Source: Tribonema minus
Taxonomy: Eukaryota > Sar > Xanthophyceae > Tribonematales > Tribonemataceae
Length of the DNA: 64,000 nt
Direction of reading: 5' to 3'
Assembly: GCA_017506865.1 (NCBI GenBank)
Contig: JAFCMP010000180.1
Span: forward strand, 45,942 to 109,941
Shown: positions 1-64,000 of the stretch, piece after piece
Layout: each line of letters begins with the position of its first letter
How positions within the stretch are numbered: the first letter of the stretch is position 1
Notes under the pieces: model-generated
Told to the model about the DNA's origin: nothing
The model's database searches: none
Seen by the model: the letters and a program-made list of their open reading frames with translations, nothing else
Translations under genes and position numbers: made by a program

Positions 1-274
1 ACATGATTGGTGATTGCTGCGCTCCCACAAACGTCTGAAGCAACACAATGAATTCGGAATTCAAACTCATGAGTGCTTCGATTCGCAGGTGCAGCCTGTG
101 CCAGGCACCAGTTGCAGAAGAAGAATGGTACAAATGAGGTATGAGAACACTAACAACGTTCCCACTCGGGGCGCCTTGAGCGCCAGGCTCGGCGTTGCCA
201 TGCCGGTCTGCATTCACGGTTGCAGTACAAACATTGCTTTGTACAGGGAAGGGCTGCGCAGTCTTGCAGCTGCG
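1..274. other. Window edge, no gene recognised
   Basis: I see no supported gene here. It lies just downstream of the stop of the last kinesin-tail frame and presumably holds 3' flanking sequence. Confidence 0.4.
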
Positions 275-1333
275 TCAGCTGCCCCAGCTCCGCATCGGCG
301 GCGCGTACGACAAGGCGCCATCCACATGGGCGGCGGTGCCGCTGCTGGCGGCAGCAGCGGCGCTCGCGCTGTTCTGCAGCGCCCTCTGCGCCGCCTCCAG
401 CCTCAGCCTCACCGCATCCGCTCTCATGTCTCTGCCTACGCCTACAGCGGCGCCGCCAGCGCAGCCTCCGCCGCCGCCCCAATCCAGTGAGCGCGCAAGC
501 AGCGGCACAGCGCCACGATCGCCATCGCTGCCAGCTGCGGCACCGGAGGTGTGTTGCTCTGGCTGCGGCGAGCCAGGCGCGCTACGCGCAGCAGCATACC
601 ACTGCAGCGGTGGTGGCGGCGGCACGAAAGCCGCATCAGGACCGGTCGTGCTAGACGGAGAGTACGGTCCCGGCGAATGCTGGGAGTTCGCTGGCCCCGG
701 CGTCAGTCGGTCCGCTGCAGTGGGCGGCGGCGGGACGCCGCCGCCGACATAATCACCGCCGCCATTCGCACTGTCGCCATGTGACGGCTGCGGCGGCGTG
801 CGTGGCGCGTGCCGCAGGCTCATATCCGACGGCTTGCAGCGCTCCGCTTCCGCAGGCCAGTGCCGCTGCTGCTGCCGCGCGCCGCCCAGGCTGCGCGCGC
901 TCGCCGCTGGCGGCGGCAGCGGCGGCGGCGGCGGCCAGTCGCCGCGCTCGTACGTCGGCGGCGCGCTCCGGCGCAGCTGCATGTGCGCGTCCGCAGCGGC
1001 AGCGGGCTGCGGCGGTGCCGCCGCTGCCGTGCGAGCGAGCGCTGCTGCGGACTGTGCACGTATGGCGTTCATCTGCGCCACCAGCGCTGCAGTGGACGCA
1101 GACACACTTAATGTCGCCGCTGCCGCGACCGCCGGCGCCGCTGCTGCTGCACAGGCATGCCTGTCTGCTGCTGCTGCTGCTGCTGACCGCCGTGACGCAG
1201 CAGCATTTGCGGCGGGGCTGCAGTGCGCGCAGCGTGGTGGCGGTGGAGGGTCCGGTTCCTGTGACAGCGGAGGAGCGTCAAGTGGCAGTCGATTGCACGG
1301 GGCTGAGAGATTTGCAGTTGAAGTTTCACACAT
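275..1333 (-). CDS. Candidate C-terminal Pro/Ala-rich exon of the kinesin
   Basis: A 350-codon open frame rich in Ala, Pro, Gly and Ser, with a short region (AAALVAQM-like and [16 protein letters not shown]) that could be coiled coil. A pyrimidine-AG acceptor occurs at its upstream end near 1300, and the stop codon is at 275-277. It has no recognisable domain. Placement as the last kinesin exon is inferred from strand and position. The phase of the only good upstream donor does not match, so a missing exon or a separate gene is possible. Confidence 0.4.
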   Translation of the reverse strand: MCETSTANLSAPCNRLPLDAPPLSQEPDPPPPPRCAHCSPAANAAASRRSAAAAAADRHACAAAAAPAVAAAATLSVSASTAALVAQMNAIRAQSAAALARTAAAAPPQPAAAADAHMQLRRSAPPTYERGDWPPPPPLPPPAASARSLGGARQQQRHWPAEAERCKPSDMSLRHAPRTPPQPSHGDSANGGGDYVGGGVPPPPTAADRLTPGPANSQHSPGPYSPSSTTGPDAAFVPPPPPLQWYAAARSAPGSPQPEQHTSGAAAGSDGDRGAVPLLARSLDWGGGGGCAGGAAVGVGRDMRADAVRLRLEAAQRALQNSASAAAAASSGTAAHVDGALSYAPPMRSWGS

Positions 1334-1721
1334 GCAACTTGGCAGTGGAGTGACCTCCGTGCATCACTTCTGCTAATTTGCCTGCGCGCCTAACTGTTTT
1401 GAGCTTCAAGCATGCGCATCAACTGATGAACCTCGCAGTATGTGGTAGCGCACAGCGCTGCTCGCGGCGGTGCACGTGACTGGGATCGCTCCACGTCAAG
1501 CGCGGAGATGACCGGCACAGGGACTTGACGTTCCAGTCGCCTAGCATTCTACAACTGAGGCAAGCATGGCATACCAGAGCTGCAGAACCAGCACGGCGAT
1601 CTTCACCTGGTATTGCGTCCATACGCCCCCCGCCCCCTGCCCCCGCGCCTCGTCGCTGCCATCCGCAGCGGATGCTGCGTGTGGCTCCGCCGTGCGGAGC
1701 CCTGCCTCGTCATTGTCGAAG

Positions 1722-1754
<33 letters not shown>

Positions 1755-4700
1755 GGCGGCGGCGGCTCTCCAGTGCCCTGCAGTAAATGCGGCAGCAGGC
1801 CAGGCGCGCCTGCCGAAGCGTGTCGATCGTGGCCGAAGCGACCTTGCTCCCCCTCCTGCGATCGGCGCAGCCTGTGCGCCAATGCAACGTATGGCGGAGG
1901 CATAGTTGGGCTGTGGTGAGGCTTTGGGAGCGCATGCGGGAAAGTACATGGTGCGCAGCGCAAAGCACTGCAGGCACGCATTGTGAGCGTGCCAGGGCAT
2001 ATGCTGGAACGAGGAACTTGACTGCGGAGAACATACCGTTTGGCGGAGCGACGCATGTTTCTGTGGCGTTGGTTGCTGTCTTGACTCTGCCGGTATCTTC
2101 ACAAAAGCGCGGCGGCTGTGAGCCTGCGACTGGTGCCGAATGCAGCGAATCATCTCGGCATACGTGGTGGAAGTGCCACCGTCACAGTTGCACGTGTGCT
2201 GGGGTCCAACACATGCTGACGCTTCGATTAGCACCGAACCTTAACCATAACCTGCACCATGGTGCCTGCAGCAGTGATGCAATGCGACAGCACTGGCACC
2301 ATCACCATCACCGGCGCTGACAGCAAGCAGCAACGCTGAATCAGGGCCGCCATAGGCGAAGCTGGTGGCGCCAACCGGCGACAACACAATCCTTACTCCG
2401 ACGCTCACAGACAACCCCGCCACCGCAGGCGCTTATCGCTGCAAGCGTTGACAGCCCATGACCGAAAGAAAATGCCCACACCGCACGTGGACTCAGAAGG
2501 AGCTCACCCACAGCAGCACAAATGAACTGCATGTAACTGTCGTGTAACTGCCAATGGGGTACCGACCTGGCCACGACCTCGTCGCGCTCCAGCTGCAGCT
2601 GCTCCACCTGCTCGCGCAGCTGCTGCACGGCGGCGCCGCCCCCCTGCGCGCACGGCCACCGCAACGGCAACAGCTTCGTGCATGAGGAAGGGGCGCTCAG
2701 TGAAGCTTGCGTTCTCGTGCACAATGTTCAGCAGCAGGGACACATTGTACTCAGGGTCAGCATACTGCGGTCCCAGGCCCATGCAGGCCTGGCGTCTGCA
2801 GCACCTGACAGCAGAACTGCTGAAGCGAGCTGGCGGCATCGGAACCTCAACCACTCCGCTCGGTGCGCGTCCAACTGCCAGCCTCTACGACAACGAGGCC
2901 CTGACTCCGGTCCCCACGCATAAGCGCGCGGCCTTCAACACTAGCGCAGTCCTACACGATGCAGCTCGCTGCAATCTGATTGCCAGCGTATGCGCCGCCG
3001 CTGCCGCCTTGCCGCGCAGACGCAATGCGGGCAGCACACGCGCGCACCTGCGGCGCCAGCTCCGGGTTCTTGCGCAGCAGCTCGTTGTGCGCAAACTCCC
3101 AGTCGACGACGGCGCCGCCGCCGCCGCCGCCGCCGCGCCACCGCGCGTGCTCGAACCGCAGCACGTGGTGCCGCCCGAAGAAGACGCGCGCGTGGTGCGT
3201 CAGCAGCACCGGCCGCCGTCGCCGCTGCTGCTGCTGCTGTGGATCAATTTCGTCGTCGTGCGGCAGCGCTGCTGCTGCCGCGGCGGGAGCGGCGGCGCCG
3301 CGCGACATGAGCGTGCCGTTGACGTACACGGCGGCGCCGTCCAGCGGCAGCAGCGTCACGAGGCCGCCCGGCGCGTGCGTGACGAGCGCGTGCCGCGGCA
3401 GCACGTCGTCCGCGCTGCGGCGGCGGCGGCAGCGCGGGGGCACGTGGGCACGGCGGCAGCGCGCGTCAGCACATGGGGTGTCGGGGGGGTTGGGGGGGGG
3501 GGGGGGGCATGTCTGCAATGCTGGGGATTGGCAGTGCCTGTGTCACAGCAGGGGAGTCAGTAAATTATCATGGACTAAACTGTCTGCGTATCATGTCGTC
3601 ACCCAACGAGCCGCACAACCGTGCCCTGCATGTTCCGTCACGCTATGAGCCGCATGGGCGCATTCGCTGTTCTGCGCAAAAATGAAATGCTGTCGCCTTC
3701 TGCTGCCCGCCACCGCCACAGAAAAGCAAAAAATTCAATCATGAATCATTATCACTAAAGTGAACAATGCGTAAATACTTACCAGAGCTGGACGTTGGCG
3801 TCCTGAGCGCTGCCCACGACCGCCGCAGGAAGCGTGAGCAAATGCATGAATCATGAACTCAGTATTGTTATAGTAACCAATGCGTGAATACTTGCGTGAA
3901 TGGATAACTTCAGTCATGAGTCAGAATCATCAACAAGTGAATGATGTGTGAATACTCACCAGAGCTGGATGTCGGCGTCCTGAGCGCTGCCGACCACCGC
4001 CGCGCCCTCCGCGAGCGCGTACACGAGGCACTCGCTGAACAGCGGGTCCTGGTTCAGATTGACGAGCCGCGGGAGTGTCGCATCGGTGTTGTAACCGCCG
4101 TAACCGCCGAAACCGCCAGCAGCGTCATCGTCAGCGGCGGCAACTGAGCGCTGCGGCGCGGCGGCGGCGCGCGCAGCCGCCTCCTCGGAGGAGCGCGCCA
4201 CCGCTGCGGCGTCGTGGACGACGGCGGCGACGGTGGTGCGCAGCGCCTGCGGCGGCGCGGCGGCTACCGAGCACTGCAGCAGCTGCTGTATGCGCGCCTC
4301 CTTCTCCAGGACCTGCTCGGGGGGGGGGGCGGTGTGTGTGGGGGGGGGGGCGTCAGGGGGGTTTGGTGTGACTGATGCAAATGCGGGTGTAGCGGCGGCG
4401 TGCTGTAGCGGTAGCTGGGCATTCCAGCAGCTGCTGCTCCATCATTCTCCGCTACGCGAGCTTTGAGGTCAGCGCGTGGCGGCACACAGGGGGTCTATCA
4501 CCGAGATCAATCGTGCGAAGTGAGAGTCGTATCGATGGGTGAGGTGCAGTGTGGCACGCCTTGTGCACGATGTCTGCCGGCCGAGCACGCATCTGGGCCC
4601 ATCACGCAGCACGTGATGCCGCTGTGTACCCACAGCAGCAGTCCAACACTCTCCTGCTATAGAAACTTCACTCACAAGCGTCTGCAGCCGCTGCAGCTCC

Positions 4701-7700
4701 TCCTCCATGGACGGATCCAACACATATACAACAGAGCGTCCGCTGCCGCTGCCGCCGCCGCCGCCGCCGCTGCCGCTGCCGAGCCCCCAGTCGGCGTCGC
4801 GCGCCGCGGGACCCTCCCGTGCCTCCGCCAGCTTCCGCCGCAGGTGCTCGACCTCCGCCATGAGCTGCTGCACCATGGGGTCGCCGCTGCCGACCCTGGC
4901 TTGCTGCAGTTGCGGGGCGCGAACGGAAGGGGGGGGGGGCACCTGTGCTGAGCGCTGTTGCAGGCGGCGAAGTGCGCGGCGGTGAAGTGCGCGGCGCGCG
5001 TAGGCAGCAGGCATGCCGCGCGTGTCACGAGAGCGATCGCGCCTCCTCGCGTGCGCTGCAGACGTCCCGTCGACGCCTGCCGCCGCTGCCAGAGCGAGAG
5101 AAGCGGCGGCCCGAAGCATGCACTCCGTGAAGGCGCCGCGTGCACAGACGACCCTGGCCCTCCGGGCAAATCACAAGCGTGGCCGCACAGCGCAACGCGC
5201 CGTGCCATCTACAACTTGCAGTTGTTCCGGGACTGCGTGTGCGCGCGCGCCCCCTCACCTCATTCACACGCGCGTGCGTGCGCACTGCCTTGGCGCGCTC
5301 CGCGTACTTGAGCGTGCTCAGCGTCTCCTCAAAATGCGCCGCCGCAGGCGAGACGCACGCGAGCACGACCGTGCGCGCGTTGCCGCCGAGGCTCTCGCGC
5401 AGCAGCCGCGTCAGCGCGCTGTTGCGGTACGGCACGAACGCCGCCGCCGCCGCCGCGGCGCCGCCGCCGGCCGACGGCGTCAGCGGCGGCTGAGCCGCGC
5501 TGCCGCCCTTGCGCTGCGCCTCGCTCAGGGCCTGGGACGCGGATGAGAATTGCGCAGACGCGTTTGATGCGTGCGTTACAGCCAGGGTTGGGGGGGGGTG
5601 ATGCGCAATGAAATCAGCAGGCAAGTGGCGCACGTGGCAGCGGCGCGGCAGCCGCAAGAGCTGCGCGAACATGAGCGCCTGTTGCTGCGCGCGCCCACTG
5701 CAGCGGTTGCGCACGGCCTGTCGCAACGTAACGAGCGGTTGCCTACCAGCCTTGTTACTGTATGCCGCCTAACGTGGGCATGGAGGTGACCACAGCGGCA
5801 AAAGACCGACGTCAGTCGTGTGCTGCCAGAAGCGAATGCACCACGGCCCCTGTCCGCTGGCAAGTGCCTGCCGTAATCGCCCCGGGCAACGTGACGGCAG
5901 CGCCATACAACCGCCATCAGGCCACAGGACTGAGGACTGCTGCTTGGCGGGCGCACATACCAATGCCACGAACGACAACCGCCCCGGTGCTCTCACACAC
6001 ACAAATCTCCCTGCTGGTCACTGTGATGAATGATGCGCCTGCGATGCCGACTGAAGCAGGTACGCGAATGCTGTACATACAGTGAAAACGCGGGCACTCA
6101 TGCATACATACCTTGATGCGGCTGCAGTTGGTGCTGGGGGCACGCCGCGGGCACGCACCCCAACCCTCAAACTTGAAGTAAGACCTCACCATGCTCTACG
6201 CCTGCATACACAACTCACTGCCAGGTCACAGCACTGAGCACAATCGCTTGGCGGCAGGTGCACGCCGCGAGCGACCGCAACTGCCGACGCGCACCCAGCG
6301 TCCGTACAAGGCTTCCTGTCCTTCACTGCGAGGAACGACGCACGTGCGATGTCAATTGAAGCAGTTTCGTGAGTGTTGGATATACAATCATACCTTCATG
6401 CGGTTGCAGCTGGTGCTGGGGCAGCCGCGCGCCTCAAACCTCAAACTTCAAGTAAAACTTCAACTCGCTCCACGCCTACACACGTAGAGCTCGTGCGACC
6501 CACCTTGATGACATCGCTCAGCGCGGCCAGGGAGCGGTTGATGCTGCCCGCCTCGCGCAGCCGCAGGCCCGCCGCGCCCGTGTTGCCCACGCGCTCCGAC
6601 CCCGCGAGGTCCACCAGGTTCAGCCGCGAGACCTGGCGCCACGCGGACATGCAGCGCGGGCACGGGAGTCAACTTGTGGAACTTGATGTCACGCAGCGGC
6701 GGCGCGGCGGCGGCGCGCGCGGCGGCGCACGCGATGCAGAGTGCTGCCCAGCAATCGAGGCTCGCAGCGACATCGAGCCTCTGCACTGCAACCGTCACCG
6801 TAAACCTAAGCGCGTCTCCGACCCTTCGAGGTCCACCAGGTTCAGCCGCGAGACCTGGTACAGCACCGAGTGGACGCGCAACGCAGCACGGGAGTGAATG
6901 CGTTGCGCGGCGGCGACGCGTGCAGCGCCGCCCAGCTATCGAAGCCCGCGGCGAGACCAAGCCTCCGCACTGCAGCCCTAACCCTAACCTATGCGCGGCT
7001 GCCTCCTCCACACGGCGAGCCAGCACCGGGGCGAGACCTGCCGCCACGCGGACACGCAGAGCGGCACGGGAGCAAACGCTTGTTGCGTGCCGGCGCGCCG
7101 CAGTGCTGCGCTGCAGAGAGCAGGCTGCGGGAGGTCGAGCGCTGACTCGTGGCCGCACTCGTGCTGCGTGGGGAGGGAATTGCTGCTGCCAGCGGCATCG
7201 AAAACCTGCGCCCGTGCGCGCGCGCCGGGGTGCGCTGTGCAGCCATTGATGCCGTTGGGACGAGCGTTGGGGTTGCGAGCATGCTTCCAATGCCCTGAGG
7301 CAGTGACGGCGCCGCCTCGCAGGCACCGACCCGAGGCGGCCGCCCCACGCCCGGCGCTCGCAACGGCGCATGCGCCGGCTTAGGGTTAGTTTCAAGACAC
7401 CGAGCGGCCGCACCGCAGCGCCATCACGCGCTGGCGAACACAGCGTCGCGTCGCGTAGAGGCGGTGCTCTTTGATGGGCGGACCGAGAGGCGGCGCTGGT
7501 TCTTGCTCAGCCGGCAGCGCCGCAGTGCGCGTCACGCAGGCACATGGTGTACGGTCGGACGACTGTCGGCGGATAGGCACTAAAGTTAGGTGAACGTAAC
7601 CCCGAAGCATCACCACCGCCGTCGCCTCCACAGCGGCTCGCAGACTGCTGCTGCCGGTCCGCCGTTGTGCATCGCGTGCAACCAGTCGACGCGATGACGC

Positions 7701-10700
7701 ATCACGACACGACGCATGCGTTCTGGTCCCTGCCCTAACCTTACCCCCAGTGCTCAACCACCACCCTCTGCTGCCTTCATTAGCCGCTGCTCCGAACGGC
7801 GTCACCGAGGAGCACATGAATCACAGCAAAAATGGGTGCGGCACTGCTCGCCTTCTCATGCACGGGCCCGCTGGCCGCGCCGCCGCCGCGCTGCTGCCGG
7901 AACGTCACTGTGAAGATGGCGTGGCTGCGAGAGCTGTAGGCGTTCGCGTTGGTGGTCGCAACCGTGCGCGCCTGCGCTCCGAACGCGATCAGCCGAGCGA
8001 TCTGCTCCAGCGATGTAGGGGGCGTGGGACGCAGGGGTTGGGGGCAAGGTCGGTGAGTCACCACTGCCAATTTATGAAACTTCAACATGAACGTTGGCAA
8101 CACAAACGTAAGCGTAGGTGGTCGCGACCGTGCGCGCCCGAACTCCAAACGCAATCAGCCGCGCGATCTGCACCAGCGATGTAGGGGGCGTGGGACGAGG
8201 GGCGTGGGACGGGGGCAGGGTTAATGACCCACCAATGGTGATTTATACAACAACTTAAGAACGAATGCTGGCAGCGCAAACGTAAATGTTGGTGGTTGCG
8301 GCCGTGCGCGCCTGCGCGCCGAACGCGATCAGCCACACGGTCTGCGCCAGCGGTGTGGGGGGCGTGCGACTGGGGGGGGAGGGGGGGGCAAGGTTGGTGA
8401 GTCACAACTGCCAGTTTTTGAAACCTCAACATGCACGCTGGCAGCACGAACGTGAACCGTTTGTGGTCGCAAGCAGTGGTGCGCGCTTGTGCGCCGATCA
8501 CGATCAGCCGCGCGATCTGCACCGGCAGTGCGGGGGATGGCGGGGACGCGGGTGGGGTGGGGTGACTCACTGCTGGCAGCAATGTGGTGACCTCAAACAT
8601 CGATGCTGGCAGCAAGCATGAGCGGCAGCGCGAGGCGCAGGCTGCTGCAGCCGAGACGGGTGCGGTGCACGTCCGTGCCGCCGTGCGCACGGCGCGCAGT
8701 CAGAAGCACCATGTGGATGTTCGCCGCAGCGTCCAGACACAGGAGCTTACCTCAACTTCAACCGCCAACCTCCAAGAACTGACCGGCGACCAACATGCGG
8801 CCGAGCGCAGACCATCGTGCCTGTAACACATCCACGCATACCTCGGAGCATACAAAAAACTGCTGAAGTGGGTCCGCGCGTCACTCCACCTTCACCCTTA
8901 CCTAACCCTAACCCTGGCCGAGGTGCCCCGCGCCAACCAGCTGCGCCAACGAAGCCGCTGCGACGGAGCACTTACTTCGCCAATCATCGGTTGCTTTACT
9001 GGAAATGTTTGGCCACAATCACGAGCGCACAGGCAACACTCACCACATCATCAGATGTGTTACCGTACCTCGATGGAATAGGTGATGTAGGGTTGCGGTT
9101 AGGTCTAAGGCGTGGGTTAGGGGTAGGTATAGAAGTACACTGTGTACCTCATCGTAGCTGGTGACGGACACCACGGCGAGGCCTTCGACGTACGCTCCGT
9201 ACGCGAGGTCCTCGCGCACAGGCAACAACCACCACATCATTGAATGTATTACCTCCTCCTCCTTCAAATGTCCTGCCAAATTGTGGGCGCACAGGCAACA
9301 ATCACCACATCGTTTTAAATGTGTCACCTCATCGTAGCTGGTGACGGACACCACGGCGAGGCCTTCGACATACGCTCCGTATGCAGGGTCTTCGCGCACG
9401 CGCAGCGTTGGCGGCGCGCGCCCCGGCGCCGCCTGCGGCCCGAACAGGTCCCTGACCTGCTCATTGTAGATTTCGAGGTAGCTCACCTGCTCCGCCGCGA
9501 GCGCAGGGAACGGAGGGGGGGGGGGCTGAGTGTTTGTAAATGAAATGAAAGGGGGGTGAGCATGGAGCGTCGGCCCATTACTTCTATTTGATGAGGGTGA
9601 GCAGGGCGGTCAGGTGGGGCACCTGCACTCGGGGGCGGCGCGCGCGCAAGGGGGCAGCGGCAGCACTCGCGGATCCTTCTGCGCCAGCGTGCTCTGCAGC
9701 AGCGCGCTCTCGCACACAGCTCTTGCTGCAGCGCTCAGATGCTGCCAGTTCCGCGGAAGGTACGCTCCACGGTGGGTGGGGCAAACACGGAGCAATGAGA
9801 GGGAGGGCGGGGCGCACGGGAGCCCCAGCGTCAGCGCTCGGCGGGGCGGCGGGGCGAGCGCTGAGGCGCTCCGGGCAGCGGCGAGCAGCGGGCATGGAGC
9901 ATCACCATCAGCGTCCGCTGCTGCTGCAGGCCAAGGTGATGTGGGCATCCCGCCCGCGGCACACGGACACACTTGGGACTGTAGTGTGCGCATCAGCTCG
10001 AATCATGGGGAGATGGCCTGCGCGACGCGCAGCCGCGCGGCGGAGCGCGCCAGCGCGGCGGAGCGCGCCAGCGCAGCGGTGCAGGCGGCGCTGCCAGCAG
10101 GTGGAGGGGGGGGGCGGGGGCAGGCAGCAGGTGCGGAGCGCTGGGCGGACGGCGGCACATGCTGAGCACTGACGGCCGTGCATGCTGGGCACTGACATGG
10201 CAGCTGTGCGTGTTCCAGTTGAGCGCTGCCTCGCACGCGGACGCCGTGGCGACGTGCACAACTGCAGCACCCGCGCATCGTGCCGCCTGGGAGCGCTTCG
10301 ACGCCATCGACGCGGAGGGTTCGCAGGCTTGCGTTCGAAGAGCCGCAGCCTGCCCCAATGCTGATGCAGCAGCACGCCGGCGGGCGGTGCGCGACCGCAG
10401 TTCGCTGCCCAGAGCGTGGCTTTCCAGCTTGAAGCTAAACTGCGTGCCGTACCACATGACGTGATAGCGGAGGCGCCGCGAGGTCGCGCACGGGGTCCCG
10501 ACCCCCAGCTGCGACGGCAAGGACGGCTGGAGGCTCGCGAGAACTGTGACACCTGCTGTGATACCAAAATACATACAATCACCCCCCACACACATGCCCA
10601 TGCAGCAGGCCCCAGAAGCATTCCATTTGGCTACGCCTACGCCACGCGTGCATTTTGGCCGTCCCTCGCGCATGCAGCACTGCGCCGGTGCAAGCAGCGG

Positions 10701-12343
10701 CGGCACTGCTCCAGTGAAAAGGACTACTGTAGAGTCAGGGCCAGTGGTGATGAAGCTCCGATATGCAGGCAGCAGTGCTCACCTCCACCCCAAAGCTGAG
10801 TTCTGCGCCGTCGCCGCCGCCGTCGCAGCGCGTGGCCTCCGCGATTTCCGCAAAGAGGCTCTCGCAGATGCGCGGGATCAGCCCGTCCTCCTCGTCGCCC
10901 GCGTCTGCCTGAGCGATGCGACGCTCCTTAGGATTAGAATTTGGATCGGAAGTGAGGACCGTCTGCCTGAGCTCTGGCGCTCAGGAAACGTCGCCACGCA
11001 CGGCGGGCAGATGAGACAGGAGGGTATGGTGACGAGAAAACCAGCTGCTGCCAGTGGCTTTTCTTGAATGCCTTGAGCCTCCAGCTTCTCCGTTGGCGTG
11101 AGGGCACAATCGTGATCAGTGCCAATCTCATGCATTGAACGCTTTAATGACCCCGACCATGTGCAACCACACAAGTCATCAGTGCTCAAAGGCATTTATT
11201 ACCATTCCTGTGACTGATCCAGCTGTGCTCAGGTCATTTGCCTTCATCAGATTTGTGATCAACATGTGTTGTAGTAAAGTTAAAGTAAACTTGAAGTTGG
11301 GACTGTCCGCACCTGGCTGCGGTGGACAGGCTCCAGCCCCATCATAGAATACGACTTGCCGCTCCCCGTCTGCCCGTACGCCAGTATCGTGCAGTTGTAG
11401 CCCTGCCACGCCTGCTCCAGAGCGCGCGCTCCAATGAACTTGTACACCTGCGTGAGTGAAGAGCGCGCAAGGGAGATGCGCGCTGTCACCTGAGGGTGAA
11501 CCACGGTGCAGTGAATGCATGTACTTCGAAGTATACACTGAAGCCAAGTTGCTACTTAGAGCTGACGCACTACGCTGCCCGGAGCATACGGCTGCAGTGG
11601 CGCGTCAAATGGAGTTGGCGACCGCAGGCACACATGCAAGTGCCAACGGGACTGTTGCTTTTGAGAAGCGCCGTGCTCACTGCATGTTGCCATCAGTTCA
11701 CGTCATGCACTGAAAAACACTGGCGCGACAGTGCTGGAGCAATGCGGCAGTGCTGCATGGATGCTGCATGCCGACAACGCAAGGTTCAACTGTACCTCAT
11801 TTTGACCGCTGTAGTGCGGGTCCTCAATGTTAGCGCTCCAGAAGCAGTGGTCAAACGTGAAGTGCCGCGCCCAGGCGTTGATGTCCAGGGTCTGGCCGCT
11901 GTCCCTGGCTACTGCCGCCGCTGCTCCAAATGCTGTGGGGTCCACGAGCACGCAGCTGTTGCCCTCCACCGATATGATGGTCTGAGTGCCCGTGTACTCC
12001 TCGCTTGGCAGCACAGGCCGCACCCGGACGCACACCTGGGGAGAATCACGTTGTTACAGTTGCAGTTATTCAGACCTTTCTCCTCGTGTGTAGCAGTATG
12101 AGCGCAGCGCGTAGCACTTGCAGTGAATTGTTCAAGTACGGTAGCAGCAGCTAGCTGGCTGCTTGCTTGTTCACACCCCTGACTCACCTGTATGTTGTCG
12201 CCCTGCTTGCCATTGGCAGCACACGGGGAACCCGGCAGGGGTGACGGGCCTCTGCTGCTGATGCTGGCGGTACTGCCTCGCAGAGAGCTGGCGCGCAGAG
12301 ACTGGACATGGCTGCTACGGCGAGGGCTCGACGACCAGCTCAT
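275..12343 (-). CDS. Kinesin-3 (KIF1/Unc-104-like) motor protein with FHA domain
   Basis: Plus-end microtubule motor, probably for vesicle or organelle transport. Exons with matching phases: 12343-12188, 12035-11796, 11447-11313, 10908-10783, 9486-9328, 8001-7852, 6632-6504, 5531-5259, 4942-4676, 4312-3960, 3414-3048; together about 785 residues. The ATG opens a Ser-rich 52-residue leader before VCVRVRP. Motor motifs are P-loop GQTGSGKS (about 157-164), switch I NAYSSRSH (292-299) and switch II DLAGSE (330-335), followed by a coiled coil. An FHA domain follows, starting [14 protein letters not shown] as in KIF1 and continuing with VYVNG and FGRHHVLRF, then [12 protein letters not shown]. Nearly all introns are phase 0. 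The intron after 7852 uses a GC donor. The lysine-rich K-loop of animal KIF1 is replaced by an Ala/Gly-rich stretch. The tail beyond 3048 is unresolved: coiled-coil exon 2643-2567, polyQ exon 1777-1607 and Pro/Ala-rich frame 1333-275 are candidates, but their phases do not all agree. Family call is secure; tail model is weak. Confidence 0.93.
1607..1777 (-). CDS. Candidate polyglutamine exon of the kinesin tail
   Basis: A 57-codon phase-0 exon candidate bounded by CTGCAG and a CAG|GTGAAG donor. It encodes GTGEPPPP followed by a run of about 10 Gln (CAG repeats, CTG on the plus strand at about 1721-1753), then an acidic, Ala-rich stretch. Splice sites and codon use support it; no homology is visible. 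Confidence 0.4.
2567..2643 (-). CDS. Candidate coiled-coil exon of the kinesin tail
   Basis: A short exon candidate with acceptor GCGCAG and donor CCAG|GTCGGT. It encodes heptad-like sequence ([19 protein letters not shown]), as expected for the region after the FHA domain. It starts in phase 0, which fits the end of the last certain exon at 3048, and ends in phase 2. Confidence 0.5.
3737..4005 (-). repeat. Tandem copies of the FHA exon 3' boundary
   Basis: The last codons of the FHA exon with its donor (about 3950-4005) recur at about 3770-3829 with the donor motif intact. The flanking AT-rich intron sequence (ATGAATCAT...GCGTAAATACTT-like) appears about three times (near 3737-3780, 3846-3895 and 3915-3957). 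It reads as tandem duplication of the exon-intron boundary. Confidence 0.75.
6020..6500 (-). repeat. Two diverged copies of a roughly 300-bp intron/exon-edge segment
   Basis: Within the intron after exon 6632-6504, the segment around 6025-6215 (CCTGCGATGCCGACTGAAGC ... ACCTTGATGCGGCTGCAG ... CCTCAAACTTGAAGTAA) recurs around 6335-6485 with substitutions. The ACCTTGATG core matches the donor end of the neighbouring exon (6501-6509). Confidence 0.6.
6598..7200 (-). repeat. Three tandem copies (~200 bp) of the switch-II exon start
   Basis: The first codons of the switch-II exon with its acceptor (6606-6640) recur almost perfectly at 6828-6860 and more weakly near 7015-7083. Shared downstream sequence (CGCCCAGCTATCGAAGCC and relatives) sits between the copies. 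Copies two and three lie in the intron upstream of the exon in gene orientation. Confidence 0.75.
7930..8640 (-). repeat. Four tandem ~170-bp copies of the switch-I exon start
   Basis: The acceptor and first codons of exon 8001-7852 (GCGATCAGCCGAGCGATCTG on the plus strand) recur near 8151, 8326 and 8501, a spacing of about 166-175 bp. Each copy keeps part of the codons for [10 protein letters not shown]. Only the copy nearest the rest of the exon continues into an intact frame. Confidence 0.8.
9027..9402 (-). repeat. Duplicated second half of the SYLEIYNEQ exon
   Basis: The 3' half of exon 9486-9328 with its donor is repeated at about 9147-9222, coding almost the same peptide ([18 protein letters not shown]) and ending in a usable GT donor. 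The flanking intron motif CACAGGCAACA...CACCACATC occurs three times (about 9030, 9217 and 9290). The copy could be a decayed or alternative exon. Confidence 0.8.
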
Positions 12344-13141
12344 GAGTGCCTTCGCCTCATCTCAGTACATCAACTTACAGTTCACGTGTGCCTTTGGCGT
12401 TGCGCTTGTTGCTGTTATTCAAATGCTGACCAGCTTTGAGCGCAGGAGCGCAAGCACAGCCTCGGCTATTTCCTCTAGAGGTAGGTACACAAACACACAC
12501 ACTGAATACACACCAACTGGCAGGCCAACGGCCCAAGTTCCCTAGGGTTTGAAGTTTACTTTGCGCGCTTCTCAAAATCGAATTTGCAGGCCTGCAGGAG
12601 GCAGGCGAGGCTCACGCTGCAGGCGACCCCTGCCGCAGCTGTTTTGGCGCGTCGGAGCGGTTTGAGAAGGGAAGCAGCGGCGCCAGCTTCACAGGGCGAG
12701 GCGAAAGCACGGAAAGTGAACTTTGAGAGAGATCAGGCAATCTTGCAATTTTGGCACCTCGTTGCGCACATGCCGAAAACGACACGCAGGACCGGCGCCA
12801 GCCCGCCCATGCCTCAGCCGCAACCACGCTGTGCTCAGGGCATGCGGCTGCACAGAGAGTTAAGCATTCCAGAAGGGTCGGGGAGCCCGGAATGCAACAC
12901 TTCGCCCAGAGCCTGCACCCCGTCGTCGGCGGGCACAGCTCTCATGCTGAGGTAAGCAAAGTCATCATGGGCCAGTGCGAAACGACTTTCGGTGTCAGCG
13001 ATTTCTTCATCTCGAGATCGTCTGACGGCGTGCCGATCCTGCCCTCAGCGCTCCTGCTGCATGCATGTTGCACATTAAACCCCGAATGCAAGCCGTTAAA
13101 GTTGACGGACATCATGTTGACCTTGGCTTCGTCCCTGCGCC
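12344..13141. promoter_or_regulatory. Divergent intergenic region
   Basis: It separates the divergently oriented kinesin-3 start codon and the first visible exon of the F-box/kinase/cyclin gene. It probably holds both promoters and the unresolved first exon(s) of the latter. No TATA box or other element is clear. Confidence 0.4.
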
Positions 13142-16100
13142 GTGACTGCTAGAACCAGGCCGCAATGCTCGCCGGCCGAAGGTGCACGCAAGCGAGGACG
13201 GCGGTCGACAGCGCGACCCCATCCCCGAACTGTGACCGCCAGAGGCACCCCGGCGGAACTGCTCATTGCAGATGCGATCCTGCAACAGGTGCGTTACTGC
13301 GACGGACTCGCTGTGCATTGCATCGCCACTGCTATTAATTTCCCGATGCATGTGCTTGAGCCTCGAGAGCAACGGCTTCTTGCTTCTGTAATCAACTTTA
13401 GGAAGGTCAAGGGCAACTTTTTGATGCACGCGGTCGCAAGGCCGAATCTACGCCAACACTGTCTACAACCTCGTGGTGCGGTGCGCAGGTTTTCTCCTTC
13501 TTTGTGAACCAGCATGGCGTGGATGAGGAGGAGGTGCACGTGGCGAAGCAGGTGTGCCGGCGGTGGCGGGACACGCTCGGGAGTGCGACGCTGCTGTGGC
13601 GTGACGTGCCATGGGAGCTGCCGGGAAGGGGGTTGAATTGGGCGCGCTTTGAGTGCTTGGGAAAGAAGGCCTCTGGTACAGAGGGAATATGCTTCAGGTG
13701 CCGGGATCGCGCCACTGGCAGGGAGCTGGCGCTGAAGAAGGTAAGCCTATGTCGAGGTCAGATGACTCAAAGTCATTGAAAAGGCGCACCACGTATCCGA
13801 AAGCAACTACGCTGCTGCACAGCCACCGCAGCGTAGACCGTGCAGATATCGCTCAACGTCAACTACGGCCTGAGCTGTCAGATGCTAACGGAGCAGCTCG
13901 CAGCAAAGTTCAAGAGGTTCGGAGCCACCGTTGGCGAATTGCGTAATCTCATGGTACACTCTGTGAACTCGATACAAGCTGTGCGACCAATTGGTGCACG
14001 CAATCCTGCTGCATTACTAGTGCTCTACGTACAGCTTGAACATGCCTGATGATAAATTGGGCCATGACGCCAACTTGGCACAAGGGCCGGCGTTACCAAG
14101 TTGCCCGCCATGGTCTCCCCAAAGCTGTACGACATGGATGGGCTGAGGCGCAGCATGGTGCTGGCAGCACACAGCACACGCGCAAAAGCGTTGCAAGGCC
14201 TGGCCTGTAATCAGAATGCCACTAATGTTGAAAAAGCGTTGCACATGACCATATGGTTGTCGCCGGTGAAAGGTGTGCCTGGGCGCCTCTTGAATCCCCG
14301 CGCGTGTGTACTATCGTGGCGGTGCCAAGTCAGAACGCTATTGAGAACGTGTCTAATGTGCACGGCTTAGCAGCTGGCTGGGTCTCAACTTGCATGTGCC
14401 CTTCGCACCTGTGGTCTGCGCTCACGGAACCCAGCGGTAACACGTAGAGCATTGCTCACTCCGTTGCGGAAATGCCATTGCAGAAAAACAGCGCATTCGC
14501 ATTCAGTGTAACGCAAAACCTGCAACAGCGCAACATTGCACAGGTGTCGACGTTGGACAGGAATGCTGCATGACAATGAAGCTTGAAAGCGCATACCGCC
14601 TCCATCACCCGCGAACGCCACCGCTGCCCTGCAAGCTGGCTGCGACCATGCCGCACCGTACGCTGCGGTCACGTTGTTGCAGCGCGTACGCGCATCCCAG
14701 CTCCCCATTCCACGGGCGCTCCCTCGATGTGACGATTTCGGCGATGCTCATCGCACATGCCCCCCCCCCCCCCTGCACAGGCGCGCGTCTACCCGCAGGG
14801 CGAGGGCGTCCCCTACTACATGCTGCGCGAGCTGGCGGTGCTCCGCGACCTGCGCCACCCCAACGTCTCGCGCCTGCGGCACGTCTCCCTGCACGACCAC
14901 CAGCTGCGCGTCTTCTTTGACTTTGTGCCGCAAACGCTGCACGACTTCATCAACCCGCCGGCGGCGGCGGCTGCGGCAGCGCACAGCAGCGGCGGCGGCG
15001 GCGGCGACGCTTTGTTTGCGCTGATGCTAGGGGATGCGGCGGCTGCGGCGGCGGAAGGAGAGGGGGGGTACGAGGCTGCTGCTGCGGCGGCGGCAGCAGC
15101 GGCGGAGGCGGACGCGGCGGCGGCGGCGGCGGCAGCGCATGAGCCCCCAGGCAGCCCTTCCAGCTCGGGCACGGCGCAGCGGCCGACGCCGGTGCCGCAG
15201 CGCCACCTGCAGCCGCTGCTGCGGCAGCTGCTGCTCGCCGTGGCGGCGTGCCACCGGCGCGGCGTGCTGCACCGCAATCTGAAGCCGAAGCACGTGCTCG
15301 TGCGGCCGCGGGAGGGCGCGGCGGCTGCGGGGGGCGCGGCGGGCGGCGACGCGCTCGCGGGCGCGCACCTGCTGCTCAGCGACTTTGCGCTGGTGCGGCT
15401 CGCGTCGTATCCGCGGCGCGCGTACACGAGCGAGGTGGTGACCCTCTGGTACAGGTACGTGCCGACTGGCTGCCTGTGGCGTCTTGCGTCTGTGCTGATG
15501 GCAGCAGTCGTGCGCAGCGCGCCGCCCGGTGCTGTGCGTGGCCAGGCCACCAGCAGCATGAGGCGTGGGGCGGCCTGAATTCTTGTGCTGTTGCGTAGCT
15601 CGTTGTTGAGTGCTGTTGCGTGCAGCCTAGCGGATGAGCAGCGATGCGTTGTGAGCTGTTTTGGATGTGACCAGTCCTTGCGGTGTTGACGCCAGTCGTC
15701 TGCCGCACCCCGAAGGTGCGCCCCACCCACGTTTGCTCTGTTGCAGGCACGCTGACAACCCTTGTCGCGCTGCCGCTCTGCTCGGCCCTGGTAGCGCTGC
15801 TGAGATGCTGCACATCCATTCCATTTTATCATGGAAATCTCATGCGCCATCCACCCGGCCTCCGGCTGCCGCAGCGCAGCTCCGCTGCAACTCCGACCAC
15901 ACACCCCTTCCCCACCCGCCCTTCCCCCCACACACCGTAACTGCCGCGAAACCGCCGCCGCCGCAGGCCGCCGGAGCTCCTCATGGGCGCCGAGAAGTAC
16001 ACGCCCGCGGTCGACATGTGGTCCGCGGGCTGCATCTTTGCGGAGATGGCGCTCGGGCGGCCGCTGTTCACGGGCATCAGCGAGATCGACCAGCTGTTCC

Positions 16101-19100
16101 AGATCTTCAGCAGGCTCGGCACGCCCGACGCGCGCGCGTGGCCCGACTTCACGGCGCTGCCCAACTACTCGTTCGCGTTCCCGCACTGGGGCCTGCGGGT
16201 GAGCGCCGCCGCCGCCGCCGTGCCGAGCGCTGCTGCTGCAGCGGCCAGCGCGTACCGATTCGCACTGCCTGCTGCAGCGTAAAGTGGAGACTGTTTTCCG
16301 CGTGCGGGTCGGCCGTACTCGCCGCAGGGTCGGGGCGCTGCTGCAGCCAGCGCGCTGCAGTCCGCTGTCTGCTGCGGCATCCAGCGGAGTCCACTTTCCT
16401 CAGTGGCGGCTCAGCCATGGTCGCCGCAGTAGAGGATCAGCGCTACAGCCGCGGCCGCTTCAGGCGCTGCCGATCTACTTGATCACATCCCGAGGGCTGA
16501 GCTGACATTGACTGCTGCTGCTGCTGCGCCTGCCGGCGCGCTGCTGAGCTGTGCCAATGCGGCGTTGCTGCCCGCCGCTGCGACAGAGGGTGGCGGAACG
16601 GCGGCTCATCACGCTGCCTCGCGGAGCGCTGGGCACTGGCTGTGCTATGCCGCTGCATCGCAGTTCTCGAGGGTGCTTCTGGAAATGTTGGCAGCCGTAG
16701 GTCGACAGCCTTCATTGACCTGGCGCTGCCCCCCCTCTGCTGTCCTTGTACTGACACGGGCTGTGTGGTGTAGCGCCAGAAAGCGCGTGATGGCCGGTTC
16801 TGTGGAGGGAACAGCAGCCCGATGTCAAGGGCGCAGCGTGCAACTAGCCCCTGTGCAGGCTGCAGCGCTCAACTCGCTTCCCTGCATGCCTGCGGAGCGA
16901 GCTCTCATGCACGTCACTTCCAGAGCCAACGCTGCGCCGCTGCCGCCGCCGCGCCCCCCCCCCCCCCCTCCGCTCGCAGAACCTGCAGTCCGCATTCCCG
17001 ACGCTGGAGCCGCGCGCAGTGGACCTGCTCGATCGAATGTTTACCTATGACCCAGCGCGCCGCATCACCGCGGAGGAGGCGTTGCGACACCCGTACCTCA
17101 TCGACGCCGACGTGCCAGTGCTCCGCTGCTGCCGCCGCCGCCGCCGCCTCGCCGCCGCCGCTGCGCATGCCGCCGGCAGCGGAAGCGACGGCGGCGGCGG
17201 CGGCAGCAGCAGCAGCAGCGGCAGCGACGATGATCAATTCAGCGACAGCGACAGCAGCTGCGACAGCGAAGCCGGCGGCGGCAACAGTTCAGCGGCGGCA
17301 GCAGCGGCGGCGGCGGCGCCGCTGCTGTCACGCGGCCCCAGCCAGGACCTGCTCACAATGCGGCGGCCGCCGGCGCGCCTGCGCGTGCCCGAGGGGTGCA
17401 GCGAGGGGGCCGTGCTGTACGTGCGGCACCTGCATCGGGTGCAGGCGCGTTTGGCAGCATCGACGGCGGCGACGGCAGCAGCGATGGGTGGTCATGGTGG
17501 TGGCGGCGGCGGCGGCGGTCCAGCGCTGCGGCCCGACCACCGCAGCATGCTGGTGGACTGGCTGGTGGAGGTCGTGGACGTGTTTGAGATGTGTCAGCGC
17601 TCGGCGTTTCTGGCGGTCGCGCATATGGACAGGTGAGCGACGAACGCGTGTGCTCGGGCTCATGGTTTCAACCTGGCTCCTGTGAGCTCGGGGTTGTATG
17701 AGCTGCCGAGCGCGCTGGTCGAGTTCTGCCCTGCGCAGTGCTATTTATTCAGCATGGGCTCTTCGGGCTGTGGCTGCGCGCAGCGCGCCGGCACCTCAGG
17801 CGCAGGGACAAGCGGCAATGCGGATTGCGCGTGTCCTGCTGCTGAGAGCGCCAGTGTGCTGCAGTGCCAGTGGTAGTTTCCCCGCAAGTTCAATGTTAAC
17901 ATCGTGCTGAGGCGCTCGCCGCCCGCCTTGATAAATGTCGCTCGCAGTCACCGCTTTGGATGGTATTGGCGCTTGCGTCAAGCGCCCTCTGTAGCGCGCG
18001 CCCTCTGTGGCGCGCACCTCGTTCTCACTGCGTCTCCGTACGCGCAGTCAGGCGACTAGCGATGCTCCGCACGCGCCCCGCATATATGCCCGAGTTGCCT
18101 CTGCCACAGCGTCTCTGAAAGCTTGCTGAACATCGCCCCCCCCCCCCCCCGCCCCCCCCCCCCCCCCTCCCCCTCCCCCTGTGCGCAGGTACCTCGCGCG
18201 CGCGCCCGTGTCGCGCAAGCGCTACCAGCTCCTGGGCGCGACGTGCCTGCACATCGCCAGCAAGTGCGAGGATGTGGCGTACATTGGCATCGAGGACCTT
18301 GCGCTGTGCGCCGACAAGGTGCGCGGAGCGCTCCCGCGTGCGCGATATGAGCGCTGATGCGAGCCTTGAACTCCCGCGCTCCTGTGGGCTCGCCTCTGTG
18401 GAGGCCGCGAGCAGCACGAGCGGCATTGAGCTACTGATGGTCTCGAACTGCACAAAGCGCTTTCTGACCACTGCAAATCAGTTACACATGGTGGTTTGTA
18501 GGTCGCTGGTGAAAGTAGCGTAGGCCATCTTCACGGCAAGAGCGCAAGCCCTGTGTTACAGTAGGGGAGTGTTTCTCTCACACCTTGAAAAGCGAGTCGT
18601 CCTCATGTGCTGAGCGCTGCTGCTGCCGTGCCCCCGGACCGGCAGGTCTACCAGCCCAAGGACGTGCTCGACATGGAGGAGCGGGTCCTCAACGCGCTGG
18701 ACTTTCAGCTGGTGAGCGCGCGCGCCCGTGATGGTGACTGACTCACGCTGATGTTCAGGGCAAAGCGACTGTTCCACAGGAATGATTATTTCTTGACAGC
18801 TCATTCGTGACGGCGTCCATTCGAGGACTGGTTCAGAAACGATGATCTCAGTCGACCGCGGCGCCAATGTCAGGTCTCCCGCCAAGAATTCGGTGGGCCT
18901 CTGATTTGCACGCTTGAAATGCGTGCCGTCGCAGCCTCAGTGTGCCGCCGTGGCGAATGTGCAGCGCGCGGCGCTAGTGGCGTGAGGCATCTTGGTGGAT
19001 GCCGGTCAACGCCGGCGGCCCGCAGCTGGCCGCTTCGAGCAGCAGCATGCACCCGCAGTGCCGCAGTTTGCGTTTTCCTTGCAGGCTGAAGGTGCAAGAG

Positions 19101-20593
19101 CCTCGGCAAAGCAGCTGTTGTGCGCGCAGCTTGTCGAATGGCACGACGCCGCCCGTGGTCTGCTGCACGAGGCATTCATCACGCTGCTGAGCGTTGCTCG
19201 CGCTCACCGCGCCACGCCGCCCGTAGCCGCACCGCCGCATGCCCCGCAAGTGCGCTCACCATGCCTTGCCTCACGCATGACGCTCCCCCTCAACCCCCCC
19301 TCCCCCCCAGGCCATCCCCACGCCGCTCGACTTCTGCAACCTCGCGCTGGAGCTGTCGCCGGGGCTTGCCGCACGGCGCGGCGGGCGCGTGGTGCACCTC
19401 GCGCAGTACCTCGCGGAGATCACGCTGCAGGACGCGCACCTCGCGGCGGCGCCGCCCAGCGCCGCCGGCGCCGCGTGCGTCGTCCTCGCGCTCGCGCTGC
19501 TGCGCGAGGCGCCGGCGTGGGGCGCGGGGCTCGCGCGCGTCGCGCGCTGCGCGGCGCCGGCGCCGCTGCGCGCGCAGGCGGACGCGCTGCGGCGCGCGCA
19601 CGCGGCCATGGCGTCCTCACCGCTGCAGGTGAGCGGCGCTGCGCGAGTTAGGGTTAGGGTTGTTAGGGCTCTGATGCGCTGCGGGGGTAGGGTTAGGGTT
19701 TGAAGGCTCTGACGCGCCGCAGTAGGTGCGAGTGCGCGGGCCGGCAGCTAGGGTGTGTGGGGGGGGGGGGGGGAGGGGCAATGGTTGCTTGGCTCATGCG
19801 CGCGCGCGTTCGCTGCCACCGTCTTGACTCAGATGCCTGCTGCGGGCGCCTCGCACTGTGCGGCAGTCCTGATGCCTCACACATGCTTATTGGCCGTTTT
19901 CACACTGTGCACTTTCATTTCACAGCTTTTTTTAGTTGGACACACGAGCACCGCAGCGCACAGTGCCGTATCAATGCTGCTCCGCACGATGACCAACCGC
20001 CCGCGCCCACTTGCTGGGGTGCAGCACCATACGTTACGCAAGGTACCACACAAAGGCGCCAGCTGGAGTCGCCATGTAGGTCCGCGGCACCCTGTCGCCC
20101 GTTTGCGCAATGACAGCAGGAAGCATAGGCGCGTTGTCGCGCAGCAGCGCGCTGCTGACATTTCGCATTGCTGATGCGCGCTGCGACGCGTGCGCAGGTC
20201 ATCCGCAAGCGCTACGCCAAGCGCGAGCGCGGCGAGGTGGCCCTCATACCGGGCATCGCCGCCATCGACATAGACTGGGACACGGGGTACCCCGCAACGA
20301 GCGCTGCTACAGCTGCTGCTGCTGCTGCCGGTGCTGCAGACGATGCTGCTGCCGACGCTGCCACTGCTGCTGCTGCCCTTGCCGCGCCACTTGCGCAGCA
20401 TGCAGCAGCAGACGTTGGCGCTGCTGATGATGCTCCTGCGGCCGCTGCCGCTGCTGCTGCCACCGCTGCTGCTGCTGCTGTGGCAGCAGCGGCGGCAGTG
20501 GCGGCGGCTTCCGCGCCACTTGCGCAAGCAGCAGCAGCATCCGGCGCAGCAGCGCCTGGCAGCGGTGCTGCTGATTTTGACGTGCTTGCGTGA
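13142..20593 (+). CDS. F-box / CDK-like (probable pseudokinase) / cyclin fusion protein
   Basis: Exons with matching phases: (13142)-13288, 13489-13740, 14781-15454, 15967-16198, 16980-17632, 18189-18318, 18646-18711, 19311-19628, 20198-20593; about 955 residues from the first visible exon. The start codon must lie upstream or in a missed exon. Order: basic leader with KRGRR; F-box (PAELLIADAILQQ, then VCRRWRDTLGS); CDK domain with ALKK lysine, PYYMLRE in the PSTAIRE position, a long Ala/Gly insert, HRNLKPKH, SDFALVRL, YTSEVVTLWYR and AVDMWSAGC; then an Asp/Ser/Ala-rich linker. Next comes a cyclin box (DHRSMLVDWLVEV, LLGATCLHIASKCED) with a second fold (AIPTPLDF), and a poly-Ala tail with stop TGA. 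HRD is HRN and DFG is DFA, so catalysis is doubtful while the T-loop Thr remains. An intramolecular CDK-cyclin pair tied to an SCF-type F-box is the inferred design. Confidence 0.9.
19647..19702. repeat. Interstitial TTAGGG-type tracts in an intron
   Basis: Two short runs of GTTAGGG units (19647-19668 and 19687-19702) separated by a repeated CTCTGATGCGCTGCGG-like spacer. They lie in the last intron of the F-box/CDK/cyclin gene. Confidence 0.8.
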
Positions 20594-22560
20594 CTGTACT
20601 AGACTGCGTGGGGCGCCGTCACACCGTATATTTCTTGCACCATTACATTACCGTGCGTGAGATACATTTGTGCACGAGGCACACGAAGGAGAGGTCGAAA
20701 TTACAGCGTCACTTTCTGCGCAGGCGGGAGGGAGGTCGCGGCACGGCAGCTGCATGTAGCTGAAGCATTGCTTAGCCACAGCTGGGTCTGCCCGCATCGC
20801 AACTCCACATTGTGTATGTACTTCGTACGTCATAAGATTTGTAGGCAAAGCGTGCGCGCGCGCGGACAATGTTAGCACATGAACAGGTAACACAGCAGCA
20901 GCGCGCGCGGCGGCGCCCTACAATGTACTTTGAGGTATACTGTTCAACCTGTGCCTCCAGTGTGCGCCGTTTTGCCCGTCCATGTTGCATTTCACGCCTG
21001 ATGTTGCAGTTCGGGCATTCTGTGTGCTGGTGATGCTGCCAGCATATTGCTGGGTTCAATGAGTGTAGAGACATACTGTACATTGCACAATGTGCTGAAG
21101 GCCGAATCACCTCTTTGCTCACATGTTCACTGGCTGGACAATTGTTTGTCTACCCAGCTACCTCTTCAGTCAACATTGCATGTTGAGTCAAGTGCATTGT
21201 GCAGCTGCACGTGTCAAACTGCATTCTCATCTATTTGTTCAAACCCATGGCATCATTCTGTATGGCATCATTCTGCAAACAGCATGTGCCCATGGCGGCG
21301 CTACTTGAAGGTATCTGTGTACCGCAGCACCACGCCATGCAGCAGCACATGGGCACACGTTTTCAGCAAGCATAAGCTGAGACCGCTTCGAACAGCAGCT
21401 CGACAGCATCTCCTGCACCAGTTCAAGCGAAATTTTAGCACTGGATAGCACTGGCGCGCATATGCTCCAGTGTCCCGACAGTGGTCCACATAGAGCGTAC
21501 TCTTTGCCGGCAATGACACACATGACAGAGTGCAAAGGCGGCATAGAGCTGGACGAGCATGTAGTGGAGGGAGGAAATGCCATGTGGCAATGTCATTGGC
21601 TGTGATTGCTTTTGAGCGCTGATACACTTTGTGACAAGGTACTTGTACTCTGGCAGCAAAGCGCTGCATGGGTCATATGGGCGTTTTGACGCCCCTTCAG
21701 GAGCGACAATGAAAAATGACTGTAGCATGGGCCACACAAGTCACTGGCATTGAAATCCTACTCCTACTAGTACCTTAGTACCTGAACAATTGCAAAGCTC
21801 ATCCTGTTGTCACGAGGACACAAGTGTTCATGGCAATGCATTGACAGCATTGGTCACGCGTGTTGTTGGCTAATTCAGTATACAAGCAGTTCAATTAGCA
21901 AACAGCAAACAGCAGCCAACAGCGAGTTTGCTGACTTGGTGCTGCTGGTGATGGTATGGCATTATGTGCTTGAACTGCTGTCGCTTCCTTCCTCTCTCTG
22001 CAGTATACTTGATGTGCATGTGCGTGCCTGTGTGACTCTGTATCCATAGATGTGTTTTTGGCCAACACAATGAATGCAGCCTCATGCTCCTGCTGTGTAC
22101 TTGTATCCTGCTTGAACTGCAGAAGTGGTCAAAGCTCAATGAAAAACAAACCAGTTTGCTTGATGGCAGCCCCTCCTTCTCCTCCTGCATGGTTCTCAAA
22201 CCAGGGGGGCCATTTCAGCTGCGCCGCAGATAAACCTAGTTGTCAAACCTGTTGTCTCAGAGGACACTTCAGGACTATAGGTGGGGTCCCTAACCTGGTG
22301 AATGGCATCTGACCGTCGGCAGACGCTTCAAGACTGCCTGGGGGCGCTTACCGAACCGCGCGCGAACATGGAGGGCTTGTACCAAAGCAAGTGCAATTAT
22401 GTGCTTCACGGGAAGCCTCAGCTCGTACCCCACATGGTGCCATTTCAGAAGCACGCATGGCCGCAGCCATTGACGCCAGGTCGTGGCACCGCCGCGCGTC
22501 GCAGCAGCGCCGCAGTAGCCAAGCCCGGCCGTGCGCGCGCGCACCCTGCTGTCAACTTCA

Positions 22561-22860
22561 ACTTGAACTTACACAGCAGCAGCGCTCAGGCGAGGCCGCA
22601 GCGCTGGCGGCACTCCAGCGTCCCCGCCGCGGGCCCGACGCCCGCAGGCAGATCCCCCAGAAGCGCGGAGAGCTGGTCCTCAGAGATGCGGAGGGAGGCC
22701 GCGAGGCCTTGGAAGGGGAGGTTGCGGAGAGCGCTGTGGTGGTGGTGGTGAGGACCCCCGGGTCGTCGGAGCTGAGCGCGGAGAGGAGGGTCGCGGGCGC
22801 GCAGCCCATGTTCATCTGGTAGTGCACGAGGCCCTTGCGGCAGATGAACGGTTTGCGAGA
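22561..22860 (-). pseudogene. Unidentified coding-looking fragment
   Basis: Reading the minus strand gives a plausible protein segment with FICRKGLVHYQMNMG and LLSALSSDDPGV. After a frame change near a CAC/ACC repeat it continues with RNLPFQGLAASLRISEDQ up to a stop. The first part faintly resembles the CxxxLCxYQxxxLG region of PARP6/8-type proteins, but this is weak. It may be the last exon of an unresolved gene with a short intron, or a frameshifted relic. Confidence 0.25.
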
Positions 22861-23053
22861 GGACTGGTGAATCAGAGTATGATGAGGGTGAGGAGACGGG
22901 GTGACTCGGCGGGGTTTGCGAGGAGGTAGGTAGGTAGAGCTAGAAATGGCCCCTGCAGCCATTTCATATGATGTCAAGGGGAAGGGGGCGGGGTGTTTCG
23001 GAAGGGTAGGTAAGGTTGGAGGTGGCCCCTGCAGACTGCGGTTCAAGGATTAG

Positions 23054-23069
23054 AGTTAGGGTTAGGGTG
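23054..23069 (+). repeat. Short TTAGGG-type tract
   Basis: Two and a half GTTAGGG units in otherwise unremarkable intergenic sequence. Confidence 0.7.
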
Positions 23070-24234
23070 CGCGCCACCAGACAAGTGTGTTGGGTAGGGT
23101 TTCGAGCCTCAGGCGCAGACCAAATGACATTGTGAGGAAGGTCTGATTCGGCATTGCAGGCCCGCCTGTCAAATGTCAACATGTATGTAGCTGCTTATGC
23201 CCGATACGGCATGCAGCATATCAAGGTCCCTTAATGTCAGCAAATGCACACGCCGTGTCAAAACTTTAATCATTGAATCAGCAAGTCACATCACATTGCA
23301 GTCTGAACAGGCCATGGGTAGAAGCCCTTGAACTCCAGACTTACTCATGCGCAGGCGCAGCAAGGCTTCGTGTCTCATGCGCAGAGGCGCCCTGGTTTTA
23401 CCACCTGTGTTTTCAATGTACTGTACAGCGCACGCCCCTGTGGAAAGCTATGCAGCACGTGGTTGATCAAGCATATGGCAAAAGTGTATGCGTGCTGCGC
23501 ATGACACCTGCCTCGCCGTTAAACAGCCGCTGTGGTGTTATCATCACGTCAAACCACAATCCCCACATCAACACTCCGGTAGCTGCAAAAGTACTTCAAA
23601 GCCGTGATGCGCTCCTCATATGCCGCAGGATCTGATTATGCACATCGTGATGAGCAAGTCAGCTCCTAAGTACCACCTAGTACCACCTCCTTTCCTTTGC
23701 ATATGTGGTGCCTTGAAACGGCGGAGTCAATGATATAATCCATGTGGCTTCCTTGATACATTAATCTGGCTTGAGTCACTGATGTAGTAGCCCTGGACGA
23801 GTGGTGGAGGCACAGTGAGTGAACCCAAGAAGCCACTTGAGCCACTGAGCTCGCCGAAGTGGTTGACACGACTCAGATGCTGACCTCGTTGATGAAATTT
23901 GAAATGCTCGTTGACCTGGATTGATTTGCTGGCGTGACGACTTGTTTAAGGCACTTGAACCACCGTGGTGACATCGCCACGCTGGGGTCAGATCGTCAGC
24001 TACAGTGGCCAAGTAGCGATTCTTTTTTTGGTAGCTTGATTTTTCTGAAGAAAATTCGAGCTCGGCGAAAATTCTCACCTGCACCCCGTCTGGCTGGGGT
24101 CCGCGCGCCGGAACTGGAAGGCGCGACCCCCGAGAACCAGGGCGCTGTGGCCAAGGTGCCAATCGCCAAGACACACACACACAGCAACACACAGCAACAG
24201 CTTTTACCGCTGATCGCACCAGCTGGGATAAGAC

Positions 24235-25846
24235 ATGGCCATGTCACTCGTCGCTCGTTCTGCCTGCGTCATGCTCGCCGCTCTCGTTGGGCTGCTGTGC
24301 AGCCGCACGGTGGCAGCGCAGCACACGGCCAACTCGGCATCTGCTCACTACTACAACGGCGCCTTGGCGGGGGTGGCGTGTCAAACCCCATGGATCCAAA
24401 GTGCTTCAGCAGACAGCTTTGGGGGCTACGTGACTGCCTGGCACAATACCAACACACCTAGGTAAGCTGCTCAGAATGGATATCCGTGACAACTGCAGGC
24501 GTATCCTTGGTGTGATGACTTGATAGTGTACGGCGAGCTCCGCAATCGTTCGCCGCGGGCACAGAGGGCATGGCGCACTCTACAGCAAACTTGAAGTTGC
24601 TCACATCTCGGCGTTCCTCATGCACTTCCTGCTCGCTGGTTGTCCTGGCGCAGCTACAACGCGCAATGCGGCCAGTGCATCAAACTGACGAGCACGCAAA
24701 GCGGCAAGAACTACGGGAAATCCATCTTCGTGACCGTGGTGGATCTGAAGGGATGGGACGGCTTCGACGTCAACGTGCCGGTAAGCCGAGGCGCAGAAGC
24801 TAGGGTGTTCAACATGCAGGTGTCGCTGGTCATAGTAGTGCGCTGCAACCTGTAATGTTGCATTGATACGCTGCATCTGGTTCCTGCATCGTCAAGCTGT
24901 TCACTGGACTAGGTTGTATAATCCAATGCGCACGGGTAACTTAAACACTGGCAGTCTGGCACCAAACTGAACATGCTCATTTGCACACATTAATGCCAGG
25001 ATATCCGGCCTTGCTGCGTGAGCTTGAAGATGATGAGTGATTTACATGGTCTTGCAGTGATCCTCAAGTGCAAGAGCGGGTGGTTTGGGTGTTGCTGGTG
25101 GCACGCGCAGACATGAGTGGTGAGCACTTGCTGCGTCACACTTTGGCAGCACTTTGTCGGGCTGCTTCCCCTGTGCACTTCTAGCTGTGTGCAAGTCAAG
25201 GCTGAAGTTTGATCTGCAACATGGGCGCTCGCGCCGCGGCGCTCCTCATGACGCAAACTCATGCTCTTGTGTTGCGATCCCTCAGAAGCAAGACGAGCTT
25301 GTTGCGCTCTTTGCCGCTGTTAGACGACGCAGTAGGACGCTGCAGGTCACGATGGCATGCTGCAAGGATCCGCGATGGCAGCTTTCGCTACGCTGCACGT
25401 AAACGCATGCATGTAAGGCTGCCGCTCTATGTTGCAACATGACCAATTGAATGAAGGCACCCACTCTGTTCGCCTTGCGCGCTCTGCAACCCCCGCAGGC
25501 GTGGCAGACGCTGTTCGGCACCTCCGCTCTCGACGTGTACTCCATCAACTGGGCGCAGGTCGACGCCTGCAACTGCTCCGGCAACAAGAACTGCGGAACT
25601 TCAACCACTCCCGTGGCCAACAAGTGCGACAAGTGCAACCTGCCCGCGTCCTCCGGCGGATGCAAGTGCGACGCCAACTGCAACTGCCTCACGACCGGCG
25701 GCACCGGGACGGGCGTCGCTCCGTGCGACAAGTGCAAGTACTGCAAGTGCAACTCCAGCTGCGGCTGCATCAACAAGTGCGACCTCTGCAACGTGCCGGC
25801 GTCCGCGGGTGGGTGCAAGTGCAACAGCAACTGCGACTGCATTTAG
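24235..25846 (+). CDS. Secreted expansin/barwin-like double-psi beta-barrel protein with Cys-rich tail
   Basis: Exons 24235-24461, 24654-24780 and 25499-25846 keep phase and give about 233 residues. The start ATG opens a signal peptide (Leu/Ala/Val-rich core ending near TVAAQ). The middle resembles a double-psi beta barrel of the expansin/barwin/RlpA kind: AHYYNGALAGVAC, then YNAQCGQCIKL, then IFVTVVDLKGWDGFDVN. The C-terminal exon carries Cys-dense modules of the form NKCDKCNLPASSGGCKC and NKCDLCNVPASAGGCKC. An extracellular or cell-wall role is inferred; whether it binds or loosens polysaccharide cannot be told. A CA-rich stretch (24171-24205) lies just before the start, probably in the 5' UTR. 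The long second intron (about 0.7 kb) shows no repeated exon edges. Confidence 0.8.
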
Positions 25847-26495
25847 GCGCGGCACCGGCAGGCTGCACAGCCTGACCGCAGCCCCAAGTGGCAGCGTGTC
25901 GCAGAGAAAGGCAGACTTGGGATGGGCTTTGTTGAAAGAGACTCCTATAGAATTGAATTTGCGCAGTAGTGACGGAATGCTTGCAGCGTGCTCACGTCTA
26001 CGGGGTGCTGGCATGCGTAATGCTGTGAGACTCTGAGCAACATGAGCGTCTGAAGTGGCAACTCGACAGATGCTGCAGTGCCCGCTATCCTCAAGCACAT
26101 GAGTTGTTTGCAACTCTAAGCTGTATACATTGTTGTCTGGGTTGTGGGCCTGCAAAGGTCACGATGGGTGCTGTAGCAGCATTTGTGCAAGTGGGGTTGC
26201 CTGTTTGCAACACAAAAAACAAGCGGCAAGACTGGTTGTTGTCAGCATACCAAGTATGTTGAGGTTCACAGGGGTTATGCAGTGATGCTTTACACACCTT
26301 GAAATTACAAGCACACTTCTGACACACCAGGCCCTCAATAACATGCCTTTGTGCTACAAGAGCCAACTGCCTTCTCCCTGTCTTGTGTGTTGAGCTGCCT
26401 TGTGAAGCATCTGTTCAGGAAGTTGTAGACACAGATGACTGCATCCAGCACTTGCGAATTTGAGGGTCACCGTGTCCTGCTGCTGCTGCTGCTGA
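25847..26495. other. Intergenic, nothing recognised
   Basis: No supported frame. It ends in a (CTG)n run at about 26477-26494, which is the flank of the retrotransposon insertion. Confidence 0.5.
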
Positions 26496-26499
26496 CAAT

Positions 26500-26856
26500 T
26501 GAAAAGGAGTTGGGGTTATATTTGTTATATGTTAAGCCTGTCTTACTTGTGGATGGGGCAGCGTTGGCTTGGGCTGATGTAGAAGGGTCCATGATGGTTG
26601 ATGGTTGTTGGCTTCAGTTGTCTCTATCCTGAAGCCGTGGTATCCTAGCTGACTGACAAGAACTGAGGCCTTGCAAGCACAACCCTTCATCTGGGGAGAC
26701 TCAAGAGTCTCACCGGTTAAGGGGTTTTCCTGCAATGTCCCCCTAGTTCAAACCAATTGCCCTGGGCCCTAATAACGGCCGAATATAATAGAGTTGAAAC
26801 ATCAAAAGCCAGAAGGCTACATAAATAGTTTACTTTACATACAGCTGCCCGTGTCA
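26500..26856 (-). repeat. 3' LTR of the gypsy element
   Basis: 357 bp, TG...CA in element sense (TGACACGGGC at the inner end). It is nearly identical to the right-hand LTR apart from a few substitutions and small indels, for example around the CTTGCAAGCACAACCC region. This uninterrupted copy preserves the pre-insertion site of the hAT element at about 26791-26803. Confidence 0.93.
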
Positions 26857-26869
26857 ACTCCCACTTCTC
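26857..26869 (-). promoter_or_regulatory. Polypurine tract (plus-strand primer)
   Basis: On the element strand GAGAAGTGGGAGT lies directly upstream of the 3' LTR. A purine run in this position is the expected primer for plus-strand DNA synthesis in LTR elements. Confidence 0.7.
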
Positions 26870-27109
26870 ATGATTTCTCTGTCCCCAGAGAAACGCATAG
26901 CACCACAGGGATCAACGTTGCTACAGTTCTACGTTAGCGCATGTGTAATTCAATTTACTTCACCTCCACACCCAACCTTTACAGACCCTCGTATAGAGTA
27001 TCCACATAGGTACTGTGCAGCGCAATATTCGTTTAAGGCGCCGCTGCACAGCTCGAGGATAGCTTCATGTCACAGCGCCGGCCAGCCACTGAGCACATGC
27101 GTGGTGTAG

Positions 27110-28327
27110 CTACCTCACATCACCATCGCTCAGATCCATGTCATCGCCTCCACTGGATGAATCATAACCTCCCTGACCAGACTCCTGGCCCAAGGGAACC
27201 TCTTCTGCGACCGTGGTCAGCAGTAGGTTCCAACTGGACATAGGGTCTGCCTCAGCCGGCTCGCTAGTAACTGCGGTGCTGTAGTAGTCAGGCCTCAGCC
27301 GCACGGTGGTTAAACGCGTGACTGGGTGCCCGTTGTAATGCACGCGAAACGTGTACTTGCCGGACCGGGGCAAGTATTCCTTGAGCACTGCGCGGCTCCA
27401 ACCAGTTGCACTCTTGACTCTCACGGTCTGACCATGGTAAGTCGCGCCAAAGTCTGGTGGGATCCCAGGGCACATTTCCTGCACCACCTTGGGGCTAGAA
27501 ACCGTGACGCCCAGATCCTTTGCGCGCTGCTGAGTAGCTTCAGCCAACGCAATTGCGCATTGCAACTGCCGCTTTGTGAAGTCCTCCCAGTCACCATCCT
27601 CATGCGCACGCGCCAGTACGGTGCGAGGTAAGCAGTGATGGTTCCCCATAGGTACTTGACTTGTTGCTTAAGCGCGCCGCGCTCCTCACGCACCACCTTA
27701 GTACCTCTCGGGAATAGGGCCAGCGCAGCCTCTTTCGTGGCTACGCGCCGGTCCTCCCGTGGTATCCTCATGGCGTAGTCAGGCATGTCATTCACATGCT
27801 TCAACTCGTAGAGCGCGTGAAAAGTATCGAGCGTCCAAAGCATGGCAACCTCGAGTGCATCGTCCTCTGTCTTCCATGTGCTCAACGTACCATCTCTGAG
27901 CAGCCAACGGTAGTCCCACGAACCATTGGGGTTGTACCGGCGGTCTACCAGCCTCTCTAGCCAGCCATCCTTGGGCAGTTGCTTAATGTCTTCCTCATTA
28001 AGCACCGCGTAGGGCTTGTCAAATTCCCTGACACTTGGCCTTAAATGAAAAGGCTTCATGTTGGTCACATGTGCCCACGTGCGACGCACACGGCGCCCCC
28101 ATCATGCGGCATGAAAATGACAACCCAGATCCGCCAGTTTCCTCTGCTACCACCCATGGTCCAATGAATTTAGGGTCCAGCTTCCTGGAGCGTCCCTTAG
28201 CAGGCTTCTGCTTGATCATGACCAGGTCCCCAACTTTAACCTTCATTGCGCGCTTGCCCGCTTCATTAGCCTTGTCAACTCTGCGCGCCTTGATGCCATA
28301 TGCCTCATCAATAACCTTTTGTGCCAT
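27110..28327 (-). pseudogene. Integrase C-terminal region with chromo-like domain (frame-broken)
   Basis: Three overlapping frames (28327-28019, 28089-27421, 27649-27110) continue the polyprotein with one-base shifts between them. The first has the usual integrase C-terminal tail (KVGDLVMIKQKP, FIGPWVV). The second has THVTNMKPFHLRP-like sequence (seen as AHVTNMKPFHLRP), where gypsy integrases end, then WLERLVDRRYNPNGSWDYRW, resembling a degenerate chromodomain. The last has a barrel-like stretch (GWSRAVLKEYLPRSGKYTFR) and an acidic Asp/Ser-rich end. Chromatin targeting is inferred from the chromo-like segments. Confidence 0.75.
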
Positions 28328-28367
28328 TTTGAGGTTGACGCGCTTGCGTTCAATCTCAGAATGTCAG

Positions 28368-28955
28368 TCACCACTCATGCACTTCATCAGGGAAGGTTTC
28401 AAATGGCAGGGACGGCTCGCGGCCATACACACAGTAGAAAGGGCTAAGGCCTGTTTCTTCTCTGGGGGTGGACCGGAGAGCGAACTGCACAGCATCAACG
28501 CCCTCATGCCAATTCTGTTGGGTCTTGTCAACCCAGGCAGTCAGAATGGCCATGATGCGTTCATTTTGCCGTTCAGCGACCCCATTTGCCTGTGGGTGGT
28601 ATGCACTTGTGTCATTTTTCATGATTCTGAAAATTGAGCACAAATCGCGCACCACAATGTTCAGGAACTCCTTGCCTTGGTCTGACACTAGCTCTTCTAA
28701 CATGGATCCCATCTCTAGGATTACCTTGTACAAGAGCCTTGCAACCGTATGCATGTCCTTGTTTTTAATTGGCATGAGCCAGCAAAATCCAGAGCGTGCC
28801 TCAATTACTGTCAGCAGCCCGATGTGCCCCTCTGAAGACACCACCGAGGTCATGGTGATGTCAGTGCGCGCTCGCTGAACATACGAGTTGGCAGTGTTAA
28901 CATCATCCTGGCCTTGCCAGTCGTAGCCTTCTTGCGCTGTAGGCAAGACATGCAA
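28368..28955 (-). pseudogene. Integrase catalytic core (frame-broken)
   Basis: Encodes the retroviral-type integrase fold with a D,D-35-E set: TDITMTSVVSSEGH (first Asp), VSDQGKEF (second Asp) and QANGVAERQNERI (Glu). It inserts reverse-transcribed DNA in intact elements. It overlaps the upstream frame, which carries the zinc-binding part, by a -1 shift, and ends at a stop followed by continuing homology in another frame. Both junctions look like single-base indels. Confidence 0.88.
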
Positions 28956-31024
28956 CTAGTGACATACGTGTGTACATCGCTGCTGATGCAAGGCCAGTAG
29001 AAGCGCTCAAACAGGCGGACATACGTGGCGCTTGCGCCTGCGTGACCGGCCGTGGCATCGTCATGCCCCAGCCTCAAAACCAGAGGGCGCAGCGCGGCGG
29101 GTACAAACCATTGGCGCAGCACCATCCCGCGTTTGGGGTGGCTCGTGGCCAGATGTACCAGCAGGCCGTCCTCCTCGTGACAGTACCAGTCACGGTTCAC
29201 CATTAAGTGTGCAGCCAGCTCACTATCCTGCAGGTATATATTGTCCCTCAGAGTGCGTGACACTGCCTGACAAAAGGGGTCCCGCTGCTGGAGCTCAATA
29301 AACGCTTCCCGGCTTAGCATTGCCGGAACAGGAGTGGTCCCCTCAACTGGTTCAGGGACCAAGCCATGGCTGGGCTTGCTAAGTGTGCGCTTACGGCGTG
29401 GCTCCGACACCCCCTCTGTTCGCTGCGGGGGGATGGCGCCCCCTGGTAGCGGTACAGCGGTGTTGGCAGCGACCCGGCGGCGCTTGGCAGATATGCTCGC
29501 AGTTTTGCTAGATGCCGGGGAGTCCCAGTCAGACTCTGCCGCCTCATCCATGCATGCATTAGCATACATATGCAAAGTAGCTGGACTGAAAGACATCGAC
29601 GCAGTCTCTCCATCCGTCCACGAAGAGTCTTCCTCGTCCAGCTCACATAGCAAAACATTGACCTGTTGGACCGTAAGCGTAGCCAGCCTGGCTGCTATGC
29701 TTGAGTCCTCACTTGCATTCTTCATGGCTAGCTCATTGAGCGAGAAGGGAGTGCCCCACTCATTGCTCACCAGTTTACCCCTGAAGTTGGCAATTTTAAT
29801 TGCCGCTGCAGAAACATGTGACCCATGGTTGGTCGCCTTTGCTTGGTCGGCAAACTCTTCTAAGGGCGCCGCAAACTCTTCCACAAAATTTGCAAACTTC
29901 ACCCCTGAAGGTGGTGCTGCAAAGCATGGGATTGAGTCTGACCATTGCTCGTCTGCTTGCTCATACTCTCTAGGAGCGTCCACCTCTCTTTGCATAGGGA
30001 GCCTGGACAGGCCGTCTGCATTTGAGTTCACCAGGCCTGGTCGGTGTTGTACGGTAATGTCGTACTCCAGCAACCTCATAGCCCACCGCATGAGCTTGCC
30101 ATTGTGGTCCTGCAAAGTCAGCAGCCATCGTAAGGCCGCCGCATCTGTAACCACTGTGACTGGGTTGCCCCACACGTAAGGTCGGTAATGGCTGAGTGAC
30201 AGCACGACGGCCAGGCACTCCAGCGCGGTAGCGCCAAGTTTGGCGTCTTGTGTGGAATTAATTTTTGAAAAGTAACCCACTACCACTTCCATTTCCTCCT
30301 TCCCATTTACTGTGCGCCTGCGGCCTGCCGCGGGGGCAGCTTCTTTGCCACTAAGTGCCTGCACTGGTTTAAATTGCTTCAAAATGCCACTAGTGGCAGT
30401 TTGAGATGCATCAGTGTACAGCACAAATGGTAGTGAGAAGTCTGGGTGTGACACCAGTTTTGCCTCACACATTGCCTTTCTTAATGCCTCAAAGGCATCG
30501 CGCCTGCGCCTATCCCATACCATTTCTGCATCACTTTTGGTCAGCTCCACAAGTGGGGCTGCCAATGTTGCAAAATCTTGAACATACCGCCGGTAATAGT
30601 TGAAGCAGCCCAGTACTGTACGTACTAGCCCCTTGTCAGCTCTCCCTTTGGCATTCAATGGTGCGCTCATGTCAGACATTGCCTGAACCTTTTCTGGGTC
30701 TGGACGAATGCCCCCTGATCCCACAATGTGACCAAGGAACTTGATCTCAGTTTGGAACCATTGGCATTTGTGCCGCGCCACACTTCGACCAGCGTCTTTG
30801 ATGCGTGATAGGACGTCACGGATATGCGCAAGGTGCGTTTCCATGGAGTCATCATATATCAAGACGTCGTCGACGTAAACCATGGCATATGCACCTAGGG
30901 CGGCGCCCAAAGTGTTGTGCATCAAGCGTGTGAATTGCGCAGGCAAATTCACAAGCCCAAGAAGCCACTGTGTACTGCCATAGCCCTCCATCGGGTGTGC
31001 GGAATGCCGTTTTAGGCTTGTCAC
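28850..31024 (-). pseudogene. RT C-terminal half, RNase H and integrase zinc-binding domain
   Basis: A 724-codon frame that picks up RT at GLVNLPAQFTRLMHNTL and carries the catalytic YVDD (about residues 50-53) and LGHIVG. RNase H follows (LYTDASQTATSG, ALECLAVVLSLSHYRP, VVTDAAALRW, and SNADGLSRLP). A variable Ser/Asp-rich spacer and the HH-CC zinc region of integrase (GHDDATAGHAG to CMSCLQRKK) come next. The start is a frame break, not a true initiation codon: the preceding RT half lies one base out of frame. The overlap with the integrase-core frame is another break. Confidence 0.92.
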
Positions 31025-31577
31025 TTTCGCGCAATGGTATCTGATGGTAGCCTGCGGCCATGTCGACTGAGGACACGTACCGTGCGCCCATCATTTGATG
31101 CACCATATCATCGATGTTGCCTAGACCTCTGCTGTCGCGCTTCGTAACAGCGTTGAGACGGCGGAAGTCCACGCAAAATCGTATCTTATCACCTTGCCTT
31201 GCTAGTACTGGGTTGCATGCCCATGGACCATTGCTAGGCTCCACTTGCTTGCGCACATGCATGGCCTTGAAATGTTCCATGATGTACTCTGCCTCCTTTT
31301 GCGCCCACCTCCTAGCCTTTTCAGCGATGGGCATTGCATCACCAGTGTCAATCTCAAACTCCATGAGGTTTGTCAGTGTGGGATTTTTGGAGTCCTTTGC
31401 AAACACGCTCGCGAATTCGTTGAACACATCCATCAGATGCTCAGCATATGGCCTACCATCGGGGGCTTTCATATCATGAAGGTCACCTTTGGTGGGTAGC
31501 ATCTCGCGTAGCTCTGCCTCAGTGCAGGGTTCCTGTGTGGTACGAGTGCGTTCTGTGCCTGGTGTAGCAGCAGACAC
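30852..31577 (-). pseudogene. Reverse transcriptase N-terminal half (frame-broken)
   Basis: Encodes the fingers and first palm motifs of a Ty3/gypsy RT: KQVEPSNGPWACNPVLARQ, IRFCVDFRRLNAVTKRD, and SSVDMAAGYHQIPL with KTAFRTPDG. After LWQYTV the frame departs from the family and ends; the true continuation lies one base out, starting with LLGLVNLPAQF. A single inserted base near 30985 explains it. Its 5' end overlaps the protease frame by a -1 shift. Confidence 0.9.
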
Positions 31578-34279
31578 ATTAGCAGCATACCAGCAGCCGT
31601 CTCCAGTGCAATTGCTCGCAGCGCCGCGGTTGCAGCGTAGCTGAACTCACTGTTCGGGTGGTGAGCTGCAGCCACCTGCAAGAGCTGTTGCTCAAGCTTG
31701 GTCGCAGATGCGTCCTCTAACTCAATGATATCCTCAGGCAAAGCCGGCCGTGCCTCACCAATGAAGGTGTTTCTGGCCATAAGCACCGGCTGGTCTGAGA
31801 AATTTACCATGCGTGCGCGCACAGGGTTGTGCGCGCCAACAATATCCACCGACATGGCGGCCTTTACGCCCCTTTCTTGCAACTTCAACATCGTCTGAGA
31901 CATTGCGGGTTGTATTACTGCCGAGTAGGGGCTCAGCCCTTTCACTGGTGGGTGTAATGCAACTTCGTTCACCTCGGTGTGAGCTGGAATGAGTATGTCA
32001 TACACCAGGCACACGGCACGATGCGCAGGGGGGGCTGGTACCTTGGGGCTGATTTTCACAGCCCCTGCGGTCTTAGCGCCTTGCCACACAGTCCCATGCG
32101 CTGCCTTGCCGCCTAGCATCTTCAACTTTGGGCCGTCCGATCCTAACGGCTGGTATGTCAAATCCTCATAGTCAAAAAGGGTTTTGTACATGCCAAAGAA
32201 GTCGCTGCCTAGAATGGTGGTGATGGCCAAGTCCACAATGTAGAACTTGTGCCGCACCAGCTTGTTACCAAACCGTAAGGTGAGGTGCAAAGCGCCTACA
32301 ATCTTGACCTGTGTGCGACTGTCTACCAGTTCTATGACTGAATGGTCCCCCTTCTCAAGAGGGCATGTCGTCCCTGGAGATAGCTCATCCGCCGTTGCTT
32401 TTGCCATGATGCCTGCCTCAGCGCCGGGGTCCAGCAATGAGACAAAGTCTCGTTCTTTGAACCCACGTTGGTGCTGCACGCGTGCCTTCAGCCTGGCAAT
32501 TCGCAGCTTGCTGGGCTGGCCACTTGGCAACACAACTGTCTCTCCCGGCCTAACCGAGGCGGGATCAACTTCAGCGGCTTGTGAGCGGCTCGCTTCATCG
32601 TGTAGCTTGGCAGCCACAGCGCTCACGCGAGGGTTGCCTAGCCCACACCTGCGAGTTGCCTCATACACCGTGTCGTCAAACTGATGCTCGTCTTCACTGG
32701 CGTATGCACCTTGTGAGGAGCCGCTAGGGTGTGACTGCACAAGTTCATCTTCCTCAACTTCATCAACATCAGAGTCTGAGTCATTGCACGAGTCATTGAG
32801 CGCTGTGCAAGACCAAGGACCTGTGTTCAAACCTTCTGCACATATCATATCAGGGGTGACTGCATACTGCCAAGCACTGTATCGTGCGGTGACAGCCGCA
32901 ACCCTAGCCTGCACCTTGCCTTGCTCAGTAGGAGTCTCTGCCACATGCATGTAATCTTCAGACCCTGGCAGCATCCATTCAGGGGGGGGTGCACTAGGGT
33001 CATGGTCCAGGCGGACACCCCGGGGACAAGGGGCGCCTACTTGAAGATCAAGCATGCCAGATCCCACAAGCCCAACGGCAATGTGAAAAGCCATGCGTGG
33101 CATGACTAAGTTTACAAGCCATAACTTCATGTCCTCAATGGTGGCCTTGCATGGCAAGTCACGTGTAAAGGTGAGCAGGACAGCCATTTCATGCAATGAC
33201 AGTACTCTTGCATTTTGCACAGGGCCAGCATCATGTTCATCATCAGCCACATAGTCAGCCAGATCCACTGGTGGTTTTCCAGGGTTCCGCCTGACCGGGC
33301 TGGGCATGCAGTCATCAGCATCATACACACTCTTGGTACCCTTCACGCGAGATTTCCAAAAGAAACAGCGCTCAGGGCAGCGAAGAACACGCCGTACGGA
33401 CATGGGTAATGATGAACGCTGAATTGCATTAATTAACGCCCCGAACCGTGCCATAGCGGTCGCGACACCAACCCTTGCCCGCGCAATCACCACATACACC
33501 CGCCGCCGGTGGCACGCTATGCTAAAATCTGACCCCTTCAGCTTGCTGACATAGAGACAGTAGCCGTGGGCCAGCAGCAAAGCCTGCGCGCGCGCCCACG
33601 CCTTGGAGCTGAGCATGGAGACCACATTCTCGATGACACAGCAGCGCAGCTTCGCCCTCACAATCAGCCGCGCCGCCATGACCGTCACCTCCGCCGCTGC
33701 CCCCTCAACGCCACTCCCGTTTGCATGATCTGTGCACGGGGGGGACATTGTGGTGAGGTCAGGATCCAGTTCAGCCAGTGCTATGGCTACTGCATCATCG
33801 CTCAGGCACGCGTTTAAAACCTTGTGGGTGCCAGGGTGCAGTTCGTGGTACGCCTCACACACGCGGGGGCACTTGTCAACAGCAAGTTGAGTGTCCACCA
33901 CAAGGCCTGCCACACTTGCCTGCTTTAACCCCTCGTCCCAGCCACCAATGCCGCAGCATATGGAGGCGTGTGTCACATGCCGCGCTGCACCCGCCACTGG
34001 CATGCCAGCATCAGGGTCCTGTGTCACAGCGGTAGCACAGACAGGCGATTCGCTTGCATTAGGTATGGTAACCGTATGCGGCGAACCAGTGTTTGATGGG
34101 GGAGTATCGTTTGCACCATCACCTTCAAGTTGCATGTTAGCATCAGCCGTAGACTGCGACACTTCCGCGAGGGAAGGTACGCTGGGTAACGAAGGATGCA
34201 ACATAGCCAGCAATACGGCGTCATTGCGCCCCGGCGCGCGCTCACGTGGTGAGGTTGCGATGGACGCAGAGACGTACAT
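31469..34279 (-). CDS. Retrotransposon cytosine-C5 DNA methyltransferase plus aspartic protease
   Basis: An intact 936-codon frame. Residues about 105-410 carry the cytosine-C5 methyltransferase motifs in order: I (SICCGIGGWDEGLKQA, SAM binding), IV (MSPPCTDH, catalytic Cys182), VI (VIENVV, 217-219), VIII (CHRRRVYVV, 258-262), a variable target-recognition stretch, IX (RVLSLHEMAVLLTF), and X-like (NLVMPRMAFHIAV). The enzyme would methylate DNA cytosines. After an acidic linker, residues about 600-710 form the retroviral-type protease: LLDPGAEAGIM, with DPG where DTG or DSG is usual, and TTILGSDFF. The frame overlaps the Gag frame by 256 nt and is probably expressed with Gag through splicing or frameshifting. 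It stays open although RT and integrase are broken. Methyltransferase identity is firm from motif order; DNA target is unknown. Confidence 0.9.
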   Translation of the reverse strand: MYVSASIATSPRERAPGRNDAVLLAMLHPSLPSVPSLAEVSQSTADANMQLEGDGANDTPPSNTGSPHTVTIPNASESPVCATAVTQDPDAGMPVAGAARHVTHASICCGIGGWDEGLKQASVAGLVVDTQLAVDKCPRVCEAYHELHPGTHKVLNACLSDDAVAIALAELDPDLTTMSPPCTDHANGSGVEGAAAEVTVMAARLIVRAKLRCCVIENVVSMLSSKAWARAQALLLAHGYCLYVSKLKGSDFSIACHRRRVYVVIARARVGVATAMARFGALINAIQRSSLPMSVRRVLRCPERCFFWKSRVKGTKSVYDADDCMPSPVRRNPGKPPVDLADYVADDEHDAGPVQNARVLSLHEMAVLLTFTRDLPCKATIEDMKLWLVNLVMPRMAFHIAVGLVGSGMLDLQVGAPCPRGVRLDHDPSAPPPEWMLPGSEDYMHVAETPTEQGKVQARVAAVTARYSAWQYAVTPDMICAEGLNTGPWSCTALNDSCNDSDSDVDEVEEDELVQSHPSGSSQGAYASEDEHQFDDTVYEATRRCGLGNPRVSAVAAKLHDEASRSQAAEVDPASVRPGETVVLPSGQPSKLRIARLKARVQHQRGFKERDFVSLLDPGAEAGIMAKATADELSPGTTCPLEKGDHSVIELVDSRTQVKIVGALHLTLRFGNKLVRHKFYIVDLAITTILGSDFFGMYKTLFDYEDLTYQPLGSDGPKLKMLGGKAAHGTVWQGAKTAGAVKISPKVPAPPAHRAVCLVYDILIPAHTEVNEVALHPPVKGLSPYSAVIQPAMSQTMLKLQERGVKAAMSVDIVGAHNPVRARMVNFSDQPVLMARNTFIGEARPALPEDIIELEDASATKLEQQLLQVAAAHHPNSEFSYAATAALRAIALETAAGMLLMCLLLHQAQNALVPHRNPALRQSYARCYPPKVTFMI

Positions 34280-36408
34280 ATCATGTTGACCAAAAACATG
34301 TTCAAGTTTAACTGCGGCGCGCGCACCGCTGGTGCCACCCCCTGAGAGGGGCGCGCGCGCGCGCGCGCGAGCGAAGTAGACTCACCCTGAGCCCTCTGCC
34401 AGGCCACAAAGGCCATCATCTTGTGATACTCGTCCGCCTCCGCCGGCGTTGGCGCTGCGGCGGCAGCCGCCGCTGCCACGACCGGCGCCTGCGGCATCGC
34501 AGCCGGGGGCGGAAAAGGGGGGCGAGGACCGTACCGCGTGTACTGATTCGCCTGATGCGCCGGCGGCGCGCCGCGCGGCTCACTGCGCGGCCCGCCGTAC
34601 GGTGCGGCGCGGGGGCGGCGGGCAGGATCAAACGCCGGGCAGTTGGGCGTGTTGCGATGCATGTCAACGGAGGTGCCGCGCGGCAGCGTTGTCTGGCAGT
34701 CAAAGCATACCCAGTGAGAACGCGGGTTGAACTGCACCATGCCTGAATTGCCATGCTCAGGCGCGGGGGGCCCACGCCTGGCGGGCGCGGCTGCCGCAGC
34801 CGACTTGGCGGCTACAGCAGCAGCTCGCACCTCCAAGGCTTTCTCCTTTTTGGCAAGGCGCCTCTCCTTGTCCGCCAGCGCCTTCTCCTTGCGCGCAATC
34901 TGCGAGGCAGAGGGTGGCTGGCGCGGCGCGTCACTTGCTTGCGACGCGTCGTCGCGCAAACTCTCAAGGTCAGAACCATCCTGCGACGTGGGTCCGCCCT
35001 TGCTCGCGGCATGGGCTTTCCCGTTCCAGGTGCGCTCAATGTGCTCCTGAATGCTCACAAGACCAGCGTCCTGCCAGCCCCTCCCCAGTGCAACCCTAGC
35101 GGCCGTCCGCTCCTTGGATGAGATGAGGCGTAAGTAGTGAAGCTTCTCAGAAAACTCACGAGAACTTTCGCTACCACCTGCCTGTACGACCATGTTCCGC
35201 ACGCGGAGAGCCAACTCCCCAGGGCTCTCGCTCGGGAGACGCCTGGCTTGAAGTAGAGAGTTGTACACCTTCTCTTGGGCAGCTTCAGAGTTGAAGTGCT
35301 CAATCATGGCTGCACAACGTTCTGCGTACGTTAGCTGCTCCCACCCCTTCCGCTTGCCGCCGACCTCTAGGGACAGTAGGCGCACAGTTGAAATTAAGGG
35401 TTTGTCCTTCGACGCCTTTATGGCCACACTTAGAGCGTGGACCTTGACGTCCTCTGCCACGGAGCGCAGCGCAGCGGTGAGTAAGTCAAGCCTGGTGACA
35501 CATACACCTACGCGAGAAGAGAGGTCGGCTACGCCGGCAATCCTACCAGCCTTCGCATAGACGTCTCCCTTGCCCCTGTTAGCAGCGTCAGCGCCGTCCG
35601 CTGTGGACGGTTCACTGCCATCGTCGCTGGGGGTCGTGGTGACCCCAGTGCTCGACGACGCAGTATGAGACAACTGAATCGAGGCCGCCGCGCCAACGCG
35701 GGGCGGGGCAACCTGGACCAAACGCCCTGCCTGCAAGTGCTGCACCAGCTGCACCTTCTCGAACGCCTTGAGACGGCGCAGTGTATCTGCATCGCCAAGA
35801 TCGCGATCCATGATTGCGTCGAGTTCTATGCGAGCAGTGTCCAAAGCGCTGAATCTCTGTGAGTACGCGCAGCGGTCCACTTCTACCTGCTCCATGCTCG
35901 CCTTAAGCCGTGGAAGCTGGTACGTGATCGCATAGAGGTCCGTCTTATACATTGTACGTTCAGGGGAACCCTCCTTGCTAGCATCGCGCAGGCCATGCAA
36001 CACCTCAGCCTGGGCGTCAAGGTCCTGGAACCGTTCTTGCAGCTGTAACTCGTTTGCAGACAGTCTCGCCGAGGCCGACGCCCCGGACTTGCGTGAGGCT
36101 GCCAGCAGCTCGAGCAGCTGGGTATAACGCGCTTTGGATACGGTTAGACCGGCACCAGTCTCACCCGCATCAGAGCTGGCGTCGTCACCGGCGCCAGCGC
36201 ATATCTCGTCGTCGAGCTCCGCCTCTCGCTCGCTACCGCCAATGGCCGGCGCAGGAGGGGTGGCAGGCTCCTTTGACGACTTGGACTTCTTCACGGGCTT
36301 CTCCGGCTTGTCAGCCGGTGCCGCATCAGCCTTGCCCTTACTCCCCCTTTTTCTCGAGGAGGAGTCCGAGTCTGCACATGGAACAGGATCATGTGTTGAG
36401 TCTCTCAA
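34024..36408 (-). CDS. Gag-like structural protein of the gypsy element
   Basis: A roughly 790-codon open frame. The N-terminus is Lys/Ser/Asp-rich with basic clusters (RKRGSKGK, KPVKKSKSSK). A helical, coiled-coil-prone region follows, then a capsid-like segment (YNSLLQARRLPSESPGELAL), a charged coiled coil (EKALADKERRLAKKEKAL), and a zinc knuckle-like C-x2-C...H-x5-C (CFDCQTTLP...MHRNTPNC). The frame has no ATG near its start and opens with TTG after an in-frame stop. A TGTGCAG acceptor-like site lies just inside, so an upstream leader exon may supply the ATG. Past 34386 it runs over a (GC)n microsatellite into the methyltransferase region in another frame, so its last 120 codons are probably not genuine. 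Confidence 0.8.
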   Translation of the reverse strand: MRDSTHDPVPCADSDSSSRKRGSKGKADAAPADKPEKPVKKSKSSKEPATPPAPAIGGSEREAELDDEICAGAGDDASSDAGETGAGLTVSKARYTQLLELLAASRKSGASASARLSANELQLQERFQDLDAQAEVLHGLRDASKEGSPERTMYKTDLYAITYQLPRLKASMEQVEVDRCAYSQRFSALDTARIELDAIMDRDLGDADTLRRLKAFEKVQLVQHLQAGRLVQVAPPRVGAAASIQLSHTASSSTGVTTTPSDDGSEPSTADGADAANRGKGDVYAKAGRIAGVADLSSRVGVCVTRLDLLTAALRSVAEDVKVHALSVAIKASKDKPLISTVRLLSLEVGGKRKGWEQLTYAERCAAMIEHFNSEAAQEKVYNSLLQARRLPSESPGELALRVRNMVVQAGGSESSREFSEKLHYLRLISSKERTAARVALGRGWQDAGLVSIQEHIERTWNGKAHAASKGGPTSQDGSDLESLRDDASQASDAPRQPPSASQIARKEKALADKERRLAKKEKALEVRAAAVAAKSAAAAAPARRGPPAPEHGNSGMVQFNPRSHWVCFDCQTTLPRGTSVDMHRNTPNCPAFDPARRPRAAPYGGPRSEPRGAPPAHQANQYTRYGPRPPFPPPAAMPQAPVVAAAAAAAAPTPAEADEYHKMMAFVAWQRAQGESTSLARARARPSQGVAPAVRAPQLNLNMFLVNMICTSLRPSQPHHVSARRGAMTPYCWLCCILRYPAYLPSRKCRSLRLMLTCNLKVMVQTILPHQTLVRRIRLPYLMQANRLSVLPL
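34312..34385 (-). other. Candidate 74-nt intron joining Gag to the methyltransferase frame
   Basis: In element sense, Gag codons for WQRAQ end at CAGG|GTGAGT, a strong donor. 74 nt later GCCGCAG is a good acceptor. Removing the interval, which contains the (GC)n run, puts Gag exactly in frame with sequence leading into MYVSASIATS of the methyltransferase frame. Unspliced RNA would yield Gag only and spliced RNA a Gag-methyltransferase-protease fusion. This is inferred from splice signals and phase only. Confidence 0.5.
34348..34370. repeat. (GC)n microsatellite
   Basis: A run of alternating G and C inside the candidate Gag/methyltransferase intron. It is unlike the flanking codon pattern, supporting a non-coding state. 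Confidence 0.8.
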
Positions 36409-37520
36409 ACGTACACCTCACCATCAAACACTAAGATATTAATCAGCCTGAGAGAGCAACAATAGTACTCATCAAGAGAGCCTTCTCTTGGAACATGGGA
36501 TGTCCCTGTGCGTTCGCCCGTGCAATTAGCCAGCCCGGGACGTGCACAGAACACACCGGCACTCCCATGAGATGCAGGTGGTTGCCAATCATAGCCACGC
36601 AAGTCAGTAGAACCACGGGCTCCCGCAACCGTGTCAACTGCGGCATGCTATGTTTCATGCATTTGGTTCTAGTGCGGCAGCGGCAGAGCAGATTTACTGT
36701 TGTTGCTGCGCAAGCACCATATGCACACCTGTTTATCGTCGTCGTTAACGCTGTTGCCTAGCTGATTGTGGCCTGCACCAATTCAAAACCTCCGGTATGC
36801 AACCGTTACCTAGTGAGTTGCCTCTGGGTAGCAACTTCAAGCGAGCGTCGACGCATTCGCAAGACGAAATGTGATCATCAGCTCGATTACACCATCATCA
36901 GATGGTGCCGAGAAACAAAGGGTGGGGGGTGATGGGTAACCTCGCAAGCCCACTAATGCCCGTGCAAGTCAGTACGGGAGAACCCGTACCGCAGCTTTCG
37001 ACAGTCAGCCTCATCATCTCAATTACACAGCGTTAACAGCCGACGTCATGCGAAGCAAATGCGGGTGTGTGAGCCGCTGCTAAGCATGATTCCTCCGACA
37101 CAGGCACTGGAGCTAGGGCGGCTCACGCAGCATAAAAGCACTGCTGCTCAGTGTTCACTTAGTAGCGACAGCTGGCACAACCAAGCAAAGGATGCGGCAT
37201 GCAGGCGCATAATTACAATGTGCATGCACACCGACCCTGCGCTAAATTCCTCCTCTTAGCCGCCTCCGGTTAGTACGAGCGGTAACCAACACTCAGCGCG
37301 TCCGCCTCGCGAAGGGCCGATACTGAATGATTGGACGATTTCCTATTCAGTCGATTGGCCTACGTTAAGGAGCGGAAAAACAACGTTGGCGCTCCAGAGC
37401 ACGTGTTGATGAGGGCAAGCGAGGGCTAACGATACGATATTTAGTGAGCACGTGTAGCTTGGTTCGTCAGGGCCCGCCAGAGCGAAGCAAGGGGTGGGTA
37501 AGGACTGTCTGTAGGTGCCA
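36409..37520 (-). other. 5' leader of the gypsy element
   Basis: About 1.1 kb between the primer-binding region and Gag with no long frame. It is probably untranslated leader, possibly with a leader exon for Gag. At the upstream end, directly after the partial LTR copy, stands TGGCACCTACAGACAGTCC, which begins with the TGG typical of primer-binding sites but matches no tRNA I recognise. Confidence 0.5.
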
Positions 37521-37663
37521 TGAAAAGGAGTTGGGGTTATATTTGTTATATGTTAAGCCTGTCTTACTTGTGGATGGGGCAGCGTTGGCTTGGGCTGATG
37601 TAGAAGGGTCCATGATGATTGATGGTTGTTGGCTTCAGTTGTCTCTATCCTGAAGCCGTGGCA
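37521..37663 (-). repeat. Truncated extra LTR end
   Basis: About 140 bp identical, or nearly so, to the inner part of the LTR (from TGAAAAGGAG to CTGAAGCCGTGG on the plus strand). It lies on the far side of the tRNA-like segment. The element thus has LTR, tRNA copy, partial LTR at its 5' end, a likely product of aberrant strand transfer in reverse transcription. Confidence 0.8.
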
Positions 37664-37725
37664 TCGGATAGGGCATCCGCCTGCGAAGCGGGGGGTTGCA
37701 GGTTCAGGTCCTGCTTCGGTTGCCA
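37659..37725 (+). other. tRNA-Arg-like copy at the primer-binding site
   Basis: Plus-strand sequence reads as tRNA from position 8 to CCA: anticodon stem TCCGC/GCGGG with loop CTGCGAA (anticodon GCG, Arg), T arm GCAGG/CCTGC with loop TTCAGGT, and 3' TTGCCA. The 5' acceptor strand is missing, replaced by LTR sequence through a GTGG overlap. The CCA abuts the LTR, so its complement is the primer-binding site, extended from the usual 18 nt to about 67 nt. It is not a functional tRNA gene. Confidence 0.75.
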
Positions 37726-38036
37726 TGAAATTTTAAAGGAGTTGGGGTTATATTTGTTATATGTTAAGCCTGTCTTACTTTTGGATGGGGCAGCGTTGGC
37801 TTGGGCTGATGTAGAAGGGTCCATGATGGTTGATGGTTGTTGGCTTCAGTTGTCTCTATCCTGAAGCCGTGGTATCCTAGCTGACTGACAAGAACTGAGG
37901 CCTTCAAGTTGCAAGCACAACCCACCATCTGGGGAGACTCAAGAGTCTCACCGGTTAAGGGGTTTTCCTGCAATGTCCCCCTAGTTCAAACCAATTGCCC
38001 TGGGCCCTAATAACGGCCGAATATAATAGAGTTGAA

Positions 38037-38150
38037 TAGGGTTGGCAACACCGTATTCCGTAGATACACCGTACATCCGTATATACGCCGTATCTACGCC
38101 GTATGTCAATTTCTGGCGCGCCAAAATTCGTATTTTGCCGTATTTCCTTC
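38037..38150 (+). repeat. Left terminal inverted repeat and subterminal CCGTAT motifs
   Basis: The terminus TAGGGTTGGCAA is followed by about six CCGTAT/CCGTA motifs in roughly 100 bp. They mirror the motifs at the right end. Confidence 0.85.
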
Positions 38151-38176
38151 TTTCAAGTCACACAGAGCAGTGCAGC

Positions 38177-40559
38177 ATGGCGGATGCCGCCGATCCTGGC
38201 CCCGACCTGGCCAAGCAGGCCAGAGCATTGTATCAAAAGCGTTGTGATCAAAAGCGCCAAGGTCAGGCGGGCTGGTGGGGGTCATTCAGTGTCGAGCTGG
38301 ACTCAGTGAAGCACGAGGTGCGGCTTGTTTGCCTTCGTTGTTCAGCCAAGCTAGGTGCCAGCAACCCTTCGCGCGCAGCAAACGACCATCTTAAGAGCAA
38401 GGCATGCCTCAGAGCGACTGCTGCCAGTGCAGCAGCTGTTGCTGCTGCCGAAGCAGCAGCCGCTGCTGCTGCTGCTGCTGGCGATGGCGAGGAGGAAGTA
38501 GAGGTGACTGGCACTAAACGCCACCGCGGTGCTGCTGGCATCACACCTTACATGGCTACATCAGGCCAGATAACTCAAGCACGGAACAGCCTTGCCCGCT
38601 TCTTCTACAAGTCCGGGGTGGCGTTCCACCTGATTGAGCAGGAGGACTTGGTTGCAGCATTCGCTGCCCTTGGCGCCGACCTGCCTAACCGCAAAGCCTT
38701 GGCCGGGACAATGCTGAACAAGGAGCACGACCGCGTCAGCCGCGACGTCTGGGAAGCGATCGATGCCTTGCACCTCGTCCAGCTTGCCAGCGATGGGTGG
38801 AGGCGCAAGCATTGCGGAGACGGCACTCCGCTGGTTAACCTTTGCGCACTGTTGCCAAAGGGCGGTTCCTACTTCGTGACAACGGAGCCAGCGCGAGGCG
38901 TTTGCAAGAATGCGGAGTGGATCGAGGAGCTGCACATGCGGTGGGCGAAGAAGGTCACCAGGGGGAACCTGGACAGGCTGCTGGGAATGGTCATGGACAA
39001 TACCAAGGTACGTGCTGCCGTAGAAGCTGCTACGGTGTGTGAAAGTTTTTTGCCAGTGCGTCATTTGCATGCAATGACAGCAATATATGCTACAATAAGT
39101 CCAGCAGTGCATGCAATGCAGCATATCATTGTAATAAATTGAATGGAAGCAAGTCAACCAGCTCCCCACGCTTGCGCGCTTATCCAGATGCTCCCTTTCT
39201 TCGCTTGACACGTGGTTAGTAGCACAGCTCACACAGGAATTGATAGTATGCTGGCAAATGCACATGTTGTGGCCATAAAAACTGGAGCAAATCTTGGTAC
39301 ATGCCTGCAGTGCCTCATGATGTTTTCCATCACCTGCAATAACTTTGCAGGCAAATCGTAAGGCGCTGGACCTGATGAAGCAGAAGCACCCGACTTGGCT
39401 GCTTCTGGGGTGCCAGGCTCACGCACTGGCCCTTCTCATCAAGGATCTACACGGCGAGAAGAATGCGCGATGCGACTGGTCCAAGAAAGCGTACGGCAAA
39501 GCGCTGATGATGTCCAACACCATCAACGGCTCAGAGACCATACACAGCGCCCTGCGTGAGCAGCAGAAGTTCAAGTACGGCAAAGTCAAGGCCGTCCGCT
39601 CTCACTGCCCCACGCGCTTCGCCATCCTGCACTTCATCTGCTCCGACTTGCTCGACTCCGAGGAGGCCATCAAGCTGATGGTTGGCGACCGCAGCTGGGG
39701 TAAAGTGTCTGAGGGCACCACACATGCGGCAGCATTTACGACTGCAGCCACAGTAGAGCCAGCACGGGGGCGGGCGGCAGCATACTACTTTTTCGATGAG
39801 GCAGCAGCGCTGAAGAAGCTAGTGCAGCCTGTGTCTGATGCCATTCACCAGGTTGAGAGCGACAAGCCGCTGTTGAGTCAGATGCTGCCGATCTGGAAGC
39901 AGCTGTTGCAGCATGCGGCAGACTTCGATGACCACATTGACAATGTCGAGCGCTCCCCTGTGCTGCCACTATTTGAGCGGCGCTACAACACTCACTTCGA
40001 CAAGTCGTGGCCTGCAGCATATGTGCTTGACCCTGTCTACGCCTATAAGGTTGATGGGGAGTGGTTTCTGCCTTTCAGTAAACTCAGCAGGCTAGAGAGC
40101 AAGGGTGCGCAAGAGTGCTTTCTGGAGCTGGGGGGAGGGGAGCATGCAGAGGCTGTTGAGGCTGAGCTTGTCAAGTTGCAGCTTGCACCCCTTCCCGAGC
40201 CCATGTGGGCTGCGTTGCCTACGTTGACCAAGCGTACATCGCTGCCTAAGGGCAAGGTTGAGCTCGCTGACAGCAGCATGCGCCGCGGCTGGTGGCAGAC
40301 CTATGGTCGCGAGCATTTTCCTCATTTGTCGCGGGTGGCAGTGCGCCTGCTGTCGTTCCACGTGACTGCATGTGCAACCGAGCGCAACTGGTCCCTGTGG
40401 GGCAATGTGTACCCTAAGTGCCGCAGCAGGCTTGCACTTGAGCGTGGTGAGAAGCTAGTGTTCATTAAAGGCAATGATAAGGCTGCTGAGCGCAAGACAG
40501 ATGAGGAAGTCATGCTTACAGTGATGGAGGCGGCGGAGGAAGAGGTTGTCAACATGTAA
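38177..40559 (+). CDS. hAT transposase
   Basis: Two exons (38177-39007 and 39351-40559, phase 0) give about 679 residues. The ATG was chosen because it starts just before the DNA-binding domain and the upstream frame is terminal-repeat sequence. The N-terminus has a BED-type zinc finger (CLRC...NDHLKSKAC), then an Ala-rich spacer. The RNase H-like core shows LASDGWRRKHCGDG (first Asp), MVMDNTK at the exon end (second Asp) and GCQAHALALLIKDL, a hallmark of the family. The C-terminal dimerisation region contains HVTACATERNWSLWG and RSRLALERGEKLVFIK. The protein excises and inserts the element with 8-bp duplications. No frame breaks are visible. Confidence 0.93.
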
Positions 40560-40734
40560 CATGCAAATGGGGGGATGAAGGACTAGGGCAATATCTACAC
40601 TAGGCTAATTACGCACATACATGATGTTATTTTCAAGTGTGTTTGCTTGTATTTATGTTTTACAAGTGTCTGGTTTAGCTGCTTCACTTTTGAAGTTGAA
40701 GTTGAAGTTTAAACGCCTGTACTGGTGATATGCG

Positions 40735-40836
40735 TTTGTCAGATACGGTTTAGAAATACGTATATACGGAAAATACGGCAAAATACGGTATTTTATCAGT
40801 ATATGGTTTTCAGAAATACGGATTTTGCCAACCCTA
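40735..40836 (+). repeat. Right terminal inverted repeat and subterminal ATACGG motifs
   Basis: Ends TTGCCAACCCTA, the complement of the left terminus. At least five ATACGG/ATACGTA motifs lie within 100 bp of the end. Confidence 0.85.
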
Positions 40837-40907
40837 GCAACTTGAAACATCATAAGCCAGAAGGCTACATAAATAGTTTACTTTACATACAGCTGCCCGT
40901 GTCACAA

Positions 40908-42108
40908 TCCCTTGAACTCCGAGTCGTCAGACCCGACTTTGTCCTGAGATGCAGTCTCAGCAGTGTGAGGTGCCAGCTACTGCCGACAGCGTTGTGTACT
41001 GCTTGCAACAGTCCGTGAGTTCACCAGGCCTTTTGAAAGTGTTTGCACGTCAGTAAAGCATTGGTAGGTAACTGTGGTGGGTCTTTGCGCTGAGGGCCTG
41101 TTCGCTCAGCATGCACAACTGCACTGCGCGGTGAGTTGGCCACAGTGTGACAGCTGTGCGCTGCGAGCGCCCCTTCCCGGGCGGCGTGCCGCATGAGGCA
41201 GTGCCTGTCGCATCTCACGCTGCTGTCGCAATGGTTGCACCGCATTGCTTAGTGGTGATTACGGCACACTGATTGACCTGTACTCGTGATGATCTCGTCT
41301 AGAAGTACAGGCAACCCTGAACGAGGCTGGCTTCCTGCATAGCACAATCTGCAGAGCTGGACAGAGTGGCAGCGAACATCGACAACACCACTTCAACTTC
41401 AGCGTGGATGAGGTGCTGCTTGCTGACTGCGCAGGTGACTATCAGAGGTGACCCTTTCACTGTCACGCTGTGGTCAACCAGTCACACCTGGGAACTTGAG
41501 CCGCAGACTGAGACTGACCCTGTCACAGACGCAGCCGTGCCTCTCTTTTAAAAAAAAAACCAGTTCAAGGAACGGGGCCCTCACCAGAGCTGAACGACAC
41601 TCGTAAGACATCGGTTGATTGTCCCAGGTGCTGACACTCCTCGTGTGCTTGTGTGCAATTGTTCAGGTCAGAAAGGTCTGGTGCTGCTGTTGAATCGGAT
41701 GTGAGGCAGAAGTCTTCATAGGTGTTGACTTGAACGCTCCAGGATCAGTTTTTCGCACTCAACGACGCGGTAAAGACACCCGGTGCCATGGCGAGTCTTC
41801 CTGCCGCTGGCGCTTCAGCTACTGGCACGACCCCCGTATCTGCAAACGCAGGAACAACGAAGCTTTGAGGAATGAGCGCATACACGCCCATGACCTCCGA
41901 TAGCCACACGCGCACAGGCAGCAGTGACATGCGCGACGCGCCTGCAACAAACACATGTAGGCACTCATATTCACATAACACGGCGCGGTGCGCCCCCCCG
42001 CTGCACAGCCCCAGCAAACAGACACGCAGCGGCCCTACTTCAACTTGAACTTTACACGCCCACGCCCAGCGGCGAGCGCCTCGCCGCACCGCAACGCGCG
42101 CAATCGCG
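40908..42108. other. Intergenic, nothing recognised
   Basis: About 1.2 kb between the retroelement and the stop of the thioredoxin/PUB gene. No frame with domain character is visible; it presumably includes that gene's 3' UTR. Confidence 0.5.
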
Positions 42109-45100
42109 CTAGACCTGCGCCTGCGTGTACGTCGCGAGCGCGGCGTCGATCCTGGCCTTGACGGCCTGCAGCAGCGCCTCATCGCGCGCGTCAGCACTCA
42201 TCACGAGGCGCGCCTCGCCGCCGTCGTCCGCCTTGGCGAAGCCGATCGCGCGCAGCAGGCCCACGCCGCCGAGGCAGCCCGCGATGCGCGCCTGAGGCAG
42301 CGGCGGCGGCAGCGGCGGCGCAGCGGAGGTGGCGACGAGGATAGAGTTACAGTTACGACAGGATTTGAAGTTGCGGCAGTTGCAGCGCCGACACTTGCTG
42401 CACGTGCGCAAGCGTACGCTTGCGGCGGGAGGCACGCAATTGATGAGCGTCTTTTCCGGACAAGTGGCGAATTCGTGCTTCTCTCAGGGCGGCAGCCGCA
42501 CGCGCACGCCATTGAGGCATGCTGCGCGCGCAAAGGCAGCCGAGATAATCACGAGCCCACGCAATTGGGGGAACCTTGGACGGTGCTCTCGCCCGCAAGA
42601 TGAACGGCAACAGTACTAATTTCATCGTGGAGACGCGTACTCTTCTCGCCACAAAGTGCGCGCTGCTGGCGCGCCAATGGCAGAGGGGTAATACGCAGGG
42701 CAGCGGGGTGGCAGTGCCGCACTGCACCCTTCTAACCTAACCCTAACCCTAACCATCAGCCAGCCCTGGCGCCAGGGCGAACCTGTGCCGCTCGTGCCAA
42801 GGCCATAGCAGCAGCGCGTCTCAAGGACGCCGATTAAGACTGCGTCGCAAGCAGCGAGCAGGTCGTCCTGACGGCCGCGTTGGTGCGGCCATAAGCGTAG
42901 TGGTTGCCCTCACTCCAAGCGCGCAGGCGCGTCCGGCAAGCCGGACTGCACGCACATGGCAGACGCGCTCCGCGCCTCGAATAGTTGTCTCGTCGAGGCA
43001 AGCCTGCACATGCGACCCCCCCCCCCCCCTGCAAACTCACGCGTCGACATCGACAGAGGGCACCCCCCCCCCCCCGCACACACCCACCTTGAAGGCCTTG
43101 TTGTCGAGGCTGATGGCGCGGTACTTCTCCTCCGCGGGGTGCGCGAGCACGTTGCCGATGTAGATGTTGATGGTCTTCATGGCCGTGCCGCCCTCGCCCG
43201 CGACGCGCTGCTGCGACAGCAGCTCGATGGCCTTGGCGGCCTGCTCGAGGCGCGCGTCGCGGCTCGCTGCTGCCGCGGGCTGAGCGCTGCTGCTGCCGCC
43301 TGCTGCTGCGCTCGGAGCGCTGCCGTCGTCCATCTGCTGCAGGCCCACGGGCTGGTAGCCCTCGACGCCGAGCTTGCCGGCGAGCTTGCCGCCGCGCGCC
43401 TTGCGCTCCGCCTTGTCCTGGGGGGTGGGTGGGGGGAGGGGGGGAGGGGGTCATGAGGTTGGTGCACAAGGGAAGGGGAGATGCAGATGGTGAGATGCAG
43501 ATGAGGAGGGGTGAAGGCCGTTTCGCAATGTCGTTCACAGCGAGCGTCAGAGAGATGCTTCAAGTTGTCACGTGCGTGCATAGACTGCGAAAGCGAGCCA
43601 CGTGCCTGCCGCTCCGCTTTGTCCTGGCGCACGGGAGGGGGGGAGGGGTTGAGGGAACGGCAGTCATTGCAGTGCACTACCACGACCATCACGATGTGAG
43701 AGTGTAAGGGGGAGACTGGCAAAAGGGCGGTTGTTGCAGTATACACTACCAACCCCGTCCCGATGTTTGTGTGTGTGCCGGGGGGGTATCAGTAGTACAC
43801 GAGAGGCGGCGGACAAATTGACGCCGATGTAGTGGGGGGGGAGATGGCGTTTCGCAGTTAGGGTTAGGGTTAGGCAGCGTTTGGAGAGTGGTCGTCAATG
43901 GGTATTGAGGCGTGATCACAATGGTCACAAGGGACTCTGGTAGGGCAAGCCTGGCATCATCAGCTCGACTCCATCAGCTTGGCTTGGCATCAGCCATCTG
44001 GACTATTTCGTGCCCTCAGCAGCAAAAAACAGAGTACATGCATGCTGTACCCGCATCTCGGATTGCGTCGCACCATCGCTTCGCGGTCAAGTAAGCCATC
44101 AAGAGCAGATCATGAGCGGCAAAGCGGCGTGCAGCGGCAGCACATCAGTGCGCACATGACTGCACTGACACAAGAGCTCGCCCCCCCCCCCCCCGCCCCC
44201 AGCCCCCAAAAGGACACATCCATGAACTCTAAAGAACAGCTCTGTTGGTGACGTTGGCAACCCTTGGCATTTTGGTACCGGCATCTGCAAACACAGTCAT
44301 TAAAGGAGTCCAACTCACCTAACCCTAGGGTCAGGTTACAAGGCGAAGGTAGCCATGGCCAGCGTGCATCATACAGGCCCCCTCCAAACGGCATGCCGCA
44401 GGAATGTGCGCCGGACAGTGCCTTGGGGCACTTCCTGATCAGGAATTGTCCAGGCACAATACTCGTGGGACAGTTCCGAGCTGCGTGTCGAGCAATGTGC
44501 CTGGGAATGTGCAACAGGAGTATGCCCCGGAACTTGCGCAAGACAGTTCCTCACCTTGGCAATCTCGGCACGGAGGCGCTCCCTCTCGCGCTGCGCGTCG
44601 AGCTTCTCCTTCTTGCGCATCTGTATTTCCCGCATGCGCGCCTGGAGCGACAGCGCGGCGGCATAGATGCAGCGGGGTGAGACGTGAGCATCGGATTACA
44701 GCACGGTGCTGGCACCCGCACCTGGTCATGGGACAATGGGCTGGTGCCAGCGTCGCATGTGTTGGGGCCAGGGAACGGTCACGCCTCTGAAACTGTCAGG
44801 CGTTCATGACATGAATGATGTCTCCGATGTCCCCCGCATGCACGCCTGGAGCAACGCCGAAGGGCTAGGGTTAGGATTGGGGTTACGGTTGCCCGTTCAG
44901 TAGGTGCCTAACCCTAATCCTAACCCTAACCCTGGTGCGCCATGCCTTCTTTGCGGCCCACATTGTTCATGATCATGACAATTTCACAACTATGAATTCA
45001 CCAGGGAGACGCTCCTGCGCCTCCGTCTCCTTGCGCGTCGCGCGCCTTGCCCATAATGCGCCTTGCCCATAATGCGCCTTGCCTTCTCTCGAATCACGCT

Positions 45101-48100
45101 CTCCATGGTCGTAGCGCGTGATCTACCATGAAACCACCACACTTGTTCATGATCGTAAGTTGTCCACTACCGTGAATTACACCATGAACACGCACCTGCG
45201 CCTCCATCTCCTCGCGCGTTGCGCTCTTCATGACGATGGAGCGTTCACTACCACGAAATCACAGTTCATAATCATGAATTGTCCACTATCATGAATTCAC
45301 CAGCATGAATTCACAACACACCTGCGCCTCCATCTCCTCTCGCGTCGCGCGCATCTCCTTGCCCATGGTGCGCCGCGCCTTCTCTCGCGTCACGCTCTCC
45401 GCCTTCTCCTCCTCCTCCCGCGCCGTGCGCCGCGCTGCGAGCCTGTCCTTGAGCGCCTGCACCTTGGCCGCCCTCTCCTCAGGCGTCAGCGGCGTGATCT
45501 GCACATCACATGGTGAAGTGATGAAGTATCAACAAATGTGAACGTGTGGTGACGCAACGTGCTGTCAGCCTGTCCTTGAGCGCCGGCGCCTTGGCCGCCC
45601 TCTCCTCGGGCGTCAGCAGCGTAATCTGCGGCGGCAGCACTTCACATGGTGGAGTGATGAAACATAAAATATGATGTGATTCCACAGCACTGCAGTGGCG
45701 TACGTAAACTTCAATGGAGATCGCCTTCGCCTTGGGCGTCAGCGGCATGATCTGCGGCGGCGATTCACATGGTGAAGTAATGATGTTACAGCATATATGA
45801 ATCTGAAGCGCTGGAGTGGTGTACAGAACTAAAATGAAGTGGGGCAACGTGCTGTCGGCCTGTCCCTGAGCGCCTGCGCCTTGGTCGCCTTCTCCTTGGG
45901 GGCGCGTTGTTAGAGTGGCGCGATCTACGGCGATGGGGCGTCGTGAGGTGAAGTGGTAGACATGAAAATCTAGCAGTGGAGTGCCACGGCGCATCCTGTC
46001 CTTAAAGCCGCCAGCACCTCGGCCAGCGTATTCGCGATGGCAGGTCACAAGGTGAAGTGGTACAGTGAGCTTCACGGTGGACTCGCGGCGCCTGTCCCCC
46101 AAACCCTAACCCTGCCTCTAACCCTGACCCTGGCCCTAACCGAGCCTGTTTCAGCACTGTAGCCGCCCTCTCCTCAAGCGTCAGCAGCGTAGCTGTAGCG
46201 GCAGACTGCCAGGTGAAGTGATGACCACCCTTCCTCAAAGTGCATCATTTGCATCAACGCCCTTTCTACCCTCCTCATTGCTCTCGTGCCATGTACCTTA
46301 GGGTACATCGTTTGCACCCCCGCCCTCTCTCACCCCTGCCCTGCGCTCGTGCCATGTACATCATTGGCATCAAGGCCCTCTCTCACCTGCTTCTTGCTCT
46401 CGCTGCAACATGAACCACAGCGCTATGTAAATCATCAGCACCGACGCGCTCACCTCCTCCTTGCTCTCGCTGAAGTTGCTGTGCCCCGTCTTGTGCGCGT
46501 GCAGCTCCGCCGCCACCATGTCGCGCAGCAGCGCTCCGCAGTCGTCGCACTTGAGGCTGTTGGCCGCCGCCTCGGCCGCGCTCGCCGCCGCCGCTGCGAG
46601 CAGCAGCGGGCGTTGCAGGAGCAGAACGTGATCGTTGGCGCTTTTACCAAGTGTTGATCCCGCACATTACACGGACATATGATGGAAGCATACGTTTTTG
46701 TGCGCACACAAATGTAGCATGAGGCAGTTGTCGCACTGGAGGTCGTGGCCGCCGCCGCCGCCCGCGCAAGCAGCAGCGGGCGCCGCGGAAGCAGGACGCG
46801 AGCACTTGGCGCTTTGACCTTGTGTCGATTCACGTTGGCGCTTCGATTTAGTGTTGATCCAATACATTACATGGGCATATTTGCGTGTTGGTACATATAC
46901 ATAGCACAAGGCACATGTACAGGGAGCATCCCTGCAACAGTTTCTGGGAGCAGACTGTTCCTCAGACAGCTGCCCGTGGCCGCGCGATCAACGCCAGCAG
47001 CACGGCAAACGTGGCAGCTCATACACGGCCACGTCGCATACAGCACCCAGACGCATGCAGTGAAGCAAGTGTGGCCACGAGAGCACTAAAGTGACGAGAG
47101 CGCGGCAATACCTGCATCATACTCCGGCAGCGGGTCGTCTACCCCCGCCTCCTCCTGGTGCTCCATGAGCCAGTTGATCGCTGCCTCCAGCCCCGGCTGC
47201 GGCGCCAGCGCGAGAGCGCGCCGCGCGCGCCCCTCCGGGAACCCCATCTCCTCCATAAGCTGCTTCAGGACCGCCTCGTCCACCGCTCTCAAGGGCTGCG
47301 GCGCTGCCGCTGCTGCCGCCGGCGCCGCCTGCAATGCACGGAAAGCAATGTGTACGTCGTGAAAGGGGCATCATTTCGGCGCCGCTTTGAAGACTGCATC
47401 GGCGCAGCGCCGCCGCCGCTGTCGAGCTCGCAAGACCTGGCTGCTGCTGCTGCTGCTGGCACCAGCCACAGCCCTCCTCTGCCTGCCAGAACGAGTCATG
47501 CAGCGCAGCAGCAGTCTGGCGCATGGATCGCTACACGCTGAACCCCCCCATCCCCCATCACGCCGTGGCAGCGGTTCACAGCAGCACTCATCACGGCTGC
47601 TCACTCACGTCTGCGGCCTCGCCCCCCGCGGCAGGAGTGTCCACGTCCATCGCCGCCGGCTCTGCAGCAGCAGCAGCAGGTGCCTCTGCAGGCTTCGCCG
47701 CGGGCTTCATGGCGAACCGGGGGTCATCATCGTCCCCCTTGTCGGCCGCCAGGATTTTGGCGTTCAGCGCCGCGTTCGGGTTCTGCGCAGGGGCGCTAGG
47801 GGGGCCCGAGGAGGCGGCGGCGCCGAAACGCGCAAGCCGCGCCGCGCGCGCGTCCGCCTCCGACAGCGCCGCGCCGCCGCCGCCGAGGCTGTAGCCGGCG
47901 CCCTCGAAGGAGGGGCGGACGCGGGCCCTGTGCCTGACGACGCACTCCTCGACGGCGGCGATGTTGGCACCTTTGACTTCGTCGACTTTGGCGCCGTCGA
48001 CGTAGAAGAGGAAGGTGGGGAAGGCCGTGACGCCGAGGGTCATGATGAGGTCCTGGTTCTCGCCCTCCATGACCTTGAGGAAGACGACGTCGGGGTACTT

Positions 48101-48529
48101 GCCGGAGAGGGCATCGTACTCGGGAGCCACTCGTTTGCAGGGGCCGCACCTGAGGGATGGTCGTGAGTGAGAGGGTTGGTGCGTTGCTGGTTGCGGTGGT
48201 GAAGCGGTGGACTAGGTTGTGTGAAAGCTGGTCATGCATCGAAGCACAGGTTGATGTTCCTGCCTGTTTTGAAGCCGACTCGGACTGTGCAAGCTGCTGC
48301 AGCACCACGAGGCGTTCTGCGTGCAGAAGACCAGCGGATAAGTTGACGAGACTGCCAGGAATGCAAAGGAGCAGCTGCCAGTCTCCCTACAAGATCTTTC
48401 AGCAATCATCAACTTCACATTGAGAAGATCTCGTGCTTACCAGGTGGCGCTCACGTCCACGACCACAAGCTTGCCCTTCTGCTGCGTGAGCCTAGCAAAC
48501 TCCTCCTGTCCCACGACTTCATGTACCAT
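42109..48529 (-). CDS. Thioredoxin-UBA-zinc finger-coiled coil-PUB protein (probable p97/VCP adaptor)
   Basis: Exons in consistent phase: 48529-48441, 48149-47609, 47328-47112, 46593-46454, 45498-45322, 44641-44555, 43417-43088, 42291-42109; about 587 residues. The start fits thioredoxins ([11 protein letters not shown]). Order: thioredoxin with WCGPC (30-34, the Trp codon split by an intron), [12 protein letters not shown]; Ala-rich linker; UBA (about 227-267, LMEEMGF to INWLMEHQ), which binds ubiquitin; C2H2-like finger CDDC...HAHKTGH (298-320); [12 protein letters not shown] and a charged coiled coil (330-417); and PUB (about 495-587, [27 protein letters not shown]), which binds the p97/VCP tail. 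UBA-finger-coiled coil-PUB resembles a plant UBA/PUB family; the added redox-competent thioredoxin is unusual. A role linking ubiquitinated clients, p97 and redox repair is inferred. Confidence 0.92.
42732..42754 (-). repeat. Interstitial TTAGGG-type tract
   Basis: About three CCCTAA units in the intron between the last two exons of the thioredoxin/PUB gene. Confidence 0.85.
43597..43640 (-). repeat. Copy of the PUB-exon acceptor edge
   Basis: The acceptor and first codons of exon 43417-43088 (CGCTCCGCCTTGTCCTGG on the plus strand) recur about 200 bp upstream in gene sense, followed by the same G-rich tract. Confidence 0.7.
43857..43874 (+). repeat. Interstitial TTAGGG-type tract
   Basis: Nearly three GTTAGGG units inside an intron. 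Confidence 0.85.
44867..44933. repeat. Opposed TTAGGG and CCCTAA tracts
   Basis: A degenerate TTAGGG stretch (44867-44890) is followed within about 20 bp by CCTAACCCTAATCCTAACCC (44907 on), forming an imperfect inverted pair in an intron. Confidence 0.8.
45005..46200 (-). repeat. Multiple decayed copies of coiled-coil exon edges
   Basis: Exon 45498-45322 has copies of its 3' half downstream in gene sense (about 45013-45113 and 45196-45245). Copies of its 5' half lie upstream (about 45568-45630, 45721-45757, 45855-45900, 45998-46030, 46155-46195). Copies keep acceptor or donor edges but lose frame. Intervening AT-rich units (CATGAATTCAC and relatives) are also repeated. Confidence 0.8.
46245..46480 (-). 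repeat. Short tandem copies of the zinc-finger exon donor edge
   Basis: The sequence around the donor of exon 46593-46454 (CTCACCTCCTCCTTGCTCTC) recurs at about 46386-46408 and, more weakly, near 46265 and 46335, with shared CATGTACATCAT-like spacers of about 65 bp. Confidence 0.65.
46538..46900 (-). repeat. Tandem duplication covering the zinc-finger exon start
   Basis: The first half of exon 46593-46454 with its upstream intron (GCAGCAGCGGGCG, TTGGCGCTTT, ACATTACA...GGCATAT-like) is repeated at about 46723-46890. The upstream copy is out of frame. Confidence 0.75.
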
Positions 48530-48749
48530 GACTCCGTCCCTGGCTCGCTATGAGCTCGAATGGCGATTTGGAGCACGGCAGAACAGTTCAGTTGAGCAGC
48601 TGCGCTCTTGAGCTTCGCTTCTGCAGAAGCACCCTGTCTCATCAGCTGAGTGACTTACTTGCGGAGGCGGAAGGAGAGAGCAGCAGGATCTCTGAGACCA
48701 CCGCTGATCTTGCTGTAGCAGCTTTCCAGGAGGAGTGTGCAACTTACAG
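48530..48749. promoter_or_regulatory. Bidirectional promoter between the thioredoxin/PUB and proteasome alpha-5 genes
   Basis: Only about 220 bp separate the two divergent start codons, so both 5' UTRs and promoters must lie here or overlap. No TATA box is evident. Confidence 0.7.
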
Positions 48750-51700
48750 ATGTTTCTCACAAGGTGAAGTGCACCAAAAGATCCCAGTCCATTATCAGGT
48801 CGCCTGCCAGCAACTTGCCTGTTGCTGCTTGGCGCTGTCAAGCATGAGTTTTCTATTGTCGATATACCAACGTCGTGCTTGGCAAATGCTGCGCATCTGA
48901 GCTTGCAAATGGTATGTGTGCCGACTGCTGCATCATTCCCCCTGTTCAGGAGCGAATATGACCGCGGTGTCAATACCTTCTCCCCAGAGGGCCGCTTGTT
49001 CCAAGTAGAATACGCCATCGAGGCCATCAAGCTTGGATCCACAGCCGTTGGCATCCAAACAAAGGAGGGGGTCATTCTGGCAGTGGAGAAGCGGCTCACT
49101 TCGCCTCTGCTGGAGCCCTCTAGCGTGGTAAAGATCATGGAGGTGGACAAGCACATAGCTGCGGCCATGAGCGGCCTCATTGCGGATGCGCGGACGCTGG
49201 TGGACCACGCACGAGTAGAGGCACAGGTACGGACACGTGCAGCACAGGTTTGTATTGCACATAAACTTGAAGTTTGCTCTTGCTGTTGCAGAAATGTGAG
49301 CTGTTTTGCGAAGTCTCCTTTGTACTCAAAAGCGAAGTCATGTCATAAGACCTTCTGCATAGCGCAGAGTGTCGTGGAGCATCATCATTACATCACTACT
49401 CTCAAACAAGGCATTGTGGCATCGCAAAGCTCCACTGTGGAAGCACACTTCGCTCACCAGCTTCAACGACTGCTGTGCGATCCGCGGCCGCCTCATGTGC
49501 TGCGCCAGCAAGCCTCCTCAGTGATATCTTAATCCCTGAGCTGCAGTGCTGCCGGTCCTGTGCATGGCACTGTTCACGCCGCAGTGGCGCTCTCGACGCG
49601 TCGCGAAGCGCGCTGCGCAGCCCGCTTTCGTGCGCCGAGCGCTGTCGCGTCTGAGCGCCGACTATCATCGCGAAGTTCATCGCTTGCCCTGAGCCCTGCC
49701 ATCCACTCGGCGTGCGAACGCGCTCCTCCAGGCGCCACCGCATGAACACGCGTCGTCCGCTGCGCCCGCTTGTTCCTCATTTGTGCGCAGAACCACACGT
49801 TCACGTACGACGAGCCCATGCGGGTGGAGGCGCTGACGCAGGCAGTGTGCGACGTGGCGCTGTCGTTCGGCGAGGACGGCGGCGGCAAGAAGATGAGCCG
49901 GCCCTTCGGTGAGAGCCGGTCCGGCAGCGCGGCCGCGGCGGTGCACGTGCGCATTGCGGTGCCGTGCGTAGTATCGAAAGCACTTCAGTTGCTGACGTGC
50001 GGTGGATGCATGTACGCATTCCTAGTTTAACAGAGCACTCATTGCGGATGGTTTGTATACTGAATGTTTATAGGCTTACACGAGTACATATGCGTTGCGC
50101 TGCGGCCACGTACGGGTTGCGCTGGCGCCGATCGCAGCCTTCCACATGACTCATACCCGTAACTTGTCTTCCATGAGTCAACAAGCCTATATGCACCCCC
50201 GCCATCACACGTGCTGCTGACGGCAGGGTGAACAACTAGGGTCGACTCCAGGGCATGACTCATACCCTGTGACTCATTACTTATTGGCATGAGTCAACGA
50301 TTGTGCACACTCCATTGCACCGTAGCCCCCCCACCCACCTCCCCCCCTGCGTAACAGCTGATGTTTCAGGACAGCAGCATCCCCACGCTATCTTGAGTGC
50401 AAGCTCAGAACTCTTTGGCAAACGTTTTTTTAAATCCCCAAGCACTTCACGGTATGCTGCTCCTGCCTCCTTGCACGCGCTGTCGCACTGACGTCGCCCT
50501 ACTCATAGCGGGGTTTGACGATCAGGGGCAGCAGCTATACTTGTCCGACCCTACTTAGCGGTGTTCATGACACATATCCGCAATCCCCATATGGCAACTG
50601 CAAACAATGGCGTTAGCGCGTGCTCACGCCCCTCCCCTCTCACCCTTGCCTTCTCGTGCAGGCGTTGCGCTGCTCATAGCGGGGTTCGACGACCAGGGGC
50701 CGCAGCTGTTTTTCTCCGACCCCAGCGGCATGTTCACGCGCTACAAGGCCAAGGCCATCGGCAGCGGCAGCGAGGGCGCGCAGACCAACCTGCAGGAATC
50801 CTTCAGGCAAGCGCCCTCATTATGTGCTTGTGAGAACGCACACTTTATTGATGCAACATGGTCTGCACGTCCTCCGGGTGCGGTGCCGCTGGCGTTCTCT
50901 GCTGCAAGCTTTGCCGCACATGCCTGCGGTGCCAGAGTAGCTGTACTTGGATGCAGGAGTCCTGCAGGTGAGCACTGCTGCCGCCGCAATGCACCCCTGT
51001 TGCGCCCTCGCTGTGTGTATGCTTGCGACCAGTCAAGTAATCAAGTACTTTGTGGAACACTTTGAGGGTTCGAATGTTTCATTGATGGTGCTGCCTGTCA
51101 AAGTCGTTGACCTGGGGCACGGCGTCGGTTTAGGGTTAGGAATAGGGTAAGCGCGGTGATGGGAAGCACATGGCAGGCACGGCTGCGCAATTTGTGAGTG
51201 TGGAGCACGCTGTAGTCTTCTGTAGTGCGACCATCATGCCGGGCCTCAACTCGTCAACAGTCTGCTGCGCTGCATCTGTCACACTGCTATCAACAACTAG
51301 AATCATCATGGTCGTCAGGACCTGTTGTCGGTTGCGTTGCGGCGCGATGCTGCGCGTGCGTCAGGCGCCCAAGCTCGGCTGTGTCCCCGCCGCAGCCCTC
51401 TACGCTCACAGCGTGCCACAGCGCTGCGCGCTTGCGCGTGTGTGGCCGGTTCGCGACGGGGCGTTGCAATGCAAGGCGCGGCGCCGTGTGTGCATGCTCG
51501 CGTCTTGCTGCGTGGCGCATCGCGAGTGCCTCGCTCACCACATGCGCGTTGCTGCCACAACCCTCAACCCTGACCGCTCGTGCACCCTCCCGCGCACCGC
51601 GCAGCGAGAACTTCACCCTGCTGGAGGCGGAGGCATTGGCGGTCCAGACGCTCAAGCAGGTGCGACATTGCGCCGTGAATGACGATTGCAGCACCATTGC

Positions 51701-52421
51701 AGCACCATATCACACGTGTGCGGCAGAGAACTGCAGTTGCATCAGGAAAACTCCACACTGTTGCACGTTGCTGCTGTCGGGTGCCCGGTACATTGAGCAA
51801 GCAGCTCATCACATTTGACTCCCAGGTGAAAGAACCGCAACTTGATCTGCTGAATACAGATGTGATGCATTCGGGAAACTGCACGGGATTATTGAGGAGG
51901 ATGGTCATACGCACACACTCCTGTTCACCCTGAAAATGCAAGTGGGCACTGCTGCGCTGCGGCCAACTCTCAACAGTGGGCGATGTTCAGCAGCGGCAAA
52001 TGTGTGCCACCTCCCGTAACTGCCACGTCATGGTGTGATCACCCTTTACTGCATCCTTTATCTGTGTCCTTACCGGTCAGCTCACGGTTTTTACACCTCT
52101 GGTGGAATTGAGGCAACACCTACCCAGCAATCTGGAGGAAAAACTTTTGTTTTCCGAGTGCTGCTGCTGCTGCGCATTCCGCGCATGCCTCCAAAGAGAG
52201 GTCGGCAGAGATCATCCTGCCTGTGCATGCCTACTGACACAGAGGTCATATGATGGCTGGTGAAGCTGTGCGCTGGAGAAAGCACTGATCGCTGCCCCCC
52301 CCCCCCCCAGGTCATGGAGGAGAAGATCAGCAAGGACAATGTGGAGGTGGCGAGCGTAACCAAGGATGGCTACACGGTGTACGATGCGGCCATGCTGCAG
52401 ACCATCATCGATAGGCTCTAG
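48750..52421 (+). CDS. PSMA5: 20S proteasome subunit alpha type 5
   Basis: Six exons in consistent phase: 48750-48763, 48950-49226, 49791-49908, 50662-50806, 51605-51659, 52311-52421; 239 residues, the normal length. The first coding exon is only 14 nt (MFLT plus two bases of Arg), found because the family begins MFLTRSEYDRG. Family hallmarks follow: [69 protein letters not shown], and KQVMEEKI near the end. It is a structural alpha-ring subunit of the 20S core without catalytic activity. The intron after 50806 has a GC donor (AG|GCAAGC). The last intron ends in a long C run before CAG. It is head-to-head with another ubiquitin-pathway gene. Confidence 0.97.
50493..50570 (+). pseudogene. Decayed copy of proteasome alpha-5 exon 4
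   Basis: About 170 bp before exon 4, sequence encoding [12 protein letters not shown] recurs, then diverges and hits an in-frame TAG. Over the first 20 codons most differences from exon 4 are synonymous third-position changes, about seven against three replacements. No clear acceptor precedes it, so it is probably skipped. Confidence 0.8.
51126..51150 (+). repeat. Degenerate TTAGGG-type tract
   Basis: TTTAGGGTTAGGAATAGGG in an intron of the proteasome gene. Confidence 0.65.
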
Positions 52422-54091
52422 CCGCGCCGCCGCTGCCTGCGCGATGCGGGCAGGACGCAAAGGATGGTTTGCGTTTCAGCGCCACAGCAATATATATGAC
52501 ACCTGCAAGAAATGCCCGGTTATCTCGATCTGGTATGCTGCTGCTGTTGTTGTTGCTGCTGTTGCTTCTGCTGGCAGCGTTTGTGCGCCTGTGATACATG
52601 CCCGGGGCTGTGCGCACCACCGTGGATGCATTGGTTAGCGCATGCAGCAGCCGAGCATTGCCGTCATAGAGACGCTCTGCGCCTACGCAGCTCGCAGCAG
52701 GACGGGCCAAGTCGCGCATGACCTCGCAACTTCACCTGCCGGCATGACTCGCTGATGCTCGATGCTCACACAGCAGTGGTGCTCTGGGTGCTGATGCTGA
52801 TGCTCTTGGGGCACCTGTCGCGCACCGAGGCGGCGAGCACATGTGAGGTTGTGCATGCACATTGTGATGCTTATAACTTGGCCGTGAGGCGACGCTGGGG
52901 GTGTGTTTGCACCAGCAAAGGCCGAGTTGCAGAGGATGAAGATGAAACTCGGAGGTCGCTCATTGGCAGTCCAACCATCATTCCTAGGGCAAAGCCTGCG
53001 TTTATTGCATTTGCAACATCAGCAAATCTTGCTCGCAAATCCGAGCTACAAAACCTTGCTGGCGGGGGAAGTCCTGTCTTCCCATGTGGCATAAGCAATT
53101 GCAGGAATGACAGAGAGCCATCTACTTCGTGCTTTCACGCAGTCAATATGTCATTTGTGAATGAGCAAGTGGATCAACCTTGAGCACGTGGCACGCGTCA
53201 GTATGGTTGGACTGCCTCACTTTCTTACATAAATAACAAGTATTTGGTATATCTGCACAATGTCGTGTGCATAGCAGAGATGCGTCAATGCAGAAACAGA
53301 AAGCCAGGCGAACCACTTACAGTATGCTCTGCTTTCAAGCAGCGCAACTAGTGGTTCGAAAGCACTGAAAGCGAATGTGCATGCGAGCAGAGAAGAGCAC
53401 AATACATGACGTGGAAGCACGGACACATGGTTAAGCACAGACGCCACAATGTGCTTTGAAATGGAATGGCAAGGGGGTGTGAATTTCCCAAGGTAAATGA
53501 CATTTAATGTCTGCGTGTTCTCAACTATAAAAGGTGGTAGCAGCGGTCGACATCTCTGCCCCTCTGTGAACATGCACTACATGTACGGCCATGATATGGC
53601 GATGCCCGCGCGTCGCTGTTTGCGCGGATGCGCAACGGCCAGTGTATTCGTGCTCAGAGTCACCCGCTCAAGGGGCACACGGCATGGCACACGACACGGC
53701 ATTGCGTTTCTGCCTGAGCAAGCCCACTGCGAGCGTTACTTAGCTGACACTCCGTTCACCTTTTGGCAAGGCTTCTGCTGCTGACATCGACAGGGATGCG
53801 CGCAGCGATGCCGAGAAAGAAAGTCCTGACTGATTGGTCTGATGATATTATTCAGACCTCGCATTAGGCCACGCGCCTTGACTAGTTTATCGAGAAGTTA
53901 GTAGCTACTGCCATGCTGCTTGAAGCTGTCGGAGGCCTCAAGCATGCAACCCGCAAAGCCACAAAAAAAATGCACACACACGCGCGCACACACCATAACC
54001 CTGCAGGCAGCGGTTCCACACCACGAAACTTCAAAGTCGAAGATTTGTGAATCACCAACTCATGAAAAAGCTATAGCGCTACAGCTTGTCG
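52422..54091. other. Intergenic, nothing recognised
   Basis: About 1.7 kb without a supported frame. It contains a (CTG/TTG)n-like stretch near 52530-52580 and a TATAAAAG-like box at about 53527, with no associated gene identified. Confidence 0.5.
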
Positions 54092-55605
54092 ATGGCAACA
54101 AGGATGGTGGCAACAACACGGAAGAAGCGGGCTCGTGTCCTGGCCCTTGCCTCTTCTTGTGACGCTAAAGCGGAAGCGAGCCAACAGCAACGCGGTAAGA
54201 TGGTGTTTCCGTCTTTGCTGATCTGTTGCCTTCATTGGACCAGGCACTATACTACAATCGGTTGCGTTGTAACATATGCAGATTTGTCAGAAACGGATTC
54301 TCGCTTTTGCTCCACCATCATGATTCACCTGTTGTGAATTCGTTACCGCACGTGTCAGTCGTACCTGGAGCGCAAGTCTCGTTTGCGAATGTGGCCTGGT
54401 TGTCTCCAGCGGTGCAGTGTGTGTGTCACTGACTTTTACACACCTCCATTCGCTTTCGCTCCTCAGACTTCTGGACAACAGTCTTCGAGTTTCTGCTGCA
54501 TGGGCACTACCTGCAGCTATCAACTGTAAGCACGGGGTGGCGCGCCATGTACGCCAGTAGCATGCAGCACAGGGGGCGGCCCCAGTCACAGAAAGCAACA
54601 ACTGTGCGAGCCGTGATTGCATCGGTGCCCCTCGTGCAGTGGGCGATAGCAAACGGCTGCAAGGCGGACACAAGCCTGCTGCGCCACGCCGCCGCGTGCG
54701 GTCCTCTAGAAGTAGTGCGGCATCTGCATGAGAACTATGCGCACTGCATCGACCCCCCAGCTCAAAATGAGTCCGTATGCGAAGCCGCTGCTGCGCGTGG
54801 GAACCTGGAGATGCTGCAATGGGCGCGCGCCCATAATTTTCACTGGGGCACAAGAACAGCGGGGGGGGCGGCACGCGGGGGGCACCTGGTGGTGCTGCAG
54901 TGGGCGCACGCCAACGGGTGCCCACTCGATGAGAGAACATGCGCGGGGGCGGCGCGCGGAGGGCACCTGGAGGTGCTGATGTGGGCGCGCAACGCCGGCT
55001 GCGGGTGGGACGAATGGACATGCAATGGCGCCGCGTCAGGCGGCCACCTGCACATCCTCCGGTACGCACGCCGCCACAGGTGTCGGTGGAGCAGCATAAC
55101 GTCCGCTGACGCGGCCCGCCAGGGCCATCTCCAGGTCTTACAATGGGCACACGCAAACGGCTGCCCCATGGACTTTGTAACATACTTTGCGGCCGCATGC
55201 AGAGGCCACCTGCATGACCTGCAGTGGCTGCAGGACTCAGGCCGTCCCCTGGACGCAGCGGCGTGCACGGCGGCCGCTGAGGAGGGGCGCCTGGACGTCC
55301 TGCAGTGGCTGCGCGCGCGCGGCTGGCCATGGGACGCAGCGGTATGCTCAGTGGCAGCCGAACAGGGTCACCTGGAGCTGCTGCAGTGGGCACGCGCCAA
55401 CGGCTGCCCTTGGCAGGTGGAGGAGCCCTTAGGGTTTCTACTGTTCATTGATTACACTGATTCAGATCAGCTTGTCGAAATGTCGGCAACGCTGGAGTGG
55501 GCGCTAGCAAACGGCTGCCCGTGCAGCGTCATGTGTAGATCTGCGTACAGGAGGCTGCGGCGATCGGCACAGTCCCGGACGGATCTGGAGCGCGATTCTG
55601 TGTAG
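54092..55605 (+). CDS. F-box-like / ankyrin-type repeat protein
   Basis: Two exons (54092-54194 and 54467-55605) join in phase 1 and give about 413 residues. The first is a basic leader (MATRMVATTRKKRARV). Immediately after the junction comes an F-box-like helix set (DFWTTVFEFLLHGHYL, then LSTVSTGWRAM). The rest is about eight repeats of 27-30 residues of the form GHLEVLQWARANGCPWDE followed by AA-rich turns. These are the divergent ankyrin-type repeats common as large families in heterokont algae and giant viruses. Substrate recruitment for ubiquitination is inferred from the F-box-like start; the target is unknown. Frame is intact to the TAG. Confidence 0.85.
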
Positions 55606-56612
55606 CACCACTTCAAGCAGCTGCAGAGGAGCGTCACTGACAGGGTGCGCTTGCAAGCTTCATTCTGCATCACACAAAACTAAATATTATTGCTGAAACA
55701 GTACTGAAATAGTCTTGCACGGGTGTATTGTCCATGTGACTTGTTTTGCTTTGCTGTCAAGGTCTGCATTGACCGTTTCGCATCAATTTTCGTAAGGTGT
55801 TGGTCTGACCGTGGCCAACTCGCAGGTACCGTGATGCACGCATTTGCATAGACGATTCTTGGGCGTACAGCACCATGGTCGGCCATCAAGTTCTTTGTGC
55901 AGACCAGCATCACTCATGTTTTGTCAGTGAGAAATGCCTCTTTGAAAGTGTTTGTCTTACATCCTGCTAGCATCTGGAGCAAATCTCTCAGTCGCGCTTG
56001 TTTGCATGCATGCGGCAGTCCATGCATGCTTGGCCAAATCTGCTCTGCTCAATGCTTTGGAATGCGTTGATGCGCTTGCTGTTCTGCAGGCAAGCGATGG
56101 AGGTAGTCATGGGCGCCAACCTGTTTGTATACAAGTGCGTCCAAGCACACTTACATCGCAGGTGCTGCATTTGGTGGGCATGCACACTTGACCTACTAGT
56201 GATTTGTACAGCGCTATCATGTTAGCTACAGTAGCGCGCACGCCTCAATAAGTGCTATATCATGTCTAGGGTTGGTGGCGCCTCACCGGCATGCAACATT
56301 ATGTCAGCACATTGAACCACATTGACCTGCTGAGTGCAGTGCTCAGCATGCAACTTCATGTGCACTTGGACAGGGGCAGCTGGGGGACTGCACAGCAGTT
56401 GGAATGACCAGGGTACATGTGGGTGGGGCGCACGCAGCAAGCAGGCGAGGCATCTGGAGCAAACACAAGCGATGGCGCCACGTTGACAAGAAGCGAAAGG
56501 AACAAGCGGGCAGAGTTACCAGGAGACATATTGACGTTGCAGCAAACCTGGAATATGCAGACTACACGAGAGCATGATACTGGCGCGGCGCGCATGGGCA
56601 AGACAGACTACA
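55606..56612. other. Intergenic, nothing recognised
   Basis: About 1 kb between convergently transcribed genes with no supported frame. Confidence 0.5.
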
Positions 56613-57875
56613 TCAGCGTGATGTCGACACATTTTCAGCATCACAGCCCTGTTTGCACTCCTTGCAATGATACCGCTGCCTGTTGTGCTCGCACACACCC
56701 GACCTGCCGCAGAGCTTGCACCTGCAGCGCTCCCTGCTGTGCTCGCATAACCCCGTCCCACCGCAGTCCTTGCACATGCGGCGTCGCCTGCCGTGCTCGC
56801 TAATCCCCGCGCCACCACACTCCTTGCACAAATAACGTCGCCTGTCGTGCAGGCACAGCTTGCGCTGCCCCTTCGGTTGCGGGCGCTTGGCCCTCCCTTT
56901 GCCCGTCCCGTTCCCTGGCGCAGCTGCACTCCCAGCGCTGGAAAGCCGCGGTCGCGACGCACTGGGGGCAGCTGCTGCACGTCTGCGAGGGATGCCGCTT
57001 GCGACACCAGCGATGCGTGCACGCTTGCGTGGCGGTCCGCAACTGTTGCTGCCGTCGGAGTCCCAGGCATCGCTGACTGCATCGCTGCTGTCGTCGGCCG
57101 CCGAACTCTCGTCGCATGAGCTTTCCGTGTGCTCGCCGTTGTTACTGCAGACGTAGGTGCTGTCGGAGGCGTCCGGACCGCTGCTGCTGGTGTCGTCAGC
57201 GTCGTTGTTGCTGGCTTCGCGTTCGTTACTCTTGCCCTCCATCAGCCCTCGGCTTACGCCGGCTTCGTCGGCCTCCAACTCGTAAATGCTGCAGTCATCG
57301 CCGCTGCAGTGGCCATCGCCTCCGCCGGCGTCACGCGCGGTCAACGCCTCCCCCACCGATCTGGCGGCGGCCCTTATTTGAGCGCTGCCACCGCCAGTGC
57401 CGCTGTCAGTTGCTGTCGTCGGCGTTTGCGGTTCGCGTGCCCCCGTGGTCGGTACCAGCGCGGACTGGCCTTGGACGCCTCCGTCAAGCTTGCGTGCACA
57501 CTGCTGCGCTCTGGTTTTCGCCCCAAGTGCCGTCCGCACCTCGCCTTTTACCTGTTGTTGCTGCTGCTGCTTGGGTGTTGAAGCGCGCTGGTGATTCGCA
57601 ATCGTGACGCTCTGCTGCCGGTTCTCCTCCTCCAGCTCTCGCAGCCTGCCTTGCTGCTGCTGGCTCGCAACTCTCTGCCCCGCAATCTCCCCTTGCAGCT
57701 CACACAACCTTGCGTGCTGCTGCTCGCTGGCAGCTCGTTGCTGCCTGATCTCCTGCTCCAGCTTACACAGCCTGCTGTGCTGCTCCTTGCTCACGACGCT
57801 CTGCCGCTGGTTAACCTGCTTCAGCTCCCGCAGCCTTTCCTGCTGTTGTTCAAGCTCTAGTTGCATTTCTCGCAT
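56613..57875 (-). CDS. Coiled-coil protein with four CEH-x-R-x-R zinc repeats
   Basis: A 420-codon frame. Residues 1-100 are a Gln/Glu/Arg-rich coiled coil built from repeats like QQHARLCELQGEI and LRELEEENRQQ. The middle is low-complexity acidic (Asp/Ser-rich) with a basic patch (PPRKRAR). The C-terminus has about four 18-residue repeats of the type GLCEHSRERCRCKLCG and CLHDRRRYLCKECGG, which should bind zinc through Cys and His. Such repeats occur in heterokont and haptophyte proteins; function is not known to me, though the basic patch suggests a nuclear, nucleic-acid-linked role. The 5' end is uncertain: coding character continues upstream in another frame. Confidence 0.75.
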   Translation of the reverse strand: MREMQLELEQQQERLRELKQVNQRQSVVSKEQHSRLCKLEQEIRQQRAASEQQHARLCELQGEIAGQRVASQQQQGRLRELEEENRQQSVTIANHQRASTPKQQQQQQVKGEVRTALGAKTRAQQCARKLDGGVQGQSALVPTTGAREPQTPTTATDSGTGGGSAQIRAAARSVGEALTARDAGGGDGHCSGDDCSIYELEADEAGVSRGLMEGKSNEREASNNDADDTSSSGPDASDSTYVCSNNGEHTESSCDESSAADDSSDAVSDAWDSDGSNSCGPPRKRARIAGVASGIPRRRAAAAPSASRPRLSSAGSAAAPGNGTGKGRAKRPQPKGQRKLCLHDRRRYLCKECGGAGISEHGRRRRMCKDCGGTGLCEHSRERCRCKLCGRSGVCEHNRQRYHCKECKQGCDAENVSTSR

Positions 57876-58264
57876 CGAGACACCCTGCCCATCTCTGAGT
57901 GCTGAATCGTGATACGCTGCTGCCGGTTTTCTTCCAGCACTAAGCAGAGGTGATGCTGGTAATGATCCCGCTGCTGCTGTTGGCGCTGTTGCTCCTGCTG
58001 TTGCTTGTGCTGCTCGTGCTGCTGCAAGCGCCCCGCCAGTTTCAGCGGGGCAATCGCCCTCTGCTGCTGCATCAACGAGCTCTTCTGATCTTTACTTACA
58101 TCACGTGCCCTCATAGACGCACCGGCACCCATCGCTGGCTCTGCGACAGCTTGCAGCTCACACCGCCGTAGTGGTGTCAGGCCAGCCGCAACTACCGGCT
58201 GCCCCATCGCCACCCCGCTCCTGCTGGAGACGCGGCCCTTTGATGCACCTTCGCGCGCGGACAT
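57857..58264 (-). CDS. Probable N-terminal extension of the CEH-repeat protein (other frame)
   Basis: A 135-codon frame beginning with ATG and rich in Gln (about QQHEQHKQQQEQQRQQQQ). It ends with LEENRQQRITIQ, which matches the repeat style of the downstream coiled coil. The two frames overlap by 19 nt and differ by a -1 type shift. A missed short intron, a base error or a true frameshift could explain it. Confidence 0.45.
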   Translation of the reverse strand: MSAREGASKGRVSSRSGVAMGQPVVAAGLTPLRRCELQAVAEPAMGAGASMRARDVSKDQKSSLMQQQRAIAPLKLAGRLQQHEQHKQQQEQQRQQQQRDHYQHHLCLVLEENRQQRITIQHSEMGRVSRCEKCN

Positions 58265-59234
58265 ATGTCTCTGGGCACAGTCACAGTCACAAAACGGTAT
58301 GAATCCACTTTGACTTCAACTTAAACCTACTTGAAAGCAGCTGCGCTGCCGGAGTCCTGGGTCGTAGACCAGACCCAGACCCAACCCGGGTTCGTGTGCG
58401 GCTGAGCAACGCGCTGCTTACATCCATCAGCACTTGACTTTAAGGCGTACGCGTGTATGTTAGAAAGTGTGTCATGCAGAGCATATTGCATATAGACACA
58501 ATATCATTGGCGACGGCTCCCATGGCAGAGCATCCCATTCCCACCCAACTACAGCTACCACTACGACGACTGCATACCCTCCCCCTGCAGTTGCGGAAGT
58601 CCCAGCAACTGCTGCACTGTAATCACACTCTAGCACACATGTCCGCCCTCAGCTCGCGGGCGATACTTCAGCGCCATGGTGGTTGCAGCAAGCCCCACAA
58701 TATGGTGCCGTCACAGTTAGGTGCGGCAAAGCTGCTGCTGCCGCTGCTGCTGGCAAGGGTGCAGGCTTAACGCACTCCAGGCCCCCCTTGCATCCTGATA
58801 CGGGCAACACTCCAAAGGAGTGCCAGCAATCAGGGGTGCCATTAATCTATAGGCGCCTCTGCTGCAGGTGCGGAACGAAGGTCCTGCTGCTGCTGGTGCT
58901 GCTGCTGCCAACGAGTCCACAAGCGCGCTCCAAACCCTAGCGCTGCCCTGAGCGATGCTGTTGCTAGCAGCAATCCCACAAGCGCGCACCGGCCCCTGTC
59001 TCTGTCCTCCACATCCGGGCAAAGCTCCAGGGGAGTGGATGTATGTAGCAATCCTGGGCGCCAACAGGATAGTGCCTCTGCATGCCGCTGCCGACACTCC
59101 AAGCGCGCTCTACTTCATAGGTCCATCCTGAGCTGCCAGCGCAGCTGCAGCAGCTGTCGTCAATCCCACAACTGCAACCCAAACAGCCACAAGCTCCGTC
59201 GTCTGCATGTGAGCAACGAAGCTATGGGTGTGCT

Positions 59235-59265
<31 letters not shown>

Positions 59266-59675
59266 GTGCTGTCGGTGCTGGTGCTGCTGATGCTGCTCCA
59301 GACGCTGCTGGTATTGCTGCTGCGGCTTCTGGCATGGCCAATGCTTCAACAACTCCGTAACCGCGCGCCAACCTTCAGCACGTCCTGAGCTGGCGCTGCT
59401 CTCCACAAACGCGCTCCAGCTCCGAGCTCCGTCCTCCGCATGCGGACAGCACTGCAGCAGAGTAGACATGGCAGTCCTGGGCGCCAACAGGCGCCTGCAC
59501 GGAGGTCGGTCACAGGTACCTGCTCGCCTGTCTCCTGAAGTGCAGGTGCAGGTCTAGACGATCGCTGTTGCCACCAACCTCGCTTAGCCTGCTTGCGAGC
59601 TGCTTCCTGCTCTACTGCACACCGTGGCGCTGCATGCGAGCCTCCAAGCTGAGCGACAACCGCCCCCGAGCGTGT

Positions 59676-59760
59676 GACACGTGTCAAAATGACACGCGTC
59701 ACCCAGTGAATCTGCGTAGTGAAAGCTCTCTGAGCCTATCCACGTGTCAATATAAAAGGC
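59676..59760 (+). promoter_or_regulatory. CACGTG palindromes with TATA-like box (left direct repeat)
   Basis: GACACGTGTC and CCACGTGTC flank a conserved 70-bp block that also occurs at 61300. It is followed by TATAAAAG (59751-59758) and another CACGTG palindrome. It resembles a promoter with G-box motifs, but no gene is assigned. Confidence 0.45.
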
Positions 59761-60017
59761 CACGTGGCCCGCTTCACCGCCTAAGAGATCCGGGTTTTTT
59801 CCCTCGAGCCGAGGCAGGCGGTGGCCGCAGACGGCGGCGACCCCAGAATAAATTCGCCAGTCCCCTAAACTCTCGCCCAAGCCCCATCCGCCAGCGCCTC
59901 TCGGCCTGCGTCGCTAAACCGTTCTGCACACCAAACCACCGTAATCAAACTCGACGGAAGCCTGGGACGCCCAGGAACAACGCGCGTGCGCGCGCGGGGT
60001 CCTCCTAGCTCTAACGA

Positions 60018-60082
60018 GGGTTAGGGTTAGCCGCCAGAGCTTCGGGCGCGGTAAGGGTTAGCCGCCAGAGCTTCGGGCGCGT
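60018..60082 (+). repeat. TTAGGG tract within a short tandem repeat
   Basis: GGGTTAGCCGCCAGAGCTTC is repeated in tandem (about 60025 and 60056) beginning with a two-unit GTTAGGG tract. Confidence 0.7.
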
Positions 60083-61299
60083 CGCGCATCGCGGCGGCTA
60101 GCGCAAGATTGAGGTCGCACGGGTTAAAGCTACTTGCGCGGGCGTCCAGCTGTCGGCGCTGGTGCAAATTTATGTGTAAGTACGAATGAGATGGTTTCAT
60201 TGCATGCGCACAAAGCAGGATCCGACGTGAACATCACATATACATGGTCCATGTGCATGTAAGTTGCTGTCCTGGAAAAGTCAAGCGAGCTGTCGCGTGC
60301 ATGCTACGCGCCGCTGCCGTCCGCGGCATAACGCCCGGGGCCCCGTCATCAGCAGCGAGCCTACCGTAGTGCTGGCCCTTGTAGCTGATGCGCAGCACTA
60401 GCACACCTCGACCGGTACCACGTACAGTTCCGGTAGCGCCTGCAAGTTCCCCCCTCACCATCACTCATGCATTTGACAGCAGAGTAAGCGCGCGCAAAGT
60501 GCGAGCAGCGACACTCCAGGGGAGTGGTTGTTGCAGCAATCGGCGGCGTCATCAGGCCTCACAATGGTGTCATCGCAGGTGGGTTCTGCACTGCTGCTGC
60601 TGCTGCTGCTGCTGGTGGTGGTGCTGGCAAGCCCACAAGGCTGAATGCGCTCCAGCCCCCAACTGCGGGCAACACTCCCAATGAGTAATTGTCGCAATCA
60701 TGGGCGCCATCAGGCCCAGGAGGTGCCTCTGCATGCAGGTGCGGAAAAGTGCTGCAGCGAGCGACTCCATGAGCGCCTCCAGCCCCCTGCTGCTGCTGCT
60801 GGCAGCTCCTGCTGCTGCTGGCGCTGGCGCCCTGCATCCGCGCGCTCTAGCCCTACTCCTCCGCATGTAGGCAATGCTCCGAAGGAGAGCATGTAGCAAT
60901 CCTGAGCACCATTAAGCCCCAGGATAGTGCCTTTGCATAAAGCTTGCTGTAGGCTGACATGAACGACGCTACCTTCCACACTCTCCTCATCATGATGGCC
61001 TCCTGGTGTCAACGAGCTGCCAGACTTGGTAGCGCGCCCTACAAGATAATCGTATCCTCGGCCTCTAGCGCTGCAACGTGCCTGCCCGCTTGACAGCCCA
61101 GCCGCCGCCTACGCCCCTCGCCAAGTAGCAACGAGCAAGCGATCGCGCTGTCAAGCAGACGACTCAGCTGCCCTTTCGATGATAATCCCTTCCGCCGTGT
61201 AGAGGAGCAGCTGCACAGACAGCTCCAACAGCGCTTGCAATTTGTGTACACAGCATCCCTCTAGCGACAGCAATTGCTAAGGAGCAGCGAACCAATGAC

Positions 61300-61370
61300 G
61301 ACACGTGTCAAAATGCCACGCGTCACTCAGTCAATCTGCGTAGTGAAAGCTCTCTGAGCCCATCCACGTG
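61300..61370 (+). repeat. Right copy of the CACGTG-containing direct repeat
   Basis: About 70 bp nearly identical to 59676-59747, including GACACGTGTC and GTAGTGAAAGCTCTCTGAGC. Downstream of both copies the motif CCTAGCTCTAACGAG recurs (60004 and 61612), so a segment of roughly 330 bp is duplicated at about 1.6-kb spacing. Confidence 0.8.
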
Positions 61371-61634
61371 GCGGCCACGTGTCTCAGAGCGCGCGAGCGT
61401 TGAGGCCATCCACGTGGCTCAACCAGCATGGTTTTTGAGGAGCTAGCTCTCGCCCCACGGCCTGCCGCTGCCCGCCGTTGGCAGGCGCGAGGTACTTTGC
61501 AGCAGCGGACCTGGCGCACCTGCTCCGGCGGTCTCCCGTGCCCTCCTTCGGAAGATCGTGTTGTCAATTTTCGAGGTGTGGGGAGGCGCTATCCACGGGG
61601 CTGAAGCGGAAACCTAGCTCTAACGAGCTAGGAA

Positions 61635-62926
61635 CTTGAACTTTGAATAAATTCATCTAAGTCGCACATGTTCAGCAGGTACAGTTGTGAAGTAGGTGGT
61701 CTTACGATGTGACAGCTTCCAGCGCAGCGATTACCCGGATGCACGCAAAAGTTGCCACCTTAATGATTGAGGTTTTGACATGTGACACGGTGACAAGGTT
61801 TTGGCTCTAGTGTGGAACAGCTCATAGGACTTTGCTGTTCTCACAGTCTGGCTATATGATGTCTTAGGTTGTCCGTTCAGAGGACCTTAATGTTTGTGAT
61901 ACAAAGTCCATGTCACAGTGCAGTTCAAGTGCTGTGTACACCTTTGACTGTACTGTACAAGTGTACTTCAGGCCAGTTCACCTGAGGACCGTTCCTAGGA
62001 ATTTGCTTGGACTGTTCCAGGAACTACTTGCACAGAACAATCTGGGGCAGCATCTCTGTGGCTTGCTTGGGTACTAACTCTTGCTAGCCAGCTGCTGGAC
62101 AGCAGGGACTCATTGGAGCTGAGCCATCACCGATACACCAGGTGTGTGGTCTTTTCTCCATGCAAGTGGTTAGCCTACATCCTGAGAGTGAGCTCCTGTT
62201 TCCCAGAAGGGCTTGGCCTGCTCATGGAGCATCCCCAGAGGCCTTTCCTTTCGGATCATGGCTCAGCTCCAACTCTCGGGATAACACCAGCGTAGCGCGG
62301 AATCACTTTTAGCGCGCCGTATACCCAATGTGACGTCCTCCCAGAGAAGTTGCATTGATGAGTTGCACACTACCATGCCAGGCTTGCTACTGCGCTTAGC
62401 CCGACGAGTAGCGGCACAGTGTTTGCAACGGAATAACTCAGATCTGCATGACATGCAACGCGGCGATCAAAGGCCGAGCTCAGAACGTTGCACCTGGAGC
62501 CGCGACATGCATGCTCGTAGCAACATCGCATGTGCGCTCAACCCTCTTACGACTGGACACTGTCGAACGGGTGCTACAGCGGTAGTCCTCATGGCAAGGA
62601 AGGCACGCGGTAGTACTGATCACACTGCCGCGTACAGGCCTGGACGACGCCGGGAACGTCGTTGCTACCCAGCCCTGACTGCTAGGCATTTTACATAGCC
62701 GATGCAGGCCCAGCAATACACCCACTGAAGATTCAGCGTCTTCTGCAAAGAGGGGGTGTTGACAGCTGGATTTAATCATGGGCAAAGTGTCTTGGCAATC
62801 ATGTCAAACATGCTGTATCCGAGGGGCGAGAGCCTGCCTGACGTACGCATGCACGGGACATGTTGTCATTGCTATGCCATGCAGAGCGACCTGCAACAAG
62901 CGTAACGGGAGTACATAAGGAGAATC
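61635..62926. other. Non-coding region upstream of the Gag-like frame
   Basis: About 1.3 kb of lower GC with no supported gene. If the following frame is a retroelement Gag, its LTR and primer-binding site should be here, but I could not identify paired LTR ends within the window. Confidence 0.4.
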
Positions 62927-64000
62927 ATGGCGGATAGCGTATCAAGATCGGCGACGGACAGCTCCGGGGAGGCTGGAACGACCCCGGGAGGCGGGGGGAA
63001 CGGTGGCGGTGTGCAGCAGCAAGCGCTCGTGCCCCCCGAGCAGCAGCCGGCGACGCAACCCTTCACGTCGTCGGCCGGTCTAACCTCATCAGCGACGTCG
63101 AGCGCCGCCCCCTCGACCGTCGCAGTGACGGCGACCACCACCGCCCCCGCAACCGGAGCCGCCCCGGTGTCGCTCCCTGCTTCCACGGACCCCTCCGGCG
63201 CGGGTCTTGGCGTCCCGCCTACGACCTCCGCTCCTCAACCCGACTTCAACGAGATACTGCAAGGGCTGCGTCGCGCCCTGCCGCTGATGCCAGAGGGCGC
63301 CCTGGCTCAGCTCGCGGGACGCGCCGTCAAGGAGGCGGCCGAGATGACGTCCCCCGTCTCATTTCTCGGCACTCGTCCGCCGGCCTCATCAGCGCGCCCC
63401 TCCTTCACGCCAGGCTTCGCGCCCTTCTACCACGCACCAGACCCTTTCGCCACGCGCACGACTCTGCCTCCTTCCCTCACTGCGGTGCCCACCGCGGCAG
63501 AGCTGGAAGCGACGGTCCAGGAGCTTGAGCGCGCGCTGGATCAACGCATCAACACCACCCTCGAGAGCAGCCACGTGGCCGAGCGCGAGCTCAAGGACGC
63601 CGAGCAGCGCGCCGCCGCCGTCGAGCGCGACCGTCGTAACAGCCGCCCCAGCCCTGTGGCGAACCCCTCGCAGCTGCAGCTCTCGCTGCTGCAGGGGCAG
63701 GAGGCTGAGTACGCTCACCGCTTGGAGGTCGTGCGACGGCAGCAGGCGATCCTGTCGCGTAACCACCACCTGCTCGTCGAGCGCCTGCACCGCTACACGC
63801 GCATCAAGGAGTACCTGCTGGAGGCCAAGCGCGCCGGGCCCCCAGCGCTGCACCAGTTCGTGCAGGAGACTGCCCCGCGCCTGCTGGCCGATGCGGCGCA
63901 GTGGGACGCGCGCGACCTTCGAGAGGACCCAGCGTCGGCCTCACCGGCACGGGCCTTCCCTTCGCGCCCCCCACAGACCACTACTCCGTTCGGCATGGGA
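62927..64000 (+). CDS. Gag-like protein, 3' end beyond the window
   Basis: An ATG-started frame stays open for 358 codons to the window edge. The N-terminal 110 residues are Ser/Thr/Pro/Ala-rich. A predicted coiled coil follows (AELEATVQELERALDQRI, AERELKDAEQRAAAVERD), then a helical segment with HHLLVERLHRYTRIKEYLLE. No domain is certain. The layout (disordered start, coiled coil, helical region) and the low-GC leader recall the Gag of the gypsy element at 34-36 kb and of other algal LTR elements, so a second retroelement starting here is likely. A host protein is possible. Confidence 0.5.
   Translation, partial: MADSVSRSATDSSGEAGTTPGGGGNGGGVQQQALVPPEQQPATQPFTSSAGLTSSATSSAAPSTVAVTATTTAPATGAAPVSLPASTDPSGAGLGVPPTTSAPQPDFNEILQGLRRALPLMPEGALAQLAGRAVKEAAEMTSPVSFLGTRPPASSARPSFTPGFAPFYHAPDPFATRTTLPPSLTAVPTAAELEATVQELERALDQRINTTLESSHVAERELKDAEQRAAAVERDRRNSRPSPVANPSQLQLSLLQGQEAEYAHRLEVVRRQQAILSRNHHLLVERLHRYTRIKEYLLEAKRAGPPALHQFVQETAPRLLADAAQWDARDLREDPASASPARAFPSRPPQTTTPFGMG

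Follow-up and report, generated by a model that had tools for sequence, protein, structure and literature searches.

The 64,000-nucleotide stretch of Tribonema minus DNA analysed here (the window) carries a Ty3/gypsy LTR retrotransposon whose family, to judge from its sequence, almost certainly encodes a C5 cytosine methyltransferase (DNMT) between Gag and protease in the Gag-Pol frame, and is one of at least three such gypsy lineages in the genome. Cytosine methylation is a common eukaryote weapon against retrotransposons, and the very type of enzyme that hosts often use for silencing these elements is here borne by the elements themselves. The best explanation as a whole, to which we give a probability of roughly 0.6, is that of a DNMT-bearing gypsy family that methylates its own cDNA.

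The element occupies positions 26500-40904 on the minus strand and has the hallmarks of an LTR retrotransposon, namely paired TG...CA LTRs, a tRNA primer site and a short target duplication. Its 3′ LTR (TGACACGGG...TTTTCA; 26500..26856, minus strand) has limits taken from relatives, and comparison of the LTRs places the inner part of the 5′ LTR at 37726..38036 and its outer part at 40847..40904 (both minus strand), on either side of a nested hAT transposon. Across the two LTRs, 351 of 357 aligned bases are identical (98.3%), and CAAT stands on both outer sides, at 26496..26499 outside the 3′ LTR and at 40905..40908 outside the 5′ LTR, as the earlier note had described. The hAT transposon (38037..40836, plus strand), recognised by a Dimer_Tnp_hAT match and by its inverted ends TAGGGTTGGCAA, is not a part of the element's own, and the primer-binding site TGGCAACCGAAGCAGGACC (37707..37725, minus strand) adjoins the 5′ LTR.

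The coding regions all lie on the minus strand. A gag-like frame (34024..36408), in which a C..C..H..C finger can be made out by eye and which has no Pfam match, is partly homologous to the N-terminal part of a relative's long frame. It is followed by a 936-aa open frame (31469..34279) that holds the methyltransferase domain (33035..33997, ORF aa 95-415; Pfam match 33479-33967) and, right after it, a retropepsin-like region (LLDPGAEA..., 32090..32482, limits approximate). The N-terminal part of RT (30852..31577; RVT_1, E=1.1e-7) is in a different frame from its C-terminal part, which shares a frame with RNase H and the integrase H2C2 zinc finger (28850..31024; RVT_1, RT_RNaseH, Integrase_H2C2), and the integrase core frame comes last (28371..28955; rve, E=3.5e-10, 40.5 bits). 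Every domain of this Ty3/gypsy order, RT - RNase H - integrase (H2C2, rve), exceeds its Pfam cut-off, and the copy is disrupted by frame shifts, one of which splits RT. The 936-aa frame described earlier is not a natural protein unit; it represents the DNMT-protease portion of a longer Gag-Pol frame, which has been shifted in the window copy. The protease proposed directly downstream of the methyltransferase can be seen by eye as a retropepsin-like stretch, but its Pfam match is weak and comes from the homologous position of a relative, L040 (gag-asp_proteas, 22.4 bits, cut-off 28.2). An Rfam search of the 64-kb window gave no matches, and a tRNA scan gave none.

The methyltransferase itself is recognised by Pfam, which finds PF00145 at aa 105-267 of the 936-aa frame (44.4 bits against a cut-off of 22, E=2e-11; profile positions 4-162 of 324) together with the Ty3/gypsy domains, confirming the earlier claim of a retrotransposon with its own C5 enzyme. 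In a relative with another domain order, L043, the match extends over profile positions 3-320 of 324. When the window domain was aligned with 19 prokaryote and phage enzymes, the residues of motifs I, IV, VI and VIII were invariant and in the expected order (G16, G18 and G19; P87-C88; E123-N124-V125; R164 and R166). Motifs IX and X, which had also been claimed, are represented by conserved columns past the Pfam match (SPV.R.PG and L..P after motif VIII, in six window-type sequences) that may correspond to them. An AlphaFold model of the domain, built from the alignment with the 19 remote prokaryote and phage rows, had a mean pLDDT of 74.8 and a pTM of 0.78, and the best 50 of its 1703 Foldseek matches in the PDB were all C5 methyltransferase-family chains.

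The residues ahead of the catalytic Cys vary between copies (PPC, APC, SSC, STPC), the abundant L042-type family having SSC instead of PPC. This variation, and a constraint lower than that on RT (see below), would suit a domain that has kept its fold but works within the particle by binding nucleic acids or as a chaperone, without catalysis. However, the catalytic Cys, the ENV triplet and the arginines of motif VIII show no variation across the six aligned window-type sequences or across three of type B (see below), and a purely structural role seems to us improbable.

A genome search with the 936-aa protein listed 53 matches, 21 of them at 97% over aa 1-898 and 19 of these 21 without an internal stop, which excludes chance; a fortuitous motif match was rejected. 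Among the matches listed, eight other copies hold DNMT, RT, RNase H and the integrase finger in one 3104-codon frame. When the RT region was used as a query without the DNMT, 42 of 64 matches had a DNMT within 8 kb upstream among the DNMT matches listed. Five of the other 22 start within 2.5 kb of the contig start (C161, C529, C6, C450 and C448), the match at C323:190505 has its DNMT 7-9 kb upstream, just past the 8-kb limit, and L189, a 59% RT relative among the 22, carries a DNMT when read, which shows that the DNMT matches listed are a lower bound. The segment is consequently not peculiar to one copy, the 97% copies being spread over many contigs. The idea that a host or bacterial gene was fused by chance in the window copy, or that the assembly is wrong, is refuted by the same order in many contigs, the LTR pairs, the target duplications and the selection described below, and no evidence supporting it was found; a host gene lying beside an element was rejected as well. 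For some loci, both haplotypes may be present in the assembly; the flanks of C345 and C66, for instance, are near-identical.

In total, the search for further copies that had been suggested found at least 262 domain-bearing places, fragments included, in the 158-Mb genome, with three positions in the polyprotein among the stretches read. This number merges four search lists (all 123 rows of one, 44 of 53 from the 936-aa protein search, and 84 of 119 and 88 of 123 from two others, the type C list being left out), from which second pieces of one place and repeated rows were dropped by hand, and it counts type D as well as three places of virus type and one of DNMT2 type. In type A, that of the window, the DNMT lies between Gag and protease. 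In type B (L039 and L043), the order is PR-DNMT-RT-RNaseH-IN-chromo, with a weak PR match in L043 only and a chromodomain-like end that scores 29.2 bits in L039 and 24.0 in L043 (cut-off 25.1). In type C, read in one stretch (L095), the order is RT-RNaseH-DNMT, the next frame containing H2C2 and rve. Type D is represented by stretches of ~4 kb each (L087, L088, L090 and L091), in which a scan of one frame of L088 and of the second frame of L091 showed no RT. Reading of the domain order covered the window, L036 and L040-L042 (type A), L039 and L043 (type B) and L095 (type C), whereas the remaining places were typed by similarity, if at all; rve scored 26.8-31.5 bits in L039-L043, under the cut-off of 32.6.

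The DNMT domain is, by its substitution pattern, under purifying selection: three pairs gave dN/dS ratios of 0.139, 0.210 and 0.234 (p values of 5.6e-37, 9.1e-27 and 9.0e-25 by Fisher's test). It is less constrained than RT (0.139 vs 0.035 in the pair L010/L036), and the linkers flanking it have similar ratios (0.220 and 0.281), synonymous sites being near saturation there. Near-identical copies yield too few changes for a ratio (e.g., four synonymous and six amino-acid changes in L036/L038). Movement of the DNMT-bearing elements appears to be recent: LTR pairs were 99.7-100% identical over 325-345 bp in all six copies read, a sample skewed towards young copies because they were picked for equal search scores of both LTRs, and 4-bp target duplications were present in the three copies of which both flanks were read.

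The kinship of these enzymes was examined in a phylogeny, as proposed in the earlier note. The tree used 29 of 116 loci, with bacterial and phage rows fetched with the type B alignment and without a DNMT3 row, and has long branches for type C (2.21), type D (2.84) and DNMT1 (2.51). The retroelement enzymes lie near the bacterial and phage group, a branch with support 97/96 sets them apart from DNMT1, and joining all of them with DNMT1 in one clade gave an AU p of 0.0147 (one DNMT1 row, on a long branch). A single origin of types A, B, C and D was not rejected (AU p=0.208). A search of viral contigs with the window-type alignment returned 42 pattern stretches and no relatives.

The relation to DNMT2 bears on the substrate, as a DNMT2-like enzyme might methylate RNA, either that of the element or the tRNA primer, and not DNA. 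Run against the PDB, the window-type profile ranks DNMT2 chains at the top (E 1.5e-12 to 4.6e-12), ahead of M.HhaI (2.6e-8), and also finds DNMT1; the best Foldseek match of the model is S. pombe Dnmt2; the AU test does not reject a tree in which types A, C and D join DNMT2 (p=0.219); and RNA is what Gag and Pol proteins meet first. By contrast, in the free tree DNMT2 is a clade of its own (100/99) with the retroelement enzymes outside it, the type B profile finds DNMT1 and DNMT2 about equally, and the DNA methyltransferase MET1 is third in Foldseek with nearly the same score as the first. We regard an RNA substrate as unlikely. DNMT3 chains are present in the PDB, and no chain so named was among the 53 PDB sequences that the window-type profile found at E<=1 or among the best 50 of 1703 fold matches.

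The likeliest role, at slightly less than even odds, would be methylation of the element's own cDNA by an enzyme carried in the particle. The methyltransferase would be made as part of Gag-Pol, enter the virus-like particle along with RT and integrase, be freed by the protease and methylate cytosines of the cDNA before or during integration. New copies would thereby bear the methyl mark of host DNA as soon as they arrive. This could conceal them from defences against foreign DNA that lacks methylation, restrain them immediately and so let the host survive, or both. Linkage to the polyprotein at three different sites would be expected if it is more important for the enzyme to be in the particle than to occupy a particular position. 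Alternatively, the enzyme could act on host chromatin, near the insertion or genome-wide, and alter the host methylome and not the cDNA, a target suggested by the numerous coding copies, many with long open frames, and by the chromodomain-like end of the PR-DNMT-RT elements; we consider this rather doubtful.

It counts against the best explanation, self-methylation by a DNMT-bearing gypsy family, that prolonged CG methylation should have depleted CpG across the element, yet the depletion is slight: the whole element has an o/e of 0.79 vs 1.01 and 0.88 in its two flanks, and values are 0.82-0.99 in the 10-kb stretches L039-L043 and 1.14 in the type C stretch. The SSC variant of motif IV, the looser constraint on the DNMT than on RT, the similar ratios of the linkers, the alternative of an RNA substrate and the yeast results for the Klebsormidium gypsy and SymbioLINE enzymes (see below) also speak against it. 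In its favour are the CpG-poor LTRs of the window copy (o/e 0.30 over 617 bp) and the activity of SymbioDIRS-Dnmt3 domains in yeast. As families with particular motif changes and very young copies provide many natural replicates, self-methylation of cDNA, and its reason, are directly testable with long reads.

More broadly, and only tentatively, a C5 methyltransferase of prokaryotic or phage descent could be a standard polyprotein module of ochrophyte gypsy elements, which reached three positions in three deep lineages by capture or shuffling and whose activity selection has maintained. Hundreds of retroelement genes would then methylate their own cDNA and might dominate the methyltransferase repertoire of the host. 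That the genome is of heterokont type, as first supposed, is supported by one plastid-derived psaA fragment (48 residues), which places the host near brown algae and fits giant-kelp PsaA best (88.0 bits, vs 78.6 for a diatom, 78.6 for a cryptophyte, 77.6 for a red alga and 73.3 for Emiliania).

DNMT-bearing retrotransposons are known from dinoflagellates and the charophyte Klebsormidium (de Mendoza 2018, PMC5890265), where, in the text available to us, SymbioDIRS-Dnmt3 domains are described as methylating CG de novo in yeast, whereas the Klebsormidium gypsy enzyme and a SymbioLINE enzyme showed no activity there, a result that the authors call inconclusive. As in those cases, the Tribonema enzyme is a C5 methyltransferase within a retrotransposon coding region, in many copies and under purifying selection. 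A close parallel is KnitGypsy-Dnmt3 of Klebsormidium nitens, also a gypsy element with an intronless C5 methyltransferase within its polyprotein, in several copies under purifying selection. However, that enzyme is Dnmt3-related and its repeats are arranged as in DIRS elements (Fig. 4 legend), while the Tribonema elements, set apart from it by description, have paired TG...CA LTRs, 4-bp target duplications, three insertion positions and no match to a DNMT3-named PDB chain. SymbioDIRS-Dnmt3 and SymbioLINE-Dnmt of Symbiodinium (PMC5890265) likewise comprise hundreds of C5 methyltransferases carried by retroelements, retained for a long time and under selection, but belong to tyrosine-recombinase and LINE elements, not LTR/gypsy, of a dinoflagellate host, the SymbioLINE enzymes forming an orphan class.

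Within stramenopiles, Gypsy elements of Ectocarpus and others have acquired chromatin-related domains, a chromodomain or a Tudor domain (PMC12477816), and a chromodomain-like end is also found in our PR-DNMT-RT elements. Those domains are readers of marks and not a writer, and the portion of that paper available to us does not name a C5 methyltransferase in a retrotransposon. A 2019 opinion (PMC6338049) names stramenopiles among the groups in which Ty3/Gypsy and DIRS elements encoding DAM and DCM have come to light; the portion available to us does not specify DAM or DCM, or the element, for stramenopiles and credits DCM in Ty3/Gypsy and DIRS to de Mendoza 2018. With respect to the latter work, the host lineage, the insertion positions and, probably, the enzyme class are new. 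An independent case, as first proposed, is supported indirectly, by the different host group and domain order, by the ordinary LTRs and by the lack of a DNMT3-named PDB chain among the matches, the Klebsormidium and Symbiodinium enzymes being compared by description. The association between retrotransposons and cytosine methyltransferases thus recurs, in a third, distant lineage in which the enzyme class is probably different and a single genome shows three insertion sites.

The window element is a minus-strand Ty3/gypsy retrotransposon whose LTR limits (TGACACGG...TTTCA) were set from its relatives. The 3′ LTR occupies 26500-26856, and the 5′ LTR lies in two pieces (37726-38036 and 40847-40904), interrupted by a nested hAT transposon (38037-40836) with inverted ends TAGGGTTGGCAA and frames at 38042-39142 and 39345-40559. 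Of 357 aligned bases, 351 are identical between the two LTRs, a primer-binding site, TGGCAACCGAAGCAGG, adjoins the 5′ LTR and, as CAAT is found on both outer sides, the target duplication described in the earlier note is correct. The 936-codon frame that the same note placed at 31469-34279 is present on the minus strand. Homology to relatives is spread over three frames, so the coding sequence of this copy is disrupted, and the 936-codon frame represents one part of a longer Gag-Pol frame.

In the interval separating the 5′ LTR from the interior (37521-37725), a stretch extending the primer-binding site has, by eye, the look of a tRNA's 3′ part (perhaps of tRNA-Arg); another partial copy of the LTR comes next (37521-37665). 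It looks as if reverse transcription overran into the tRNA primer before jumping; no tRNA was detected in the window by ARAGORN.

The 936-residue product matches the C5 cytosine methyltransferase (DNMT) family PF00145 (E=2e-11; 44.4 bits, where 22 is the cut-off), and neighbouring frames match reverse transcriptase (RT), RNase H and the integrase parts H2C2 and rve, all exceeding their Pfam cut-offs. Aligned with 19 prokaryote and phage enzymes, the window domain retains the invariant residues of motifs I (glycines), IV (P87-C88), VI (E123-N124-V125) and VIII (R164, R166). Modelled with AlphaFold, the domain reaches a mean pLDDT of 74.8 and a pTM of 0.78, with blocks of pLDDT 64-96 as far as residue 200 and mostly weaker ones beyond. 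With this predicted fold as query, all of the best 50 of 1703 PDB matches were C5 methyltransferase-family chains, led by S. pombe Dnmt2 (E=1.3e-12). In some relatives the PPC of motif IV is replaced, by SSC in the L042 type (at least 23 domain copies at 98-100%) and by STPC in L189, a 59% RT relative; both retain the Cys and ENV.

Further copies do exist in the same genome (158 Mb, 554 contigs), where a search with the 936-aa protein gave 53 matches, 21 of them with 97% identity over aa 1-898 and 19 of these 21 without an internal stop. Around eight DNMT matches there is an open frame of 3104 codons, and an RT-RNaseH-H2C2 match falls within the same eight frames. A search with the LTR gave 41 matches, some of them forming pairs about 11 kb apart; six pairs, picked for equal scores, are 99.7-100% identical over 325-345 bp. 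A 4-bp target duplication is present in all three copies with both flanks read (TTGC, TTGC and CTCA), the two TTGC copies, with near-identical flanks, being possibly one locus. The window-type family has evidently moved recently. Among the DNMT matches listed, a DNMT lies within 8 kb upstream of 42 of the 64 matches to the window RT region; one of the remaining 22, a member of the 59% group, proved on reading to contain the DNMT as well. The union of four lists of matches, fragments included, gives 262 merged DNMT places on 177 contigs. Additionally, the open frame around an RT match at C311:6955-9090 runs to 6208 codons, double the usual length, and may represent a tandem pair of elements.

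Pfam scans of 10-kb stretches revealed three positions of the DNMT in gypsy polyproteins. Type A (L040, L041, L042 and the window) has the order DNMT-RT-RNase H-H2C2-rve, preceded, by eye, by a gag-like region bearing a C..C..H..C finger; between DNMT and RT, L040 has a weak retropepsin match below the cut-off, and L041 and L042 have no Pfam match to retropepsin. Type B (L039, L043) has the order DNMT-RT-RNase H-H2C2-rve-chromodomain, with a weak retropepsin match, below the cut-off, ahead of the DNMT in L043. In the five stretches L039-L043, rve scores 26.8-31.5 bits, slightly under the cut-off of 32.6, and the chromodomain exceeds its cut-off in L039 only. Type C (the single stretch L095) has RT-RNase H-DNMT, then H2C2-rve-SH3 in the next frame, the SH3 match being below the cut-off. 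As RT-RNase H identity across types is 28-33%, these are deep element lineages. One search per type gave lower bounds on copies over the domain: for type B, with 123 matches, at least 14 at 94-100% and at least 27 at 64-65%; for the L042 type at least 23 of 119 at 98-100%; and for type C, with 126 matches, at least 10 complete or partial places at 92-100%. Type D (L087, L088, L090, L091) is a further set of DNMT-coding loci, the fourth, and showed no RT in the frames scanned (L088, and in L091 a frame of 716 aa that follows the DNMT).

Rough Nei-Gojobori ratios indicate constraint on the enzyme: dN/dS of the DNMT is 0.139 in the pair L010/L036, 0.210 in L041/L042 and 0.234 in L043/L039 (Fisher p for departure from neutral 5.6e-37, 9.1e-27 and 9.0e-25, respectively). 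Constraint on RT is stronger (0.035 in L010/L036, 0.125 in L043/L039), and a gag stretch gives 0.516. Amino-acid-site change (pN) is 0.33, 0.49 and 0.35 in linkers versus 0.13, 0.28 and 0.24 in the DNMT; linker dN/dS, where calculable (0.220, 0.281), is barely above that of the DNMT, owing to synonymous sites close to saturation.

A phylogeny of the domain was run on 49 rows including bacterial, phage, DNMT1, DNMT2, HhaI and HaeIII enzymes, its bacterial sampling steered by type B. Type A (six rows; support 98/87) and type B (three rows; 100/99) each form one clade, and types A, C and D (one row each for C and D) unite (98/90). The retroelement enzymes adjoin a group of alphaproteobacterial, other bacterial and phage enzymes, distant from DNMT1, DNMT2, HhaI and HaeIII. 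A single clade of all four types is compatible with the data (p=0.208), so that one capture with shuffling and several captures are both possible; A, C and D with DNMT2 are also compatible (p=0.219). A clade of all retroelement enzymes with DNMT1 was rejected (p=0.0147). Against the PDB, the type A profile matched DNMT2, HhaI, HaeIII, DNMT1 and 7r76 ('Rad8'; E=0.006), presumably a DNMT5, and no chain named DNMT3. C5 methyltransferase genes of a different kind (L001-L003, on C223 and C181) could be part of viral or bacterial DNA that has integrated; L001 and L002 stand beside M.HhaI with weak support (87/77).

Elsewhere in the window, 54547-57875 holds ankyrin-like WARANGCPW-type repeats (54547-55605) and a finger protein with CEH.R.R..CK.CGG (56613-57875), both of kinds common in algal and giant-virus genomes. 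The nuclear psaA fragment L170, the one read among 11 matches, scores highest with giant-kelp (Macrocystis) PsaA (9YGV, 88.0 bits), followed by 9m4f (87.7), 8wm6 (80.2), 7y7a (80.0), diatom 8ZEH (78.6), cryptophyte 7Y7B (78.6), red alga 9KC5 (77.6) and Emiliania 9JJ8 (73.3), the organisms of 9YGV, 8ZEH, 7Y7B, 9KC5 and 9JJ8 being those named in excerpts of PMC13219633. These scores make an ochrophyte from the side of the brown algae the most probable host; Tribonema or another xanthophyte might, at a guess, be compatible with this.

We conclude that the Gag-Pol coding frame includes a C5 methyltransferase that appears to be catalytic, is maintained by selection and has spread by retrotransposition. 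The DNMT would be packaged in the particle, freed by the protease and would then methylate the cDNA; the three polyprotein sites suggest that presence in the particle is what matters. A serious rival, given the DNMT2-like profile scores, is that the substrate is RNA. CpG depletion, mild over the window element (0.79 versus 1.01 and 0.88 in the flanks) and strong in the short LTRs (0.30), is not decisive for methylation.

Titles and abstract openings, with bioRxiv and most subscription literature outside the scope, yielded no description of stramenopile gypsy elements bearing a C5 methyltransferase. The Ectocarpus element survey (PMC12477816) describes, in its excerpted text, stramenopile gypsy elements with chromodomain and Tudor, and no retrotransposon with a C5 enzyme. 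Novelty is less than full, since excerpts of PMC6338049 list stramenopiles as one of the groups harbouring Ty3/Gypsy and DIRS elements described as 'DAM- and DCM-encoding', the enzyme seen there being unspecified. According to parts of de Mendoza et al. 2018 (PMC5890265), C5 methyltransferases are carried by the SymbioDIRS and SymbioLINE elements of Symbiodinium, with activity demonstrated for the DIRS enzymes, and by a gypsy element of Klebsormidium, cases that Sarre et al. 2025 (PMC12344493) restate together with a list of 'orphan' eukaryotic DNMTs.
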